A stretch of DNA of 64,000 bases, from the NCBI RefSeq assembly GCF_006716345.1, contig NZ_VFOX01000001.1:2542001-2606000 (forward strand). Direction: 5' to 3'. The notes beneath the pieces were generated by a model. That model ran no database searches. It was not told the DNA's origin and saw only the letters and a program-made list of their open reading frames with translations. The stretch is from Microbacterium saperdae. Its GTDB lineage: Bacteria; Actinomycetota; Actinomycetes; Actinomycetales; Microbacteriaceae. Position numbers and translations under genes: made by a program. Each line of letters begins with the position of its first letter. The first letter of the stretch is position 1. This document shows, one piece after another, positions 1 through 64,000 of this stretch.

Positions 1-592
1 GCGAATCACGTTCGACACGGAAGTAGGGGAAATCCTCATCCCTCTCTCCGTACTGCCCGTAGGTCACCGTCTCGTAGGAGTAACCAGTGATGGCGCGGAG
101 CGCATCCACGTGTGATCGTTTCAGATTCGAGAGGTCGCCCGGCACGCTAGGCCAGGCGGGACTCAGGTTCTGGGTGAAGTAGGCGAGCTCATCGAGAGCC
201 GCATAGGGCGTCAACCGCGTTGCCCTCAACGGGTGCAGCGAGGCATCGAACTCTTGACGCTGCTTCCAGGTAACCGGGCGAGAGAAGTGGACGATCTCGG
301 CGGGAGCCCCCGCCCGAAGTGCCAGTGAATACTCTCCGCTGAACTCTGCCTCACTCTGGGAACTCTCGATCGGGAGATTTCCGCCCACTTGCCAACCAGG
401 CAATCCTCCCGCCACAGCGGACAAGAGGTAGCTCTTGCCCGCCCCGTGGACGCCGGTGAGGGCTGTCAGCCTGCGAAACGAGATAGACCCCTCAGCGAGC
501 ACGGGCGACGATCCGACATCCAGGCGCTCGACGACACCTCCGACTGCGCAGACTCGGTCCCATACCTGTGCACGGGGATCACGCCACGACAT
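1..592 (-). CDS. P-loop ATP-binding protein of unknown function (3' end outside window)
   Basis: The reading frame is open from an ATG just downstream of ychF to the window edge, giving 197 N-terminal residues. A Walker A motif, GVHGAGKS, lies at residues 47-54 and is preceded by hydrophobic residues (LTALT), as in P-loop NTPases of the AAA/ABC type. No other motif is visible and the family is not recognised; the Walker B region would lie beyond the edge. The start is only 11 bases after the ychF stop and has no clear ribosome binding site, so translational coupling to ychF is possible. By count, GC over the first 180 bases is 107/180, about 59%, lower than the neighbouring genes, which may mean recent acquisition. 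Function is not assigned. Confidence 0.7.
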   Translation of the reverse strand, partial: MSWRDPRAQVWDRVCAVGGVVERLDVGSSPVLAEGSISFRRLTALTGVHGAGKSYLLSAVAGGLPGWQVGGNLPIESSQSEAEFSGEYSLALRAGAPAEIVHFSRPVTWKQRQEFDASLHPLRATRLTPYAALDELAYFTQNLSPAWPSVPGDLSNLKRSHVDALRAITGYSYETVTYGQYGERDEDFPYFRVERDS

Positions 593-603
593 CGCCCGCC
601 CAT

Positions 604-1677
<1,074 letters not shown>

Positions 1678-1685
1678 GGGGCACG

Positions 1686-1691
1686 AGTCTA
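1686..1691 (-). promoter_or_regulatory. -10 hexamer TAGACT of ychF
   Basis: TAGACT ends 8 bases before the ychF GTG. The position predicts a transcript starting at or within two bases of the start codon. Confidence 0.5.
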
Positions 1692-1725
1692 CCGGTCGAG
1701 GATGCCCGGAACACCGGGGCGGTGT

Positions 1726-2466
1726 TCAGGAGCGGACGGCGCGGAACGCCCTGGTGACGTAGGGAAGCTCGATCGCACCTGACTCATCGAGTCCGATCTC
1801 GTCGAACAGCGCATCCATGTCCCGCCGGATCCGCGCCTTCTCCTCGTCGGATGCGGTGATCACGTAGCTGCGCGACGTGGCCATGCTGTGCAGCTGAGCA
1901 CGCGTCATCGGCCGGGACCACTCCCACGACTCCTGCTCGAGCGGACCGAACGGGGCATCGATGACGGGGTCCCCCGCAGCCAGCATCTCTTCCGCAGCGC
2001 TGCCGTGCATGATCTCCGTGAGCCGCCGCACCCACTCCTGCCTCTCGTCGCGGATGTTCCAGATGAGCCCCAGCACTCCCCCGGAGCGGACGACGCGGCC
2101 GATCTCGACCGATGCCGCCACGGGCTCGACCCAGTGCCACGCCTGGCCGAGCACGACGGCATCGACACTTGCATCGGGCAACGGCATCCGTTCGGCCGAT
2201 CCGACGAAAGTCGGCACACCGGGGATCGCGTCGCGCAGGGCGGCGAGCATCGCCGGATCCGGATCCAGCGCGACGACCTCGGCATCGGGGGCAGCGACGA
2301 GCGCACGCGTGAGCTTGCCCGTTCCTGCCCCGACGTCCGCGATCCGCCGTGACCCCGAGGGCATCCGCTCCAGCATCCAGGCGACCGCGTCGAACGGGTA
2401 TTCGGGCCTTCCGACCTCGTAGTTCCCTGCCTGTGCACCGAAGGAGGTCGCGCGCTCATCAGCCAT
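1726..2466 (-). CDS. class I SAM-dependent methyltransferase
   Basis: This 246-residue protein has the SAM-binding motif I DVGAGTGKL near residues 44-52, an acidic residue at the end of strand 2 (VVALDPDP) and motif III-like SVDAVVLGQAWHW. This is the Methyltransf_11 type (YcgJ/Cj0089-like), usually small-molecule methyltransferases of unknown substrate. The ATG lies exactly six bases from a TAGGCT hexamer, which fixes the start and suggests leaderless translation. The gene is divergent from the exonuclease gene, with no operon partner. The substrate cannot be read from the sequence. Confidence 0.88.
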   Translation of the reverse strand: MADERATSFGAQAGNYEVGRPEYPFDAVAWMLERMPSGSRRIADVGAGTGKLTRALVAAPDAEVVALDPDPAMLAALRDAIPGVPTFVGSAERMPLPDASVDAVVLGQAWHWVEPVAASVEIGRVVRSGGVLGLIWNIRDERQEWVRRLTEIMHGSAAEEMLAAGDPVIDAPFGPLEQESWEWSRPMTRAQLHSMATSRSYVITASDEEKARIRRDMDALFDEIGLDESGAIELPYVTRAFRAVRS

Positions 2467-2472
2467 GTGACC

Positions 2473-2478
2473 AGCCTA
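2473..2478 (-). promoter_or_regulatory. -10 hexamer TAGGCT of the methyltransferase gene
   Basis: TAGGCT is followed by six bases and the ATG, so the transcript is probably leaderless. Confidence 0.55.
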
Positions 2479-2526
2479 CGGCGAGTCCTCCGGGCACCGT
2501 CGAATCGTCGGGAGAGAGTGGATGAC

Positions 2527-3120
2527 GTGCCCCTGGACTTCACCGCTATCGACTTCGAGACGGCGAATTCCAGCCCCGCCTCGGCCTGCTCCGTCGGACT
2601 CGTCCGCGTACGCGACGGCGAGGTCGTCGCCACCACAGGCTGGCTGATCCAGCCGCCTGCGGGCCACGACGAGTTCCAGGAATGGAACGTACGTATCCAC
2701 GGCATCCGGCCCGAGGACGTGTATTCCGCGGAGACCTGGTCCGAGCAGTTCGATCGCCTGTGCGACTTCGCCGGCGCCGACGTCCTCGTCGCGCACAACG
2801 CCGGATTCGACCTCAACGTCCTGCGCCGCGCCTCCGAGGCGACCGGCGAGGTGTGCCCGCCGTACCGCTCGTTGTGCAGCCTCCAGGTCGCGCGCAAGAC
2901 GTATCAGCTCGACTCGTACCGCCTGCCTGTGGCCGCCGCCGCGGCCGGCTTCGCGGAGTTCTCACACCACGACGCTCTCGCCGACGCCCGCGCCTGCGCG
3001 CAGATCGTGATCGATTCCGCCTGGCGCGCTGGAGCCGCGGATGTGGATGCCCTGGCCGATGCGCTCGGTCTGCGCGTCACCACGCCGCCGGTCGCGGTCC
3101 CCGAGCGCGCGGTCGCCTGA
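2527..3120 (+). CDS. DEDDh-type 3'-5' exonuclease (DnaQ/epsilon-like)
   Basis: The conserved protein begins close to strand 1, where DFET gives the first two acidic metal ligands (D9 and E11). HNAGFD (H90-D95) supplies the next Asp, and HHDALAD (H148, D153) closes the DEDDh set. The fold matches the epsilon subunit or RNase T family and acts on single-stranded DNA or RNA ends. No BRCT or polymerase domain follows, so this is a stand-alone exonuclease of about 197 residues. The GTG used here has GGGAGAG about ten bases upstream. In-frame GTGs at 2518 and 2467 would add 3 or 20 residues, but the longer form abuts the divergent methyltransferase start. Confidence 0.88.
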   Translation: MPLDFTAIDFETANSSPASACSVGLVRVRDGEVVATTGWLIQPPAGHDEFQEWNVRIHGIRPEDVYSAETWSEQFDRLCDFAGADVLVAHNAGFDLNVLRRASEATGEVCPPYRSLCSLQVARKTYQLDSYRLPVAAAAAGFAEFSHHDALADARACAQIVIDSAWRAGAADVDALADALGLRVTTPPVAVPERAVA

Positions 3121-3165
3121 CCTTCGCCCTCGGGCGCGCTGCGCCGGAATGTCCGACCCCTGCGG

Positions 3166-3171
3166 CACCAT
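3166..3171 (+). promoter_or_regulatory. -10-like hexamer CACCAT of rmuC
   Basis: CACCAT sits exactly six bases before the rmuC ATG. It is a CAnnnT variant of the leaderless promoter pattern found throughout the window. Confidence 0.35.
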
Positions 3172-3177
3172 GAGGAT

Positions 3178-4431
3178 ATGGATGCTCCGCTGATCGTTCT
3201 TCTCGTCCTCGTGGCGCTCGTGACCGGCGGCGCGCTGGGATGGACGCTCCATACCGGCCGCGGCGCAGCGGCCCTCGCCCGCGCCGAGGCCGAGCTGGCG
3301 GCGGCACGCGACGACCGCGACCGCCAATACGACCTGTATCGCGATGCGGTCGAGCACGCCCGCACCGAACAGCGTGCAGAAGCCCAGCGCGTGCAGCAGC
3401 AGAATGCCGTGCTGACGGCGCTCGCCCCGGTGCGCGAGAGCCTGCAGCAGATGCAGAGCAAGGTCACTGCGATCGAACAGGAGCGGCAGGCCCAGTTCGG
3501 CACGCTCGCCGAGCAGCTGCGGCGCGCCCAGGAGTCCGACGAGGCACTGCGCGCCACCACCGAGTCGCTCGCCGGCGCGCTTCGCTCCACCGCGACGCGT
3601 GGCGTGTGGGGCGAGACGCAGCTTCGCCGTGTCGTCGAAGCGGCCGGCCTCACCCGGCACGTGGACTTCGACCTGCAGACGACGATCTCCTCCGACCACG
3701 GGCAGGGACGTCCCGACATGGTCATCCGGCTCGCCGGAGGAACCTCGATCCCCGTCGATGCGAAAGTGCCCCTCGACGCCTATCTCGAAGCCTCGGCATT
3801 GCCCGGAGGCGACGCCCACGAACCGCAGCGCCGTGCGTACATGCAGAAGCACGTCAAGGCGGTGCGCGCGCACATCGACGCGCTCGCGAAGAAGGCGTAC
3901 TGGTCGGGACTCGACGCGAGTCCCGAGTTCGTGATCTGCTTCCTGCCCAGCGAATCGCTCCTCGCCGCGGCGATCGACGAAGACCCGACACTGCTCGACT
4001 ACGCGTTCAGCAAGCGTGTCGCGCTCGCATCACCGGTGAACCTGTGGGCCGTCCTGAAGACCGTGGCGTACACGTGGACGCAGCAGGAGGTCTCGACGGA
4101 GGCACGAAGCCTGCTCAACCTCGGCACGCAGTTGTACGACCGGCTGGGCGTGCTCGCCGGCCACGCGGACGATCTGCGGAGAGCGCTCGAGCGCACGGTC
4201 GACAGCTACAACAAGTTCGCGGGCTCACTCGAGAATCGCGTGCTGGTGACGGCACGGCAGTTCCCCGGGATCGATGCCTCGACGCTCGACGCCGCCCCGC
4301 AGGTCGTCACCGCATCGGCGCGACGATTCACCGCTCCGGAACTGGTGGGGGTCGACGATGAGTCAGGGGCGGACGCGCTGCGCGCTGACGTGGGCGAAGT
4401 GCGTGCGCGTCTGCAGGAGGAGAATTCCTGA
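3178..4431 (+). CDS. rmuC: DNA recombination protein RmuC
   Basis: The protein has 417 residues. An N-terminal membrane segment (about residues 4-24, IVLLVLVALVTGGALGW) is followed by an Ala/Glu/Arg-rich coiled coil to about residue 135. The conserved RmuC domain begins at RGVWGETQLRRVVEAAGL and contains the nuclease-like RPDMVIRL...PVDAKVPLDAYLEA block. RmuC proteins limit inversions at short inverted repeats and are predicted PD-(D/E)xK-type nucleases tethered to the membrane; here the D and DAK residues are present. The gene follows the exonuclease gene by 57 bases, giving two predicted nucleases on one strand. The ATG has GAGGAT just upstream. Confidence 0.93.
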   Translation: MDAPLIVLLVLVALVTGGALGWTLHTGRGAAALARAEAELAAARDDRDRQYDLYRDAVEHARTEQRAEAQRVQQQNAVLTALAPVRESLQQMQSKVTAIEQERQAQFGTLAEQLRRAQESDEALRATTESLAGALRSTATRGVWGETQLRRVVEAAGLTRHVDFDLQTTISSDHGQGRPDMVIRLAGGTSIPVDAKVPLDAYLEASALPGGDAHEPQRRAYMQKHVKAVRAHIDALAKKAYWSGLDASPEFVICFLPSESLLAAAIDEDPTLLDYAFSKRVALASPVNLWAVLKTVAYTWTQQEVSTEARSLLNLGTQLYDRLGVLAGHADDLRRALERTVDSYNKFAGSLENRVLVTARQFPGIDASTLDAAPQVVTASARRFTAPELVGVDDESGADALRADVGEVRARLQEENS

Positions 4432-4451
4432 CGGTCGGTGGCCGGTGAGAC

Positions 4452-4745
4452 TCAGGCGACGCCGGGAACGCCGCTCAGCAGGAGGATGACGAGCCCGCTG
4501 GTGGCCAGGAAAGCACCGATCATCCACCAGGAACTGAGCTCATGGCCCTCGTCACGACGCTTGCGGAAGAGAACATCCGCGCGTCGGGCCGGGTCGATCA
4601 CGGCGGGAGCCGGAGCAACGGGTGCGGCTGGAGCCACGGCACCGCCTGCTTCGGCATCCGCGCTCACGCGCAGGATACGACCCGTATTCGTGGTCACGAT
4701 CTTCGTTGCTGCGGCCGTGGGGCCGTTGTGCTGCTGAATTGCCAT
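4452..4745 (-). CDS. small single-pass membrane protein, unknown function
   Basis: This 97-residue protein is preceded by a strong ribosome binding site, AGGAGGG, eight bases before the ATG. The N-terminal half is polar, followed by an Ala/Pro-rich stretch (residues 35-49), a basic segment RRADVLFRKRRDEGHE, and one transmembrane helix at about residues 74-92 near the C-terminus. The family is not recognised. A longer in-frame extension exists but runs antisense to glpX and has no start signals. The upstream region carries a direct repeat and a perfect palindrome, so expression may be regulated. Confidence 0.75.
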   Translation of the reverse strand: MAIQQHNGPTAAATKIVTTNTGRILRVSADAEAGGAVAPAAPVAPAPAVIDPARRADVLFRKRRDEGHELSSWWMIGAFLATSGLVILLLSGVPGVA

Positions 4746-4802
4746 GTGCTCGCCCTCCTGTGCCTGCGGTGCCTGGCGGCTCCGTCGACGGCGACAAACC
4801 CA

Positions 4803-4838
4803 GTGACAATTGTGACACGGCGCCCCTGTAAACAGGGG
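4803..4838. promoter_or_regulatory. direct repeat GTGACA plus perfect palindrome upstream of the small membrane protein gene
   Basis: GTGACA occurs at 4803-4808 and again at 4812-4817, separated by ATT. Six bases further on, CCCCTGT-AA-ACAGGGG forms a perfect palindrome (4823-4838). Both lie 60-95 bases upstream of the membrane protein ATG. They could be regulator sites; no protein is assigned. Confidence 0.35.
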
Positions 4839-4968
4839 ACCGGCGACACGAAGCGGGTACCGGGTCGGTAACGATGGCGGGCGCGGCGGCATCCGCGCGC
4901 CCGTGCGGCGAGGGATCGCCGCGCTGGCCGCGCCTACGCAGAGACAGCTCGCGAGGCCAGCGCGTCGC

Positions 4969-5955
4969 TTACAGCCACTTGGAGACGAGGTGCTCCGAGG
5001 CGATGCGGCGCAGCGTGCCGGACGCGCCACGCAGGACGACGCTCTCGGTGTACACGTAGCCGCGCTCGCGACGCACACCGGCGACGAGCTGACCGTCGGT
5101 GACACCCGTTGCGACGAAGATCGTGTTGCTGCCCTGCACGAGGTCATCCGCTTCGTACACGCGGTCCATCTCGAGGCCGGCATCGATCCCGCGCTGGCGC
5201 TCGTCGTCATCGCGCGGCCACAGCTGCCCCTGGATGTGTCCGCCGAGCGCCTTGATGGCACATGCCGTGACGATCCCCTCCGGGCTGCCGCCGACTCCGA
5301 CGCACATGTCGGTGCGGGCGTCGTGACGCGCGGCGTTGATGCCGCCGGCGACGTCGCCGTCGCTCATCAGGCGGGTACCGGCACCGGCGTCGCGGATGTC
5401 CTGGATCAGCTTCTCGTGGCGCGGACGGTTCAGCACCGAGACGACGATCTCGTCGACGGGCTTGCCCAGCGCGCCGGCGAGCTTGCGGATGTTCTCGCCG
5501 ATCGGAAGCCGGATGTCGACCACTCCGACACCGGCCGGGCCGGTGACGAGCTTGTCCATGTAGAAGACGGTGGAGGCGTCCAGCATCGTGCCGCGGTCGG
5601 ACACCGCGATCACGGAGAGCGCGTTCTGGCGTCCCGCAGCAGTCAGCGAGGTTCCATCGATCGGGTCCACGGCGATGTCGCACAGCGGGCCTCGACCTGT
5701 GCCGACCACCTCGCCGTTGAAGAGCATCGGCGCGTTGTCCTTCTCGCCCTCGCCGATCACGACCCGTCCCTGGAAGTCGACCGTGCCGAGGAAGGCGCGC
5801 ATCGCGTCGACGGCCGCTCCGTCGGCTGCTTCCTTCGCGCCGCGACCGATGAAAGGCACCGCGCGGATCGCTGCCGCCTCGGTGGCGCGCACCAACTCCA
5901 TCGCCAGGTTGCGGTCGGGACGAAGCGGGCTCAGATCAGCAGTCAGACTCACCAT
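4969..5955 (-). CDS. glpX: class II fructose-1,6-bisphosphatase
   Basis: This 328-residue GlpX-type phosphatase converts fructose 1,6-bisphosphate to fructose 6-phosphate in gluconeogenesis. The metal and phosphate site motifs are present: VIGEGEKDNAPML, DIAVDPIDGT and GVGGSPEG. The length matches mycobacterial and corynebacterial GlpX, the main FBPase in Actinobacteria. It is divergent from fba across 184 bases, so the two enzymes acting on fructose bisphosphate share an intergenic control region. The ATG lies six bases from TAGGCT, supporting this start. Confidence 0.96.
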   Translation of the reverse strand: MVSLTADLSPLRPDRNLAMELVRATEAAAIRAVPFIGRGAKEAADGAAVDAMRAFLGTVDFQGRVVIGEGEKDNAPMLFNGEVVGTGRGPLCDIAVDPIDGTSLTAAGRQNALSVIAVSDRGTMLDASTVFYMDKLVTGPAGVGVVDIRLPIGENIRKLAGALGKPVDEIVVSVLNRPRHEKLIQDIRDAGAGTRLMSDGDVAGGINAARHDARTDMCVGVGGSPEGIVTACAIKALGGHIQGQLWPRDDDERQRGIDAGLEMDRVYEADDLVQGSNTIFVATGVTDGQLVAGVRRERGYVYTESVVLRGASGTLRRIASEHLVSKWL

Positions 5956-5961
5956 GCGGTC

Positions 5962-5967
5962 AGCCTA
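5962..5967 (-). promoter_or_regulatory. -10 hexamer TAGGCT of glpX
   Basis: TAGGCT plus six bases plus ATG, the leaderless arrangement. Confidence 0.55.
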
Positions 5968-6097
5968 GTCATCCACATGCGCAGAATCGTCCACTTTCGG
6001 CTCTGCTACGGCGAAGGAAACTCGATTCTTAACAGGACAGCAGATGCGTGTGCCCCCAGCGCTGCTCCGGCCTTCGGCATCCGCCCGCGCGCCCCGA

Positions 6098-6103
6098 TAG
6101 AGT
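6098..6103 (+). promoter_or_regulatory. candidate -10 hexamer TAGAGT of fba
   Basis: TAGAGT lies 36 bases before the fba ATG. A leader of about 30 bases would carry the AGGAG ribosome binding site seen just before the start. No good -35 box is visible at normal spacing. Confidence 0.4.
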
Positions 6104-6139
6104 GACTGCTGTCCCGGCTCACCAATCGCAGGAGTTCTC

Positions 6140-7168
<1,029 letters not shown>

Positions 7169-7182
7169 CACCGCGCACACCT

Positions 7183-7222
7183 ACGACAGATGCCCCGGCC
7201 GGATGGTCGGGGCATCTGTCGT
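7183..7222. terminator. hairpin terminator between convergent fba and the following membrane protein gene
   Basis: ACGACAGATGCCCC at 7183-7196 pairs with GGGGCATCTGTCGT at 7209-7222, and one further G-C pair closes the loop. The stem is about 15 bp with a ten-base loop. There is no T-tract. It lies between the ends of two convergent genes and could serve both. Confidence 0.75.
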
Positions 7223-7255
7223 CTGCCGGTGCGGTGCGGCACCGATGTCGCGAAA

Positions 7256-8536
7256 CTATCCGCGGCGACTCCGGCGGATGCGGGTGACCCAGATCGCCGC
7301 GTCGATCAGCCCGTCGATGACGAGCAGCACCCCCACGCCCTTGACCGCACCGCGCGGGCGGGACATCGCCCACACTCCCGCCGCGAGTTCGCCGACCGTC
7401 AGCGCGAGACCCCACCCGGGACGGCGGCGCACGGCATCGGCCAGCCGGGCGATCGGTCGCTGTCGACGGGTGAGCGAGGTGACCTCGCCCCACCCGGCGA
7501 TCGCCGTCTCCCGCATCGCGGTCCACCAGCCCACCGGCACGAAGCGTCGCCCCACCGGCGCGGCGGAGTCGTCGAAGGCGGCCTCGATGAGATCCGACGG
7601 CACGTCGAAGGCGGCGATGAAGGCCCGCTGCCGCGCCCGTTCCCCGATCACGCCTCCGAGGGCCTCCGGGATCAGCGCACGGTGCGCCGCGTCGACGTCC
7701 AGCGGCACCTTCGCGGCGACCTCGAGCAACTCGTCCCTGCTCCCATCGCCTTCGGTGAGCAAACGACGATAGATCTCCGCGGTCTCCGGCACCGTGATGG
7801 CGTCGATGTCGAGCACCGCGCGCGTATCGCGTTCCGCGTCGGTCCAGAAGGGCACGGCACCTCCCCCACCATCTGTGGTGACGACGAACCAGCTGGCGGA
7901 CTCGGCACGGTTCAGCTCGACCAGTGGGAGGTCAGCGCGGGACGTCACCCAGTACCCGGTCGGGTCCGACGTCTCCAGCCGCTGCAGCGACCAGTCGCCG
8001 GATTCGCAGTGGTCGACGGGAACACCGAGCGCCGTGGCGAGAATCCGCGCGACAGCGGGGCCCCGGTGCGAGAACGTCGACACCCGCACGGTCGGCAGAT
8101 CGAAAGCACCCGCCTCGATCAGGGCTTCCCGCTCGGTATCGGCCTGCGGAACAGACCCGTCCGCCGCCTGGGCATCGTCATCCGCGTCGGAGTCTCCGTC
8201 GGACACCGTGTCGAGATCGGACGCCGTGTCGAGATCGCCATCCGCGTCGAGCCACAGCGTGAGCTGCTGTGCATGGAACGCGGCCCGCAGCTCAGCAGCC
8301 GTCAGCGACTGCTCGACTCGATCGTCCGCGCTCAGAGTCAGCACATGGCCGTCATCCGTCACCGGGATGGCGAGAACGGCCTCCTGCTGCTCGCCCCACT
8401 CGCCCGTCGCGTCGCGCAGGCCCGCAGGAACCCGCAGGCGGGAGAGGATGCTGATCGCCGTGGCCCTCGGGTCGGAACCGTCGCCGCGATCGACGGACGC
8501 GTAGGAGACATGGACGCCGAAACTGTTCTGAAGCAC
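7256..8536 (-). CDS. membrane-anchored protein of unknown function with an acidic repeat
   Basis: From a GTG positioned six bases after TACTGT, the protein has 426 residues. The N-terminal third has no recognised motif. An acidic, Asp-rich linker in the middle contains a small repeat (DLDT twice, then DGDSDADDD). The C-terminal end carries two hydrophobic segments, GLALTVGELAAGVWAM and GVGVLLVIDGLIDAAIWV, followed by a basic tail RIRRSRRG, so it is probably anchored by its C-terminus. The preceding gene ends 29 bases upstream on the same strand, suggesting a two-gene unit with the DUF6264-like protein. No function is proposed. A longer in-frame start would overlap that gene. Confidence 0.72.
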   Translation of the reverse strand: MLQNSFGVHVSYASVDRGDGSDPRATAISILSRLRVPAGLRDATGEWGEQQEAVLAIPVTDDGHVLTLSADDRVEQSLTAAELRAAFHAQQLTLWLDADGDLDTASDLDTVSDGDSDADDDAQAADGSVPQADTEREALIEAGAFDLPTVRVSTFSHRGPAVARILATALGVPVDHCESGDWSLQRLETSDPTGYWVTSRADLPLVELNRAESASWFVVTTDGGGGAVPFWTDAERDTRAVLDIDAITVPETAEIYRRLLTEGDGSRDELLEVAAKVPLDVDAAHRALIPEALGGVIGERARQRAFIAAFDVPSDLIEAAFDDSAAPVGRRFVPVGWWTAMRETAIAGWGEVTSLTRRQRPIARLADAVRRRPGWGLALTVGELAAGVWAMSRPRGAVKGVGVLLVIDGLIDAAIWVTRIRRSRRG

Positions 8537-8542
8537 GTCTCG

Positions 8543-8548
8543 ACAGTA
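8543..8548 (-). promoter_or_regulatory. -10 hexamer TACTGT of the 426-residue membrane protein gene
   Basis: TACTGT plus six bases plus GTG. This supports the GTG at 8536 over the longer in-frame start. Confidence 0.45.
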
Positions 8549-8565
8549 CCCACCGCGGCGAGCGA

Positions 8566-9084
8566 CTACTGACCGATGGAGTTCAGATACGCCATGAAGG
8601 CGGGGTCGCCCAGCATCGGCACCGCGATACAGACCGAGGTGATGAGCAGGGTCACTGCGGCACCCACGATCGGCACCCACCACGTCAGCTTTCCGCGGCG
8701 CAGACGCCGAACGGACAACGCGGCGGTGATGCACCAGCCGGCCACGAGCACGATCGCCGCGATGGTTCCCCAGAGGCGCCCTTGCGCGAAGTTGGTGAAC
8801 TCGCCGTCGATCCCCAGCATCTTCATGGTCTGATTCATCGACGCGGGAAGGTCGAGATACGACATCGCCGTCATGACGACGTTGATGAGGCCGTAGGCGA
8901 GCAGCGCGATGGTCGCGAAGCGATCCACCGGTCGCCGACGGGCGGGTTCCGCCGTCACGGCCTGCGGGGCGGGCTCGGCAACCACGACCGCGGGCTGCAC
9001 CTCATCGATCGGCGGGAGGCCGGCGGCCAGGCGCTGCTCTTCCGGGGTTGCGAGTTCGCCGTACTGGGGCCGTGTATCGCTCAT
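8566..9084 (-). CDS. DUF6264-like integral membrane protein
   Basis: This 172-residue protein has a polar N-terminus containing RPQYGELATPEEQ, a motif typical of a Microbacteriaceae membrane protein family that I believe is DUF6264. Three hydrophobic segments follow: about residues 55-72, 101-122 and 134-157. The role is unknown. The ATG lies six bases from TAGCAT. The gene is followed closely by another membrane protein gene on the same strand. Confidence 0.75.
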   Translation of the reverse strand: MSDTRPQYGELATPEEQRLAAGLPPIDEVQPAVVVAEPAPQAVTAEPARRRPVDRFATIALLAYGLINVVMTAMSYLDLPASMNQTMKMLGIDGEFTNFAQGRLWGTIAAIVLVAGWCITAALSVRRLRRGKLTWWVPIVGAAVTLLITSVCIAVPMLGDPAFMAYLNSIGQ

Positions 9085-9090
9085 CCCGCC

Positions 9091-9096
9091 ATGCTA
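9091..9096 (-). promoter_or_regulatory. -10 hexamer TAGCAT of the DUF6264-like gene
   Basis: TAGCAT plus six bases plus ATG. Upstream on the minus strand, the 237-base interval up to 9321 holds no gene. It contains an imperfect hairpin, GGCCCCGA/TCGGGGCC, at 9148-9177 and repeated GCTGGGGAC words. Confidence 0.5.
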
Positions 9097-9321
9097 ATCG
9101 GCGCGTGTGTGAGCGGGCTGCCAGTCGACGGGCCCGAAAACGATGGCGGCCCCGAAGAATTGGGGACTCTCGGGGCCGCGGACGAGGAACGCTGGGGACG
9201 CTCCACATCCAACTGGGTCTCGGAGAGCTGGGGACAATCCGCAGACCCGTAGTGCCGTTTGCACAGACGACTACTCATCCGATCATAGGAAAGCGGTTGA
9301 CTTAACACCAGGTCGGTTTCT

Positions 9322-10113
9322 TCAGATAGTGAACTCGCTCCCGGGGTTCGAACCGTCCAGGGAGTCGGCGCCGAGCTGCAACGACAGCCGTCGTGCCGTG
9401 CTCTGGAGCTTCGAGACCAGCGCGCGATCGACGACGGCCCGATCAGACGGCAGCGAGATCGCGAGCGAGGCAGTGACGTTCGGGGCGATCACGGGCACCG
9501 CGACACACGTTGCCCCGATCACATACTCCTCCTGGTCGACCGTCCATCCGGGTGAGTGCTCCAGCTGCGTCAGCAGGGTCCGCCGATCGCTGATGGTTCG
9601 CGGGGTCAGCTCTTCCAGGCGATGCCGGGAGAGGTAGTCCAGACGGTCTTCTCCGGACAGATCCGCGAGGATCTGCTTGCCGAGCGCGGTCGCGTGCGCG
9701 CTCGATTGCAACCCGACCCACAGCTCGACGCGGGGGTTGTGGGCCGCATCGACGATGTCGACCAGGTGCATCTCCCCGTCGTCGAAGCGCGACAGGTAGG
9801 CCGTCGCACCCAGCTCATCGGTGACGTCACGCAGCGCGGCGCGGACGCGGGCGAGGAAGACGCCGCGCGCATCGGTCTCGTGCTGGAACGCGGGAAATCG
9901 ACTGCCCAGCACCAGCCCGTCCGGTTCCGAGGAGAGGTACCCCTCGTGGATGAGCGTCCGGACGAGGTTGTATGTCGTACCCGGCGTGAGACCCGTGATG
10001 GCCGCGAGCATCTTGACCGGAAGCGGTCGTGGAGAGTTCGCGACGATGTCGACCAGACGAAGCGCACGCTGCACAGACCCGATGAGGGTCGGCTCCGCTT
10101 CCGCGGCGCTCAA
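9322..10113 (-). CDS. IclR family transcriptional regulator
   Basis: The protein has 263 residues. An N-terminal winged helix (about residues 10-70, SVQRALRLVDIVANS...LTPGTTYNLVRTLIHEGYL) is followed by the IclR effector domain, with SAHATALGKQILADL and the conserved end of strand EEYVIGATCVAVPV. IclR proteins usually control catabolic operons in response to small acids. The start is TTG, preceded by GGAGGAGG at good spacing, and sits only two bases after the ispH stop. The regulator is therefore probably cotranscribed with ispH. No target operator is evident nearby. Confidence 0.88.
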   Translation of the reverse strand: MSAAEAEPTLIGSVQRALRLVDIVANSPRPLPVKMLAAITGLTPGTTYNLVRTLIHEGYLSSEPDGLVLGSRFPAFQHETDARGVFLARVRAALRDVTDELGATAYLSRFDDGEMHLVDIVDAAHNPRVELWVGLQSSAHATALGKQILADLSGEDRLDYLSRHRLEELTPRTISDRRTLLTQLEHSPGWTVDQEEYVIGATCVAVPVIAPNVTASLAISLPSDRAVVDRALVSKLQSTARRLSLQLGADSLDGSNPGSEFTI

Positions 10114-10115
10114 CG

Positions 10116-11195
10116 CTACGCGCCTCCTCCGGTCGCGCGTCCCCCGAGCGCACGATCGTCACGCTGACCGGAGGCGTCATGACGCAGCTCCTTCGGCAGG
10201 GAGAACATCAGGTCCTCCTCAGCTGTCTTGACCTCTTCGACATCCCGGTATCCGGCGTCATCGAGGGCGTCGAGCACCTCGCGCACCAGCACCTCGGGCA
10301 CGGATGCCCCGCTGGTCACGCCCACCGTCTCGACACCGTCGAGCCACTCCTGCTGGACCTCTTCGGCGTAGTCGACGCGGTACGCCGCCTTCGCACCGTA
10401 CTCGAGCGCGACCTCGACCAGCCGCACGCTGTTCGAGGAGTTCGACGAGCCGACGACGATCACGAGATCTGCCGCAGCGGCGACCTTCTTGATCGCGACC
10501 TGACGGTTCTGGGTCGCGTAGCAGATGTCGTCGGACGGCGGATTGTGCAGTTCGGGGAAACGCGTCCGCAGACGGTTCACGGTCTCCATCGTCTCGTCGA
10601 CCGAGAGCGTCGTCTGGGAGAGCCACACGACCTTCGAGGGATCCTTCACCTGGACGGTGTCGGCCTCGTCGGGCGAGTTGACGATGGTGACGTGGTCGGG
10701 AGCCTCTCCTGCGGTGCCCTCGACCTCCTCGTGCCCTTCGTGGCCGATCAGGAGGATCTCGAAGTCGTCGCGGGCGAATCGCACGGCCTCGCGGTGCACC
10801 TTGGTGACCAGGGGACAGGTCGCGTCGATCGCGTGCAGACCGCGGTCGGATGCCGCGGTCACCACGGCCGGCGAGACGCCGTGGGCGCTGAAGACGACGT
10901 GCGCCCCTTCGGGGACCTCGTCGACCTCCTCGACGAAGATCGCGCCCTTCGCCTCGAGCTCGGTGACGACATGGATGTTGTGCACGATCTGCTTGCGCAC
11001 GTACACCGGCGCCCCGTAGCGCTCGAGTGCCTTCTCGACGGCCACCACGGCACGGTCCACACCGGCGCAGTATCCGCGGGGCGCGGCGAGCAGGACCCGC
11101 TTCTGTCCGACGACCGGGTTATCCTGAAGCCGCCCGGACGACGCACGCACTCGTGGGATGCGCGGGGCGGGGAGATGAACGACAGTCGAGGTCAC
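10116..11195 (-). CDS. ispH: 4-hydroxy-3-methylbut-2-enyl diphosphate reductase
   Basis: This is the last enzyme of the MEP isoprenoid pathway, making IPP and DMAPP from HMBPP with an iron-sulfur cluster. The three cluster cysteines are visible: C43 in [12 protein letters not shown]127 in DATCPLV and C225 in [11 protein letters not shown]. The SSNSSNS substrate-binding motif and the [10 protein letters not shown] block are intact. The N-terminus is about 30 residues longer than in E. coli, and the C-terminus has a low-complexity extension. The GTG start is six bases from TAGAAT. An IclR gene follows immediately. Confidence 0.96.
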
Positions 11196-11201
11196 GCTTC
11201 G

Positions 11202-11207
11202 ATTCTA
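11202..11207 (-). promoter_or_regulatory. -10 hexamer TAGAAT of ispH
   Basis: TAGAAT plus six bases plus GTG. The interval to the divergent xseA gene is about 100 bases. Confidence 0.55.
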
Positions 11208-11295
11208 CCGACGCTTCGCCTGGAAAGGCCTGGGCGTGCGTCCTCTCTCCCGGAAGCACCGACACGATGACCAGCGGCAGGAGAACAGGCAGCGC

Positions 11296-12573
11296 ATGAC
11301 AGTCTTCGAAGCCGCGCAGGGTGCGGGTGAGGCTCCCCCGGCCGATGCGGTCGCTCCTCGCGATTCCACGGCGGAGGCGCCCACCTCGGTCGCGCGCCTC
11401 AACGGCACGATCCGCGACTTCATCGCACGCTGGAACACGGTCTGGGTCGAGGGCGAGATCACCTCGTGGAACGTGCGCGGCGGCAACGTCTTCGCCCGGC
11501 TGAAGGACACGCAGTCCGACGCCCAGATCTCGATCCGCGTGTGGTCGAGCGTGCGGGGACGCATCCCGTCCGACCTCGGGGTCGGCGATCACGTCGTGGC
11601 CGCGGTCAAGGCGGACTACTTCGTCAAGGCCGGTGACTTCAGCTTCACCGTCTCGGCCATGAAGCACGTCGGACTGGGCGACCAGCTCGAGAGGCTCGAG
11701 AAGCTGCGCGCCCAGCTTCGTCAGGAGGGGCTGTTCGACCTCTCCCGCAAGCAGCGACTGCCTTTCCTTCCGCACGTCATCGGGCTGATCACCGGCGAGC
11801 GATCCGACGCGGAGAAGGACGTGCATCGCAACGCGGAGCTGCGCTGGCCCCAGGTGCGCTTCCGCACCGAGTACGCGGCGGTGCAGGGTGACCGCTGCGT
11901 CCCCGACACCCTGGCCGCCCTGGCCCTCCTGGATGCGGATCCCGAGGTCGACGTGATCATCATCGCCCGCGGTGGCGGCGACCCGCAGACCCTGCTCGGG
12001 TTCAGCGACGAACGCCTGGTGCGCGCCGTCGCCGCGGCATCCACCCCGATCGTGAGCGCGATCGGCCACGAGAACGACCACCCCCTGCTCGACGACGTGG
12101 CCGACCTGCGCGCCTCCACCCCGACGGACGCGGCGAAGCGCGTCGTCCCGGATGTGGGTGAGCAGCGTGCGCTGATCGCCCAGCTGCGGTCGCGATCGAC
12201 CACGCGCATCACGCAGCGGCTGTCGCACGACATCGCCCAGCTGGAGCAGCTGCGTTCGCGTCCCGTGCTGCGCTCTCCCGCTCCCATCATCGACGCCCGC
12301 GCCCAGGAGCTATGGCTCCTCCTCTCCCGAGGACGCGAGACGATCACCCGGCACCTCGACTCCGCCGGCCGCCGCACGAGCGAGCTGCGCGCGTCGTTGC
12401 GCGCGCTCTCCCCCGCGGCGACGCTGGCACGCGGCTACGCGATCGCGCACCTCGACGGCGGCGTGATCCTGCGCGATGCCGCGGAGGCGCCGGCCGGGAG
12501 CGCCCTGACGATCACACTCGACCGGGGATCCGTGGCCGCGCGCTCGGAGGGCGAGATCGCGGAGGAATCCTGA
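11296..12573 (+). CDS. xseA: exodeoxyribonuclease VII large subunit
   Basis: This is the catalytic subunit of the single-strand-specific exonuclease VII. From the ATG used here (AGGAGA upstream) it has 425 residues. It contains an N-terminal OB fold (VWVEGEITSWNVRGGNVFARLKD), the catalytic core with VIIIARGGGDPQTLLGFSDE and SAIGHENDHPLLDDVADLRASTPTDAA, and a helical C-terminal region with the RGYAIAHLDGGV motif. An in-frame ATG 60 bases upstream would add a poorly conserved stretch and is not preferred. The small subunit xseB follows after 61 bases. Confidence 0.95.
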   Translation: MTVFEAAQGAGEAPPADAVAPRDSTAEAPTSVARLNGTIRDFIARWNTVWVEGEITSWNVRGGNVFARLKDTQSDAQISIRVWSSVRGRIPSDLGVGDHVVAAVKADYFVKAGDFSFTVSAMKHVGLGDQLERLEKLRAQLRQEGLFDLSRKQRLPFLPHVIGLITGERSDAEKDVHRNAELRWPQVRFRTEYAAVQGDRCVPDTLAALALLDADPEVDVIIIARGGGDPQTLLGFSDERLVRAVAAASTPIVSAIGHENDHPLLDDVADLRASTPTDAAKRVVPDVGEQRALIAQLRSRSTTRITQRLSHDIAQLEQLRSRPVLRSPAPIIDARAQELWLLLSRGRETITRHLDSAGRRTSELRASLRALSPAATLARGYAIAHLDGGVILRDAAEAPAGSALTITLDRGSVAARSEGEIAEES

Positions 12574-12622
12574 ACCGCTGGCGCCCCGTCTTCCCGCCGC
12601 CGTCGCTGTCAGCTGCACGCCG

Positions 12623-12628
12623 TAGGAT
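12623..12628 (+). promoter_or_regulatory. -10 hexamer TAGGAT upstream of xseB
   Basis: TAGGAT plus six bases (GGAGGA) plus GTG. The same bases offer a Shine-Dalgarno-like sequence, so xseB may use its own start site, read-through from xseA, or both. Confidence 0.4.
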
Positions 12629-12634
12629 GGAGGA

Positions 12635-12865
12635 GTGAGCGCTCTGAACGACACCCCTGTGGAGACGCTGTCGTTCGAGGCAGCCCGTGACGAGTTGGTC
12701 AAGGTCGTCGCCGAACTCGAACAGGGAGCTCCGACGCTCGAGCAGTCCCTCGCCCTCTGGGAGCGCGGGGAGGCACTCGCTGCCCGCTGCGAGGAGTGGC
12801 TCCTGGGCGCGAAGCGCCGTCTCGACGCCGCCCGTGCCGCCGCATCCGACGAGGACGAGTCATGA
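12635..12865 (+). CDS. xseB: exodeoxyribonuclease VII small subunit
   Basis: This 76-residue protein is of typical XseB size, with the conserved helical pair [18 protein letters not shown] and [22 protein letters not shown]. It multimerises around XseA to form the active nuclease. The start is GTG and the end overlaps the DUF4245 gene by four bases (ATGA). This begins a chain of overlapping genes running to fumC. Confidence 0.94.
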
Positions 12866-13506
12866 ACAAGCCGGCCCCGATCGTCGCCGAGCTCGGCCGT
12901 CCGGAGACGCCGGAGGAGACCGCAGCTCGCAAGGCCGCGTCCAGCAAGGCGTACCGTTCGAGCCAGACGATGCGGAGCCTGATCGCCGCACTGCTGGTCA
13001 CCGTCGCCGTCGTCGCCGTGATCATCTTCGCCGTGCCGCGCGGCGAGCCGACGACTGCCAAGAAGATCGACCTGGTGGGCATCGCCGCGAATGTCGAGTC
13101 GACCATGGACAGTCCGGTGATCGTTCCGGAGCTGGGCGATTTCTGGCGCGTCAATGCGGCGGGGCTCACCAGCGGCGCGACCGTCGTCTGGGACGTCACA
13201 CTCGCTCCCGCCGACCAGGATGAACGGGGCTACATCCGCGTCGCTCAGGCGTTCGATGCCGACTCGAGCTGGGCGCCGCAGCGGCTGAACGGCATCGCGC
13301 CCACGGACTCCGTCCGCATCGACGGCCTCGACTGGGACGTCTACCAGCCCGGCGGCGCCGGAGCGGAGCAGAACATCACCTATGCCATCGGCACACAGGC
13401 CGGCGACGACTACGTGCTGCTCTACGGCGCGCGGTCGGCAGCATCCACCGCCGAGCTCGCCGAGTCCCTCGTCCCGCAGATCCGCGCACTCTCGGAGGCA
13501 CAATGA
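12862..13506 (+). CDS. DUF4245 family membrane protein
   Basis: This 214-residue protein has a short cytoplasmic N-terminus, one membrane helix (about residues 40-58, [19 protein letters not shown]) and an extracytoplasmic domain containing [20 protein letters not shown], typical of actinobacterial DUF4245. The function is unknown. The ATG overlaps the xseB stop and the stop overlaps the carbonic anhydrase start (ATGA at both ends), so it is made from the same transcript. A longer frame starting inside xseB is not preferred. Confidence 0.85.
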
Positions 13507-14162
13507 CGCACGAACTCACCCCGGCGGCCGCCTGGCAGCAGATGCAGGAGGGCAACCGACGGTTCGTCGCCGACGAGCCACGCCATCCCAACCAGGACGT
13601 CGCCCGCCGCAAGGACCTCGAGGCCGCGCAGAACCCGGTGGCGACGCTGTTCGGCTGCTCGGACTCGCGCCTGGCCGCTGAGATCATCTTCGACCTGGGC
13701 CTGGGTGACCTCTTCGTCGTGCGCAACGCCGGGCAGGTGATCGGCGAGTCGATCGTCGCGAGCCTGGAGTACGCCGTGGCGGTGCTCGAGGTCCCCCTGA
13801 TCGTCGTGCTCGCCCACGACTCCTGCGGTGCGGTGCGCGCAGCGATCGACGGCACCGCGATCGACGCGGTTCCGCTCCCTCCGCACATCTGGAAGCTCAT
13901 CTCCCCGATCGTTCCCGCCGCACGCAAGGTGCTGGCCGAGAACGGCGGCACCACGGTCGCCGAGATCGATGCCGAGCTCGTCGGCCAGGAGCACCTGCGC
14001 AACACCGTGGCCGATCTGCTCCAATCGTCCGAGCTGATCAGCAACGCCGTCGCCGAGGGCCGTCTCGGCATCGTCGGCGCCAACTACCGTCTGGCCGAGG
14101 GCACCGCCGTGCCCGTCATCACCGTGGGCATCGAGCCCGAATCTCAGGAGGCATCGGAATGA
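13503..14162 (+). CDS. beta-class carbonic anhydrase
   Basis: This 219-residue zinc enzyme interconverts CO2 and bicarbonate. The zinc ligands and the Asp/Arg dyad are visible: C52, D54 and R56 in CSDSR, with H105 and C108 in [18 protein letters not shown] is also conserved. It sits between DUF4245 and fumC with four-base overlaps on both sides. Bicarbonate supply for PEP carboxylase, encoded elsewhere in the window, is a plausible role, but that link is inference. Confidence 0.94.
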
Positions 14163-15553
14163 CCGACAGCGAATACCGCATCGAGCACGACACCATGGGT
14201 GAAGTGCGCGTGCCCGTGAACGCGCTCTACGGAGCGCAGACGCAGCGCGCCGTGGAGAACTTCCCGATCTCGGGCAAGGGGCTGGAGTCAACGCAGATCG
14301 CCGCCCTCGCCCGCATCAAGAAGGCCGCTGCGCTCGCGAACAAGGAGCTCGGCACCCTCGACGGCGCCATCGCCGACGCGATCGCTCAGGCCGCCGATCT
14401 GGTCGCTTCCGGTGCCCACGACGGCGAGTTCCCGGTCGACACCTATCAGACCGGTTCCGGCACGTCCTCGAACATGAACATGAACGAGGTGCTGGCGACG
14501 CTGGCGACGCGCATCCTCGGTGCGAACGTGCACCCCAACGACCACGTGAACGCTTCGCAGTCGTCGAACGACGTGTTCCCGACCTCCGTGCACATCGCGG
14601 TCACCCAGGCCCTCATCGACACGCTCATCCCCGCGCTCGACCACCTCGCAGTGGCTCTCGAGGCGAAGGCGGAGCTGTGGAAGGACGCCGTGAAGTCGGG
14701 CCGCACCCACCTGATGGATGCCACCCCGGTGACCCTCGGCCAGGAGTTCGGCGGCTATGCCCGCCAGATCCGCCTCGGCATCGAGCGTGTGCAGTCCGCT
14801 CTCCCCCGCGTCGCCGAGGTCCCGCTGGGCGGCACCGCGGTCGGCACCGGGATCAACACGCCCCTGGGCTTCCCGCAGAAGGTCATCGCGCTGCTCGCCG
14901 CCGAGACCGAGCTGCCGATCACCGAGGCGAAGGACCACTTCGAGGCACAGGCGAACCGCGACGGCCTCGTCGAGGCTTCGGGCGCACTGCGGACGATCGC
15001 CGTGTCGCTGACGAAGATCAACAACGACCTGCGCTGGATGGGTTCCGGCCCCAACACGGGTCTGGGCGAGCTCCACATCCCCGACCTGCAGCCCGGATCC
15101 TCGATCATGCCCGGCAAGGTCAACCCTGTCGTGCCCGAGGCCGTCCTGATGGTGTGCGCCCGCGTGATCGGCAACGACGCCACCGTGGCCTGGGCCGGTG
15201 CCTCCGGTTCCTTCGAGCTGAACGTCGCCATCCCGGTGATGGGCACGGCCCTGCTGGAATCGATCCGTCTGCTCTCGAACGCCTCGCGCGTGCTCGCCGA
15301 CAAGACCATCGACGGCCTGCAGGCCAATGTCGAGCGTGCGGCCGCGTTCGCCGGCATGAGCCCGTCGATCGTGACGCCGCTGAACAAGCTGATCGGCTAC
15401 GAGGCCGCGGCGAAGATCGCGAAGCACTCCGTGGCCAAGGGCATCACGGTGCGCGATGCCGTGATCGACCTCGGCTACGTCGAGCGCGGCGACCTCACTC
15501 TCGAGCAGCTCGACGAGAAGCTCGACCTCCTGTCGATGACCCACCCCGGGTGA
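14159..15553 (+). CDS. fumC: class II fumarate hydratase
   Basis: This 464-residue enzyme hydrates fumarate to malate in the TCA cycle. The superfamily signature [11 protein letters not shown] is present, together with [15 protein letters not shown] and the [18 protein letters not shown] catalytic region. It ends the overlapping chain xseB-DUF4245-carbonic anhydrase-fumC and is followed by a strong terminator. The ATG overlaps the anhydrase stop, so translation is probably coupled. Confidence 0.97.
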
Positions 15554-15568
15554 TCCTCAGCGCATGAC

Positions 15569-15614
15569 ACGGCGGATGCCGCGGGGACTCGTTCCTCGCG
15601 GCATCCGCCGTTTT
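15569..15614 (+). terminator. rho-independent terminator of fumC
   Basis: ACGGCGGATGCCGCG (15569-15583) pairs with CGCGGCATCCGCCGT (15597-15611), a 15-bp stem, and the arm runs directly into TTTT. Confidence 0.9.
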
Positions 15615-15640
15615 CGTGCGCACCCTCCCGGACGCAGAAC

Positions 15641-15668
15641 AGCGGATACCGAGTTCAAGGCATCCGCT
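15641..15668 (-). terminator. probable terminator of phoH
   Basis: AGCGGATACC and GGCATCCGCT form a 10-bp stem with one wobble pair and an eight-base loop, just beyond the phoH stop. It lacks a long T-tract. Confidence 0.5.
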
Positions 15669-15684
15669 GCTCCGTTCTCCGTCG

Positions 15685-17070
15685 TCAGCTGAGCTCTCCG
15701 CCCTCCAGCAGCTCCGTGACGAGGGCCGCGATCGCCGAGCGCTCCGAGCGCATCAGCGTCACGTGTCCGAAGAGGTCGTGACCCTTGAGAGTCTCGATCA
15801 CGCTGGCGATGCCGTCGTGGCGGCCGACGCGCAGGTTGTCGCGCTGACCGACGTCATGGGTGAGGATCACCCGGGAGTTCTGCCCCATCCGGCTCAGCAC
15901 CGTCAGGAGCACGTTGCGCTCCAGCGACTGCGCCTCGTCCACGATCACGAAGGCGTCGTGCAGCGAGCGCCCACGGATGTGCGTGAGCGGGAGCACTTCG
16001 AGAAGCCCACGTTCGATCACCTCTTCGACCACGTTCCCCGAGACCACGGAGCCGAGAGTGTCGAAGACCGCCTGGCCCCACGGGCCCATCTTCTCGCCCT
16101 GGTCGCCGGGGAGGTAGCCGAGTTCTTGGCCGCCCACCGCGAAGAGCGGTCGGAACACGATGATCTTCTTCTGCTGCTGCCGCTCCAGCACCGCCTCCAG
16201 TCCGGCGCACAGCGCGAGCGCCGACTTTCCCGTGCCCGCACGCCCGCCGAGCGACACGATGCCGACCTCTTGGTCGAGGAGCAGGTCGATGGCGATCCGC
16301 TGTTCTGCGGAACGCCCGTGCATCCCGAAGATGTCACGGTCACCGCGGACCAGGCGGTACTCGCCGTCTCCTGTCACGCGTCCGAGTGCGGAGCCCCGTT
16401 CGGAGTGGATGATGAGTCCGGTGTTGATCGGGAGGCCGCGAGCATCCTCGCTGATCCCGACCTCGCTCTCGTAGAGGTCGCTGATGTCGTCGCCGGAGAG
16501 GTCGAGCGTGGTGATCCCGGTCCACCCCGAATCCACCGCCTGCTCCGCGAGGTACTCCTCCGCACGCAGCCCGAGAGAGGCCGCTTTGACACGCATCGGC
16601 AGATCCTTCGAGACGATCGTGACGTCCTGGCCGTCCTGGGCGAGGTGCATCGCGACGGAGAGGATGCGGGTGTCGTTGTCGCTGAGCCGGATGCCGGCGG
16701 GGAGGACAGAGGAGTCCGTGTTCGCGAGCTCGACGCGCAGCGTGCCGCCTTCGCCGACCTCCACAGGGAAGTCCAGCCTCCCGTGCTCGATGCGCAGGTC
16801 GTCAAGGTGCCGCAGCGCCTGCCGGGCGAAATAGCCGATCTCCGGGTCGTGGCGCTTGCCCTCGAGCTCCGAGATCACGACGACCGGGAGCACCACCGAA
16901 TGCTCGGCGAAGCGGAAGAACGCCTGCGGATCGCTCAACAGGACGGACGTGTCGAGCACATACGTCCGCAGAGCCTGGTCAGGGTCTGCGGAGGCTGCTC
17001 GCCTGGCCGTCGTCTTACGGGTGGACTGCTGCGCGGTGCTGGTGGACTGCTGCGCTGTACGTGAGGTCAC
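15685..17070 (-). CDS. PIN domain-PhoH fusion, predicted RNase/RNA-dependent ATPase
   Basis: This 461-residue protein has an N-terminal PIN nuclease domain ([19 protein letters not shown], residues about 35-170) fused to a PhoH ATPase with Walker [14 protein letters not shown] and Walker [12 protein letters not shown]. The same layout occurs in mycobacterial PhoH2 and Bacillus YlaK, where helicase and RNase activity have been reported. The first 25 residues are low-complexity, with TAQQST repeated. The GTG has GGGAGTGGG upstream. A 16-base inverted repeat lies just upstream of the gene. Confidence 0.92.
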
Positions 17071-17084
17071 GACCCACTCCCGAC

Positions 17085-17100
17085 CCGGGAGAATTCCCGG
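17085..17100. promoter_or_regulatory. inverted repeat CCGGGA-GAAT-TCCCGG upstream of phoH
   Basis: A perfect 6-4-6 inverted repeat lies 15-30 bases before the phoH start, in the predicted 5' leader or promoter. It may be an operator or an RNA hairpin; nothing identifies a ligand or regulator. Confidence 0.3.
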
Positions 17101-17230
17101 CTATTCGAACGAGTCGACCAGGGGCCACGAGTCGCTAACCTGAAGGCCGACCCGACCGGGCTCCTTGCCCGATGCCTAGAAGGTACGACCAGTCACCGAC
17201 ATATCCGTGCGTCGACACGCCAGCGATTCG

Positions 17231-18361
17231 TTACGCGCTGATGAACGTCTCGTTGCCGAATGCCGCCAATGCCTCGTCGAGGAGCGCGATGGTGCTCGGA
17301 TCGGTCCCGGCGTGCGGTGCGACACGCACGGATGCGCCGCGCGCCGTGACCACGACCCCGGCGTTCGCGAGCGCCGCGGCCAACCGGGCGGGCTCCTGCG
17401 GGGTCAGCCCCACGATCCCGGCGCGCCGCTCGCGCTCACGCGGTGAGGTGACCGTGATCCCGTGCCGATCCGCGATCTCCAGGATCGCATCGACCTGCTC
17501 TGCGAGCCGCTTCTCGATCTCCGCGACGCCGGCGTCGCGCACATCCCGCGCGCCGATCGCCAGACGTCCCGCGGCGAGGGTGTCCGCTCCGCTCAGGGTG
17601 TACGCGCGGGCGGACGCCGCCGGAGCAGGCAGTTCGTCGACGGCGAGACCGGCCCCCGCCGTGCCGGTGATCCCGCTCAGCACCGGGGTGATCCGCTCTC
17701 TGGCCCGCGGGGAGAACCAGGCGAATGCCGTGCCCCGTCCGGCGCGCAGCCACTTGTAGCCGTGTCCGACGACCACGTCGGCGGCGGAGTAGTCGACATC
17801 GATCATGCCGAAGGACTGCACGGCATCGACGATCAGCAGTCGATCGGGCCCGATGAGCTCACGCAGCGCGTCGAGGTCGGCGCGGAACCCGGTGCGGAAG
17901 TCGACGTGGCTCACGGCGAGGGCGGTGACGTCGTCATCCAGTGCCTCTGCGACCGCGTCGGCGGTGACACGACCGTCGTCGGGCGTGATCCAGCGCGGCA
18001 CCAGTGCACCGTGCGACGCGGCCCCCGCGCGCTCCAGGGTCAGGCTGACGCTGGGGAACTCCGCCGCGGACGCGACCACCGTGCCCGTCATCCCGTACAG
18101 CGCGTGCGCGAGTCCCTGCGTGGACGACGGCTGCAGAGTGACATCCGCCGCCTCTGCGCCGAGAAGCTCGGCGACGATCTCCTGGGCCTGCCCCAGACGC
18201 TCCCCCACCAGCGCGAGCGATGACGGTCGTCCGCTGCCGAGCAGGTCGGCATCCGCGAAGATCTCCTCGCGGACCGACGGCGAGAGCGGTCCGAACGCCG
18301 CCCAGTTCAGGTACCCGGGCTCACTGTCGAAAGTGTCGAGGTAGTCGTCGAAAGCGCTCAC
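17231..18361 (-). CDS. class V PLP-dependent aminotransferase / cysteine-desulfurase-like enzyme
   Basis: This 376-residue member of the class V aminotransferase fold has IVDAVQSFG as the Asp that contacts PLP and VVGHGYKWLRAGRGTAF carrying the Schiff-base lysine. It resembles the selenocysteine lyase/isopenicillin-epimerase-like group, whose substrates are poorly defined. No catalytic cysteine loop of IscS type is evident. The GTG six bases from CACAAT is chosen; an in-frame start 11 codons earlier is possible. No operon partner is clear, since the next gene on the strand starts upstream with its own promoter. Confidence 0.85.
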   Translation of the reverse strand: MSAFDDYLDTFDSEPGYLNWAAFGPLSPSVREEIFADADLLGSGRPSSLALVGERLGQAQEIVAELLGAEAADVTLQPSSTQGLAHALYGMTGTVVASAAEFPSVSLTLERAGAASHGALVPRWITPDDGRVTADAVAEALDDDVTALAVSHVDFRTGFRADLDALRELIGPDRLLIVDAVQSFGMIDVDYSAADVVVGHGYKWLRAGRGTAFAWFSPRARERITPVLSGITGTAGAGLAVDELPAPAASARAYTLSGADTLAAGRLAIGARDVRDAGVAEIEKRLAEQVDAILEIADRHGITVTSPRERERRAGIVGLTPQEPARLAAALANAGVVVTARGASVRVAPHAGTDPSTIALLDEALAAFGNETFISA

Positions 18362-18367
18362 CGCGTC

Positions 18368-18373
18368 ATTGTG
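18368..18373 (-). promoter_or_regulatory. -10-like hexamer CACAAT of the class V aminotransferase gene
   Basis: CACAAT plus six bases plus GTG, a one-base variant of the leaderless pattern. Confidence 0.4.
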
Positions 18374-18412
18374 ACACGTCGCCGCCCTCGCCACCGCCCC
18401 CGGTGTGACTGC

Positions 18413-19195
18413 TCAGCGCCCGAAGCGCCGATCGCGATCCGCGTAGTCTCTGATGGCGCGCAGGAAGTCGACCTGACGCAGGTCCGGTCCGAGTGCCTCG
18501 ACGAAGTAGAACTCGCTGTGGGCGCTCTGCCAGAGTAGGAAGTCGCTGAGCCGCTGCTCGCCGCTCGTGCGGATGACGAGATCGGGATCCGGCTGACCAC
18601 CGGTGTACAGATGCTCCCCGATCATCTCGGGTGTGAGGTGCGCCGCGAGGTCCTCCAGCGTGCCGCCGGACGCCTCGTGCGCGACGATGATGCTCCGCAC
18701 GGCGTCGACGATCTCGTTGCGTCCTCCGTAGCCCACCGCGAGGTTCACGTGCAGTCCGGTGTGCCCCTTGGTGCGCTCCTCCGCGTCGGAGAGGACGCGT
18801 GCCAGCTCGGGCGGAAGGATGTCGGCGCGTCCCACATGCTGGACGCGCCAGTTCCCCTCGCGCGAGAGCGCCTCGGCCAGCTCCGCGATGATCTCGATCA
18901 GATCGGCCAGTTCTGCGGAGTCGCGTTTGCGCAGATTGTCGCTCGAGAGCAGGTACAGCGAGACGACGCGGACGCCGAGCTCGTCGCACCATCCGAGGAA
19001 CTCGTGCATCTTGGCTGCACCAGCCCTATGCCCCTCTGCGGGCGTGGTGTAGCCGAGCTGTCGGGCCCACCGACGGTTGCCGTCGATCATCATGGCGACG
19101 TGGTGCGGTACGGAGGCGGAATCCAGCTGGCGGCGCAGCCGATTGCTGTAGAGCCGATACAGCGGCCCTCGCCCCTGGCTCTCGCGTGAAATCAC
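18413..19195 (-). CDS. uppS: cis-prenyltransferase (polyprenyl diphosphate synthase, UppS family)
   Basis: This 260-residue enzyme condenses IPP onto an allylic diphosphate in cis. The catalytic Asp38 is in MMIDGNRRWAR. Other family blocks are GHRAGAAKMHEFLGWC, SSDNLRKR, NLAVGYGGRNEIVDA and the C-terminal DLVIRTSGEQRLSDFLLWQSAHSEFYF (given here in part: RTSGEQRLSDF, QSAHSEFYF). Actinobacteria often have two paralogues, one making a short (Z)-farnesyl product. The sequence alone does not decide which this is. The GTG lies six bases from TAGCGT. Confidence 0.9.
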   Translation of the reverse strand: MISRESQGRGPLYRLYSNRLRRQLDSASVPHHVAMMIDGNRRWARQLGYTTPAEGHRAGAAKMHEFLGWCDELGVRVVSLYLLSSDNLRKRDSAELADLIEIIAELAEALSREGNWRVQHVGRADILPPELARVLSDAEERTKGHTGLHVNLAVGYGGRNEIVDAVRSIIVAHEASGGTLEDLAAHLTPEMIGEHLYTGGQPDPDLVIRTSGEQRLSDFLLWQSAHSEFYFVEALGPDLRQVDFLRAIRDYADRDRRFGR

Positions 19196-19201
19196 CTCCC
19201 T

Positions 19202-19207
19202 ACGCTA
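19202..19207 (-). promoter_or_regulatory. -10 hexamer TAGCGT of uppS
   Basis: TAGCGT plus six bases plus GTG, leaderless arrangement. It is divergent from the hemolysin III-like gene. Confidence 0.55.
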
Positions 19208-19264
19208 CCGTGCCCGCCCCCGGGAAGCTGAGGATATGTACGGCCGCGGGCATGCGGGCCCGCC

Positions 19265-19270
19265 TAGAGT
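19265..19270 (+). promoter_or_regulatory. -10 hexamer TAGAGT of the hemolysin III-like gene
   Basis: TAGAGT plus six bases plus GTG, leaderless arrangement. Confidence 0.55.
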
Positions 19271-19276
19271 GAGGCT

Positions 19277-20008
19277 GTGAGCACACCCGAATCCGCCGGC
19301 GCTGATCTTCCCCAGCTGCCGCTCCTCGATGCTGCGGCCGCCGATGAATCGGCGGCGGAGATCCGCCCGACCTGGCGGGGATGGATCCATGCGGGCACCT
19401 TCCCGGTCGCCATCGTCGCCGGCATCGTGCTGATCATCGTCGCCCAGGGCGGTGCGGCGAAGTGGTCGGCCGCCGTGTTCATGGCGAGTTCGCTGCTCCT
19501 CTTCGGCAACTCCGCCCTGTACCACCGCTTCGACTGGAAGCCCCGCGTCAAACTGATCCTGAAGCGGATCGATCACGCCAACATCTTCCTGCTGATCGCC
19601 GGAACCTACACACCGCTCGCCACGCTGGCCCTTCCCCCGGAGAAGGGCACGCTGCTGTTGAGTCTCGTCTGGGGCGGCACCGTTGTCGGGATCCTGTTCC
19701 GCGTCTTCTGGATCCACGCCCCGCGGTGGCTCTACGTGGCCCTCTACCTGCTCATGGGGTGGGCTGCCGTGATGTTCATGGCCGACCTGTTCGCGGCCAA
19801 TGTCGCCATGATGATCCTCGTGATCGTCGGCGGACTGCTCTACACCGGTGGCGCCATCGTCTACGCGCTCAAGAAGCCCAATCCGTGGCCGGGCCACTTC
19901 GGCTTCCACGAGATCTTCCACGTCTGCACGGTCCTGGCGTTCCTCTGCCACTGGACCGCGTGCCTGCTCATCGCGCTCGAGCCGCTGTCCCCCTCACTGG
20001 GGGCATGA
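19277..20008 (+). CDS. trhA: hemolysin III / TrhA family membrane protein
   Basis: This 243-residue protein has about seven hydrophobic segments and the PAQR-like conserved residues: NSALYHRFDW in the second segment and HEIFHVCTVLAFLCHW near the end, with histidines that bind metal in the wider superfamily. TrhA-type proteins are membrane homeostasis factors. The hemolysin name is historical and there is no toxin signature. The N-terminal 35 residues are polar and Ala/Asp-rich. Expressed alone, divergent from uppS. Confidence 0.88.
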   Translation: MSTPESAGADLPQLPLLDAAAADESAAEIRPTWRGWIHAGTFPVAIVAGIVLIIVAQGGAAKWSAAVFMASSLLLFGNSALYHRFDWKPRVKLILKRIDHANIFLLIAGTYTPLATLALPPEKGTLLLSLVWGGTVVGILFRVFWIHAPRWLYVALYLLMGWAAVMFMADLFAANVAMMILVIVGGLLYTGGAIVYALKKPNPWPGHFGFHEIFHVCTVLAFLCHWTACLLIALEPLSPSLGA

Positions 20009-20135
20009 CCGCTCTGACGGTTGCGAGTCCGTGGAAGCGAATCGTCTGACACGGTTCGTAACAGGATGACGAAAGAGGTTCTCTCGGCCGTTAGGTTCGA
20101 GAAGCCCGCCCATCCTCGTCCTCCGGAGTCCCTTC

Positions 20136-20993
20136 ATGCGTCGAACCAGCCGCGTCATCGCCCTGTCCGCAACCACCGCCCTCGTCGCCGTCCTCGCGGC
20201 CGGCTGCTCCTCGGCGCCTTCGACTTCGACGGACGACGGCTCGACCGCGTCGGACAAGAAGACGATCACGATCGGCTTCAACCCCGGACCCTACCTCGAG
20301 ATGTTCACCGAGGGCATCGAACCGATCCTCGAAGACGAGGGCTACACGGTCGAGACGAAGGACTTCACCGACGGCGTCATCGTCAACGTCGCGCTCAGCG
20401 ATGGCGAGATCGACGCGAACATCATGCAGCACCCTGTCTATCTCGAGGCGATCAACCAGCAGGAGGGCCTCTCCAACGCCGCGCTCGTCCAGGTACCGGG
20501 ACCGCCGATGGCGCTGTTCGGCGGCAAGAAGGCCACCCTGGACGAGGTCGGGAACGGGTCTACTGTCGCCGTGCCGAACCAGCCGGCGAATCAGTACCGT
20601 GCGCTCAGGGTGCTCGAGTCCATCGACTGGGTGACCCTGTCTGACGACATCGACCCGGCCACGACCTCGTTGGCCGACGTCGTGGAGAACCCTCACGATC
20701 TCTCGTTCGTGGAGATGGAGAACGCACAGCAGGTCCCTGCTCTGGCGGATGTCGACTACAGCGTGATCCAGGGCAACTTCGTCGTCTCCGGAGGCCTGAA
20801 GCTCACCGACGCGCTGCAGCTCGAAGATCTGACGGACGAGTTCTCCGTCGTCGTCGCCGTCGATGAGAAGAACCTCGACAGCGATTGGGCGAAGGCGATC
20901 GAGGCCGCGTACGAATCGGATGCGTTCGCCGACTACATCGCATCGAACTCGCAGTACGACGGCTACCACCTCCCCGCCGCTCTGGAGCGCTGA
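20136..20993 (+). CDS. metQ: methionine-type ABC transporter substrate-binding lipoprotein (NlpA/MetQ family)
   Basis: This 285-residue lipoprotein has the lipobox LAAGC with Cys24 and an Ser/Thr/Asp linker. The mature MetQ domain begins at KKTITIGFNPGP and contains DGEIDANIMQHPVYLEAINQ and NPHDLSFVEMENAQQVP. Family members bind L- or D-methionine or related compounds outside the membrane. It is the first gene of a seven-gene unit, with 127 bases upstream in which no S-box or SAM riboswitch is recognisable. Whether the ligand here is methionine or a sulfur ribosyl compound cannot be read from sequence. Confidence 0.92.
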   Translation: MRRTSRVIALSATTALVAVLAAGCSSAPSTSTDDGSTASDKKTITIGFNPGPYLEMFTEGIEPILEDEGYTVETKDFTDGVIVNVALSDGEIDANIMQHPVYLEAINQQEGLSNAALVQVPGPPMALFGGKKATLDEVGNGSTVAVPNQPANQYRALRVLESIDWVTLSDDIDPATTSLADVVENPHDLSFVEMENAQQVPALADVDYSVIQGNFVVSGGLKLTDALQLEDLTDEFSVVVAVDEKNLDSDWAKAIEAAYESDAFADYIASNSQYDGYHLPAALER

Positions 20994-22054
20994 TGACGGC
21001 GTCGGGTCAGGAGCTCGGCGCCGCGGCGACCGACCTGACGCCCGCCGTCCGACTGGACGGGGTGACGCGTCGGTACGGTCGCGGCGGTGGACAGCTCACC
21101 GCCCTCGACGATGTCACCGTCGCCGTCCGCCGCGGAGACATCTTCGGCGTGATCGGGCACAGCGGCGCCGGCAAGAGCACTCTGATCAGGATGGTCAACG
21201 CGCTGGAGGCGCCGACGTCCGGGATCGTCCAGGTGGATGGAGTCGATCTCGCCTCGCTGTCGACTGCGGAGCTGCGCGCGGCGCGTAAGCACACCGCCAT
21301 GATCTTCCAGCAGTTCCAGCTGCTGGACACGGTGACGGTCCTGGACAACGTGGCCCTGCCCCTGCGACTCGACGGCATCGGACGACGCGAGTCCCGCGAG
21401 CGCGCCACGGAGGCGCTGGAATTCGTGGGGCTCGGTTCGCGGCTCGGAGCATACCCCGGCCAGCTCTCCGGCGGACAGAAACAGCGCGTCGGCATCGCAC
21501 GTGCGATCATCCGCAATCCCGCGGTGCTGCTGTGCGACGAGGCGACGAGCGCGCTGGACCCGTCGACGACCCTCCAGATCATCGACCTTCTCAAAAGGGT
21601 GAACCGAGAGTACGGAACGACGATCCTCGTTGTCACACATGAGATGGACGTGATCAAGAACCTCTGTCACTCCGTTGCCGTGATGGAGGGCGGGCGCATC
21701 GTCGAGCAGGGCACGGTGATGGACGTCTTCGTGCGGCCGCAGACGGCCATCGCACAGGCATTCGTGGGAACCGTCATCCCGCATGAGCTTCCGGACCGGG
21801 TACGTCGTGCCGTCGGCGGCCACCCGCTGTGGCGCCTGAGGTTCATCGATGAGGAGGTGACGAGTCCGATCGTCGGCGCTCTCATCTCCGACTTCGGCCT
21901 GCGCGTCAATATCCTGCACGCCGATATGACCGACATCCAAGACCGCACGGTCGGCCACATGGTCGTCCAGGTCGAGGGTGAGGACAGCCAGCGCGAGGCC
22001 GCCTTCAGCTACTTGGCCGACAGGATCGTCAGCGTCGAGGAGGTCAACCTGTGA
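20993..22054 (+). CDS. metN: methionine-type ABC transporter ATP-binding protein with NIL domain
   Basis: This 353-residue protein starts at the ATG sharing a base with the metQ stop. Walker A GHSGAGKS is at residues 55-62, the signature is LSGGQKQR and Walker B is VLLCDEATSALDP. The C-terminal 80 residues form a NIL (ACT-like) domain, LRFIDEEVTSPIVGALISDF. In MetN this domain binds methionine and shuts transport when the internal pool is high. Its presence supports a methionine-like substrate. The stop overlaps the permease start (GTGA). Confidence 0.94.
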   Translation: MTASGQELGAAATDLTPAVRLDGVTRRYGRGGGQLTALDDVTVAVRRGDIFGVIGHSGAGKSTLIRMVNALEAPTSGIVQVDGVDLASLSTAELRAARKHTAMIFQQFQLLDTVTVLDNVALPLRLDGIGRRESRERATEALEFVGLGSRLGAYPGQLSGGQKQRVGIARAIIRNPAVLLCDEATSALDPSTTLQIIDLLKRVNREYGTTILVVTHEMDVIKNLCHSVAVMEGGRIVEQGTVMDVFVRPQTAIAQAFVGTVIPHELPDRVRRAVGGHPLWRLRFIDEEVTSPIVGALISDFGLRVNILHADMTDIQDRTVGHMVVQVEGEDSQREAAFSYLADRIVSVEEVNL

Positions 22055-22710
22055 TCGACACTCTGCTCACTCCCGAGCTCTTCTTCGAAGCGCTCGGCGA
22101 GACGCTCTACATGCTGGGGATCTCCCTCTTCTTCGGGTCGATCCTCGGTATCCTCCTCGGCATCGCCGTGGTCGTGACGCGACCCACAGGAGTGCTCCCC
22201 AATGCGGTGGCCTCCTTCGTGCTCAACGCGTTCATCAACGTCGTCCGGTCACTCCCGTTCATCATCCTGCTCGTCGCGATCCTCCCGTTCACCCGGCTGG
22301 TCGTCGGAACCTCCATCGGGGTGAACGGGGCGCTGGTACCCCTCATCCTCATGGTCGCGCCCTACATCGGACGACTCGTCGAGAACTCCCTGCTCGAAGT
22401 GCCCGAGGGCATCGTGGAAGCCGCGAAGTCGATGGGTGCGACGCCCGTGCAGATCTTCGTGCGGTTCCTCCTCCCGGAGGCACGGGGATCTCTCGTGCTC
22501 GCCCTCACGACTGCGACGATCGGTCTTCTGGATGCGACCGCCATGGCGGGAACAGTGGGCGCCGGCGGAATCGGTGATCTCGCGATCTCCTATGGCTATC
22601 AACGATTCGACGGGATCACGATGCTCGTCACCGTGGTGACGCTCGTCGTCATCGTGCAACTCATCCAGTTGTTCGGCACCCGCCTCGCCCGGAAGCTGCG
22701 ACGTCGATGA
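22051..22710 (+). CDS. metI: methionine-type ABC transporter permease
   Basis: This 219-residue permease has about five membrane segments and the EAA-type loop EAAKSMGATPVQIFVRFLLPEA that contacts MetN. The order metQ-metN-metI differs from E. coli metN-metI-metQ but the components are the same. It overlaps metN by four bases at its start and the aminotransferase gene by four bases at its end. Confidence 0.94.
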   Translation: MIDTLLTPELFFEALGETLYMLGISLFFGSILGILLGIAVVVTRPTGVLPNAVASFVLNAFINVVRSLPFIILLVAILPFTRLVVGTSIGVNGALVPLILMVAPYIGRLVENSLLEVPEGIVEAAKSMGATPVQIFVRFLLPEARGSLVLALTTATIGLLDATAMAGTVGAGGIGDLAISYGYQRFDGITMLVTVVTLVVIVQLIQLFGTRLARKLRRR

Positions 22711-23867
22711 CGGCGCTGCGCGCGGCGGCACGGGTCGAGAACCTGCCTCCGAACTTCTTCGGTGCGCTCGACGGCGCCGTCGCGCAGGCGCGTGCCGCCG
22801 GCTTGGACGTCATCGACGTGTCCAAAGGCAACCCCGATCTCCCGACCCCGGCACACATCGTCGCGGCGATGCAGTCCGCGGTGGCTGATCCCGTCAACCA
22901 CGGGTACCCCGCGTACCGGGTGCGCCCGGGGCTCGCGCATGCGATCGCAGCGCGGTACCGGGAGGATCATGGCGTGCTGCTCGATCCGGAGACCCAGATC
23001 GCCGCGTTCCACGGCTCGCACGAGGCACTGATGGCTGCGATCCTCGGACTCGTCGACGCTGGACGGACGCTCGTGGTGCCCGATCCCGGGTACCCCGCCT
23101 ATGCGTCAGCGGCGGAACTCGCTGGCGCCGAGCTGCGCACCGTTCCGCTGAATCGAGCACGCGGGTATCAGCCGGATTTCGCCACGCTGAGTGATCTCGA
23201 CGACGCTGCGGCGATCTTGCTCAACTACCCCCACAACCCCACCGGAGCAGTCGCCACCCTGTCGACGTTCGACCACGCGATCACAGCGAGCGCACGACTT
23301 GAGGCAGTCCTCATCAATGACTTCGCCTATTCATCGCTCGGGTACGACGCACGCCCGCTCTCGGCGCTGGCGGTCGACATGACCAGAACGGTCGAAGTCT
23401 CCACGCTCTCCAAGACCTACAACATGGCAGGATGGCGGATCGGCTTCGCCGCCGGTTCTGCCCCTCTCATCGCGGCGATGCGGAGGTACCAAGCACACGC
23501 ATTCAGCACCATCTTCGGAGCGACGCAGGATGCTGCGGCCGCGGCTCTCGCCGGAGACCAGGAGGTCGCGCACGACCTCGTGGCCACGTATCTCGCCCGC
23601 CGTGACCTCGTCGTGGAAGCGCTCTGCGCCCAGGGGTGGGACGTGGTCTCCCCCGCAGGAACCTTCTTCGTGTGGGTGGGGCTCGACGGTGACGACGATG
23701 TCGCCCTCGCGGAGCGACTGCTCAACGAACACGGCGTCGCCGTCGCCCCCGGGAGCGGCTTCGGCGCTGGTGGCGCCGGGTTCATCCGCATCAGCCTCGT
23801 CCATCCGCTGGCGCGTCTCCAGGAGCTCGTCGAGCGGCTCGGCGCAGCCAAGCGGGCGCGGCGATGA
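22707..23867 (+). CDS. class I/II PLP-dependent aminotransferase
   Basis: This 386-residue fold-type I enzyme has NYPHNPTGA (substrate carboxylate and PLP contact), LINDFAYSSL (Asp to the pyridine N), and STLSKTYNMAGWRIGF with the Schiff-base lysine. The Arg that binds the alpha-carboxylate lies in FIRISLVHP. It resembles LL-diaminopimelate/YbdL-type aminotransferases. E. coli YbdL is a methionine aminotransferase encoded beside ybdH, and a YbdH-like gene follows here with a four-base overlap. A methionine or homocysteine transaminase role is inferred from that context, not shown. Confidence 0.88.
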   Translation: MTALRAAARVENLPPNFFGALDGAVAQARAAGLDVIDVSKGNPDLPTPAHIVAAMQSAVADPVNHGYPAYRVRPGLAHAIAARYREDHGVLLDPETQIAAFHGSHEALMAAILGLVDAGRTLVVPDPGYPAYASAAELAGAELRTVPLNRARGYQPDFATLSDLDDAAAILLNYPHNPTGAVATLSTFDHAITASARLEAVLINDFAYSSLGYDARPLSALAVDMTRTVEVSTLSKTYNMAGWRIGFAAGSAPLIAAMRRYQAHAFSTIFGATQDAAAAALAGDQEVAHDLVATYLARRDLVVEALCAQGWDVVSPAGTFFVWVGLDGDDDVALAERLLNEHGVAVAPGSGFGAGGAGFIRISLVHPLARLQELVERLGAAKRARR

Positions 23868-24994
23868 CGGGTAAGCGCGTACGGCCGGGGCCCGCGATCG
23901 TGCACTCCGGCGTCGGCGCGATCGACGAACTACCCGGGCTGCTGCATCGAGACGGCGTCACGCGGGTGCTCTGGGTGCACGGTGCACGCGCTCTTCGTGC
24001 CGCCACGCCGTTTCTCCCTGATCTCAGCGCTGTCGAGATCATCGACGCCGGATTCACGAGCGAGTGCAGCCCCGCCGAGATCACCCGCCTTCAGGGTCTC
24101 GCCACCAGCAGGGGCGCGGACGCGGTGCTGGGGATCGGCGGCGGAAAGGTGCTCGACACCGCCAAGGCGGTCGGGCATTCGCTCTCCTTGCCCGTGTATC
24201 TCACGCCGACGCTCGTCAGCACCTGCTCGGGATGGTCGGCAGTCAGTGTCTACTACGACGAGGAGCATCGTCACCTCGGTCATGAGGTCTGGGACACACC
24301 GACGCGCGCACTGCTGCTGGATCCGCGGATCGTGTTCGATTCGCCCGTCGCGCTCTTCGTCTCCGGCATCGCGGACACCCTCGCGAAGCACGTCGAGACC
24401 CGCGCGGCATTCGATCGAGCCGATATCGCAGACACGCTGACGTCGTTCGGCGGGCTGGCCGCTGCGCGCTGCGGAGAGCTGGTCTCCAGCCACGGCATCG
24501 CGGCAGTCGACGACATGCGCCGAGGAGTCCGCAGTGATGCGTGGACCATGCTCGCCGAGGCGTGCGTGATCACGGCGGGCCTCGTCGGCGCACTCGGCGC
24601 CGAAGCCGGCAGCGCCACCGCCGCGCATCCGATCGGTGACGCGCTCAGCGCCTTCGCGCAGACCCGCGATCTGCTGCATGGGGTGAAGGTCGCTTATGGC
24701 ATCCTCGTGCAGCTCGCATATGAACGCCGATGGGAGGAGATCGACCGCATGAACGAGCTGTACGCGGCTCTGGGCCTCCCCCGCTCGCTGGCGGACCTCG
24801 GCCTCTCGGCGCAGGATCCCGCAACGCTCGACACGATCGCCGAGATCGCGACAGGAGAGCATTCGAGCGCCCGTCTCCTCGATCCGCCGCCGTCTGCCGC
24901 CGATCTCATCACCACCATGCACGCCCTCGAAGACCGTCAGCGCCGACTCGACCGCGTGGTGCTCGCTCACCATTCCCTCGCCGCCCCCCGTTGA
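23864..24994 (+). CDS. iron-containing alcohol dehydrogenase, YbdH/HcxA-like hydroxycarboxylate dehydrogenase
   Basis: This 376-residue enzyme is of the glycerol dehydrogenase-like group. The nucleotide loop is [15 protein letters not shown]. The metal site is formed around [12 protein letters not shown], an HPIGDALS block and [13 protein letters not shown]. From memory, [19 protein letters not shown] and W-x-x-SVWYND are distinctive of E. coli YbdH (HcxA), which reduces 2-oxo acids such as 2-oxobutyrate, and close equivalents occur here ([11 protein letters not shown]). It could reduce the oxo acid made by the upstream aminotransferase or a diketone from LuxS. Overlaps the aminotransferase by four bases. 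Confidence 0.85.
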
Positions 24995-25007
24995 AAGGAA
25001 CATCCCC

Positions 25008-25481
25008 ATGGCAGAAGTCGAAAGCTTCACCCTCGACCACACCGCGGTTCTCGCGCCCTATATTCGCCGGATCGCGGTAGAGCAGGGGCCGCATGGAGAT
25101 GCGATCTCGAACTTCGACATCCGCTTCGTGCAGCCCAACGAGGGCGAGATTCCGACTGCCGGCCTGCACACCATCGAACACCTGCTGGCGAGCCTGCTGC
25201 GTGACCACCTGAACGGCGTGATCGACATCTCCCCGTTCGGCTGCCGAACAGGATTCCATCTCATCACCTGGGGCGAGCCGGCTGTCGCCGACGTCGCATA
25301 TGCCGTGCGCGAGAGCCTCGCCGCGATCGCCACCGACATCACGTGGGAACAGGTCCCCGGCGTCGATGAGATCAGCTGCGGGAACTACCGCGACCACAGC
25401 CTGCACAGCGCACGCGAATGGTCGAAGCGGATCCTCGCTCAGGGGATCAGCCTGGACGCGTTCTCCCGCGTGGGCGTCTGA
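25008..25481 (+). CDS. luxS: S-ribosylhomocysteine lyase
   Basis: This 157-residue LuxS splits S-ribosylhomocysteine into homocysteine and 4,5-dihydroxy-2,3-pentanedione, the AI-2 precursor. By position against Bacillus LuxS, every key residue is present. Metal ligands are H54, H58 (HTIEH) and C124 (SCGNYRDH), the base is E57, the second catalytic Cys is C79 (FGCRTGF), and the substrate contacts are S6 and R39. The loop before C79 is about five residues shorter than in Bacillus. AAAGGA precedes the ATG and the gap from the dehydrogenase is 13 bases. Its place inside a transporter/oxidoreductase operon is unusual. Confidence 0.95.
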
Positions 25482-25482
25482 C

Positions 25483-26253
25483 GTGTTCGAGGAGCTTCAC
25501 GGACGCGTGGTCCTGGTCACCGGCGGGGCGAGCGGCATCGGGGCAGGCATCGTCGATGCCTTCCACGAGGCGGGGTCGACTGTCGTCGGAGCTGACCTCA
25601 GCACTCCGGAGGGAGGACTGCACGAGGGCCGGGAGCGGGAATGGTCGGTGCGTCTCGATGTGTCGGATGAGAACGCTGTGGACACCGTGCTCGATGCGAT
25701 CGAAGAGCACGTGGGGCCCGTCGATGTCGTCGTGATGGCCGCCGGGACCTCGACGCTGGCTTTCGCGACGGAGACCACCGAGCAGGAGTGGGATCGCAAC
25801 CTCGACGTCAATGCGAAGGGTTCGTTCCTGGTGGCCAAACATGTGGCGAAGCGCCTCGTCGCCGCCGGGCAGAAGGGGCGGATCATCTTCATCGCCTCTC
25901 AGGCCGGCAAGAACGGCTATCGCGGAATGACCGCGTACGTGGCGTCGAAGCACGCCGTACTCGGGGTGACGAAGAGCATGGCGGTCGAGCTGGCTCCGCA
26001 CGGCATCCTCGTGAATGCGATCTGCCCGGGGATCATCGAGACGCCGATGAAGCACCGCGAGCGCATCGAGGGCGGCACCATCCGCGGGATGTCAGCCGAG
26101 GAGATCGCCGCAGAGGATCGATCCCAGGTTCCGCTCGGACGGACGGGCACGCCGCGGGACGTGGCGGGAGTCGCCCTGTTCCTGGCAAGCGATCTCGCCG
26201 GCTATATGACGGGTCAGGGCCTCAACGTCACCGGAGGAATGACGATGCACTGA
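25483..26253 (+). CDS. short-chain dehydrogenase/reductase
   Basis: This 256-residue classical SDR has the NAD(P) motif TGGASGIGAG, then DVVVMAAG and the catalytic Ser (IASQAGKNG) with the YxxxK pair in AYVASKHA. The ADLS acid after strand 2 favours NAD(H). It resembles sugar-alcohol and diacetyl/butanediol dehydrogenases. The GTG starts one base after the luxS stop, so it is part of the luxS transcript. Reduction or oxidation of dihydroxypentanedione or its cyclic forms is a testable inference; the substrate is not known. Confidence 0.88.
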   Translation: MFEELHGRVVLVTGGASGIGAGIVDAFHEAGSTVVGADLSTPEGGLHEGREREWSVRLDVSDENAVDTVLDAIEEHVGPVDVVVMAAGTSTLAFATETTEQEWDRNLDVNAKGSFLVAKHVAKRLVAAGQKGRIIFIASQAGKNGYRGMTAYVASKHAVLGVTKSMAVELAPHGILVNAICPGIIETPMKHRERIEGGTIRGMSAEEIAAEDRSQVPLGRTGTPRDVAGVALFLASDLAGYMTGQGLNVTGGMTMH

Positions 26254-26278
26254 ACGCTCACCGTCACACCTACTCGGC

Positions 26279-26563
26279 TTACGAGCGTTCGTCGCCCTCG
26301 TCACCCTCGCGGACGATCGGCAGGTCGGCGTCCGTCTCGGTGGCCTCGTCGGCGGCGAGCGCGGCCTCTTCGGCATCGAGCTCGTCGCGCACCTCTTCGC
26401 GGTACCGCACGCGGCGGATGCGACGGTTCATGTCCCAGATCAGCAGGATCACCGCGAGCACGATGATGACGATCACCGCGAACCCGACGAAGCCCGGAGT
26501 GACGGCCTCGGGGGCCACGGTCATGGTGGGCGTCGGCATCGGTGTCTCGGTCAGAGCGAGCAT
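26279..26563 (-). CDS. small single-pass membrane protein
   Basis: This 94-residue protein has one helix (about residues 24-43, GFVGFAVIVIIVLAVILLIW), a basic segment MNRRIRRVRYREE after it, and a very acidic C-terminal tail rich in Glu and Asp. The topology is N-out/C-in by the positive-inside rule. It is convergent with the luxS operon and divergent from the DUF4307 gene. The family is not recognised, but such proteins accompany DUF4307 genes in related genomes from memory. Confidence 0.72.
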   Translation of the reverse strand: MLALTETPMPTPTMTVAPEAVTPGFVGFAVIVIIVLAVILLIWDMNRRIRRVRYREEVRDELDAEEAALAADEATETDADLPIVREGDEGDERS

Positions 26564-26631
26564 GAGTCGGCCTTTCGTGCGCAGGTCGCATAACCTGGAA
26601 CTACCAGCCTAACGACCGGAAGACCCCTCCC

Positions 26632-27018
26632 GTGACGACAGCAGAACAGCTCGATGACCGCTACGGCCGTACCCGGCGACGTCGGGGACCCTGGATCGTG
26701 GGAATCGTCATCGCCGCGTTGGTGGTCGGGGCGTTCAGCTGGATGACCGTGAGCCAGTCCATGTCGTCGGTGGATGCCGATGATCTGGGCTTCGATCTGG
26801 TGGACGAGCACACCGTGGAGGTCCGGTTCCAGGTGACCGGAGTGCAGGGCAAGGATGTCGTGTGCATCGTCGAAGCGCTCGACGAGGAGTTCGGCGTCGT
26901 CGGCTGGAAGGTCGTCGACATCGCCGCAGGAGACAGCCATTCGAAGGCCGTCTCCGCCACCGTGCCCACCGTCGCCGCCGCCACCACAGGTTTGGTGAAC
27001 ACCTGCTGGGTCGCTTAG
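26632..27018 (+). CDS. DUF4307 family membrane protein
   Basis: This 128-residue protein has an N-terminal LDDRYGRTRRRRGPW motif typical of DUF4307, one membrane helix (about residues 24-42) and a small extracytoplasmic beta-rich domain ending in VNTCWVA. The function is unknown. In Actinobacteria it is commonly the neighbour of greA, as here, where greA starts 97 bases downstream. The start is GTG with GGAAGA upstream. Confidence 0.85.
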   Translation: MTTAEQLDDRYGRTRRRRGPWIVGIVIAALVVGAFSWMTVSQSMSSVDADDLGFDLVDEHTVEVRFQVTGVQGKDVVCIVEALDEEFGVVGWKVVDIAAGDSHSKAVSATVPTVAAATTGLVNTCWVA

Positions 27019-27115
27019 ACTCATCGCAGACAGACGACGCCCTGGCACCGTGCCGGGGCGTCTTGGCATATCCCCCGCCGTACGCGGCCGGGATACCGAA
27101 AGAAGGAGCTTCGTC

Positions 27116-27604
27116 ATGTCCACCGACGCTCAGGTTCCCTTCCTCACGCAGGAAGCGTATGACCGGCTCGTCGCCGAGCTGGAGCACCTGTCGACCTTCG
27201 GTCGCGACGAGATCGCCAAGCGCATCGAGGCCGCCCGCGAAGAAGGCGACCTCAAGGAGAACGGCGGCTACCACGCTGCGAAGGATGAGCAGGGCAAGCA
27301 GGAGGCCCGCATCCGTACGCTGGAAGGTCTGCTGAAGACCGCGAAGGTCGGAGAGGCGCCCGCCAGCCGTGGCATCGTCGAGCCCGGCACGGTCGTCACG
27401 GCCGTCGTGGCAGGCGGCGAAGAGGTCTTCCTGCTCGGCAGCCGTGAGATCGCCGCCGGCAGCGACCTCGACGTCTACAGCGAGGCCAGCCCGCTCGGCC
27501 AGGCCATCCTCGGCCTCAAGGTCGGCGAGAAGTCTTCGTACGAGGCGCCGAACGGCCGCTCGATCGCTGTCGAGATCGTGAACGTCGAGACGTACACCGG
27601 CTGA
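27116..27604 (+). CDS. greA: transcription elongation factor GreA
   Basis: This 162-residue factor rescues backtracked RNA polymerase by stimulating transcript cleavage. The N-terminal coiled coil carries the acidic tip sequence REEGDLKENGGYHAAKDEQ. The C-terminal FKBP-like domain has EVFLLGSREI and SPLGQAILGLKVGEK. A very good AGAAGGAG ribosome binding site sits before the ATG; an earlier in-frame start would add 22 poorly conserved residues. A strong hairpin follows. Confidence 0.96.
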   Translation: MSTDAQVPFLTQEAYDRLVAELEHLSTFGRDEIAKRIEAAREEGDLKENGGYHAAKDEQGKQEARIRTLEGLLKTAKVGEAPASRGIVEPGTVVTAVVAGGEEVFLLGSREIAAGSDLDVYSEASPLGQAILGLKVGEKSSYEAPNGRSIAVEIVNVETYTG

Positions 27605-27620
27605 TCCGCCCCGATACACG

Positions 27621-27656
27621 AGAACGCCCCTCCTGCCATGGCTGGAGGGGCGTTCT
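27621..27656. terminator. terminator between convergent greA and ilvA
   Basis: AGAACGCCCCTCC (27621-27633) pairs with GGAGGGGCGTTCT (27644-27656), a 13-bp stem with a ten-base loop. It stands between two gene ends and can act in both directions. Confidence 0.85.
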
Positions 27657-27678
27657 GCGTTCCGTCGCGCGAGAGTGC

Positions 27679-28908
27679 TCAGTCCGGAACGAGCATCGGC
27701 TCGAATCCGGCACGGCGGAGCGTGTCGAGAGTGTGCTCGGAATGCTCGGGACCGCGTGTCTCGACGCTGAGCTCGAGGATCACGTCGCTGATCTGCAGCC
27801 CGTGGCCGTGCCGCGTGTGCATCGCCTCGATCACGTTGGCACCGGCCTCGGCGATGAGCTCCGACACGCGCGCCAGCTGCCCAGGACGGTCGGGAAGAGG
27901 GATGCGGATCGTGAGGTACCGGCCCGAGGCAGCCAATCCGTGGGAGACGACGCGCTGCAGCAGGAGCGGGTCGATGTTGCCGCCGGACAGCACTGCCAGA
28001 GTCTTTCCCGTGGCGGGCACCTTGCCGGCGAGGATCGCGGCGACCGCGGCGGCACCGGCGGGCTCGACGACGACCTTGGCCTGCTCGAGCAGCACCAGGA
28101 TCGCGCGGGCGAGATCGTCGTCCGAGACGGTGACGACCTCGTCGACGTGGTCCTTGATGATGTCGAACGGTATCGCTCCGGGCCGGGCGACGAGGATGCC
28201 GTCGGCGATGGTGGGGCGCGTGACGATGTCGACGGGGTGACCGGCCGCGAGCGACGGCGGCACGGCGGCGGCGTTCTCCGCCTGCACACCGATGATGCGC
28301 ACCGTGCGACCGAGCTCGGCCGCGCGGGCCTTCACCGCGGCGGCGACTCCGGCGATGAGCCCTCCGCCGCCGATGCCGAGAACGATCGTCTCGACGTCGG
28401 GGGCGTCCTCGAGCAGTTCGAGTCCGAGCGTGCCCTGACCGATCACCACATCGCGGTGGTCGAACGGCGGGATGAGCACCGCACCCGTGCGCTCGGCGAA
28501 CTCGGCGGCGAGTCGGAGCGAGGTCGCGACCGTCTCCCCCTCGAGCACCACGTCGGCACCGTAGCCGCGCGTGGCGAGCAGCTTGGGGACGGGAACGCCC
28601 AGCGGCATGAAGATCGTCGCCGTGATGCCGAGCTCCTGAGCCGCGAGCGCGACTCCCTGGGCGTGGTTGCCGGCGGATGCCGCCACGACGCCGCGCGCGC
28701 GCTCCTCCGCGCTGAGGCGGGACAGCCGGTATGCGGCACCGCGGATCTTGAAGGATCCGGTGCGCTGCAGGTTCTCCATCTTCAACACGACGGGAACACC
28801 GAGAATGTCGGAGAGGGCTCGCGACGGCAGCGTCGGCGTGTGCGAGATCACCTCAGCCAGACTCTGAGCTGCGTACTCGAACTCGGCCAGGCTGGGGACT
28901 TCGCTCAT
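27679..28908 (-). CDS. ilvA: threonine ammonia-lyase (threonine deaminase) with ACT domain
   Basis: This 409-residue PLP enzyme deaminates threonine to 2-oxobutyrate, the first step to isoleucine. The PLP lysine is in TGSFKIRGAAYRLS, the phosphate loop in GIGGGGLIAG, and the serine stretch in VLSGGNID. A single ACT-like domain occupies roughly residues 325-409. That length is nearer the catabolic or short biosynthetic forms than the two-ACT E. coli IlvA. The start overlaps the stop of the upstream AI-2E-family gene by four bases. Confidence 0.93.
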   Translation of the reverse strand: MSEVPSLAEFEYAAQSLAEVISHTPTLPSRALSDILGVPVVLKMENLQRTGSFKIRGAAYRLSRLSAEERARGVVAASAGNHAQGVALAAQELGITATIFMPLGVPVPKLLATRGYGADVVLEGETVATSLRLAAEFAERTGAVLIPPFDHRDVVIGQGTLGLELLEDAPDVETIVLGIGGGGLIAGVAAAVKARAAELGRTVRIIGVQAENAAAVPPSLAAGHPVDIVTRPTIADGILVARPGAIPFDIIKDHVDEVVTVSDDDLARAILVLLEQAKVVVEPAGAAAVAAILAGKVPATGKTLAVLSGGNIDPLLLQRVVSHGLAASGRYLTIRIPLPDRPGQLARVSELIAEAGANVIEAMHTRHGHGLQISDVILELSVETRGPEHSEHTLDTLRRAGFEPMLVPD

Positions 28909-30101
28909 TGATTCCTCCGTCTCCGCTCACGCGGTACTGTGCTCCAGATCAGGTCTCCGCTCGGGTCGACGCCGGTGCGCCACGACCCCGAACTCAACGT
29001 CACGGCGGCGACGTTGACGAACGCCGCCAACGGCACCGCGAAGAGGGCGCCGGGGATGCCGGCGATCATGGCGCCACCCGCGACGACGAGGACGACGGCC
29101 AGCGGATGGACCTTCACAGCGGACCCCATCAGGATCGGCTGCAGGATGTGTCCTTCGAGCTGCTGCACGGCGAGGACGACGAGGAGCATCCACAGCGCGA
29201 TCCAGGGACCGTTGTAGACGAGGGCGAGGAACACCGCGACGGCGCCCGTGACGACAGCACCGACGATCGGGATGAACGAGCCCAGGAACACCAGCACCGC
29301 GACGGGCAGCGCGAGCGGCACCTGCAGCAGGAAGGCTCCGAGACCGATGCCGACGGCATCGATCGTGGCGACGAAGAGCTGTGTCCTGGCGTAGTTGACG
29401 ATGGTCTTCCAGCCGTTGCGCGCGGCACCGTCGACCGCCTGACGTCCGTTGCGCGGGAACAGCTTGAGCGTCCAGCGCCAGATGCCGGCACCGTCGGCCA
29501 GGAGGCAGATGAGGATGAACAGGGAGAGCACGGCTCCCGTGGCGACATGGCCGACGGTCGTGCCGATCGCCAGCGCGCCCGACCACAGCACCTGGGCCTG
29601 CTCGTTGAGCATGTCGAGGCCCTGCTGGAGGTAGTCGGCGATCTGGGTGTCGGAGAGATTGAGCGGCCCGTCATGGAGCCACACCTGGAACTGCTCGAAC
29701 GCCTCTGTCGAGCTCTTCTGCACATCCGGCAGCTCGACGCGTACCTGCCAGATCACGAGCCAGAGGAGTCCACCGACGATGGCCGCGGTTCCCAACAGGG
29801 AGACGAGGATGGCCAACCACCGCGGGAAACGGTGCCGCAGCATCCAATCGAACGCCGGCCACAGCAGAGCCGTGATGAGGATGCCCACCATGAGCGGGAT
29901 CACGAGCAGCTTGAGCAGCATGACCAGCCAGATGAACACGCCGATCGCCGCGGCGATCAACAGCAACCGCCAGGCATAGCCCGCGGCGACCCGCAGAGTG
30001 ATCGGCACCGCCTCATCGGCTTCGGTCGTCACCGTGCGGTCTGTCGTGACCGGGCGCGGACGGAAGAGATCCCTCAGCCTGGGCCGCTGCTCGTCGCTCA
30101 T
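28905..30101 (-). CDS. AI-2E family transporter (permease PerM-like)
   Basis: This 398-residue membrane protein has about seven to eight segments, and its conserved second half contains FLGSFIPIVGAVVTGAVAVFLALV and QQLEGHILQPILMGSAVKVHPL. Members include AI-2 exporter TqsA, but also Na+/H+ antiporters and many uncharacterised proteins. The family name is therefore no proof of AI-2 transport despite luxS lying 3 kb away. It is cotranscribed with ilvA (four-base overlap). The ATG lies six bases from TAGACT. Confidence 0.86.
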   Translation of the reverse strand: MSDEQRPRLRDLFRPRPVTTDRTVTTEADEAVPITLRVAAGYAWRLLLIAAAIGVFIWLVMLLKLLVIPLMVGILITALLWPAFDWMLRHRFPRWLAILVSLLGTAAIVGGLLWLVIWQVRVELPDVQKSSTEAFEQFQVWLHDGPLNLSDTQIADYLQQGLDMLNEQAQVLWSGALAIGTTVGHVATGAVLSLFILICLLADGAGIWRWTLKLFPRNGRQAVDGAARNGWKTIVNYARTQLFVATIDAVGIGLGAFLLQVPLALPVAVLVFLGSFIPIVGAVVTGAVAVFLALVYNGPWIALWMLLVVLAVQQLEGHILQPILMGSAVKVHPLAVVLVVAGGAMIAGIPGALFAVPLAAFVNVAAVTLSSGSWRTGVDPSGDLIWSTVPRERRRRNQ

Positions 30102-30107
30102 CGCCCA

Positions 30108-30113
30108 AGTCTA
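30108..30113 (-). promoter_or_regulatory. -10 hexamer TAGACT of the AI-2E transporter/ilvA unit
   Basis: TAGACT plus six bases plus ATG, facing the divergent YcaQ promoter about 50 bases away. Confidence 0.55.
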
Positions 30114-30165
30114 CGGCGATCACGGGAGCGCACGACGCCGTGAGACGGATGTCGATGGCCGGCGA

Positions 30166-30171
30166 TACGCT
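30166..30171 (+). promoter_or_regulatory. -10 hexamer TACGCT of the YcaQ-type glycosylase gene
   Basis: TACGCT plus six bases plus GTG. It selects the GTG over an in-frame ATG 180 bases upstream. Confidence 0.55.
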
Positions 30172-30177
30172 GACGGC

Positions 30178-31437
30178 GTGACAGACACTCTCAGTCCTGC
30201 CCAGGCACGTCGGATGGCGCTGGCCGCACAGGGCTTCACGCGCGCACGTCCGACCGCGGTCTCGGCGGCGCACATCCATCGCATGATGGACCGCATCGGA
30301 GTGCTACAGATCGACTCGGTCAACGTGTTCGCGCGCTCGCACTACCTCCCGCTGCTGTCGCGACTCGGAGCCTACGATCCCGCACTGCTGGACAAGGTCT
30401 TCCTGTCGCGCACGACGCACTACGTGGAGTACCTGGCGCACGAGGCCACCTTCATCCCGATCGAGGATTGGCCGCTGTGGCAGTTCCGGATGGACGACTT
30501 CCGCCGGCGGTGGTCGGCAGAGGACTCCTGGGTGAGCGCCAACGCCCGCACCGTCCAGTGGGTGCAGGACGAGCTGCGCACGCGGGGCCCGCTCCGCCCC
30601 GCCGACCTCCGCGCCGACGCACCGCGCGAGCGCGGCACCTGGTGGGACTGGGACGACGTCAAGCTCGCGCTGGAGCATCTGTGGCGCACAGGTGATGTGG
30701 CGATCAGCGGGCGCAAGGGCTTCGAGCGCACGTATGCGCTCGCCGAGCAGGTGATCCCGGAGCGCATCCGCGCGCAGAAGATCTCCCGCGCGGAGGCCAT
30801 CCGCACCTTGATCGCCCGCGCCGCGCGCTCCTCCGGTGTCGCCACGCAGTCCGATCTCGCCGACTACTACCGGATCCGCGATCGCGCCGCGGTCACCCAG
30901 GCGATCGCGGACCTCACCGAGTCCGGCGAGCTGCTCCCCGTGCGGGTGCGCGGGTGGGAGCGGGGCGGCCGTCCCCTGGCCGCCTGGCGCCACCGCGATG
31001 GGGTCCTCCCCCATCGGGTCGACGCCGCAGCGGTGCTCACACCTTTCGATCCGGTCGTCTGGTTCCGCGACCGGGCACTGCGTGCGTTCGAGCTCGACTA
31101 CCGCATCGAGATCTACGTGCCTGCCGAGAAGCGTCGTTACGGCTACTACTCGCTCCCCGTCCTCGTCGGCGACCGGATCGTCGCCCGCGTCGACCTCAAG
31201 TCTGATCGTGCGGCGTCGACGCTCCAGGTGCAGTCGGCGTGGTGGGAACCGCAGGCCGCCCCGGAGGACGCGGACCGGATCGCCCGCGAGATCGCCCTCG
31301 CTGCGCGCTGGCAGGGCCTGGAGCACGTGTCCGTGTCGGGCTGGGGCGATGCCGCCGACGCGATCCACGGGTCCCTCCGGGGCGACGTGACGGCATCCGT
31401 GCGACGCCACACGCACGCGAGGGAGCAGTCCGGATGA
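30178..31437 (+). CDS. winged-helix DNA glycosylase of the YcaQ/AlkX family
   Basis: This 419-residue HTH_42-family protein carries the catalytic Q-x-D motif at Q44-D46 (VLQIDSVNV). It is followed by ARSHYLPLLSRLG, then WGxxxxxE-like blocks and a C-terminal part with FDPVVWFRDRALRAFELDYRIEIY (seen as LTPFDPVVWFRDR and YRIEIYVPAEKR). E. coli YcaQ unhooks DNA interstrand crosslinks; the Streptomyces AlkZ branch has QxQ instead, so the Asp here points to the YcaQ branch. The substrate is probably alkylated DNA. The stop overlaps the next gene by four bases. Confidence 0.88.
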   Translation: MTDTLSPAQARRMALAAQGFTRARPTAVSAAHIHRMMDRIGVLQIDSVNVFARSHYLPLLSRLGAYDPALLDKVFLSRTTHYVEYLAHEATFIPIEDWPLWQFRMDDFRRRWSAEDSWVSANARTVQWVQDELRTRGPLRPADLRADAPRERGTWWDWDDVKLALEHLWRTGDVAISGRKGFERTYALAEQVIPERIRAQKISRAEAIRTLIARAARSSGVATQSDLADYYRIRDRAAVTQAIADLTESGELLPVRVRGWERGGRPLAAWRHRDGVLPHRVDAAAVLTPFDPVVWFRDRALRAFELDYRIEIYVPAEKRRYGYYSLPVLVGDRIVARVDLKSDRAASTLQVQSAWWEPQAAPEDADRIAREIALAARWQGLEHVSVSGWGDAADAIHGSLRGDVTASVRRHTHAREQSG

Positions 31438-32336
31438 CACGCCGCGGTGTGCGGGTGCTCGCCGGCGCGATCGGGCTGGTGCTGCTCCTGGCTGCGGGGC
31501 TGTGGATCTGGCAGGCGTCGAGCCGACCCGCATCCGTGGAGGGCACCGCGCTCGCCTACCTGGATGCCCTCGAGTCCGGCGACACCGATGCCCTCGCCGA
31601 TGTCAGCGCACCCGTGCCGGAGACCGTCTTGACGGCATTCGCAGCGGCAGACGAGCGCATCTCCGATGTCGCACTGACCTCGGTGGACCAGAGCGGCGAC
31701 ACGGCGACCGCTGAGGTCTCCTTCGTTCTCGCCGGCGACCAGCGCCTGGCGTCGCTCTCGCTGTCGCAGGCCGACGGCCGCTGGAGAGTGAGCGCCTCCG
31801 CCCTCGGAGCCGTGCGGGCCGAGACCTCGCTGGGCGACCTCATCGCGGTCGGCGATGCGACCTTCGCGAACGACGAGGAGATCGCCCTCTTCCCGGCCGT
31901 CTACTCGGTCGCGCCTGCGCCGCGGGAGCTGCTCGCCGGAGAGGCGGAAGCGATCGTGCTGCCCGGAGACCCTGTGGAAGTCGCCCTCGAGGTGACGCTC
32001 CTCCCTGCTGCGACCGAGGCCGCGCAGACAGCGTTGGACGATCACCTCGCCGACTGCACGGCGGGTGGAGCGGCGATCCCTGCCGGATGCGGCATCCGCA
32101 TCCCGTGGGGCACCGAGTTCCAATCGGTGAGCGACATCCGCTATCGCATCGAGACGTCACCCGTGCTCACGCTGATTCCGACCGGTTTCGACGCCGTGAG
32201 CGGGATCCTGGTCGCGACCGTCACCGGCACCGGGCAGGACGGAGAGAGCCGCACCACGACCTACCTGACCGAGTCCTGGAGCCTTCGTGGCGACGTCGCC
32301 TTCACGGAGAAGGGACTGGAGCTCTCCGTTTGGTGA
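31434..32336 (+). CDS. secreted or membrane-anchored protein, unknown function
   Basis: This 300-residue protein starts at the ATG overlapping the glycosylase stop. A basic N-terminus and hydrophobic segment (VLAGAIGLVLLLAAGLWIW, residues 8-26) look like a signal anchor. Next comes a region of about 110 residues that resembles an NTF2-like or DUF4878-type fold (ALAYLDALESGDTDALADV). A second domain with two cysteines, DCTAGGAAIPAGCG, follows. No enzyme motif is visible and no function is assigned. Cotranslated with the DNA glycosylase but probably unrelated in role. Confidence 0.75.
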   Translation: MTRRGVRVLAGAIGLVLLLAAGLWIWQASSRPASVEGTALAYLDALESGDTDALADVSAPVPETVLTAFAAADERISDVALTSVDQSGDTATAEVSFVLAGDQRLASLSLSQADGRWRVSASALGAVRAETSLGDLIAVGDATFANDEEIALFPAVYSVAPAPRELLAGEAEAIVLPGDPVEVALEVTLLPAATEAAQTALDDHLADCTAGGAAIPAGCGIRIPWGTEFQSVSDIRYRIETSPVLTLIPTGFDAVSGILVATVTGTGQDGESRTTTYLTESWSLRGDVAFTEKGLELSVW

Positions 32337-32348
32337 CGGCTGCCGACG

Positions 32349-32915
32349 TCAGAACTGGACGCGCGGCGGCTCCGAGATCGCGCCGCTGTCGGCGACCTCG
32401 AAGAACTCGCGCTCGGTGAAGCCGAGGCCCTTGGCGAAGAGATTGTTCGGGAACACCTTGATCTTGGTGTTCAGCTCCCGCACGCCGCCGTTGTAGAAAC
32501 GACGCGCTGCCTGGATCTTGTCCTCGGTGTCGACCAGAGCCTGCTGCACTTGCAGAAAGTTCTGGCTGGCCTGCAACTGCGGGTACGCCTCAGCGACCGC
32601 GAACAGGCTGCGCAGCGCCTGCTGCAGGTGTCCTTCGGCGATGCCGGCTGCACCGGGACTGCCGGCGTTCAGGGTCTCAGCACGCGCGCGGGTGACGTTC
32701 TCGAAGACCGCCTTCTCGTGCGAGGCATAGCCCTTGACGGTCTCGATGAGATTGGGGATGAGATCGGCTCGTCGCTTGAGCTGCACCGTGATGCCGCTCC
32801 ATGCTTCGTCGACTCTGACGTTCAGCTGCACCAGCGAGTTGTACGTCGCCCACAGATAGATCCCGACCAGCAGGATCACGCCTACGACGATCAGTACTGG
32901 CACAAGCCATTCCAT
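32349..32915 (-). CDS. LemA family protein
   Basis: This 188-residue protein has one N-terminal membrane helix (VPVLIVVGVILLVGIYLW), the conserved NSLVQLNVRVDEAWSGI, LKRRADLIPNLIETVKGYA and a coiled helical bundle ending FYNGGVRELNTKIKVFPNNLFA. LemA proteins are exported helical bundles of unclear role, sometimes paired with TPM-domain proteins, which are absent here. AGGAAGGG precedes the ATG. Convergent with the upstream operon, 12 bases apart. Confidence 0.93.
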   Translation of the reverse strand: MEWLVPVLIVVGVILLVGIYLWATYNSLVQLNVRVDEAWSGITVQLKRRADLIPNLIETVKGYASHEKAVFENVTRARAETLNAGSPGAAGIAEGHLQQALRSLFAVAEAYPQLQASQNFLQVQQALVDTEDKIQAARRFYNGGVRELNTKIKVFPNNLFAKGLGFTEREFFEVADSGAISEPPRVQF

Positions 32916-33006
32916 CAGAGGCCCACCCTTCCTCGTTTTGTCTCATCCTATCGGCGCTGTCTGCACGTGTACTGGGCACGGTGCGCGCCGCGGCTGTGAA
33001 TCCGCC

Positions 33007-34320
33007 TCAGGCCCCGAGAACACGCTCGAGATAGCGGTTGCCGAAGCGGCGCTCCGGATCCAGTCGGTCGCGGAGCGCCAGGAAGTCGTCGAAGCGCGGG
33101 TATCGTCCCCGGAGCTGCTCGGCGTCGAGCGTGTGGAGCTTGCCCCAGTGCGGACGTCCGCCATGCTCCAGCATGATCTTCTCCACGGCTTCGAAATACA
33201 CCGTCGGGTCGGCGCGCCAGTACCGGTGAACGGCGATGTATCCCGTCGCTCGTCCGTGCGCGGTCGAGAGCCATCTGTCGTCCTGCGCCGCGAATCGCAC
33301 CTCGATCGGGAACTCGATCCGCCACCCGCGCTGCGTGATCAACGCCTGCACGGCTCGGAAGGCCGACACGACGTTCTCCGCAGGCAGCGCGTACTCCATC
33401 TCGCGGAAGCGCACCGTGCGGCTCTGCGTCAGCACCCGGTTCGACAGATCGGTGTACTCGCGGTCCCCTGTGAGCTTCACCGCCAGGCGACTGAACGGCG
33501 GGGTCACGGAGGGCACCACCTGGCCCGCCGCACAGACCACCCGGTACACGCCGTTGGACAGCAGCGTCTCGTCGATCCATCTGCCGACGACCGGGAGCGG
33601 CCGGCGCACCGTGGATTCCGGCAGGCGCGTCTGGCGTTTGGTGAGCGCGACGTCGGTGTGCGGGAACCAGTAGAACTCGAAGTGATCCGAAGCCGCCACC
33701 CGCTCGTCGAGCGTCGCCAGGACGTCTGGCAGGGGCGCGGGCTCGTCGATCGCGTGCATGACGAACGCGGGAACGCACTGCAGGGTCACCTCCACGATGA
33801 TGCCGAGAGCACCGAGGCCGAGGGCGACGGCCGGCAGCATCTCGCTGTTGTGCTCCTCATCGATGCGCAGGAACTCACCTGCTGCAGTGACCAGCGTGAT
33901 GCCGACGACCTGGGTCGCAAGGCCGCCGAAACCCGCACCGGTCCCGTGCGTCCCCGTGGAGATCGCACCCGAGATCGACTGCCGATCGATGTCCCCGAGA
34001 TTCTGCATCGCCAGGCCGTAGGGTGCCAGCAGACCGGGGATCCGGTGCAGTCGCGTTCCCGCCAGGAAGGTGACCCGACCCGTCACGGCATCCGCCGAGA
34101 TCAGCCCTTGCAGGTCGTCGAGCTCCAGCAGGACGCCCGGGGCGACCGCGATCCCGGTGAAGCTGTGCCCGGCGCCGACAGCCTTGACGGCGAGGCCCTG
34201 GGACGCGGCGGCCTGGACGGCGCGCTGCACTCCCTCAGGGCTTCGGGGACGTTCCACCCTCACCGGTCGGACCGATGCCGAGCGTCCCCAGTTCTGCCAC
34301 GTGCCACCGATCCTCGTCAC
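33007..34320 (-). CDS. FAD-linked L-gulono/D-arabinono-1,4-lactone oxidase family protein
   Basis: This 437-residue oxidoreductase has an N-terminal FAD-binding PCMH domain (AVGAGHSFTGIAVAPGVLLEL, with GTHGTGAGFGGLATQVVG) and a C-terminal ALO domain ending in LRDRLDPERRFGNRYLERVLG. Family members oxidise sugar lactones such as L-gulono-1,4-lactone, and mycobacterial members are dehydrogenases rather than oxidases. The His in AGHSF can form the covalent FAD link. The start overlaps the stop of the upstream D-threonine-aldolase-like gene by four bases. Confidence 0.88.
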   Translation of the reverse strand: MTRIGGTWQNWGRSASVRPVRVERPRSPEGVQRAVQAAASQGLAVKAVGAGHSFTGIAVAPGVLLELDDLQGLISADAVTGRVTFLAGTRLHRIPGLLAPYGLAMQNLGDIDRQSISGAISTGTHGTGAGFGGLATQVVGITLVTAAGEFLRIDEEHNSEMLPAVALGLGALGIIVEVTLQCVPAFVMHAIDEPAPLPDVLATLDERVAASDHFEFYWFPHTDVALTKRQTRLPESTVRRPLPVVGRWIDETLLSNGVYRVVCAAGQVVPSVTPPFSRLAVKLTGDREYTDLSNRVLTQSRTVRFREMEYALPAENVVSAFRAVQALITQRGWRIEFPIEVRFAAQDDRWLSTAHGRATGYIAVHRYWRADPTVYFEAVEKIMLEHGGRPHWGKLHTLDAEQLRGRYPRFDDFLALRDRLDPERRFGNRYLERVLGA

Positions 34321-35564
34321 AGGAACGCCTTTCCCTCGCCGCGGTACGTGGGCAGCTCGTCGATGACCTCGTCTCCCGATACCAGGTGATACCGCTCGAT
34401 GCGCTCCGCCGGCTCGCCGCTCTTGGAGTGCCGGAACCAGACGCGGTCGCCCACGCCCAGGCTCGACGCGGCCTTGCCCTGGAGAGGAGTCTGCACCTCG
34501 CCCGCCGCCTCACGCGGCAACGTGTGCAATCCCTGCGGCCAGGCCGGAAGAGGCTGGCGCGAGGCGACAGGAGGGCCCGAGGCGATCCAGCCGCCACCGA
34601 GCACGGTCGCGATGTCGGCGGCAGGGCGTCGGACGACGTCGAAAGCGAACGCCGACGCGGGCGCCGGCTGGAACGAGCGGTAGCCGTCGAACAGGTGACC
34701 GCCGAGCAGACCGCTCCCGGCGCTGGCTTCGGTCAGCGACTCGTCGCTGCCGGTGAACTCGAGGGACCCCGTGCCGCCGCCGTTGATGATCTCCAACGTC
34801 GCGACGCCGCTCACCGCGTCGACGATGGCCGCACGCCGCTCCCGCAGCTCCGCCCGCGAGCGTGCCTGTACGAGGCGGATCAAGGGCGCATCCGGCCCCG
34901 CATCGTCACCCTGTCCGGCGATCTGCGCGTCGTACATCTGGAGGCCGACGAGCCGGAAGCCCGGGCGTGCGACCACCTTGCGCGCGAAGGCGACGACCTC
35001 GCCCGCGCTGAACAGCGCCGAGCGCCGCACGCCGATGTGGCCGAGGACGGCCGAACGCCACGAGGCGTCCACGTCGATCGCGACACGGATCTCGGGGCGC
35101 TCACCCGGACCTGCCACGCTGTCGATGAAGTCGAGATGCACGGGATCGTCGATCATGAGGGTGATGCGCTGCGCGGCGCGCTCGTCCGAGAACAGCTGCT
35201 CGAGGCCGGCGCGGTCGACCGTCGGGTAGCCGAGCATGATGTCGTCGTGGTCTTCGGAGAGCCAGAGGGCCTCGGCGAGGGTGAACGCGAGGATCCCCTG
35301 GTATCCGGGCAGCTGCAGCACCGCATCCAGCACCGCGCGCACGCGCACCGACTTGGACGCCACACGGATGGGGAGGCCGCCCGATCGGACGAGCAGATCC
35401 ATCGCGTTGTAGCGCAACGCCTCGCGATCGATCACCGCCACCGGGGCGGGAAGGTGGCCGGTCGCGGCGGAGAGTCGCGGCCAATAGCGGGCGGGATCCT
35501 CCCACTCCGGGGCGACAGCGAGGGTGCCCTCGACGGGGCTCAGTTCATCGGTGAGATCGAGCAC
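34317..35564 (-). CDS. D-threonine aldolase-like PLP enzyme (alanine racemase N-terminal fold)
   Basis: This 415-residue fold-type III PLP protein has the Schiff-base lysine in PIRVASKSVR near the N-terminus, followed by ILAFTLAEALWLSEDHDDIMLGYP. The C-terminal domain has GDRVWFRHSKSGEPAERIERYHLV, a metal-site region in D-threonine aldolases and D-serine dehydratases. In related genomes it is often labelled amino acid deaminase/aldolase. It forms a two-gene unit with the lactone oxidase. The GTG is six bases from TAGGGT. The substrate is unproven. Confidence 0.82.
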   Translation of the reverse strand: MLDLTDELSPVEGTLAVAPEWEDPARYWPRLSAATGHLPAPVAVIDREALRYNAMDLLVRSGGLPIRVASKSVRVRAVLDAVLQLPGYQGILAFTLAEALWLSEDHDDIMLGYPTVDRAGLEQLFSDERAAQRITLMIDDPVHLDFIDSVAGPGERPEIRVAIDVDASWRSAVLGHIGVRRSALFSAGEVVAFARKVVARPGFRLVGLQMYDAQIAGQGDDAGPDAPLIRLVQARSRAELRERRAAIVDAVSGVATLEIINGGGTGSLEFTGSDESLTEASAGSGLLGGHLFDGYRSFQPAPASAFAFDVVRRPAADIATVLGGGWIASGPPVASRQPLPAWPQGLHTLPREAAGEVQTPLQGKAASSLGVGDRVWFRHSKSGEPAERIERYHLVSGDEVIDELPTYRGEGKAFL

Positions 35565-35570
35565 TCCCCC

Positions 35571-35576
35571 ACCCTA
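35571..35576 (-). promoter_or_regulatory. -10 hexamer TAGGGT of the D-threonine-aldolase-like/lactone oxidase unit
   Basis: TAGGGT plus six bases plus GTG. Confidence 0.5.
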
Positions 35577-35637
35577 CGGCCTGACCGTACTCGGGATCAC
35601 GTCTCACGACACCCGGTAGCACGGCGCACTGCCCCGA

Positions 35638-35643
35638 TAAGCT
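35638..35643 (+). promoter_or_regulatory. candidate -10 hexamer TAAGCT of the tRNA gene
   Basis: TAAGCT ends 12 bases before the first base of the tRNA, a reasonable distance for a short 5' leader. No -35 box is clear. Confidence 0.35.
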
Positions 35644-35655
35644 GTCGAGGACGAC

Positions 35656-35728
35656 GCCCCCGTAGCCCAATGGCAGAGGCAGGCGACTTAAAATCGCTTC
35701 AGTGTCGGTTCGAGTCCGACCGGGGGTA
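35656..35728 (+). tRNA. tRNA-Leu(UAA) with a short, class I variable loop
   Basis: The 73 bases fold into a full cloverleaf. The acceptor is GCCCCCG/CGGGGGT with a G-U first pair, the D arm is GCC/GGC, the anticodon stem is GGCGA/TCGCT around the loop CTTAAAA, and the T arm is GTCGG/CCGAC with loop TTCGAGT. The discriminator base is A, and CCA is not encoded. The anticodon UAA reads leucine UUA codons. Bacterial tRNA-Leu normally carries a long variable arm, but this one has only five bases (TCAGT). It may be a non-standard leucine tRNA or be charged differently. Confidence 0.85.
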
Positions 35729-35731
35729 CTC

Positions 35732-36433
35732 TCACTCCCCCGCGGCGTCGATCGTGGCGGCATCGGCGCGTGCAGAGAGCGAGCGTGGTGCGCGCGCCTC
35801 GAGGATGCGGCGGATGACGAGCACGACGAGCGCCACAGCGATCGCGGTGTACACGACGTAGTCGAGATAGCCGAGGTAGCGCTCGAGCTTCTCGTGCTGC
35901 GTGCCGAGTGCGGCCCCGACGCCGATGAGCATCGCGTTCCAGAGCCCACTGCCGATGATCGTGTAGACGCTGAACCGCACCAGCCCCATGCGCGATGCAC
36001 CGGCCGGGATCGAGATCAGGCTCCGCACCCCGGGGACCATCCGGCCGACCAGCACCGTCCATCCGCCGCGACGCGCGAACCAGTGCGCGCCACGATCGAG
36101 GTCCGACCTGCTCACCAGTCGCGTGGCAGCGAGGAAACGCACGGCACGCTCCATCCCGATGGCGCGGCCGAGCGCATAGAGCAGCAGCGCACCGATCCAC
36201 GACGCGAGCGTGCTCCAGAAGATGAGCCAGCCCAGGTGCAGATCGCCGCTCTGGCTCAGGTACCCGGCGAACGGGAGGATCACCTCGCTCGGGATGGGCG
36301 GGATCAGCACTTCTATGAACACGAGCACGCCGACGCCGATGTCCCCGAGGGCGGTGAGGACATCGGCGGCGAAACCGGTCATTCCGGTGAAACCGTGTTC
36401 GGGGGCTGTCGCGACGGCAGCGGCGGGGCTCAT
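35732..36433 (-). CDS. DedA family membrane protein
   Basis: This 233-residue member of the DedA/VTT superfamily has the family pattern FIEVLIPPIPSEVILPFAGYL and GRMVPGVRSLISIPAGASRMGLVRF, with about five hydrophobic segments. DedA proteins act in membrane lipid homeostasis, including flipping of undecaprenyl phosphate or phosphatidylethanolamine in studied cases. The gene ends three bases from the 3' end of the convergent tRNA. The leader is about 33 bases if the TACGAT upstream is the -10 box. Confidence 0.92.
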   Translation of the reverse strand: MSPAAAVATAPEHGFTGMTGFAADVLTALGDIGVGVLVFIEVLIPPIPSEVILPFAGYLSQSGDLHLGWLIFWSTLASWIGALLLYALGRAIGMERAVRFLAATRLVSRSDLDRGAHWFARRGGWTVLVGRMVPGVRSLISIPAGASRMGLVRFSVYTIIGSGLWNAMLIGVGAALGTQHEKLERYLGYLDYVVYTAIAVALVVLVIRRILEARAPRSLSARADAATIDAAGE

Positions 36434-36503
36434 GAAGGGCTCGTCTCTGTCAGGGGCTGTCCGGACATCGTAGAAGACCCGGCTGAGTCACCCGTTCAGC
36501 CGA

Positions 36504-37370
36504 TCAGCGGCCGAACAGATCGCCGATGCCGGGGATTCCGAGGTTCCCCAGCTGCTCCCCCCAACCCGAGGCGGTCTCGCCGAGCCCCGAGACGGTGTCT
36601 CCGACGGAGCCGACCAGCTCCTCCGCGCCGCCCGTCACGGACTCGACATCGAAACCACCGGCCAACGCATCGACATCCAGGCCGGCAGCGAGTGATTCGA
36701 AGTCGACTCCGAAGCCCGCCGCCTGTTCGAGAAGGGGCGCGGCGACGGCGCTGAGCACAGCGCCTCCGGCGACCGCGCCGAGCACGCCGACCGCGGCGCC
36801 TCCCGCGAGCACGGCGCCGCCGGTACCTCCCCCACGGACACGCGAGAGGAGGCCACGCATGCGTCCGGGGTTCATGGCCTCCGAACGTCCGGCAGCGCGC
36901 GCCAGATCCTCAGAGGACGCGGAGGGCGGACGCTCCTCCGGCGCGAGCTCCTCCCTCATCCTCGCGGCCACATGCTCGCGCTGCTGCGGCGTCAACCGCG
37001 AGAAGGCATCGCGATGAATCCGCTCGACCTGCGCGGGGTCAGCCGTGCGGAGAAGGTAGTCGTAGCGGGCGATCGCCGCGCGATCCGTGTCCGACACCGA
37101 TGCACCCGTGCGCGACCGCCCAGGGTTCATCGGCGAACCGGACGCGGGCGGGGGCGCAGAGGGGTCCGCCGACGTCGGACGCACTTCGTGAGACGTTTCC
37201 CGACCGGGAGGCGTCGTGGACGGACCCCGCACGACGTCGACCGCCCGACGTCCCAGGTCGCCCCAATCGGTCGAGCGGGGGGCCGTGCCGTCCTGCGCAC
37301 TGCGGGTCGAACCGGTGGACTTGTCGAGGGCCTCTGAGGCCAGGCCGAGGAGACGGGAGAGCTTTCCCAT
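36504..37370 (-). CDS. unknown protein with duplicated MNPGR motif and a Gly/Ala-rich hydrophobic region
   Basis: This 288-residue protein has AAGGGA before its ATG. The N-terminal 100 residues are polar and Pro/Ser/Thr-rich. A central part reads YDYLLRTADPAQVERIHRDAFSRLTPQQREHVAARMREEL (in pieces: ADPAQVERIHRDAF, LTPQQREHVAARM). MNPGR occurs twice, before this region and before a Gly/Ala hydrophobic segment (GGAVLAGGAAVGVLGAVAGG). The C-terminal half repeats VD and GG motifs. Similar proteins are sometimes labelled cation-transporting ATPase, but no P-type ATPase motif (DKTGT) is present. Function unassigned. Confidence 0.72.
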   Translation of the reverse strand: MGKLSRLLGLASEALDKSTGSTRSAQDGTAPRSTDWGDLGRRAVDVVRGPSTTPPGRETSHEVRPTSADPSAPPPASGSPMNPGRSRTGASVSDTDRAAIARYDYLLRTADPAQVERIHRDAFSRLTPQQREHVAARMREELAPEERPPSASSEDLARAAGRSEAMNPGRMRGLLSRVRGGGTGGAVLAGGAAVGVLGAVAGGAVLSAVAAPLLEQAAGFGVDFESLAAGLDVDALAGGFDVESVTGGAEELVGSVGDTVSGLGETASGWGEQLGNLGIPGIGDLFGR

Positions 37371-37606
37371 GAGTGATCCCTTCGTGAAGCGGACCAGCGG
37401 GGAGCCACCACGTCGGGACGACGGCAGGAGGTACCACGGCGGTCCGCCAGGCGGACGCCAAGGTCTCCTCCACCCTCACGGGCCGGCGGGCCGGGACACG
37501 ATGACATGTCCGTAGTGACGACTGCGCCGCAGACGGGAGTACTCCCCTTGCTCGCCCGACACTATCGGGCCGAGTTATGCATCTCCTCCGAGCACGCGGG
37601 GGAAAG

Positions 37607-37640
37607 CGAAAGGCCCTCCCCGAGCGGGGAGGGCCTTTCG
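37607..37640 (-). terminator. terminator of the NADH dehydrogenase gene
   Basis: CGAAAGGCCCTCCCC (37607-37621) pairs with GGGGAGGGCCTTTCG (37626-37640), a 15-bp stem with a four-base loop just beyond the stop. The 287 bases between this gene and the next hold no other gene. Confidence 0.85.
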
Positions 37641-37657
37641 ATGCGAGGTGCGGGAGA

Positions 37658-39181
37658 CTACTTCGCGGCAGCCTTCTCCGCGACGGGCTTCTTGGCAGGA
37701 GCCTTCTTCGCCGGAGCCTTCTTCGCCGGAGCCTTCTCAGCGACCTCGGCCGTGTCGGCAGCAGCCTTGTCGGCAGCCGAGACCTTGGCGGCCGGCGCCT
37801 TCTTCGCGGCGGCCGGAGCCTTCGCGGCAGCAGGTGCCGCGGTCGGAGCAGCGTCAGCGGCCGGACGCGGACGAGCAGCGAACTCCTCGAACACGTAACG
37901 CGGGTTCTGCACCGTCTCGAGGTTCACGAGATCGCGGCCGAGCCACAGGTTGTTCCACCAGCCCCAGATCACGCGGAACTTGCGCTCCCATGTCGGCATC
38001 GCGAGACCGTGGTAGCCACGGTGCGCGACCCAGGCGACGAAGCCCTTGAGCGCGATCTTGCCGGACTGGAAGACACCGTTGTAGAGGCCGAGACCCGCGA
38101 CGGCGCCCATGTTCTTGTGGAAGTACTCCTTGGGGTTCTCTCCACGGAGCACGGCGACGAGGTTCTTCGCGAGCAGCTTCGCCTGACGCACGGCGTGCTG
38201 GGCGTTCGGCACGCAGAAGCCGCCGACGCCACCACCGGACAGGTCGGGGACGGCCGAGACGTCACCGGCAGCCCAGGCGCCCTCGACGAAAGCCTCGGGC
38301 GTGCCGACGCGCAGGTCAGCGCGGGTCTGGATGCGACCACGCTCTTCGACCGGCAGGTCGCCGCCGCGCACGACGGTCGGGTTGGCCATGACGCCCGCGG
38401 TCCAGACGATGACGTCGGTCGGGATGACCTCGCCCGTCGAGAGCTCGACGTTGCCGTCGACCGCGCTGGTCAGCTGCGTGTCGAGGTGCACGTTGGCTCC
38501 GCGCTTGGCGAGGTCCTTGAGGACCCACTCGCTCGTCTGCAGCGAGACCTCGGGCATGATGCGGCCCATGGCCTCGATCAGGTGGAAGTGCGTGTCCTCG
38601 AAGCGCAGCTGCGGGTACTTGCCCACCAGCGAGGAGGCCAGCGAGCGGAGCTCGGCGAACACCTCGATGCCGGCGAATCCGCCACCGACGACGACGACGG
38701 TGAGCAGACGGTCGCGCTCCGGACCGGCGGGCAGCGAAGCCGCCTTGTCGAAGTTCGACATCACGCGGTCGCGGATCGCGACGGCCTCTTCGATCGTCTT
38801 CAGACCGATCGCGTTGTCGGCGATGCCTGGGATCGGGAACGTACGCGAGACCGCACCGGCGGTGACGACGATCTGGTCGTACGAGAACTCGTAGGGATCC
38901 CCCACCGGCGGCGTGATCGTCGCCGTCTTCTCGGCGTGGTTGATGTTCGTCACCTTCGCCGTGAGCACGTTGGTGCGCTTCAGGTGACGACGGTGCGCGA
39001 CCACGGAGTGGCGGGCCTCGATCGAACCGGCGGCGACCTCGGGCAGGAAGGGCTGGTACGTCATGTACGGCAGCGGGTCGACCATGGTGACCTCGGCCTC
39101 ACCCTTGCGGAGGTGCTTCTCGAGCTTCCATGCGGTGTAGAAACCGGCGTATCCGCCACCGACAATCAGAATCTTGGGCAC
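37658..39181 (-). CDS. ndh: type II NADH dehydrogenase (NDH-2) with a lysine/alanine-rich tail
   Basis: This 507-residue membrane-associated flavoprotein passes electrons from NADH to quinone without pumping protons. The FAD motif GGGYAGF is at residues 8-14, a second dinucleotide motif VVVGGGFAGIEV near 165, and the late FAD site AWAAGDVSAVPD. The catalytic domain ends near residue 440. The last 60 or so residues are unusual: Ala, Lys and Pro with repeated APAKK, like a histone H1 or mycobacterial Hup tail, encoded by perfect or near-perfect 15-bp repeats. AAGGAG precedes the GTG. Confidence 0.92.
   Translation of the reverse strand: MPKILIVGGGYAGFYTAWKLEKHLRKGEAEVTMVDPLPYMTYQPFLPEVAAGSIEARHSVVAHRRHLKRTNVLTAKVTNINHAEKTATITPPVGDPYEFSYDQIVVTAGAVSRTFPIPGIADNAIGLKTIEEAVAIRDRVMSNFDKAASLPAGPERDRLLTVVVVGGGFAGIEVFAELRSLASSLVGKYPQLRFEDTHFHLIEAMGRIMPEVSLQTSEWVLKDLAKRGANVHLDTQLTSAVDGNVELSTGEVIPTDVIVWTAGVMANPTVVRGGDLPVEERGRIQTRADLRVGTPEAFVEGAWAAGDVSAVPDLSGGGVGGFCVPNAQHAVRQAKLLAKNLVAVLRGENPKEYFHKNMGAVAGLGLYNGVFQSGKIALKGFVAWVAHRGYHGLAMPTWERKFRVIWGWWNNLWLGRDLVNLETVQNPRYVFEEFAARPRPAADAAPTAAPAAAKAPAAAKKAPAAKVSAADKAAADTAEVAEKAPAKKAPAKKAPAKKPVAEKAAAK
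37686..37730. repeat. 15-bp tandem repeat in the 3' end of ndh
   Basis: Three consecutive 15-bp units, the last two identical (GCCTTCTTCGCCGGA on the plus strand), encode APAKK-type pentapeptides in the ndh tail. Degenerate units flank them. Confidence 0.8.
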
Positions 39182-39201
39182 AGGGGGACAACTCCTTGGA
39201 G

Positions 39202-40497
39202 TCAGGGTTTTGGCGTGCGAAGAGCGCGCGCCGATCGGATGCGCCGGGCAGCAGCGGTGACGCCAAGCGCTATCAGGATACCAGGGACTGTGAGCGCGAC
39301 GAGCGGCAGGGTACCGTAGCGCAGTGAATCAGCACTGGGAAGCAGCGGTGAACCCGCTTCGGTCGGCGCATCCGCATCCGGCAGAGGCGGAATCTGCACC
39401 GGTGTGATGGCCGGTTCCGGCAGCGGCTCGGCCTCGGCGCGACGGTAGAGCCGGATCCATTCGGCGAGATCGCCCATCGGGTTCTTGTCGACGGCGGGGA
39501 CGTTCGCGCTGATCGCGGCGGCGGCATCCACCAGGCCGTAGCCGTAGAGCGGATCGCTGGGCTTCTCGGCGCCATCCACGGGGATCGCCGTCTTGATGAT
39601 GCGGTTGATGACGTCGATCGCCTTGATATCCGGGTGCGCGGAGCGGATGAGCGCTGCGATACCCGCGACGATCGGAGCCGCACCACTGGTGCCGCTCCAC
39701 GAGGCCAGCTTGCCGTCTGCCGACATCCCCAGCAGTCCTTCGCTGGGCGCGGAGATCCCGATCGTGATGCCCTGGGTCGATGCCTCGATGCTCGCCGTTC
39801 CGGTCTGGTCGACGCCGCCCACCGTGAGCACGCCGGGGATCGTGGCGGGTGCTCCGATGATGCTCGTGCCGCTCCCCCGGTTCCCGGCCGCGACGATCAC
39901 GACGACGTCGTGCTCGAAGGCGTAGAGGAAGGCGTCGTCCCAGCTCTCATCCCAGTCGAGCGTGTTCGTGGTGAAGGACAGGTTGATGACGTCGGCGCCG
40001 TTGTCGACCGCCCAGCGCATGCCCTTCGCGACCTGCTCGGTGAACGGCACGGCGGCCGCTGCCCCGAACCCGACCGAGATGGAGAGCAGATTCGCCTCCG
40101 GCGCCACCCCGATCATGCCGGTGCCGTCAGGGGCTCCGCGTCCGGCGGCGAGCGAGGCCACCCACGAACCGTGGTTGCCGTCGATCGCTCCGAGAGGGGT
40201 GCGGCCGTCCGGGGTACCGGTGCCGGACACATCCGTACCGCCCACGACCGCATCGCCGAAGGTCGCCGGAACGATGCCGATTCCCGTGTCGATCACGGCG
40301 ATCGTGACGCCCTCACCGCGGGTGGTCTGCCATGCCTCACGGATACGGGCACCGTCGAGCCAGTACTCCGATGCGCGCACGGGGTCGCTCGGGTCATCCG
40401 GAACAGGTCCCGGCGTCGCCGTCGCCCCGAGCAGCAGGACGGATGCCGTCACCGCCGCGATGGCGACGACGCTGCGCAGCATCCGCCGCCGGATCAT
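39202..40497 (-). CDS. exported subtilisin-family serine protease (S8), mycosin-like layout
   Basis: This 431-residue preprotein has a signal sequence (RRRMLRSVVAIAAVTASVLLLGATA). The catalytic triad is visible as Asp70 (AVIDTGIG), His109 (GNHGSWVASLAAG) and Ser271 (SGTSGAAP), with the oxyanion Asn in VAAGNRGSG. A Pro-rich linker precedes a C-terminal membrane helix (LPLVALTVPGILIALGVTAA) and a basic tail. The arrangement resembles type VII secretion mycosins, but no ESX genes are present in this window. It overlaps the DUF501 stop by four bases and starts at that ATG. Confidence 0.9.
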   Translation of the reverse strand: MIRRRMLRSVVAIAAVTASVLLLGATATPGPVPDDPSDPVRASEYWLDGARIREAWQTTRGEGVTIAVIDTGIGIVPATFGDAVVGGTDVSGTGTPDGRTPLGAIDGNHGSWVASLAAGRGAPDGTGMIGVAPEANLLSISVGFGAAAAVPFTEQVAKGMRWAVDNGADVINLSFTTNTLDWDESWDDAFLYAFEHDVVVIVAAGNRGSGTSIIGAPATIPGVLTVGGVDQTGTASIEASTQGITIGISAPSEGLLGMSADGKLASWSGTSGAAPIVAGIAALIRSAHPDIKAIDVINRIIKTAIPVDGAEKPSDPLYGYGLVDAAAAISANVPAVDKNPMGDLAEWIRLYRRAEAEPLPEPAITPVQIPPLPDADAPTEAGSPLLPSADSLRYGTLPLVALTVPGILIALGVTAAARRIRSARALRTPKP

Positions 40498-41030
40498 GCG
40501 TCCGGCTCGTCGCGCGTGGCGGCACCCGGGTCGTCGCAGCGGCACCGCTCGGGCGACCAGGAGGAACGCGCGAGAGCCTCGTCGCCGATCGGATTCACTC
40601 CGGGGCCCGCCGCCAGGGCGTGGCCCGCGAGGGCATGCAGGCACTTCACGCGGGTCGGCATGCCGCCGGCGGAGATTCCGTCGATCTCGGAGACGTCGCC
40701 GAACTGCGCACGGTCGGCGAGATAGGCCTGATGGGCCGCGAGGTAGGCGGCCGCGACCGACTCGTCGTCCGCCAGCAGTGCGGCGAGCTCGGGCATGATC
40801 TGCGTCGCCTCGAGCGTCGACATCGCCGCTGTCGCCGCCGGATGCGTCAGGTAGTAGAACGTGGGGAACGGCGTGCCGTCCGGCAGGCGCGGAGTGGTCG
40901 CGACCACGGTCGGGTTGCCGCACACGCACCGCGCGGCGATGCCGACGACGCCACGCGCCGTACGTCCGAGCTGAGCGGAGACGACGGCGAGCTCGGCGGA
41001 GGTCGGGGCGGGGAAAGGCGGCGTGGTCAC
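40494..41030 (-). CDS. DUF501 domain-containing protein
   Basis: This 178-residue protein has four cysteines, in ARCVCGNPTVVAT near the N-terminus and in the MPTRVKCLHALAGHALA and ERCRCDDPG regions, plus the DUF501 core GTPFPTFYYLTHP. Four Cys and nearby His suggest a metal site, by inference. In Actinobacteria this gene lies between ftsB-like and downstream genes as here. The GTG is six bases from TACGCT. The function is unknown. Confidence 0.88.
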   Translation of the reverse strand: MTTPPFPAPTSAELAVVSAQLGRTARGVVGIAARCVCGNPTVVATTPRLPDGTPFPTFYYLTHPAATAAMSTLEATQIMPELAALLADDESVAAAYLAAHQAYLADRAQFGDVSEIDGISAGGMPTRVKCLHALAGHALAAGPGVNPIGDEALARSSWSPERCRCDDPGAATRDEPDA

Positions 41031-41036
41031 CCCTCC

Positions 41037-41042
41037 AGCGTA
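41037..41042 (-). promoter_or_regulatory. -10 hexamer TACGCT of DUF501
   Basis: TACGCT plus six bases plus GTG. Confidence 0.5.
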
Positions 41043-41077
41043 GGGGAGGCTGCCGAGAGGATGCTCCGAGCGCGCGG

Positions 41078-41626
41078 TCAGGGCGCGACCGCGGCGGTGT
41101 CGCTCAGCCCTGCGGACGTGAGGGTGCGCAGCAACTGGGGCATCCAGTCGGCGGGCTTCTCCTCGAGCGTGTCGCTCACCGGATCCTGCTCGCGCGGGAG
41201 GGCCGCGGGGTCGAGGTCGTTGTCGATGAGGAATACGACTTCGCCCGGCTTGACGTAGTACAGCCGCTCACGCGCCTGGGTCGTGATGTACGCCGGGTCC
41301 TGCCACCGCTCGCGCTCCTGCTCCAGGGCGGCGATGTGATCCTCGCTCACCTGGACGGATGCTTCCAGTGCGGCGATCTTCTGACGCTGATCGATGAACG
41401 TGCCCAGCGTCGGCACGAGCACCCAGGCACCCAGGACGACCAGCGAGAGCATGATCACCGAGAACGCCGACAGGCGGATACCGGACGCCCATTCGCGCAC
41501 GTCGACACGGGGTGTCTCTGCCTGCGCGGTCCGTGCCCGCGGTTTCCGCGGAGTCGGGGACGCCGCGGGGGTCTTCCCCGAGGTCTTGCCCGGAGACGCC
41601 GAAGGAGGAGCCGGTCGTCGTGCCAC
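41078..41626 (-). CDS. septum formation initiator protein (FtsB/DivIC family)
   Basis: This 182-residue bitopic membrane protein has a Pro/Ala/Arg-rich cytoplasmic N-terminus (residues 1-50), one membrane helix (about 56-74), a coiled coil (IDQRQKIAALEASVQVSEDHIAALEQERE) and the family motif DPAYITTQARERLYYVKPGE. It is expected to act with FtsQ and FtsL in divisome assembly. AAGGAGG lies before the GTG. Enolase lies directly upstream, the order typical of Actinobacteria and Firmicutes. Confidence 0.93.
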   Translation of the reverse strand: MARRPAPPSASPGKTSGKTPAASPTPRKPRARTAQAETPRVDVREWASGIRLSAFSVIMLSLVVLGAWVLVPTLGTFIDQRQKIAALEASVQVSEDHIAALEQERERWQDPAYITTQARERLYYVKPGEVVFLIDNDLDPAALPREQDPVSDTLEEKPADWMPQLLRTLTSAGLSDTAAVAP

Positions 41627-41643
41627 GGCCCCTCCTTCGTCAT

Positions 41644-41681
41644 GCCGCTGCGCCAGCGGCTTCGTCTTGCCGCTGCGCGGC
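41644..41681 (-). terminator. weak hairpins between eno and the FtsB-like gene
   Basis: GCCGCT/AGCGGC with a five-base loop and a smaller GCCG/CGGC hairpin follow the eno stop, built from two copies of GCCGCTGCGC. They may attenuate rather than end transcription. Confidence 0.35.
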
Positions 41682-41701
41682 TACTTCTGTCTCAGCCGCA
41701 C

Positions 41702-42997
<1,296 letters not shown>

Positions 42998-43049
42998 TCA
43001 GGGAAAACGTTGTGTGGAGCGTCGTCGATCCGCGCCCAGTCTAGCCCGA

Positions 43050-43072
43050 CCCTTCGACAGGCTCAGGGACCC
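43050..43072. repeat. possible dispersed intergenic repeat word
   Basis: CCCTTCGACAGGCTCAGGGA lies between eno and the O-methyltransferase gene, with inverted ends (CCCT...AGGG). From memory this word recurs in intergenic regions of Microbacterium and other Actinobacteria. Only one copy is present here, so the repeat status is recall, not observation. Confidence 0.35.
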
Positions 43073-43114
43073 ATCGCGGGGAGGCGAGGGTCTCATCCCG
43101 GGGAGGTGAGGCGC

Positions 43115-43774
43115 TCAGAGGACGACGGCGAGCGCGACGCCGTCCCATCCCTTCGCACCGACCGTCTGCAGTGCGGTCGCGTCGAAGCGGGGGTCCTCCC
43201 CCAGCATCCGCAGCCCGTCCCTCGTGCCGATCACCTTCGAGTCGTCGGAGTCGTCCCGCACGATCTCGCCTTCCCTGCCGATGTTGTCGAGCACGATCAC
43301 GGTGCCGGGGTGGCCGAGCTTCGCCGCCCAGTCGAGGTAGATCGTGTTGGACTCCTTGTCGGCGTCGATGAAGACCAGGTCGAAACCACCGACCAGCGTG
43401 GGCAGCACGTCGGCACCTCGTCCGATGCGGATGTCGACGCGGTCACCGACGCCGGCCGCATCGATGCTCGCGCGGGCGACAGCGGCGTTGGCGGCCTCGG
43501 CCTCGACCGTCACGACCTTCCCCTCCGGACCCACGGCGCGGGCGAGCCAGATCGTGGAGTATCCGCCGAGGGTGCCGATCTCGAGCACGCGGCGTGCCCC
43601 GCTGATGCGCGCGAGCAGCTGCAGCAGCTTTCCCGCGACGGGAGCGACCTCGATGGCGGGCATCCCCGCGTTGCGCTGTGCGGCGAGCGCGGCCTCGAGG
43701 GCGGGGTCGTGGCCGACCAGGACTTCGGTGAGGTAGGCGTCGGTGAGGGACCAGGCATCAGCGGTGGGTTCCAT
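43115..43774 (-). CDS. O-methyltransferase (class I, family 3)
   Basis: This 219-residue SAM enzyme is related to catechol and caffeoyl-CoA O-methyltransferases. Motif I is VLEIGTLGGYSTIWLARA, and the metal and catalytic Asp lie in DLVFIDADKESNTIYLDWA with VIVLDNIGREGEI following. This family is found widely in Actinobacteria with unknown substrates. The gene stands alone between eno and a CPBP protease gene on the same strand. Confidence 0.9.
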   Translation of the reverse strand: MEPTADAWSLTDAYLTEVLVGHDPALEAALAAQRNAGMPAIEVAPVAGKLLQLLARISGARRVLEIGTLGGYSTIWLARAVGPEGKVVTVEAEAANAAVARASIDAAGVGDRVDIRIGRGADVLPTLVGGFDLVFIDADKESNTIYLDWAAKLGHPGTVIVLDNIGREGEIVRDDSDDSKVIGTRDGLRMLGEDPRFDATALQTVGAKGWDGVALAVVL

Positions 43775-43829
43775 CTGCCCAGCAAACCGCGCGACGGAAG
43801 GGGCGTCAAGGCCCCTCCCGTCGACTCCG

Positions 43830-44783
43830 TCAGGACCGCGGCGGGGACAGCAGCCGCCCCTGGGTGCCGGCCAGTTCCGGCTGCCGGCGGAACTGACCGG
43901 TCAGCACGAGCACCAGCACGACGACGGCCACCACGATCCATCCGGCGACGCCGAGCGGTCCCGCCAGCGCGAGATCGGGCTGCGACGCCGCGAAGATCAC
44001 GATCAGGCCGCCGGCCGCGTTGAGCGAGCCATGCGCGATCACCGCGGGCCAGACGGATGCCGAACGCAGACGCAGCCAGCCGAGCAGGATGCCCCACGCG
44101 ACGCATCCGCCGATCATGAACAGCACGCCGGTGATGTCTGTGCGGCCGAAGTTGTACCCGAGGAGGATCACCGGGCTGTGCCAGAAGCCCCAGATCGCTC
44201 CACTGATGAGCAGTGTCGGCCAGGTGCCGAGCGGTCGCAGCGCGGGCACGAGCCACCCCCGCCATCCCAGCTCCTCACCGAAGGCGAAGACGCTGTTGAT
44301 GAGGGCGCCGAGCGGGATCATCGCGAGCTGCGAGATGACGAGCACTTCGACGGGAGGCATCGGCACGCCGGCCGGGAGCATCTTCGCGAACTCGGCCGAG
44401 AAGCCTCCGAACGTGGGGTCGAGCGTCACGAATCCGAGCGCGGCGGCCAGGAGGATGCTCACGCCGATCAGCAGTGGCGGCGCGAGCCAGCCGAGCACGA
44501 TCAGCCAGACCACACGCTTGGCCGGGCGCAGCGGCCAGAGGCCGAGGAACCGCACCCGGCCGCCCCGCGGAGGAACTCGCATCGCGAACGTGACGATGAG
44601 CGCGGCGACAGCCGGAGTCCACATCATGACCGGGAGCAGCACGCCGGTGAAGGGTTCTGCCAGACCATCTCCGAGCCAGAGCGGAAGAGCGACGAGCCAG
44701 GCGAGCCCGCACGCGAGCAGGACGAACGCGGTCACGGCGAGCCAGGGCACGCGGCGTGTGGTGCTCTCGAGGGAATCGGTCAT
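43830..44783 (-). CDS. CPBP-family intramembrane glutamic protease (Rce1/Abi-like)
   Basis: This 317-residue membrane protein has about eight hydrophobic segments. Motif 1, FGEELGWRGWLVPAL, with the paired glutamates, motif 2, GFWHSPVILLG, and a later HGSLNAAGG are all present, so the protease site looks intact. Bacterial members have been linked to bacteriocin immunity or prenyl-peptide processing. It lies three bases after the DUF1648-type gene and in the same unit as a GntR regulator, a common arrangement for envelope or peptide stress modules. Confidence 0.9.
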   Translation of the reverse strand: MTDSLESTTRRVPWLAVTAFVLLACGLAWLVALPLWLGDGLAEPFTGVLLPVMMWTPAVAALIVTFAMRVPPRGGRVRFLGLWPLRPAKRVVWLIVLGWLAPPLLIGVSILLAAALGFVTLDPTFGGFSAEFAKMLPAGVPMPPVEVLVISQLAMIPLGALINSVFAFGEELGWRGWLVPALRPLGTWPTLLISGAIWGFWHSPVILLGYNFGRTDITGVLFMIGGCVAWGILLGWLRLRSASVWPAVIAHGSLNAAGGLIVIFAASQPDLALAGPLGVAGWIVVAVVVLVLVLTGQFRRQPELAGTQGRLLSPPRS

Positions 44784-44786
44784 GAG

Positions 44787-45812
44787 TCAGCCTTCCTTCC
44801 GGGCTGCGGTCGCGAGGACCGCGGCCGCTGTCTCTGCATCGTCGACCGTGACGACGAATCGGCGTCCGTCCGTGCGGGTCACCTCGAGCGCGGGGCCTCC
44901 GCGCAGCACGACACCACGACGCCCATCGGCGCTGAGGCGATATCCCCAACCGCCGAACTCGGCGAAGGGGTCGACCTCGATCGCACGGACGCTCGCCATC
45001 TCGCCCGCGGGGATCTCTATGTTCGGCCAGCCGACCGCCGAGCGCACCTGGAGCCCGGCGGCGCTCGCCCGCACCCGGAAGCTCAGTGTCGTCACGACGG
45101 CGCCCACCAGCAGCAGTGCGACAGCCGCGGTGATCCACCAGGCGGGGATCCCCTGAGCCAACAGCAGCACGGCCATGGCGATGCTGATGAAGACGCCGAC
45201 GCCCAGCACGATCTGGCCGGAGCGCGCGATCGTCACGGTCTCGATCCACACCGCGCGCTCATTCGCGGCCAATGGCAACGGTGCCGCAGGGGTACCTGAA
45301 GCACCGGCGCCGAGGGGCGTCGGCGGCTGGAGGAACCACCCCGCGACGCCCAGGACGATCATGACGGCGAAGCCGAGGAAGACCGAAGGCGTGATGTCGG
45401 CGGCATCGGCGGCATCCGTCAGACCCCGCTGCACGCCGACCGAGACCAGTGCGATGAGCGACATCAAGCCCGCGGTGGCGAGGTTCGCTGCGCCGAGGAA
45501 CCGCGCCGTCGCCGACCACTGCGGGCCGTCCGGCGCCGGTGCTCCGCCACCCTGCGGCATCTTGTGCGCGAGCAGTGCGATGAGTGCGAACAGCGCGACC
45601 ATGCCACCCCCGATCCCGATGAGGATGATCAGGTGGATCCAGCGCGGCCCGTACCCGTTGACACCGTCGGTCCCCCAGTGGATGGCAGACGGATCCGGGA
45701 TCTCAGGCAGCCAGGCCAGGACGACCACGGCCGAGAGGGCGATCATGGCGAGAGGAACGATCACCCCCACCCACCAGAATGCGCGTCGGGCACGGCGGAT
45801 GTCGGCGTTCAT
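44787..45812 (-). CDS. DUF1648-containing membrane protein
   Basis: This 341-residue protein has about seven membrane helices. The N-terminal DUF1648 signature LPEIPDPSAIHWGTDGVNGYGPRW is recognisable (core IPDPSAIHWGTDG). The C-terminal 100 residues form a soluble domain with RVRASAAGLQVRSAVGWPNIEIP, similar to PH-like domains of such proteins. SdpI, a toxin-immunity protein, shares the N-terminal family. It is encoded between the GntR repressor (four-base overlap) and the CPBP protease. Confidence 0.82.
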   Translation of the reverse strand: MNADIRRARRAFWWVGVIVPLAMIALSAVVVLAWLPEIPDPSAIHWGTDGVNGYGPRWIHLIILIGIGGGMVALFALIALLAHKMPQGGGAPAPDGPQWSATARFLGAANLATAGLMSLIALVSVGVQRGLTDAADAADITPSVFLGFAVMIVLGVAGWFLQPPTPLGAGASGTPAAPLPLAANERAVWIETVTIARSGQIVLGVGVFISIAMAVLLLAQGIPAWWITAAVALLLVGAVVTTLSFRVRASAAGLQVRSAVGWPNIEIPAGEMASVRAIEVDPFAEFGGWGYRLSADGRRGVVLRGGPALEVTRTDGRRFVVTVDDAETAAAVLATAARKEG

Positions 45813-46159
45813 ACTGCGGTCTCCTTGATGAGGGCGGCGAGGGTGGCGGGGGAAAGTCCGAGTGCGGCGGCGCGCGCGACAAGCGCGGAGATGTCCTGAG
45901 ACAACTCCGCGAGAGGGGCTGCGGATGCCGAGATCACGGCTCCACGGCCGCGGCGCAGGTCGATGAGGCTCTCATCGCGAAGCTGCTGGTAAGCGCGGAG
46001 CACCGTGTGCAGGTTGATCTCCAGCGCCTCGGCGAGCTCGCGCGCAGACGGGAGACGATCCCCGGGAGCCACGCGGCCGGCGACGATGTCAGCCCGCACG
46101 GATGCCGCGACCTGCTCATAGAGCGGCGCCCCACTGCTCATGTCGACCTTGATCAGCAT
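45809..46159 (-). CDS. GntR family transcriptional regulator (YtrA type)
   Basis: This 116-residue protein consists of a winged-helix domain (PLYEQVAASVRADIVAGRV, then SARELAEALEINLHTVLRAYQQLRDESLI) and a short helical tail, the size of the YtrA subfamily, which usually represses ABC or membrane-protein genes beside it. The ATG preceded by GGAGG is used; upstream in-frame codons run into the operator. A perfect inverted repeat overlaps the predicted -10 box, so autorepression of the three-gene unit is likely. Confidence 0.9.
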   Translation of the reverse strand: MLIKVDMSSGAPLYEQVAASVRADIVAGRVAPGDRLPSARELAEALEINLHTVLRAYQQLRDESLIDLRRGRGAVISASAAPLAELSQDISALVARAAALGLSPATLAALIKETAV

Positions 46160-46181
46160 CCGTCCTCCACTAGTTGGCTTA

Positions 46182-46211
46182 ATTCTAGTGAAACTAGAAC
46201 AATTGTCGCAA
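46182..46211 (-). promoter_or_regulatory. promoter of the GntR/DUF1648/CPBP operon
   Basis: TTGCGA (complement of 46206-46211), an 18-base spacer and TAGAAT (complement of 46182-46187) form a good sigma-70-like promoter about 20 bases before the GntR start, with a leader that holds the GGAGG site. Confidence 0.6.
46183..46199. promoter_or_regulatory. probable GntR operator, TTCTAGT-GAA-ACTAGAA
   Basis: A perfect 7-3-7 inverted repeat covers the -10 box and the adjacent spacer. YtrA-type GntR proteins are known to bind such AT-rich palindromes near their own promoters. A further ACTAGT half site lies at about 46169-46174. Confidence 0.7.
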
Positions 46212-46247
46212 CCCTCCACCCGACTACTCCGCAGCGATCGGTTGGGC

Positions 46248-46253
46248 CACACT
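46248..46253 (+). promoter_or_regulatory. -10-like hexamer CACACT of the DUF4442 gene
   Basis: CACACT plus six bases plus ATG, a variant of the leaderless pattern. Confidence 0.35.
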
Positions 46254-46259
46254 GGCGCC

Positions 46260-46730
46260 ATGCGCATCACTCCTCGCCGCCTCGTCGTGGGCATGAGCCT
46301 GTGGATCCCGAATCTGTTCAGCGGGATCCGCATCCGCCGTTTCAGCGAGGACTGGACGCATGCGACCGTCGAACTGCACGTGAACGTGTTCACCCGGAAC
46401 TACGTCAAGACCGCTTTCGGCGGGTCGATGTCGGCCATGACCGATCCGTACTTCTTCATGCTGGTGATGCACCAGCTCGGACGCGACTACGTGGTGTGGG
46501 ACACCCGCGGAGAGATCGAGTTCCTCAAGCCGGGGCGCGGAGTGCTCACGGCAGAGTTCGAGGTCTCCACGCAGCGGGCGGAGGAGATCCGCGAGCGGGC
46601 ACACGGCGGGGCCAAAGTGCTCGAGTGGTTCGAGACCGTGATCACCGACCGCGACGGCGACATCGTCGCGAAGGTGCGACGCGAGGTGTACATCCGCGAG
46701 AAGAAGCGCGTCACCGCAGCACGCGATTGA
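46260..46730 (+). CDS. DUF4442 hotdog-fold protein (thioesterase-like)
   Basis: This 156-residue protein has the single hotdog domain with the helix region RNYVKTAFGGSMSAMTDPYFFMLVMHQLG (seen as KTAFGGSMSAMTDPYF), typical of DUF4442, a relative of acyl-CoA thioesterases. The substrate is not known. The start follows CACACT by six bases; an upstream in-frame ATG overlaps the GntR coding region and is rejected. An amino acid permease gene follows after 37 bases. Confidence 0.85.
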   Translation: MRITPRRLVVGMSLWIPNLFSGIRIRRFSEDWTHATVELHVNVFTRNYVKTAFGGSMSAMTDPYFFMLVMHQLGRDYVVWDTRGEIEFLKPGRGVLTAEFEVSTQRAEEIRERAHGGAKVLEWFETVITDRDGDIVAKVRREVYIREKKRVTAARD

Positions 46731-46755
46731 GCACCTCCTGTTCACCGCGGCATGC

Positions 46756-46761
46756 CACGAT
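46756..46761 (+). promoter_or_regulatory. -10-like hexamer CACGAT of the APC permease gene
   Basis: CACGAT plus six bases plus ATG. Confidence 0.35.
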
Positions 46762-46767
46762 GACGGG

Positions 46768-48003
46768 ATGCCCCTCGCACGACGACTGAAGACCGGCGAC
46801 GCCGTCGCGATCGGTCTCGGTTCGATGATCGGCGCCGGGGTCTTCTCCGTCTGGGGACCGGCGATCGGCGTCGCGGGCAGCGGGGTGCTGATCGCCCTGG
46901 CCATCGCCGCGGTCGTCGCCTACTGCAACGCCACCGCATCGGCCCAGCTCGCCGCGGCACACCCGGTCGCGGGCGGCACCTACGCATACGCCAGAGCGGA
47001 GATCGGACCCTGGTGGGGATTCATCGCGGGCTGGAGCTTCGTGGTCGGCAAGATCGCCAGCTGCGCCGCGATGGCCATGACGTTCGCCGCCTACGCCGCG
47101 CCCGCGGGCTGGCAGCCCGCGGTCGCTGTGGGAGCCGTGGCTGCTCTGGCCGCCGTGAACTGCTTCGGGGTTACCCGCACGGCCCTCCTCACCCGCATCC
47201 TCGTGGCGTGCTCGCTGCTCGGGCTCGCGGTCGTCGTCGCCTTCGGCCTCGCGGGAGCGCCGGTCGCCGCACCCAGCACCCTGCCGGCTGCCACGGCCTA
47301 CGGCGTGCTGCAGGGCGCGGGACTGCTGTTCTTCGCCTTCGCCGGCTATGCCCGGATCGCCACGATGGGTGAAGAGGTGGTCGATCCCGCGAGGACCATC
47401 CCCCGGGCGATCACGCTCGCGCTCGCGGGCGCCGTGGTCGTCTACGCGCTGGTCGGGATCACCGTGCTGGCAGTGCTCGGCGAGAGCGCCACCACGAGCA
47501 CGGCCCCGCTCGCCGACGTCGTCTCGGCCGTGGGATGGGCGCCACTCGAGCCATTGGTGCGGGTGTCCGCCGCGTCAGCCTCGCTCGGGGCGCTGCTCGC
47601 CCTGCTCACGGGCATCGGCCGGACGACGCTCGCCATGGCGCGCGAGAGAGACGTGCCGGCGTTCTTCTCGAAGATCGACGAACGCTGGCACGTGCCACGT
47701 CGGGCGGAGATCGCGATCGCGCTGCTCGTGATCTCGATCGTGCTGGTCGCGGATCTGCGCGGGGCGATCGGATTCTCCTCGTTCGGGGTGCTCACCTACT
47801 ACCTGATCGCGAACGCCGCGGCGTTCCGACAGGAGGGCGGCACCCGTCGGTACCCCCGGGCGCTGCAGGTGATCGGCGCACTCGGGTGCCTGCTGCTGGT
47901 GAACACGCTCCCCGTCGTCGCGTCCCTGGTGGGCACCATCGTCATCGTGATCGGTGTGATGTATCGCCTGGTGCGGATCCGCGTGCAACGCCTGCGACTC
48001 TGA
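46768..48003 (+). CDS. APC family amino acid permease
   Basis: This 411-residue transporter has about 12 hydrophobic segments. The first helix contains GLGSMIGAGVFSVWGP, the unwound substrate-binding motif of the APC superfamily, and a later segment has FFAFAGYARIATMGEEVVDPARTIPRAI, the conserved loop after TM6. It most resembles cationic or neutral amino acid permeases, but the substrate cannot be set. It ends three bases before the convergent AraC gene. Confidence 0.9.
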   Translation: MPLARRLKTGDAVAIGLGSMIGAGVFSVWGPAIGVAGSGVLIALAIAAVVAYCNATASAQLAAAHPVAGGTYAYARAEIGPWWGFIAGWSFVVGKIASCAAMAMTFAAYAAPAGWQPAVAVGAVAALAAVNCFGVTRTALLTRILVACSLLGLAVVVAFGLAGAPVAAPSTLPAATAYGVLQGAGLLFFAFAGYARIATMGEEVVDPARTIPRAITLALAGAVVVYALVGITVLAVLGESATTSTAPLADVVSAVGWAPLEPLVRVSAASASLGALLALLTGIGRTTLAMARERDVPAFFSKIDERWHVPRRAEIAIALLVISIVLVADLRGAIGFSSFGVLTYYLIANAAAFRQEGGTRRYPRALQVIGALGCLLLVNTLPVVASLVGTIVIVIGVMYRLVRIRVQRLRL

Positions 48004-48005
48004 CC

Positions 48006-48785
48006 TCAGTCGCCCAGTTCGGCACGGTAGACGCGCGGCGCGATCCCCAGCACCGCCTGGAAGTCTCGGGTGAGGTGCGCGTGATCGGCGTATCCGAGCT
48101 CGGCGGCGATCGCCGCCAGGTCGGCCCGTGGATCCTCGCGCACGATCTGGGCGGCATCCTGGAGCCGACGTCGGCGGATCATCGCGGCCGGAGAGACGCC
48201 GACATACCGATGCGCCATACGCTGCAGCGTCCGTACGGACACGGCCAGCCGTGTCGCCGCTTCGACGGGTGTGAGCGCGGCATCCGCTCCCCCGAGAACC
48301 TCGACGAGCGCGTTCGCCTGGTGCGCCGACTCGTCGAGAGGACCCACGCGGTCCACGAGCCATCGGGCGAACGCCTCGACGGCGCGCTCTCGATGCCCCG
48401 CGCCCGATGACATCGCGGCGGTCACCCGGGCGTGCAGCGACGGCTCGCCCAGGACGCGCACCGTGTCGACCAGCGCGGAGGGGTCGTCGATCAATGCCGC
48501 CACCGCCGCCGGGCGCAGGAGCGCTCCGACCGCCCAGCCGCGCCCGCGGAGATCCCGGTGCGATGCGCGTGTCGTCGGCCCCGACAGCATCACACCGCTG
48601 TTCTCGACCACCAGGTTGAGGGCCGGATAGCCGACGATGTCCTGCCGCGAGGTGCCGCCCGGCTCGATGTCCCACTCGGGAATCCAGAACCAGGCAACGA
48701 GATCCGCCGCCGCACCGGTCGCGGGAAGGCGGTGGAACTCGGGTAGACGTGCCGGATACAGCACACCGCCGGACGAGTTCACCAT
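48006..48785 (-). CDS. AraC family transcriptional regulator
   Basis: This 259-residue protein has an N-terminal DUF6597-like region (PARLPEFHRL...DLVAWFWIPEWD) and a C-terminal AraC double helix-turn-helix. It contains AATRLAVSVRTLQRMAHRYVG, then DLAAIAAELGYADHAHLTRDFQAVLG and the ending PRVYRAEL. The ATG six bases from TACGCT is used. It is divergent from the VOC-domain gene across 108 bases and may control it, which is inference from position only. Confidence 0.9.
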   Translation of the reverse strand: MVNSSGGVLYPARLPEFHRLPATGAAADLVAWFWIPEWDIEPGGTSRQDIVGYPALNLVVENSGVMLSGPTTRASHRDLRGRGWAVGALLRPAAVAALIDDPSALVDTVRVLGEPSLHARVTAAMSSGAGHRERAVEAFARWLVDRVGPLDESAHQANALVEVLGGADAALTPVEAATRLAVSVRTLQRMAHRYVGVSPAAMIRRRRLQDAAQIVREDPRADLAAIAAELGYADHAHLTRDFQAVLGIAPRVYRAELGD

Positions 48786-48791
48786 GCGCTC

Positions 48792-48797
48792 AGCGTA
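48792..48797 (-). promoter_or_regulatory. -10 hexamer TACGCT of the AraC gene
   Basis: TACGCT plus six bases plus ATG. Confidence 0.5.
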
Positions 48798-48881
48798 GGG
48801 TCCCTCGGCGACATCGCACCCGCCCCGCGGCGAGCGCGAAGGTTGTCGCGGATCTTCAAGCCCCGGGCCTGCGCCCCGACC

Positions 48882-48887
48882 TACCGT
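48882..48887 (+). promoter_or_regulatory. -10 hexamer TACCGT of the VOC gene
   Basis: TACCGT plus six bases plus ATG, facing the AraC promoter. Confidence 0.5.
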
Positions 48888-48893
48888 GGGCTC

Positions 48894-49466
48894 ATGAGCA
48901 ACGAGATCCCCACCACCGGAGTCACCGGCACCCACACGACGGCCGGACGTCCGCACAGCGCCACGTCGCTGACCCCCTTCCTCGCGATCCCCGATGCGGC
49001 GCGTGCGATCGAGTTCTACCGCGATGTGTTCGGCGCCCGCGTCGTGGACGTGACCGAGTTCGGCGGCGTCGTCGCCCATGCCGATCTCGACTTCGGCACC
49101 GGCATGCTGCAGCTCGGCGACCCGAACCCGCAGTATCACCTGGTGCCCGCCCCCGCCGGCGACGATGACTGCTACTCGATGGGGCTGTACGTCTCCGACG
49201 TCGACGGCGTCGTGGAGCGGGCGGTCGAGGCCGGTGCGACGGTTCGCGAAGCACCATCGCACTTCGTGTCGGGCGATCGTTACGCGAGCATCCGCGACCC
49301 GTTCGGGGTGCGCTGGTCGATCATGACCCGGGTCGAGGACCTGTCCGACGAGGAGAGCGCCCGGCGCGTCGCCGAGTGGGCGGCCTCGTTCAGCTCTGCC
49401 CCGTCTGACGCTGCCCTGTCTGACGCTGCTCCGGCTGACGCGGCTCCTGCTGACGCGGCGAGCTGA
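48894..49466 (+). CDS. VOC (glyoxalase/PhnB-like) family protein
   Basis: This 190-residue protein has a double betaalphabeta-beta-beta fold typical of VOC metalloproteins: TPFLAIPDAARAIEFYRDVFGA, then GMLQLGDPNP and VSGDRYASIRDPFGVRWSIM. It resembles PhnB or YqcK-type proteins, whose metal and substrate are unknown. The last 20 residues are a low-complexity tail of SDAAL/ADAAP pentapeptides. The final 77 bases overlap the convergent SGNH hydrolase gene on the other strand. Confidence 0.88.
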   Translation: MSNEIPTTGVTGTHTTAGRPHSATSLTPFLAIPDAARAIEFYRDVFGARVVDVTEFGGVVAHADLDFGTGMLQLGDPNPQYHLVPAPAGDDDCYSMGLYVSDVDGVVERAVEAGATVREAPSHFVSGDRYASIRDPFGVRWSIMTRVEDLSDEESARRVAEWAASFSSAPSDAALSDAAPADAAPADAAS

Positions 49467-50244
49467 GGGCCGTCTGGGCCGCACGGCACACCGCCGGGAG
49501 CAGGGCCTCGGCGGTGCGCCGGTAGCCCAGCGGACTGGGGTGGAACCGGTCCATGCTGAACATGGCCTCCGGCTCGTCGAAGAAGAGCGGTCCGACGGCC
49601 CGGCGGAGGTCCACGGGTTCGGCTCCGGCCTGCTGGGCCGTCTCGGACTGGAACGCGGCGAGGCGTCGCGACATGCTCGATGCGAGCCTCCGCAGCGGTT
49701 GCGGCACCGCCCGCAGCGCCCCGAGATCGGGGCAGGTGCCCACCACGACCTCCGCTCCCCGCTCACGGAGACGCCCGATCGCCGCGTGCAGATGGCTCGC
49801 CGATGCCGACACGGGCAACCGGTGCGTCACGTCGTTGCCACCGACGACGATCACCGCGACGTGGACCCGTGCCTCCGCGGGGAGCGCATCGATCTGACGG
49901 TCGAGGTCGGGCGACTCCGAGCCCACGATCGCCACCGTGCGCAGCCGCACGGCGCGGTGCATCCGCTGGCCGAGTCCCCTCGCGAGACGGCCGCCGAGCG
50001 TCTGCTTGCGCTTCGCGGCGCCGAGCCCTGCGGCCAGGGAATCGCCGAGCAGCACGAGCTCGATCGGCTCCCCCTCGAACGAGCGGCGCCACACCCTGTC
50101 GGCATCGAGGGAGTCCTCACCGAGCGGCTTGCCGATCCTGCGACGCGCGATCGCGGCCTGGCGGGTGAGCAGCATCCGCCCGCCGACCAGGGTTCCGGAG
50201 ATCGCGACCACCACTCCGGCGACGACGAGGCGCGTTCGACCCAT
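49390..50244 (-). CDS. SGNH/GDSL-type hydrolase with N-terminal membrane anchor
   Basis: This 284-residue protein has a hydrophobic N-terminus (LVVAGVVVAISGTLVGGRMLL), then the serine block LVLLGDSLAAGLGA, the VIVVGGNDVTH Asn block and the catalytic DRFHPSPLGYR Asp-His pair. It is an esterase or lipase of the SGNH superfamily acting outside the membrane. The ATG at the predicted anchor is chosen; the longer in-frame stretch runs antisense to hisS. The last 25 residues are Gln/Arg/Thr repeats (RQTGQ) read from the same DNA repeats as the VOC tail. Confidence 0.88.
   Translation of the reverse strand: MGRTRLVVAGVVVAISGTLVGGRMLLTRQAAIARRRIGKPLGEDSLDADRVWRRSFEGEPIELVLLGDSLAAGLGAAKRKQTLGGRLARGLGQRMHRAVRLRTVAIVGSESPDLDRQIDALPAEARVHVAVIVVGGNDVTHRLPVSASASHLHAAIGRLRERGAEVVVGTCPDLGALRAVPQPLRRLASSMSRRLAAFQSETAQQAGAEPVDLRRAVGPLFFDEPEAMFSMDRFHPSPLGYRRTAEALLPAVCRAAQTALSSPRQQEPRQPEQRQTGQRQTGQS
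49404..49463. repeat. four-unit 15-bp tandem repeat coding on both strands
   Basis: Four adjacent 15-bp units of the form kCTGACGCkGCnCnn (first two TCTGACGCTGC..., last two GCTGACGCGGC...) lie in the overlap of the VOC and SGNH genes. On the plus strand they encode SDAAL, SDAAP, ADAAP and ADAAS. On the minus strand they encode RQTGQ-like pentapeptides. Confidence 0.85.
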
Positions 50245-50297
50245 GCCCCGATTCGACCGCGTCCGTGTGAACGGGCCGTGAACGGCATCCGGCGCGC

Positions 50298-51575
50298 TCA
50301 GCTCAGGGGCTTGACCTCGAGCTCCGTCACACCGGCGGTGACCGTCGCGAAACCGGTGTAGCCCTCGGCGGATGCCCGCTCGAGCAGCGCCTTGAGATTC
50401 TTGGTGCGACGTTCCAGTCGCGCGCGGGCGCCCGTGCCGATCAGCGCCGTCTTGTGGGCGAGGAGCTCGGCGACCGGCACATCGGCATCGTGGATCAGCA
50501 CGATCGCCTGCGCCGCGGCATCCGCCCCGTCGGCGACCAGATCCACCAGCCGCTCGAAGCCGAGTGAGAATCCGACCGCGGGCACCTGCTGTCCGAGGAA
50601 ACGGCCGATCATGCCGTCGTAGCGTCCGCCCCCACCGAGCGAGTAGTCGACCGACGGGTGTGCGAGCTCGAAGATCGTGCCGGTGTAGTACCCCATGCCA
50701 CGCACGAGGAACGGGTCGAAGACGAGCGGGATGTCGGACTGTGCACGGCCCGCAGCGACGGCCTCTCCGATGCCGACCAGGTGCGCGACGATCTCGACCG
50801 GTGCGTTCTCCGGCAGCGCCTTGCGGATCTGGCGCTCCCCGAACGGGTTGTACTCCATGGTCTGGGGACGGCGGAGGAAGGCCTCGAACGCATCGACGGC
50901 GGATGCGGCGGCACCCCGCTCGCGCAGTTCCGCCGCGACGCCGTCCGGCCCGATCTTGTCGAGCTTGTCGATCGTGATGAGCACGCCCGGCCGCTCCTCG
51001 GCGGCGAAGCCGAAGCTGTCGAGCATCCAATCCAGCACGCGCCGGTCGTTGATCCTCACGGTGGCACCCTCGAGTCCGAGCGCGTCGACCGCGTCGAGCG
51101 AGGCGACCATCAGCTCGGCCTCGGCCCGCGAGGAGTCGTCGCCCATGATGTCGATGTCGCACTGCACGAACTGGCGGTAGCGCCCCTTCTGAGGACGCTC
51201 GGCACGCCACACGGCACCGATCTGGATCGAGCGGAAGACCGCGGGCAGCTGTCCACGGTTGCTGGCGTAGAAGCGGGCGAGCGGCACCGTCAGGTCATAG
51301 CGCAGCCCGAGATCGGAGAGCGCAGCGGGATCGTCGGCCGCGTTCCGGATCGCGTCGGCATCCAGCCCTCGACGCAGCACGTTGTACGCGAGCTTCTCGT
51401 TGTCACCGCCGATTCCGGCGTGCAGGCGGCTGTATTCCTCGACCACCGGGGTCTCGATCTCGTCGAATCCATGGGCGAGGTAGCGCTCGCGGATGACGGA
51501 GAGCACGCGCTCACGGCGGGCCTTGTCGGCGGGGAGGATGTCGCGCATGCCGCGCGGCGGGTTCACAGTAGCCAC
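50298..51575 (-). CDS. hisS: histidyl-tRNA synthetase
   Basis: This 425-residue class II synthetase has motif 2 region VFRSIQIGAVWRAERPQKGRYRQF, the His-A block RYDLTVPLARF, the His-B motif GMGYYTGTIFEL and motif 3 GGGGRYDGMIGRF...VGFSLGFERL, with the C-terminal anticodon-binding domain. The GTG with GGGAAG upstream is used, giving VATVNPPRGMRDILP. The sequence before it is antisense-like and not conserved. MazG is encoded 43 bases upstream on the same strand. Confidence 0.96.
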   Translation of the reverse strand: MATVNPPRGMRDILPADKARRERVLSVIRERYLAHGFDEIETPVVEEYSRLHAGIGGDNEKLAYNVLRRGLDADAIRNAADDPAALSDLGLRYDLTVPLARFYASNRGQLPAVFRSIQIGAVWRAERPQKGRYRQFVQCDIDIMGDDSSRAEAELMVASLDAVDALGLEGATVRINDRRVLDWMLDSFGFAAEERPGVLITIDKLDKIGPDGVAAELRERGAAASAVDAFEAFLRRPQTMEYNPFGERQIRKALPENAPVEIVAHLVGIGEAVAAGRAQSDIPLVFDPFLVRGMGYYTGTIFELAHPSVDYSLGGGGRYDGMIGRFLGQQVPAVGFSLGFERLVDLVADGADAAAQAIVLIHDADVPVAELLAHKTALIGTGARARLERRTKNLKALLERASAEGYTGFATVTAGVTELEVKPLS

Positions 51576-51618
51576 GGAACCATCTTCCCAGGTCTGTCGA
51601 CTCCGCCGTGTCGCGCGG

Positions 51619-52326
51619 TCAGGGAGCGGATTCGGCCGCGCGCACATCGGCTTCCATCGCGCGCAGCCGCTCGCGCAGCGCACGCTCGGCATCCCATCCG
51701 CGCTCCCGCGCGCGCTCGACGAGCGCCAACAGTGCCGCGCCGAGCTCGGCCTCCGTCGTGGGGGCATCCGTCGCCGCGGAAGCGGGCACCTCCACGCCCG
51801 CACCGGCGGCGCGCCCGACGAGCTTCTGCGCGAGCGCCAGCGCCGGCATCCCCCGCGGCACTCCGTCGAGGACGCTGCTCCTGGTGCGCTTCTCAGCCGC
51901 TTTGGCGGCGTTCCAATGCACCAGCACCTCTTCCGGGGTGCGCGCGACGGCATCCGCGAAGACGTGCGGATGCCGTCGCACCATCTTCTCGGTCAGGGTA
52001 CGGGCCACGTCGTCGATGTCGAACGGATCGTCCGGGTCCTGCGCGGCGATCGCCGAGTGGAACAGCACCTGCCACAGCAGGTCGCCGAGCTCCTCCTGCA
52101 GATCGGCGCGCGTGCCGCTCTCGACGGCGTCGATCACCTCGTGCGATTCCTCGATCAGATAGGGCACCAGGTCGCGGTGCGTGATGCGCTGCGACCACAC
52201 GCACTCCTCCCGCACGGCACGCATGGTCTCGGCGGCCGCCCGCAGCGCATCCTGACCTCGGGCGTTCTCGGTCTGCGCTGACACGGATCCTCCTTGCTCG
52301 GGATGCGGCGCGGCATCGGGGGTCAT
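51619..52326 (-). CDS. mazG: nucleoside triphosphate pyrophosphohydrolase MazG
   Basis: This 235-residue protein has the MazG core LIEESHEVIDAVESG and LQEELGDLLWQVLFHSAIA, supplying the EExxE and ExxD magnesium ligands. It hydrolyses NTPs or dNTPs to monophosphates, clearing damaged nucleotides. It has a single catalytic domain, with the second domain reduced compared to E. coli. The ATG overlaps the nhaA stop by four bases, so the two are cotranslated. Confidence 0.92.
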   Translation of the reverse strand: MTPDAAPHPEQGGSVSAQTENARGQDALRAAAETMRAVREECVWSQRITHRDLVPYLIEESHEVIDAVESGTRADLQEELGDLLWQVLFHSAIAAQDPDDPFDIDDVARTLTEKMVRRHPHVFADAVARTPEEVLVHWNAAKAAEKRTRSSVLDGVPRGMPALALAQKLVGRAAGAGVEVPASAATDAPTTEAELGAALLALVERARERGWDAERALRERLRAMEADVRAAESAP

Positions 52327-53489
52327 GATGCCGCCGCGGCCAGACGGCGATAGGCACGAGCCCGCAACGACACCAGCACCGCGGAGATGACGAGCGCCAG
52401 GAGCGAGCCGACCAGCACGCCCAGGATCGCCTGATCGCGGATCGATGCGTCCGAGGCGAAGGCGAGATTGGCCAGGAGGAGCGACACCGTGAAGCCGATG
52501 CCGCCCAGCGCACCCGCTGCGAGCAGGTCACCGAAGGGCAGTGCAGGTGGCGTCCCCTTCGGTCGGAAGCTCATGCCCACCCACCCGAAGAGCGTGATGC
52601 CGACGATCTTGCCCACCGGCAGCGCCACGACGATCGCCCAGAACGCCGGGGACAGCTCGGCCGGCGCGAGTGCAGGGATCACGACGAACGCCGCCACGAG
52701 CGCGAAGACCGGCAGGATCGCCCCGTTCACGAGCGGCTCCAGCGCGTGCCGGGTGCGCTCCGCCGGAGCCGGGGCCATCACCAACCCCAGCAGCACGCCT
52801 GCGATGGTGGCGTGGATGCCCGATGCGGCGACCAGACCCCAGGCGATGATGCCGATCACGATCATGGCGAGCACGATGAGCGGACGGACCTTCGGATTCG
52901 TGATCCTGCTCAGCAGGGCGAACGCGACCACGGCCACCACGGCGAGCGCGAGCAGCAGCCACTGCACGTCGTGCGCGAACAGCACGGCGATGAAGATGAT
53001 GCCGATGATGTCGTCGAGGATCGCGAGGGCCAGCAGGAACACCCGCACGGATGATGGGAGCCCCCGGCCGAACATGGCCAGCACTCCGAGGGCGAACGCG
53101 ATGTCGGTCGCCGTGGGGATCGGCCACCCGAGCACGGTCGCCTCCCCTCCCGCGATCAGCAGGTAGACGGCGATCGGGACCAGCACACCCCCCGCCGCGG
53201 CGATCGCGGGCTGCAGCGCCTTGCGCGGCGAGTCGAGCTCTCCGTGGGTCAGCTCGTGCCGCAGCTCGATCGCCACGACGAAGAAGAACACGGCGAGGAG
53301 CCCGTCGGAGACCCAGTGCGCGATCGAGAGATCGAGGCCGGTGCCCGGCACGGCGATGTGGAAATCGAGGACGGCGGCGACCGCATCGTGCGTCGGCAGA
53401 TTCGCGAGCAGGAGGCCGAGCCCGGCGGCCACGAGCAGGAGGACGGCGGGGAACTGCTGCCCGCGGAGAGGGTTCGCTGAGATGCGCAT
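52323..53489 (-). CDS. nhaA: Na+/H+ antiporter NhaA
   Basis: This is a 388-residue antiporter with about 12 membrane segments. Conserved NhaA blocks are VFFFVVAIELRHELTHGEL, PTATDIAFALGVLAMFGRGLPSSVRVFLLALAILDDIIGI (core PTATDIAFALGVLA and LAILDDIIGI, with the adjacent aspartates used for ion binding) and GIHATIAGVLLG. The ATG seven bases after TACCAT gives MRISANPLRG and the same length as E. coli NhaA. In-frame ATGs further upstream (53498 and 53525) are alternatives. It heads a unit with mazG. Confidence 0.94.
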   Translation of the reverse strand: MRISANPLRGQQFPAVLLLVAAGLGLLLANLPTHDAVAAVLDFHIAVPGTGLDLSIAHWVSDGLLAVFFFVVAIELRHELTHGELDSPRKALQPAIAAAGGVLVPIAVYLLIAGGEATVLGWPIPTATDIAFALGVLAMFGRGLPSSVRVFLLALAILDDIIGIIFIAVLFAHDVQWLLLALAVVAVVAFALLSRITNPKVRPLIVLAMIVIGIIAWGLVAASGIHATIAGVLLGLVMAPAPAERTRHALEPLVNGAILPVFALVAAFVVIPALAPAELSPAFWAIVVALPVGKIVGITLFGWVGMSFRPKGTPPALPFGDLLAAGALGGIGFTVSLLLANLAFASDASIRDQAILGVLVGSLLALVISAVLVSLRARAYRRLAAAAS

Positions 53490-53496
53490 CACCTCC

Positions 53497-53502
53497 ATGG
53501 TA
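53497..53502 (-). promoter_or_regulatory. -10 hexamer TACCAT of nhaA
   Basis: TACCAT plus seven bases plus ATG. This argues for the 53489 start. Confidence 0.4.
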
Positions 53503-53630
53503 GGTCGGTGGGCGGCGGCGCACACGGAGAGAGCCGCGGTGCCCGGGCGTTTCGCGCACCGCGGGGTGCGGTGACCTCACGGTTCATGTCACGCCCTGTC
53601 ATGCGTGTCATCCGCGCTTCCGAGCCGGGA

Positions 53631-53636
53631 TACGCT
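53631..53636 (+). promoter_or_regulatory. -10 hexamer TACGCT of ppc
   Basis: TACGCT plus six bases plus GTG, leaderless arrangement. Confidence 0.55.
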
Positions 53637-53642
53637 CGAAGC

Positions 53643-56339
<2,697 letters not shown>

Positions 56340-56376
56340 CGCTCGGCCCTCCGAGCCGACGATTCCGGGTGCCCGC

Positions 56377-57831
<1,455 letters not shown>

Positions 57832-57848
57832 TCGACAGCGATTCACCA

Positions 57849-57883
57849 CAAGAGCCGCCTCCCTTTGCGGGAGGCGGCTCTTG
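57849..57883. terminator. terminator between convergent gdhA and the APC permease gene
   Basis: CAAGAGCCGCCTCCC (57849-57863) pairs with GGGAGGCGGCTCTTG (57869-57883), a 15-bp stem with a five-base loop. Confidence 0.88.
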
Positions 57884-57912
57884 TCGGTTCGGGACGACGC
57901 GGGTCGGCGCTG

Positions 57913-59340
57913 TCAGCTCTCGTCGACCGGAACCTTGACGACCTTGTTGTAGCCGGTGACGGCCTGGTTCTCATCGAAGGCGACGACCTTCTTGCGGAAG
58001 CCCTTCGTGATGATGGCGAGGTAGACGAGTCCGATCGCGGTCCAGACCAGGCCACCGCGCAGGGCGTCTTCATGCAGGTTCGCCCACAGGAGTCCGGTGA
58101 GCACCATGCCGATGCCCGGCATCACGATGAAGTTGAAGATGTCACCGGGGGTCTTGCGCCGTCCCTTGCGGATGGCGAACCAGGCGATCACCGAGATGTT
58201 GACGAACGTGAAGGCGATCAGCGCACCGAAGTTGATCCACGCGGCGATCAGCTCGAGCGTGAAAGGGATCGCGAGCAGCGAGATCGCCCCGACCAGCACG
58301 ATGTTGAACGTCGGCGTGTGCGTGCGCGGGTTGATGTACCCGAAAGCCTTCTGCGGCAGCACGTTGTTGCGGCCCATCACCAGCAGCATGCGCGACACCG
58401 AGGCGTGCGATGCCAGACCCGAGGCGAGCGTGGCGCAGAAGCCGGCGGCGGTCAGCACGGCCATCAGCACCGGGCCTCCGACCAGGTTGCCGATGATCGG
58501 GAGCGTGGAGTCCTCGACGAACTGCATGTCACCGCCCGGTGCGAACTCGTTCCAGTCGGGGAAGCGCAGCTGCGAGAGGTAGCCGGCGATCAGGAAGATC
58601 GCGCCGCCGAGGAGCACCGTCAGCAGGATCGCCTTCGGCATGATCTTCGGATCCTTCGCCTCTTCCGCATACATCGTGACCGCGTCGAACCCGATGAACG
58701 AGAAGCACACGATCGTGGCGCCCATCAGCACAGCGCCCATGGTGGCGCCGTCGTGGAAGAACGGGGTCATCGAGGCGATGGTCGCCGCACCCTCGCCGCG
58801 CATCAGCTGCGCGACCACCAGGACCACGAAGACGATCATGACGACGATCGAGAAGACCAGCAGGATCATGTTGAGGTTCGAGGTGCCGCGCATCGTCATG
58901 TAGATGATGCTCGTCACGAGGATGCAGTACAGCACCACCCAGATCCACCCGGGGATGTCGGGGAACAGCGCCTCCAGATAGCTGCGGATGATGAGGCAGT
59001 TGACCATCGGGAGCAGCACGTAGTCGATCAGCGAGGTCCACCCGACCATGAAGCCGAGGTTGGGGTGGATCGACTCCCGCACGTAGGTGTAGGCCGATCC
59101 GGCGCTCGGGATCGCGCTGGAGATCTTGCCGTAGCTGATCGCCGTGAACACCATCACCACGAGGGCGACGAGGTACGCCGCCGGCACGACGTTGTCGGTG
59201 TCGCGGGCGACCATGCCGAACGTGTCGAACACGACGGTCGGGGTCATGTACCCCAGACCGAGGCCGACGATGGCCCACAGTCCGAGATTACGCTTGAGCG
59301 TCCCGCCTCCTTGGGCGAGCGGCTTGGTCTTCGTGGCCAT
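57913..59340 (-). CDS. APC family amino acid/amine permease
   Basis: This 475-residue protein has 12 predicted membrane segments and the APC consensus GLGLGYMTPTVVFDTFGMV in TM1 and FSFIGFDAVTMYAEEAKDPKIMPKAI after TM6. Length and motifs suit amino acid or amine uptake (putrescine, ethanolamine and GABA permeases are in this group). GAGGAG precedes the ATG. The 160 bases upstream separate it from the kinase/PLP-enzyme fusion on the same strand. That context suggests it imports the fusion's substrate. Confidence 0.9.
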   Translation of the reverse strand: MATKTKPLAQGGGTLKRNLGLWAIVGLGLGYMTPTVVFDTFGMVARDTDNVVPAAYLVALVVMVFTAISYGKISSAIPSAGSAYTYVRESIHPNLGFMVGWTSLIDYVLLPMVNCLIIRSYLEALFPDIPGWIWVVLYCILVTSIIYMTMRGTSNLNMILLVFSIVVMIVFVVLVVAQLMRGEGAATIASMTPFFHDGATMGAVLMGATIVCFSFIGFDAVTMYAEEAKDPKIMPKAILLTVLLGGAIFLIAGYLSQLRFPDWNEFAPGGDMQFVEDSTLPIIGNLVGGPVLMAVLTAAGFCATLASGLASHASVSRMLLVMGRNNVLPQKAFGYINPRTHTPTFNIVLVGAISLLAIPFTLELIAAWINFGALIAFTFVNISVIAWFAIRKGRRKTPGDIFNFIVMPGIGMVLTGLLWANLHEDALRGGLVWTAIGLVYLAIITKGFRKKVVAFDENQAVTGYNKVVKVPVDES

Positions 59341-59500
59341 GTGTACTCCTCGGGGAACAGCGCATGGGTCGGACATCGGGTCGTCTGACGCTGAGCATCA
59401 CTATGTACCCCCGGTATTCCTCAGCGCAATCCCCAGTTCGGGTTCGAAATGCGCTTTTAACATTCCAAAAGGGTGCGGATTTCGAAGCCCGGGGCCCTGA

Positions 59501-62440
59501 CTACCAACCCTCCGCGAGCACGCGATCGAGCATCGCGACGACATGATCCGCGCTCTGGGCCGAGAGACACAGCGGCGGCTTGATCTTCAGCACGTTCGAC
59601 CGTTCGGAGGTCGTCAGCACGATCACCCCGAGCTCGCGCAGGCGCTCGCAGATCGCCGCCGCCTCGGCAGCCGCCGGCTCCATGGATGCGTGGTCGCGCA
59701 CGAGCTCGACGCCGAGATACAGTCCCTCGCCGTGCACGACCCCGATGAGCGGATGCCGCGTCGCGAGCCCTCGCAGTCCATCGGCGAGCCGCGCCCCGAT
59801 GTCGAGCGCGTTGCGCTGCAGGTCGTCTTCGACCATCGCATCGAGCACGGCCAGGCCCACGGCGCAGCTGAGGGTGCTCCCGCCCGCCGAGGAGAAGAAC
59901 TGCCCCTGCGTCGCCAGGGAATCGGCGATGCGCTTCGAGGTGATGACCCCGCCGATCGGGAAGCCGTTGCCCATGGGCTTGGCGATCGTCACGATGTCGG
60001 GGATCACGCCTGACTGCTCGAAGCCCCAGAACGACGAGCCCATGCGCCCGAAGCCGACCTGCACCTCATCCGCGATGCAGAGCCCGCCTGCCGCTCTGAC
60101 CTGCGCGTAGGCACCGGCGAGGTAGCCCTCCGGCAGCAGGACGCCCCCGGCATTGCCGAGGATCGACTCGCACAGGAACGCCGCGACGTCCCTGTCGTCT
60201 CGTTGCAGGTCCTCGAGATCGTCCGCCAGATCGGCGAGATAGCGATCGGCCGTGTCCTCGCCACGATACGTGCCACGGAAGCGATTCGGCACGTCGGCGA
60301 CGTGCACCCAGTCGGGACGAGTGGCCAGGGCGGACGGATTGTCGTAGGCGCTCGTCGTGACCGCATCGCTCGCCATCGTCCAGCCGTGATAGGCCTCCCG
60401 CAGCGCGACGACGGTGCGCCGACCGGTGGCGGCCTGCGCGAGACGGAGGGCGAGATCGACCGCCTCCGAGCCGCTGTTCACGAGCAGCACCGTGTCGAGG
60501 TCGCTGTCATCGGGCATGAGGGCGAGCAGTGCTTCGCTGTACTCGGCGAGTTCGCGGAACAGGAAGCGCGAGTTCGTCGCCAGTGTGCGCAGCTGGCGGT
60601 TCGCCGCGGCGGCGACCTTCGGGTGGCCGTGCCCGAGACCTGCGACGTTGTTGACCATGTCGATGTAGGCGCGCCCCGTGGTGTCGACGAGGTGGTGCCG
60701 CCATCCGCGCTGGATCTGCGGAGGGCGCTCGTAGTAGCGCTCCTGCGCGGCGGCGAAGATGCGGTTGCGGCGTTCGAGTTCTTCCCGCGCATCGTCCTGT
60801 TGCGTGAACGAGGGCAGGCCGAGCAGAGGCGCGGGATCCGCGGTGAAGCGGCTCCAGGCGGGGACGCGCTCGGGTGCCACGAGGACGGCTCCGGACGACG
60901 ATGACGTCAGCGGCGGCGCGTCGGAGCGGCGCAGGCCGACCGTCAGCGTGCGCGGCTCATCCGAGGCGGCGAGCACGCCGATCGTGTCGCCCTTCCGCAC
61001 CGTGGTCTTGCTCTTCCTCGGCGCCTGGGCACCGCCGATCTCGAGGACCCAGGCATCCCGGAGGTGCAGGCGGAGTACTCCCCCCTGCACTCGCAGCTCG
61101 CCCTCGAGGGGAGCCGTGATGCGGAGCCGCGGCCCGGCGACGACATGGATCTCCGTATCGAGCGGCCAGGTCGCCGCCGCGTCGGCGGAATCGATCGCGG
61201 CGCGCGTCAACCGGAACAGTCCGTAGGGCACGACGACCGTCGCACCGTAGTCGAGGTGGGTGGCGATCAGATCCGTCTCGGCATCCGGAGCGAGCCATCG
61301 GCCCTCGTCGAGGGCAGCCGACTCCACATCGAGATCCACCGCGACGACATCGCCGTCGAGATCCGGCAGGAGCGGCGCGAGCGAGACGGACTCGTCTCGA
61401 CCCGCGACGAACGTCGGGGCGTCGAACCCGATCCGTGCGAGCACGTGCTCCGTCATCTCGGCCAGCGGCAGCAGCGTGGCCGCATCGAAGATGGCCTGCT
61501 CCCCCGCGATCCGCTCCCTGGCGTAGTCGTTCGCGCCATCGATCTCGAGCTGCCGCCACCCGCTCGCGACCAGCAGCGATGCCCGCAGCACGACCAGCGG
61601 CCACACCGCCCTGGCTTCGGGGACGCTCAGCGGCGCCTGCGCATGGAAGGCGGCGACCGTGTCGAGCACCCGCAGCGGCCGCTCGGCTTCGTGGTGCAGC
61701 ATCGACGAGGCGCAGACGCTGAGCTCGGCGACGCGCCAGCCGAGGCCCAGGTCGCCGAGATCCAGCACGGCGTGGGGATGCAGGCGCGAGTCCGCGCCAC
61801 GGCGTCCCATCACGTTGTCATCGGTGAGGTCGCCGTGGATCGGCTGCACGGGAAGCTCCGCCTCGACGGCCGCGAGAGCCCCTCGTGCCTCCTCGGCGGC
61901 AGCGAGCACGCGTGCGCGCAGGCCGACATCGGCGATCGCCGGGGCCAGCGCAACCGTCTGCGCGTGCGCGACCCGCATGTCCCACATCTGGGCACGGTCC
62001 AGTCCCGGATGCGTCAGAGCAGCCAGTGCGTTGACGGACGCTGCCGCGAGCGCTCCGAACTCCGCCAGCACGATCGGGGCGAGGTAGCCGGCGTCGACGA
62101 GTGGCTCGCCCTCGGCGAACTCGCTCCGTCGTGCCCCGAAACCGCCCCAGCGCTGGGTCAGCGCCCCGTCGAGTCCCGGCAGCACGGCCGGAACCGCCAC
62201 CCCCGCGGCGCGGTACGCGTCGAGAGCGGCATGCTGTGCGTCACGCGCGTCGTCGCCGAACACCGGGTTGTCGATCCGGAGCACACTGCGCGTGCCATCC
62301 GACGCGGTCAGCAGGAAGTTCCGATCCTGGTTGCTGCCGAGCTCGCTCGCCGTCGCGATCAGGCCGTAGCACTCGCGCGCGATGGTCTCTGCACCGGCCT
62401 CATCCACATCCGGGCGCACCAGGCCCTCACCGTCCGTCAC
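59501..62440 (-). CDS. kinase-class III PLP enzyme fusion (hydroxylysine/ethanolamine-phosphate lyase-like)
   Basis: This 979-residue protein has three parts. An N-terminal aminoglycoside/choline-kinase-like domain (about 1-340) has HGDLTDDNV (H202-N209) and DLGDLG. A degenerate peptidase M23-like beta domain (about 360-540) includes THLDYGATVVVPYG. A class III aminotransferase fold (about 560-979) has Schiff-base Lys821 in TIAKPMGNGFPIGG. In animals, separate homologues phosphorylate 5-hydroxylysine and then eliminate phosphate and ammonia, or do so from phosphoethanolamine. The fusion suggests both steps occur in one protein. The usual ATP lysine site reads VLRI, with Arg. Confidence 0.85.
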   Translation of the reverse strand: MTDGEGLVRPDVDEAGAETIARECYGLIATASELGSNQDRNFLLTASDGTRSVLRIDNPVFGDDARDAQHAALDAYRAAGVAVPAVLPGLDGALTQRWGGFGARRSEFAEGEPLVDAGYLAPIVLAEFGALAAASVNALAALTHPGLDRAQMWDMRVAHAQTVALAPAIADVGLRARVLAAAEEARGALAAVEAELPVQPIHGDLTDDNVMGRRGADSRLHPHAVLDLGDLGLGWRVAELSVCASSMLHHEAERPLRVLDTVAAFHAQAPLSVPEARAVWPLVVLRASLLVASGWRQLEIDGANDYARERIAGEQAIFDAATLLPLAEMTEHVLARIGFDAPTFVAGRDESVSLAPLLPDLDGDVVAVDLDVESAALDEGRWLAPDAETDLIATHLDYGATVVVPYGLFRLTRAAIDSADAAATWPLDTEIHVVAGPRLRITAPLEGELRVQGGVLRLHLRDAWVLEIGGAQAPRKSKTTVRKGDTIGVLAASDEPRTLTVGLRRSDAPPLTSSSSGAVLVAPERVPAWSRFTADPAPLLGLPSFTQQDDAREELERRNRIFAAAQERYYERPPQIQRGWRHHLVDTTGRAYIDMVNNVAGLGHGHPKVAAAANRQLRTLATNSRFLFRELAEYSEALLALMPDDSDLDTVLLVNSGSEAVDLALRLAQAATGRRTVVALREAYHGWTMASDAVTTSAYDNPSALATRPDWVHVADVPNRFRGTYRGEDTADRYLADLADDLEDLQRDDRDVAAFLCESILGNAGGVLLPEGYLAGAYAQVRAAGGLCIADEVQVGFGRMGSSFWGFEQSGVIPDIVTIAKPMGNGFPIGGVITSKRIADSLATQGQFFSSAGGSTLSCAVGLAVLDAMVEDDLQRNALDIGARLADGLRGLATRHPLIGVVHGEGLYLGVELVRDHASMEPAAAEAAAICERLRELGVIVLTTSERSNVLKIKPPLCLSAQSADHVVAMLDRVLAEGW

Positions 62441-62447
62441 GCGACCC

Positions 62448-63065
62448 TCACCGACCTTCGCGGGTGTCGGGGACGAGCACGTCGCCGGCGTGACGCGCGA
62501 GCGAGCTGCCGTATCGCTCCGTGAGCTGCACCATCAGATCCGGCGTGTCGCGATCCACCCCGAACACGTGACCGGGGAAGTCGAGGTCGGGCTGCGCCGC
62601 GGCGATCTCGGCCTCACGGTCCGGCGACAGCAGCTGCACGGGGTCTCCGACCGCGACCCAGCCGATCGGCACGACCGTGCCCTCGGGAAGCACCGCGCGC
62701 CGATGCACGATGGCGTTGACGCGCACCTCGCAGCGCGCACCCACCAGCGCGCCGTTGAAGATGCGCGCACCTGAGGCGAAGAAGACCTCTTCCCCGACGG
62801 TCGCGCCGGCGATGCTCGTGAGGGTCCCGATCAGGGTGTGCGCCCCGATGTGCACCGCGTTCGCGGCAGTCGCGCGGATCAGCGCGTTCTCCATCACGAT
62901 CACGTGCGCGCCGAGAGTGATCGGCCCGCCCTCGGCGGTGATCACGGCGCCGTGCAGGATCTGGCAGCCGGCGCCGATCTCGACGTCGCCGGAGATCACG
63001 GCGGTGGGAGCGACGACGGCGGTGTCATGGATCCGGGGCCGAGCCCCGAGGTGCTCGTACAACAT
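62448..63065 (-). CDS. gamma-carbonic anhydrase-like / hexapeptide repeat protein
   Basis: This 205-residue left-handed beta-helix protein has consecutive hexapeptides (AVVAPTAVISGDVEIGAGCQILHGAVITAEGG, seen as VVAPTAVISGDVEIGAG). Histidines near ILHGAVI and IVHRRAV may be metal ligands of the Cam/CaiE/PaaY branch. Members are carbonic anhydrases, acyl-CoA thioesterases or acyltransferases, so the activity is open. The ATG is six bases from TATCCT. It lies directly upstream of the fusion gene (seven-base gap), giving a probable operon. Confidence 0.85.
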   Translation of the reverse strand: MLYEHLGARPRIHDTAVVAPTAVISGDVEIGAGCQILHGAVITAEGGPITLGAHVIVMENALIRATAANAVHIGAHTLIGTLTSIAGATVGEEVFFASGARIFNGALVGARCEVRVNAIVHRRAVLPEGTVVPIGWVAVGDPVQLLSPDREAEIAAAQPDLDFPGHVFGVDRDTPDLMVQLTERYGSSLARHAGDVLVPDTREGR

Positions 63066-63071
63066 GACGCC

Positions 63072-63077
63072 AGGATA
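63072..63077 (-). promoter_or_regulatory. -10 hexamer TATCCT of the gamma-carbonic anhydrase-like/fusion/permease group
   Basis: TATCCT plus six bases plus ATG. Confidence 0.5.
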
Positions 63078-63133
63078 GTGGTGTCGTCCGGCCGCAGCAC
63101 GGTGTCATCGCCCGGGCGACACCGAAACCCCCA

Positions 63134-64000
63134 CTACTCGGTCTTGGCGGGCTCCGGGAAGATGGCGGTGAAGAGCTGCCCGACCCACTGCAGCAGCTCC
63201 GCATCCGGAAGCGGGTCGAGCCCCACACCCACGGCGGCCGGGACCGTCGGCATCGGCACGACCAGCGCGTCGCCCCCAGCCACGAGCTTGGCCTTCGGGT
63301 ACAGGCGCTGGAGGCGCACCTTGATCGAGTCCTCCAGGTGCGCGGGGGCGATGCGCAGATTCGATCCCATGACCACCACATCCGTGAGCCCGATGCGCGC
63401 CGCCCGACGACGCAGGCGTGCGATGGCGAGGAGTCCCTCGACCTCGGGCGGCGGGGTGCCGTAGCGGTCGGTGAGCTCCTCGATCACGAGGTCGATCGTG
63501 TCGTCCTTCGCGGTCGCGGCGGATGCCGCCGACAGCTTCTGATAGGCCTCGAGACGCAGGCGCTCGCTGTCGATGTAGTCCTCGGGGATGCGCGCATCGA
63601 GCGGCAGCTCCAGCCGCAGCTCCTGCCCGGTCTCGACCTCTTCGCCGCGGAACGTGGCGACGGCCTCGCCGATCATGCGCAGGTAGAGATCGAAGCCGAC
63701 GCCGGCGATGTGGCCCGCCTGCTCGGCGCCGAGCAGGTTGCCCGCGCCGCGCAACTCCAGGTCCTTCAGAGCGACCTGCATGCCGGAGCCGAGCTCGTTG
63801 TTCACCGCGATGGTCTGCAGACGGTCGGCGGCGGTCTCGCTCAGCGGCTTCATCTCGTCGTAGAGGAAGTACGCGTAGGCGCGCTCCCGCCCTCGGCCCA
63901 CTCGCCCGCGCAGCTGGTGCAGCTGCGACAGACCGTAACGGTCTGCACGGTCGATGATGATCGTGTTGGCGTTCGAGATGTCGAGACCGGTCTCGATGAT
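63134..64000 (-). CDS. mfd: transcription-repair coupling factor Mfd (C-terminal end; start outside window)
   Basis: The frame is open from the window edge through 288 residues. The edge sequence ETGLDISNANTIIIDRADR followed by YGLSQLHQLRGRVGRG is helicase motifs V and VI of the RecG/Mfd group. AYAYF, then AELG-like AVNNELGSGMQVALKDLELRGAGNLLGAEQAGHIAGVGFDLY (core LELRGAGNLLGAEQ) and the C-terminal TRCF domain identify Mfd rather than RecG. It displaces stalled RNA polymerase and recruits UvrA. Only the end is visible, and the stop is intact. Confidence 0.95.
   Translation of the reverse strand: MIETGLDISNANTIIIDRADRYGLSQLHQLRGRVGRGRERAYAYFLYDEMKPLSETAADRLQTIAVNNELGSGMQVALKDLELRGAGNLLGAEQAGHIAGVGFDLYLRMIGEAVATFRGEEVETGQELRLELPLDARIPEDYIDSERLRLEAYQKLSAASAATAKDDTIDLVIEELTDRYGTPPPEVEGLLAIARLRRRAARIGLTDVVVMGSNLRIAPAHLEDSIKVRLQRLYPKAKLVAGGDALVVPMPTVPAAVGVGLDPLPDAELLQWVGQLFTAIFPEPAKTE

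Follow-up and report, generated by a model that had tools for sequence, protein, structure and literature searches.

A long-running dispute over whether luxS serves signalling or metabolism bears on a locus of Microbacterium saperdae at which luxS is followed by an SDR gene and preceded by genes of a methionine-type importer. The question raised by this arrangement is what LuxS serves here, and what becomes of its products.

Organisation of the luxS operon

In the window (the whole stretch of 64,000 nucleotides that was analysed), seven genes on the + strand were found to form an operon over positions 20136-26253 (Table 1), where AT is taken by us as the abbreviation for the aminotransferase gene between metI and Fe-ADH. 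The operon is genuine, with coordinates, overlaps, gaps and Pfam matches in agreement with the seven-gene, same-strand arrangement around LuxS that had been proposed from the sequence alone. There is an overlap of 1 base between metQ and metN and of 4 bases at each of the metN/metI, metI/AT and AT/Fe-ADH junctions, followed by gaps of 13 bases between Fe-ADH and luxS and of 1 base between luxS and the SDR gene. The end of trhA lies 127 bases before metQ, while the gene 3' of the operon is on the opposite strand. No Rfam riboswitch match was obtained within positions 17000-30000 and no tRNA within 17000-31000; over 19900-26700, no promoter-like sites were identified (0.5 expected) and a single terminator-like site was found, on the - strand (1.7 expected).

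Table 1. Features of the luxS operon and its upstream repeat (positions in the window)
Feature	Position	Strand	Evidence or remark
Operator-like inverted repeat GTTACG-AAC-CGTGTC	20048..20062	-	73 bases before metQ
metQ, NlpA-type substrate-binding lipoprotein	20136..20993	+	PF03180, 188.9 bits
metN, ABC ATPase with C-terminal NIL domain	20993..22054	+	PF00005; PF09383, 76.0 bits (cut-off 24)
metI, ABC permease	22051..22710	+	PF00528
AT, class I/II PLP aminotransferase	22707..23867	+	PF00155 (Aminotran_1_2)
Fe-ADH, HcxA/GldA group	23864..24994	+	PF00465
luxS, S-ribosylhomocysteine lyase	25008..25481	+	PF02664, 170.4 bits (cut-off 27)
SDR, luxS-associated, proposed DPD reductase	25483..26253	+	PF13561/PF00106 (adh_short); GTG start

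LuxS was found to possess S6, H11, R39, H54, E57, H58, C79, R80, C124 and R128, which include all seven residues listed by the sequence-only reading (S6, R39, H54, E57, H58, C79 and C124) and taken here to be catalytic or metal residues. A second luxS elsewhere, which that reading had named as counting against its view of the operon, was not encountered, the genome search returning a single copy. A candidate SAH nucleosidase gene is present in the genome, unlinked to the operon. Since the genome also encodes an AhcY-type SAH hydrolase (NCBIfam, 381.5 bits against a cut-off of 275; the genome search with PF05221 gave weak split matches alone), LuxS is not the sole SAH route and its flux may be minor.

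The MetQNI set of MetQ lipoprotein, MetN with NIL domain and MetI permease was found to be complete in one operon, with Pfam cut-offs passed, and the retention of the NIL domain noted earlier was borne out. The NCBIfam models for MetN, MetQ and MetI all matched below their cut-offs (MetN with TIGR02314, 353.1 bits against 499.7; MetI with NF008049, 205.4 bits, slightly under 212). AT shares about 30% identity with YbdL of E. coli and scored 179.8 with the methionine aminotransferase model NF006569 (cut-off 420). Fe-ADH is 31% identical to HcxA and 36% identical to GldA over 280 aa, scoring 202 with the HcxA/YbdH equivalog NF007880 (cut-off 429) and 205.4 with the glycerol dehydrogenase GldA model NF006941 (cut-off 336); it is slightly closer to HcxA by BLAST score, with NCBIfam scores tied, and, in alignment with GldA, retains the residues D, H and H, which presumably have a ligand role. 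At these identities AT and Fe-ADH are no clear orthologues of YbdL and HcxA, which corrects the likeness suggested previously, and both fall short of the curated cut-offs of those families.

The SDR was found to have a Rossmann fold with GxxxGIG and Ser-Tyr-Lys, the classical SDR motif, and luxS-linked SDRs share one common signature. The fold and sequence fit many ketones, the matches to the SDR also including FabG and 17-beta-hydroxysteroid enzymes. A 44% identical SDR without luxS was also identified between PfkB sugar kinases (locus L174).

Linkage of the partner genes to luxS

Conservation of the gene set was assessed by tblastn or genome searches; gene calling overlooked luxS in 21 loci, so cluster counts based on it are lower bounds. 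Among 299 genomes of the same family, the close relatives of the SDR (4/4), of Fe-ADH (3/3, directly 5' of luxS) and of AT (9/9) were all found in a luxS operon, and none was found in the 246 luxS-less genomes of the family. In the same-family genomes searched, SDR, AT and Fe-ADH are tied exclusively to luxS. For the SDR, the linkage extends to a second phylum, where 20 of 21 SDR orthologues in 246 genomes of the Lactobacillales (the order of an Enterococcus) lie in a luxS operon, with metQ also present at 17 of these 20 loci. An orthologue from Enterococcus JM4C shares 55% identity with the operon SDR. The co-occurrence of luxS with an oxidoreductase gene is conserved far beyond this strain, and the earlier description of an unusual LuxS unit was upheld. 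Descent of the SDR linkage from a single LuxS clade was rejected, the SDR being found to accompany several LuxS lineages. Conservation of these genes as a unit makes it very likely that the oxidoreductases function in the LuxS/methionine cycle.

An adjacent SDR was absent from 69 of the 80 named luxS loci, including two (L061 and L068) in which the contig stops just after luxS, and the fourteen cassettes comprised seven with AT and no SDR, and one with SDR and no AT. From these loci and cassettes, the SDR step is dispensable. An SDR orthologue was located 4.6 kb from luxS in L042 and about 25 kb away in L200/G908, where the SDR match is split over two frames. Reading by eye of the ORFs 3' of luxS in AT-luxS loci revealed no enzyme substituting for the SDR, and other luxS loci were found to have nucleosidase-family and MetE-like genes nearby.

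Proposed role of the SDR and alternative readings

We somewhat favour a methionine/SAM-cycle operon built around a metabolic LuxS, with the SDR as a dedicated reductase of 4,5-dihydroxy-2,3-pentanedione (DPD), the conversion of which by the SDR is the best-supported reading; we infer substrates, reaction directions and the effect on AI-2. MetQNI would take up methionine, the nucleosidase encoded elsewhere would convert S-adenosylhomocysteine to S-ribosylhomocysteine, and LuxS would cleave the latter to homocysteine and DPD. The vicinal diketone DPD is reactive, and its NAD(P)H-dependent reduction by the SDR would yield a hydroxyketone, for instance a 1-deoxypentulose, leaving little DPD to leak out as AI-2; the SDR probably removes the AI-2 precursor as soon as it is formed. 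A keto acid derived from methionine or homocysteine is probably what AT and Fe-ADH interconvert and reduce, an assignment that is weaker, and Fe-ADH may alternatively perform one further step on the SDR product. DPD is 4S, and its salvage to 1-deoxy-D-xylulose was dropped, as reduction of this stereoisomer would give an L-series deoxypentulose.

It is possible, if tentative, that a LuxS-dedicated SDR, found in two phyla with several LuxS lineages, constitutes a widespread, unrecognised last step of the LuxS pathway by reducing DPD intracellularly; luxS with SDR would then function in SAH recycling while no AI-2 is broadcast, and Fe-ADH and AT would complete a salvage route in some actinobacteria. 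If true, an SDR following luxS would be a sequence marker for a 'silent' LuxS, the presence of luxS alone would be no safe sign of AI-2 production, and the SDR would be a defined candidate for activity on DPD and possibly an enzyme that removes AI-2 specifically. No description of a luxS-linked SDR was recognised among the papers listed in the literature searched, most subscription journals lying outside its reach, and the words 'dehydrogenase' and 'oxidoreductase' were absent from the main text of two luxS surveys (one with synteny in 36 genomes).

An alternative that we consider unlikely is a grouping under one methionine/sulfur regulator, in which SDR and Fe-ADH reduce keto acids, or further carbonyls derived from methionine, made by AT and leave DPD untouched. 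In gammaproteobacteria, according to PMC3228920, ybdH and mtnE (ybdL) share MetJ metboxes while luxS apparently never has one, and the proximity of Fe-ADH to HcxA is in line with such a grouping. A T-box leader (RF00230) before SDR-metQ in L200, one of 20 loci scanned, also points this way, as does the repeat before metQ. This repeat matches the pattern GTTRCG-N3-YGTRAC at 11 of 12 positions, and the best match before metQ reached at least 10/12 in 13 of 14 cassettes, a level attained by no more than 5% of shuffles in 10 of the 14. The pattern having been derived by visual inspection of these very sequences, a putative operator role is suggestive at most. Searching the genome with up to one mismatch gave 110 sites against 53 with a reversed control; these are mostly chance. 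Five further sites were picked by eye: one before the second MetQNI operon, one, the sole exact match, before a luciferase-like monooxygenase gene, two inside genes and one between HxlR-type and DoxX-type genes. Against this grouping, the SDR follows luxS without AT or Fe-ADH in 9 of the 11 SDR-adjacent loci among the 80, and neither gene was matched within 1.5 kb flanks of the 20 linked Lactobacillales loci.

Quorum quenching of neighbours, in which AI-2 from other species would be taken up and broken down through the operon, is very unlikely. According to PMC4942472, biofilm formation is lowered by QQ-2, an SDR that likely reduces AI-2, but the AI-2 quenching suggested by the sequence-only reading is opposed by the absence of an AI-2 importer from the operon and by the co-occurrence of the SDR with the host's own luxS, owing to which it would meet endogenous DPD first. 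We also give little credence to scavenging, with MetQNI importing S-ribosylhomocysteine or homocysteine for catabolism by LuxS, AT and the dehydrogenases. A second MetQ in the genome is only 29% identical to the operon MetQ, which could have another ligand, and in each of the two phyla metQ is found linked to luxS; however, the closest PDB chains to MetQ are 7mbz_E (195.8 bits) and 3gxa_A (GNA1946, 194.6 bits), GNA1946-type lipoproteins presumably bind methionine, and the companion MetN retains its NIL domain. Nothing pointed to a different ligand, and the suggested import of an extracellular S-ribosyl compound was not borne out. Chance grouping of unrelated genes, although the partners are absent from most luxS loci, is contradicted by linkage that is far above chance and, across several hundred genomes from two phyla, exclusive; it can practically be discounted.

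Comparison with known systems

The proposed DPD-reducing operon resembles the LuxS/Pfs branch of the activated methyl cycle in its LuxS, with all checked residues, and in the MetQ beside it, but adds a dedicated SDR, AT and Fe-ADH and lacks the nucleosidase gene. In E. coli, the methionine importer metNIQ is presumably under MetJ control. An aminotransferase and an HcxA-type Fe-ADH are joined to it in a single regulatory set through the MetJ-regulated pair ybdH (hcxA)-ybdL (mtnE), whereas luxS lacks a metbox (PMC3228920 for the pair and luxS); here, these functions lie in one operon with luxS and SDR, and AT and Fe-ADH are 30% and 31% identical to their E. coli counterparts.

Unlike the operon SDR, 3-quinuclidinone reductase (PDB 3ak4/3wds) does not contain SQAGKN and MKxRER in exact form. 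Human dicarbonyl/L-xylulose reductase (DCXR) is an SDR. Its reported substrates include a vicinal diketone as well as a pentulose, both halves of the proposed DPD chemistry, a likeness drawn without a claim of orthology. QQ-2, a metagenomic SDR reported in PMC4942472 to quench AHL and AI-2, with a low activity of 6.0 mU/mg on the furanone, is likened by description as an SDR proposed to reduce AI-2, and was found by function rather than by linkage to luxS.

The luxS operon and its site

Seven genes on the plus strand, with ends that overlap or almost abut, were found to make up the operon of the window (Table). Their products were identified with Pfam and NCBIfam as a MetQ-type lipoprotein, a MetN-type ATPase with a NIL domain, a permease, a class I/II aminotransferase (AT), an Fe-ADH, LuxS and a classical SDR. 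All the LuxS residues listed in the sequence-only reading are present in the window protein, and luxS is single-copy in the host genome (4.3 Mb, two contigs). The unit is a real, conserved LuxS metabolic module, in which a product of the LuxS cycle is very probably the substrate of the SDR; for this predicted activity, 4,5-dihydroxy-2,3-pentanedione (DPD), the LuxS by-product and AI-2 precursor, is the foremost candidate.

The operon is flanked by trhA upstream and by a small gene on the opposite strand downstream. Genes like uppS and trhA (named elsewhere by likeness to the window's own two genes) were near luxS in 20 of the 112 loci usable by the gene caller, lying directly before it in 14, so this is a frequent location of luxS in Microbacterium. 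Most cassettes, these being luxS operons with AT and/or SDR (n = 14), have a 15-base inverted repeat upstream of metQ, at a distance of 66-119 bases. Its best match was at least 10/12 in 13 cassettes, and in ten no more than 5% of shuffles matched as well, counts that are biased as the pattern was drawn by eye from the same sequences. In this search of the 14 cassettes, the repeat was absent before metQ of L091, an Actinomycetales MAG locus. No Rfam elements were found in the part of the window between 17 and 30 kb. The host also encodes a second MetQNI operon (L257), and an operator-like repeat is found 63 bases upstream of its metQ; the MetQ, MetN and MetI of this operon are 29%, 45% and 43% identical to the window proteins.

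Positions of the luxS operon and of other features
Feature	Locus	Position in locus	Genome and contig position
metQ-metN-metI-AT-Fe-ADH-luxS-SDR	Window	20136-26253 (+)	M. saperdae NZ_VFOX01000001.1
Second MetQNI operon	L257	154-2833	Own genome, C1:2969500-2975500
T-box leader, then SDR-metQ pair	L200	997-2984	
2OG-Fe(II) oxygenase gene	L094	8559-9590	
2OG-Fe(II) oxygenase gene	L255	842-1843	Own genome
Possible sulfur-scavenging locus, with AhcY-type hydrolase	L171	2813-11678	Own genome, C2:790000-804000

Linkage to luxS in two phyla

The same 299 genomes of the host's family were searched four times (LuxS, SDR, Fe-ADH and AT), with the best 6-8 first-look candidates scored per genome, a limit that should not mask matches of the strength considered here. 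LuxS was present in 53. Close relatives of the SDR (E <= 1e-60) occurred in four genomes, always directly 3' of luxS, and those of the Fe-ADH (E <= 1e-50) in three, always directly 5'; of nine close AT relatives (E <= 1e-90), six were directly 5' of luxS and three had the Fe-ADH between. The 246 genomes lacking luxS gave no SDR, Fe-ADH or AT match at these respective thresholds. The gene set is thus more than the chance grouping allowed for in the sequence-only reading.

Across the phylum (396 genomes), the SDR was matched at E <= 1e-55 in three genomes; two matches adjoin luxS and fall within the earlier counts, while the third (44% identity) lies between PfkB sugar kinase genes. Among 80 named luxS loci, the best 80 of 303 (tblastn), a set biased to near LuxS relatives and overlapping the family genomes, so that counts are not additive, the SDR was just 3' of luxS in 11, and metQNI was matched in five of the 80, AT in four and Fe-ADH in two. 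The complete set also occurs in M. aurantiacum (73-93% identity, tblastn) and, with two metQ genes, in L091 (42-75%). At L042, 4.6 kb separates the SDR from luxS.

The linkage also holds in a second phylum. The SDR of Enterococcus strain JM4C is 55% identical and lies 3' of luxS, and its orthologues (E <= 1e-70) were found in 21 of 246 genomes of that order. Twenty are in luxS operons: in 18 the SDR adjoins luxS, with 6-126 bases separating the matched ends, and in two metQ intervenes. These 20 stretches gave a MetQ match in 17 (25-61% identity to JM4C MetQ, JM4C itself excluded) and a MetE-like match in ten; two tested genes adjoining metQ belong to nucleosidase family PF01048. The remaining orthologue (L200) lies about 25 kb from luxS, and its SDR-metQ pair, with the SDR match split between two frames, is perhaps a decaying copy.

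The most divergent SDR-linked LuxS proteins (34-37% identical to the queries) come from G914 and G938 (L197, L198), which carry three and two luxS genes, the divergent copy being in a luxS-metQ-SDR stretch. A single clade of the 34 SDR-linked LuxS was rejected in a LuxS tree (148 rows, p-AU 1.6e-8), also without the two most divergent rows (32 of 146, p-AU 2.7e-5), with other long branches remaining. The SDR therefore accompanies more than one lineage of LuxS, a pattern that favours a common reaction over common descent of one locus.

Elsewhere, in 24 family loci among L115-L158, the first gene after luxS belongs to one cluster, whose tested member is of PF01048, and 30 of 133 LuxS were only ~40% identical to the window LuxS; the luxS arrangement here is a different one. 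The lowest LuxS scores among the family's 53 (131-148 bits) were those of L160-L162 (G062, G121, G051), two being on long tree branches.

Supply of the LuxS substrate

The host encodes a 185-aa nucleosidase (best model PRK05634, 107 against a cut-off of 129) that shares 35-39% identity with proteins of the nucleosidase family whose genes, in nine other loci, are no more than four genes away from luxS; by this resemblance, S-ribosylhomocysteine could plausibly be made in the host. An AhcY-type hydrolase encoded elsewhere in the genome scored above its cut-off (381.5 against 275), which counts against a sole role for LuxS. At L171 the gene for an AhcY-type hydrolase adjoins that for an amidohydrolase with a weak match to deoxyadenosine/SAH deaminase models. 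Luciferase-like monooxygenase, O-acetylhomoserine sulfhydrylase-like and acyl-CoA dehydrogenase-like genes are also present, as is a sugar-type ABC importer (read by eye), and this may be a sulfur-scavenging locus.

Aminotransferase, Fe-ADH and the E. coli pair

One of the 2OG-Fe(II) oxygenase genes (L094) lies directly 3' of an AT-luxS cassette, and a similar ORF was seen 1.5 kb 3' of luxS at L112. The gene table of the MetJ paper (PMC3228920) includes an entry 'pcbC ~oxygenase'.

The proposed relation of the AT and Fe-ADH to E. coli YbdL and YbdH (HcxA) stood as regards similarity but not family membership: the AT is 30% identical to YbdL (nearest PDB chain 6l1l) and Fe-ADHs from five cassettes share 31-36% identity with HcxA (147-197 bits), yet both proteins score below the curated NCBIfam cut-offs of the YbdL and YbdH families. 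Against GldA the same Fe-ADHs gave 34-37% identity over ~300 residues (119-162 bits), and the equal scores of the GldA (205) and YbdH (202) models count against the HcxA-leaning BLAST figures. A C-x-x-W stretch is common to the cassette Fe-ADHs and HcxA, but the relatives of known structure carry the names of glycerol or glycerol-1-phosphate dehydrogenases. As the Fe-ADH was found only in cassettes having both AT and SDR (5/5, among the 14), its partner is indistinguishable between them. In gammaproteobacteria, text of PMC3228920 describes MetJ control common to ybdH and mtnE (ybdL), and by this analogy the AT and Fe-ADH would most likely be concerned with a keto acid of methionine or homocysteine.
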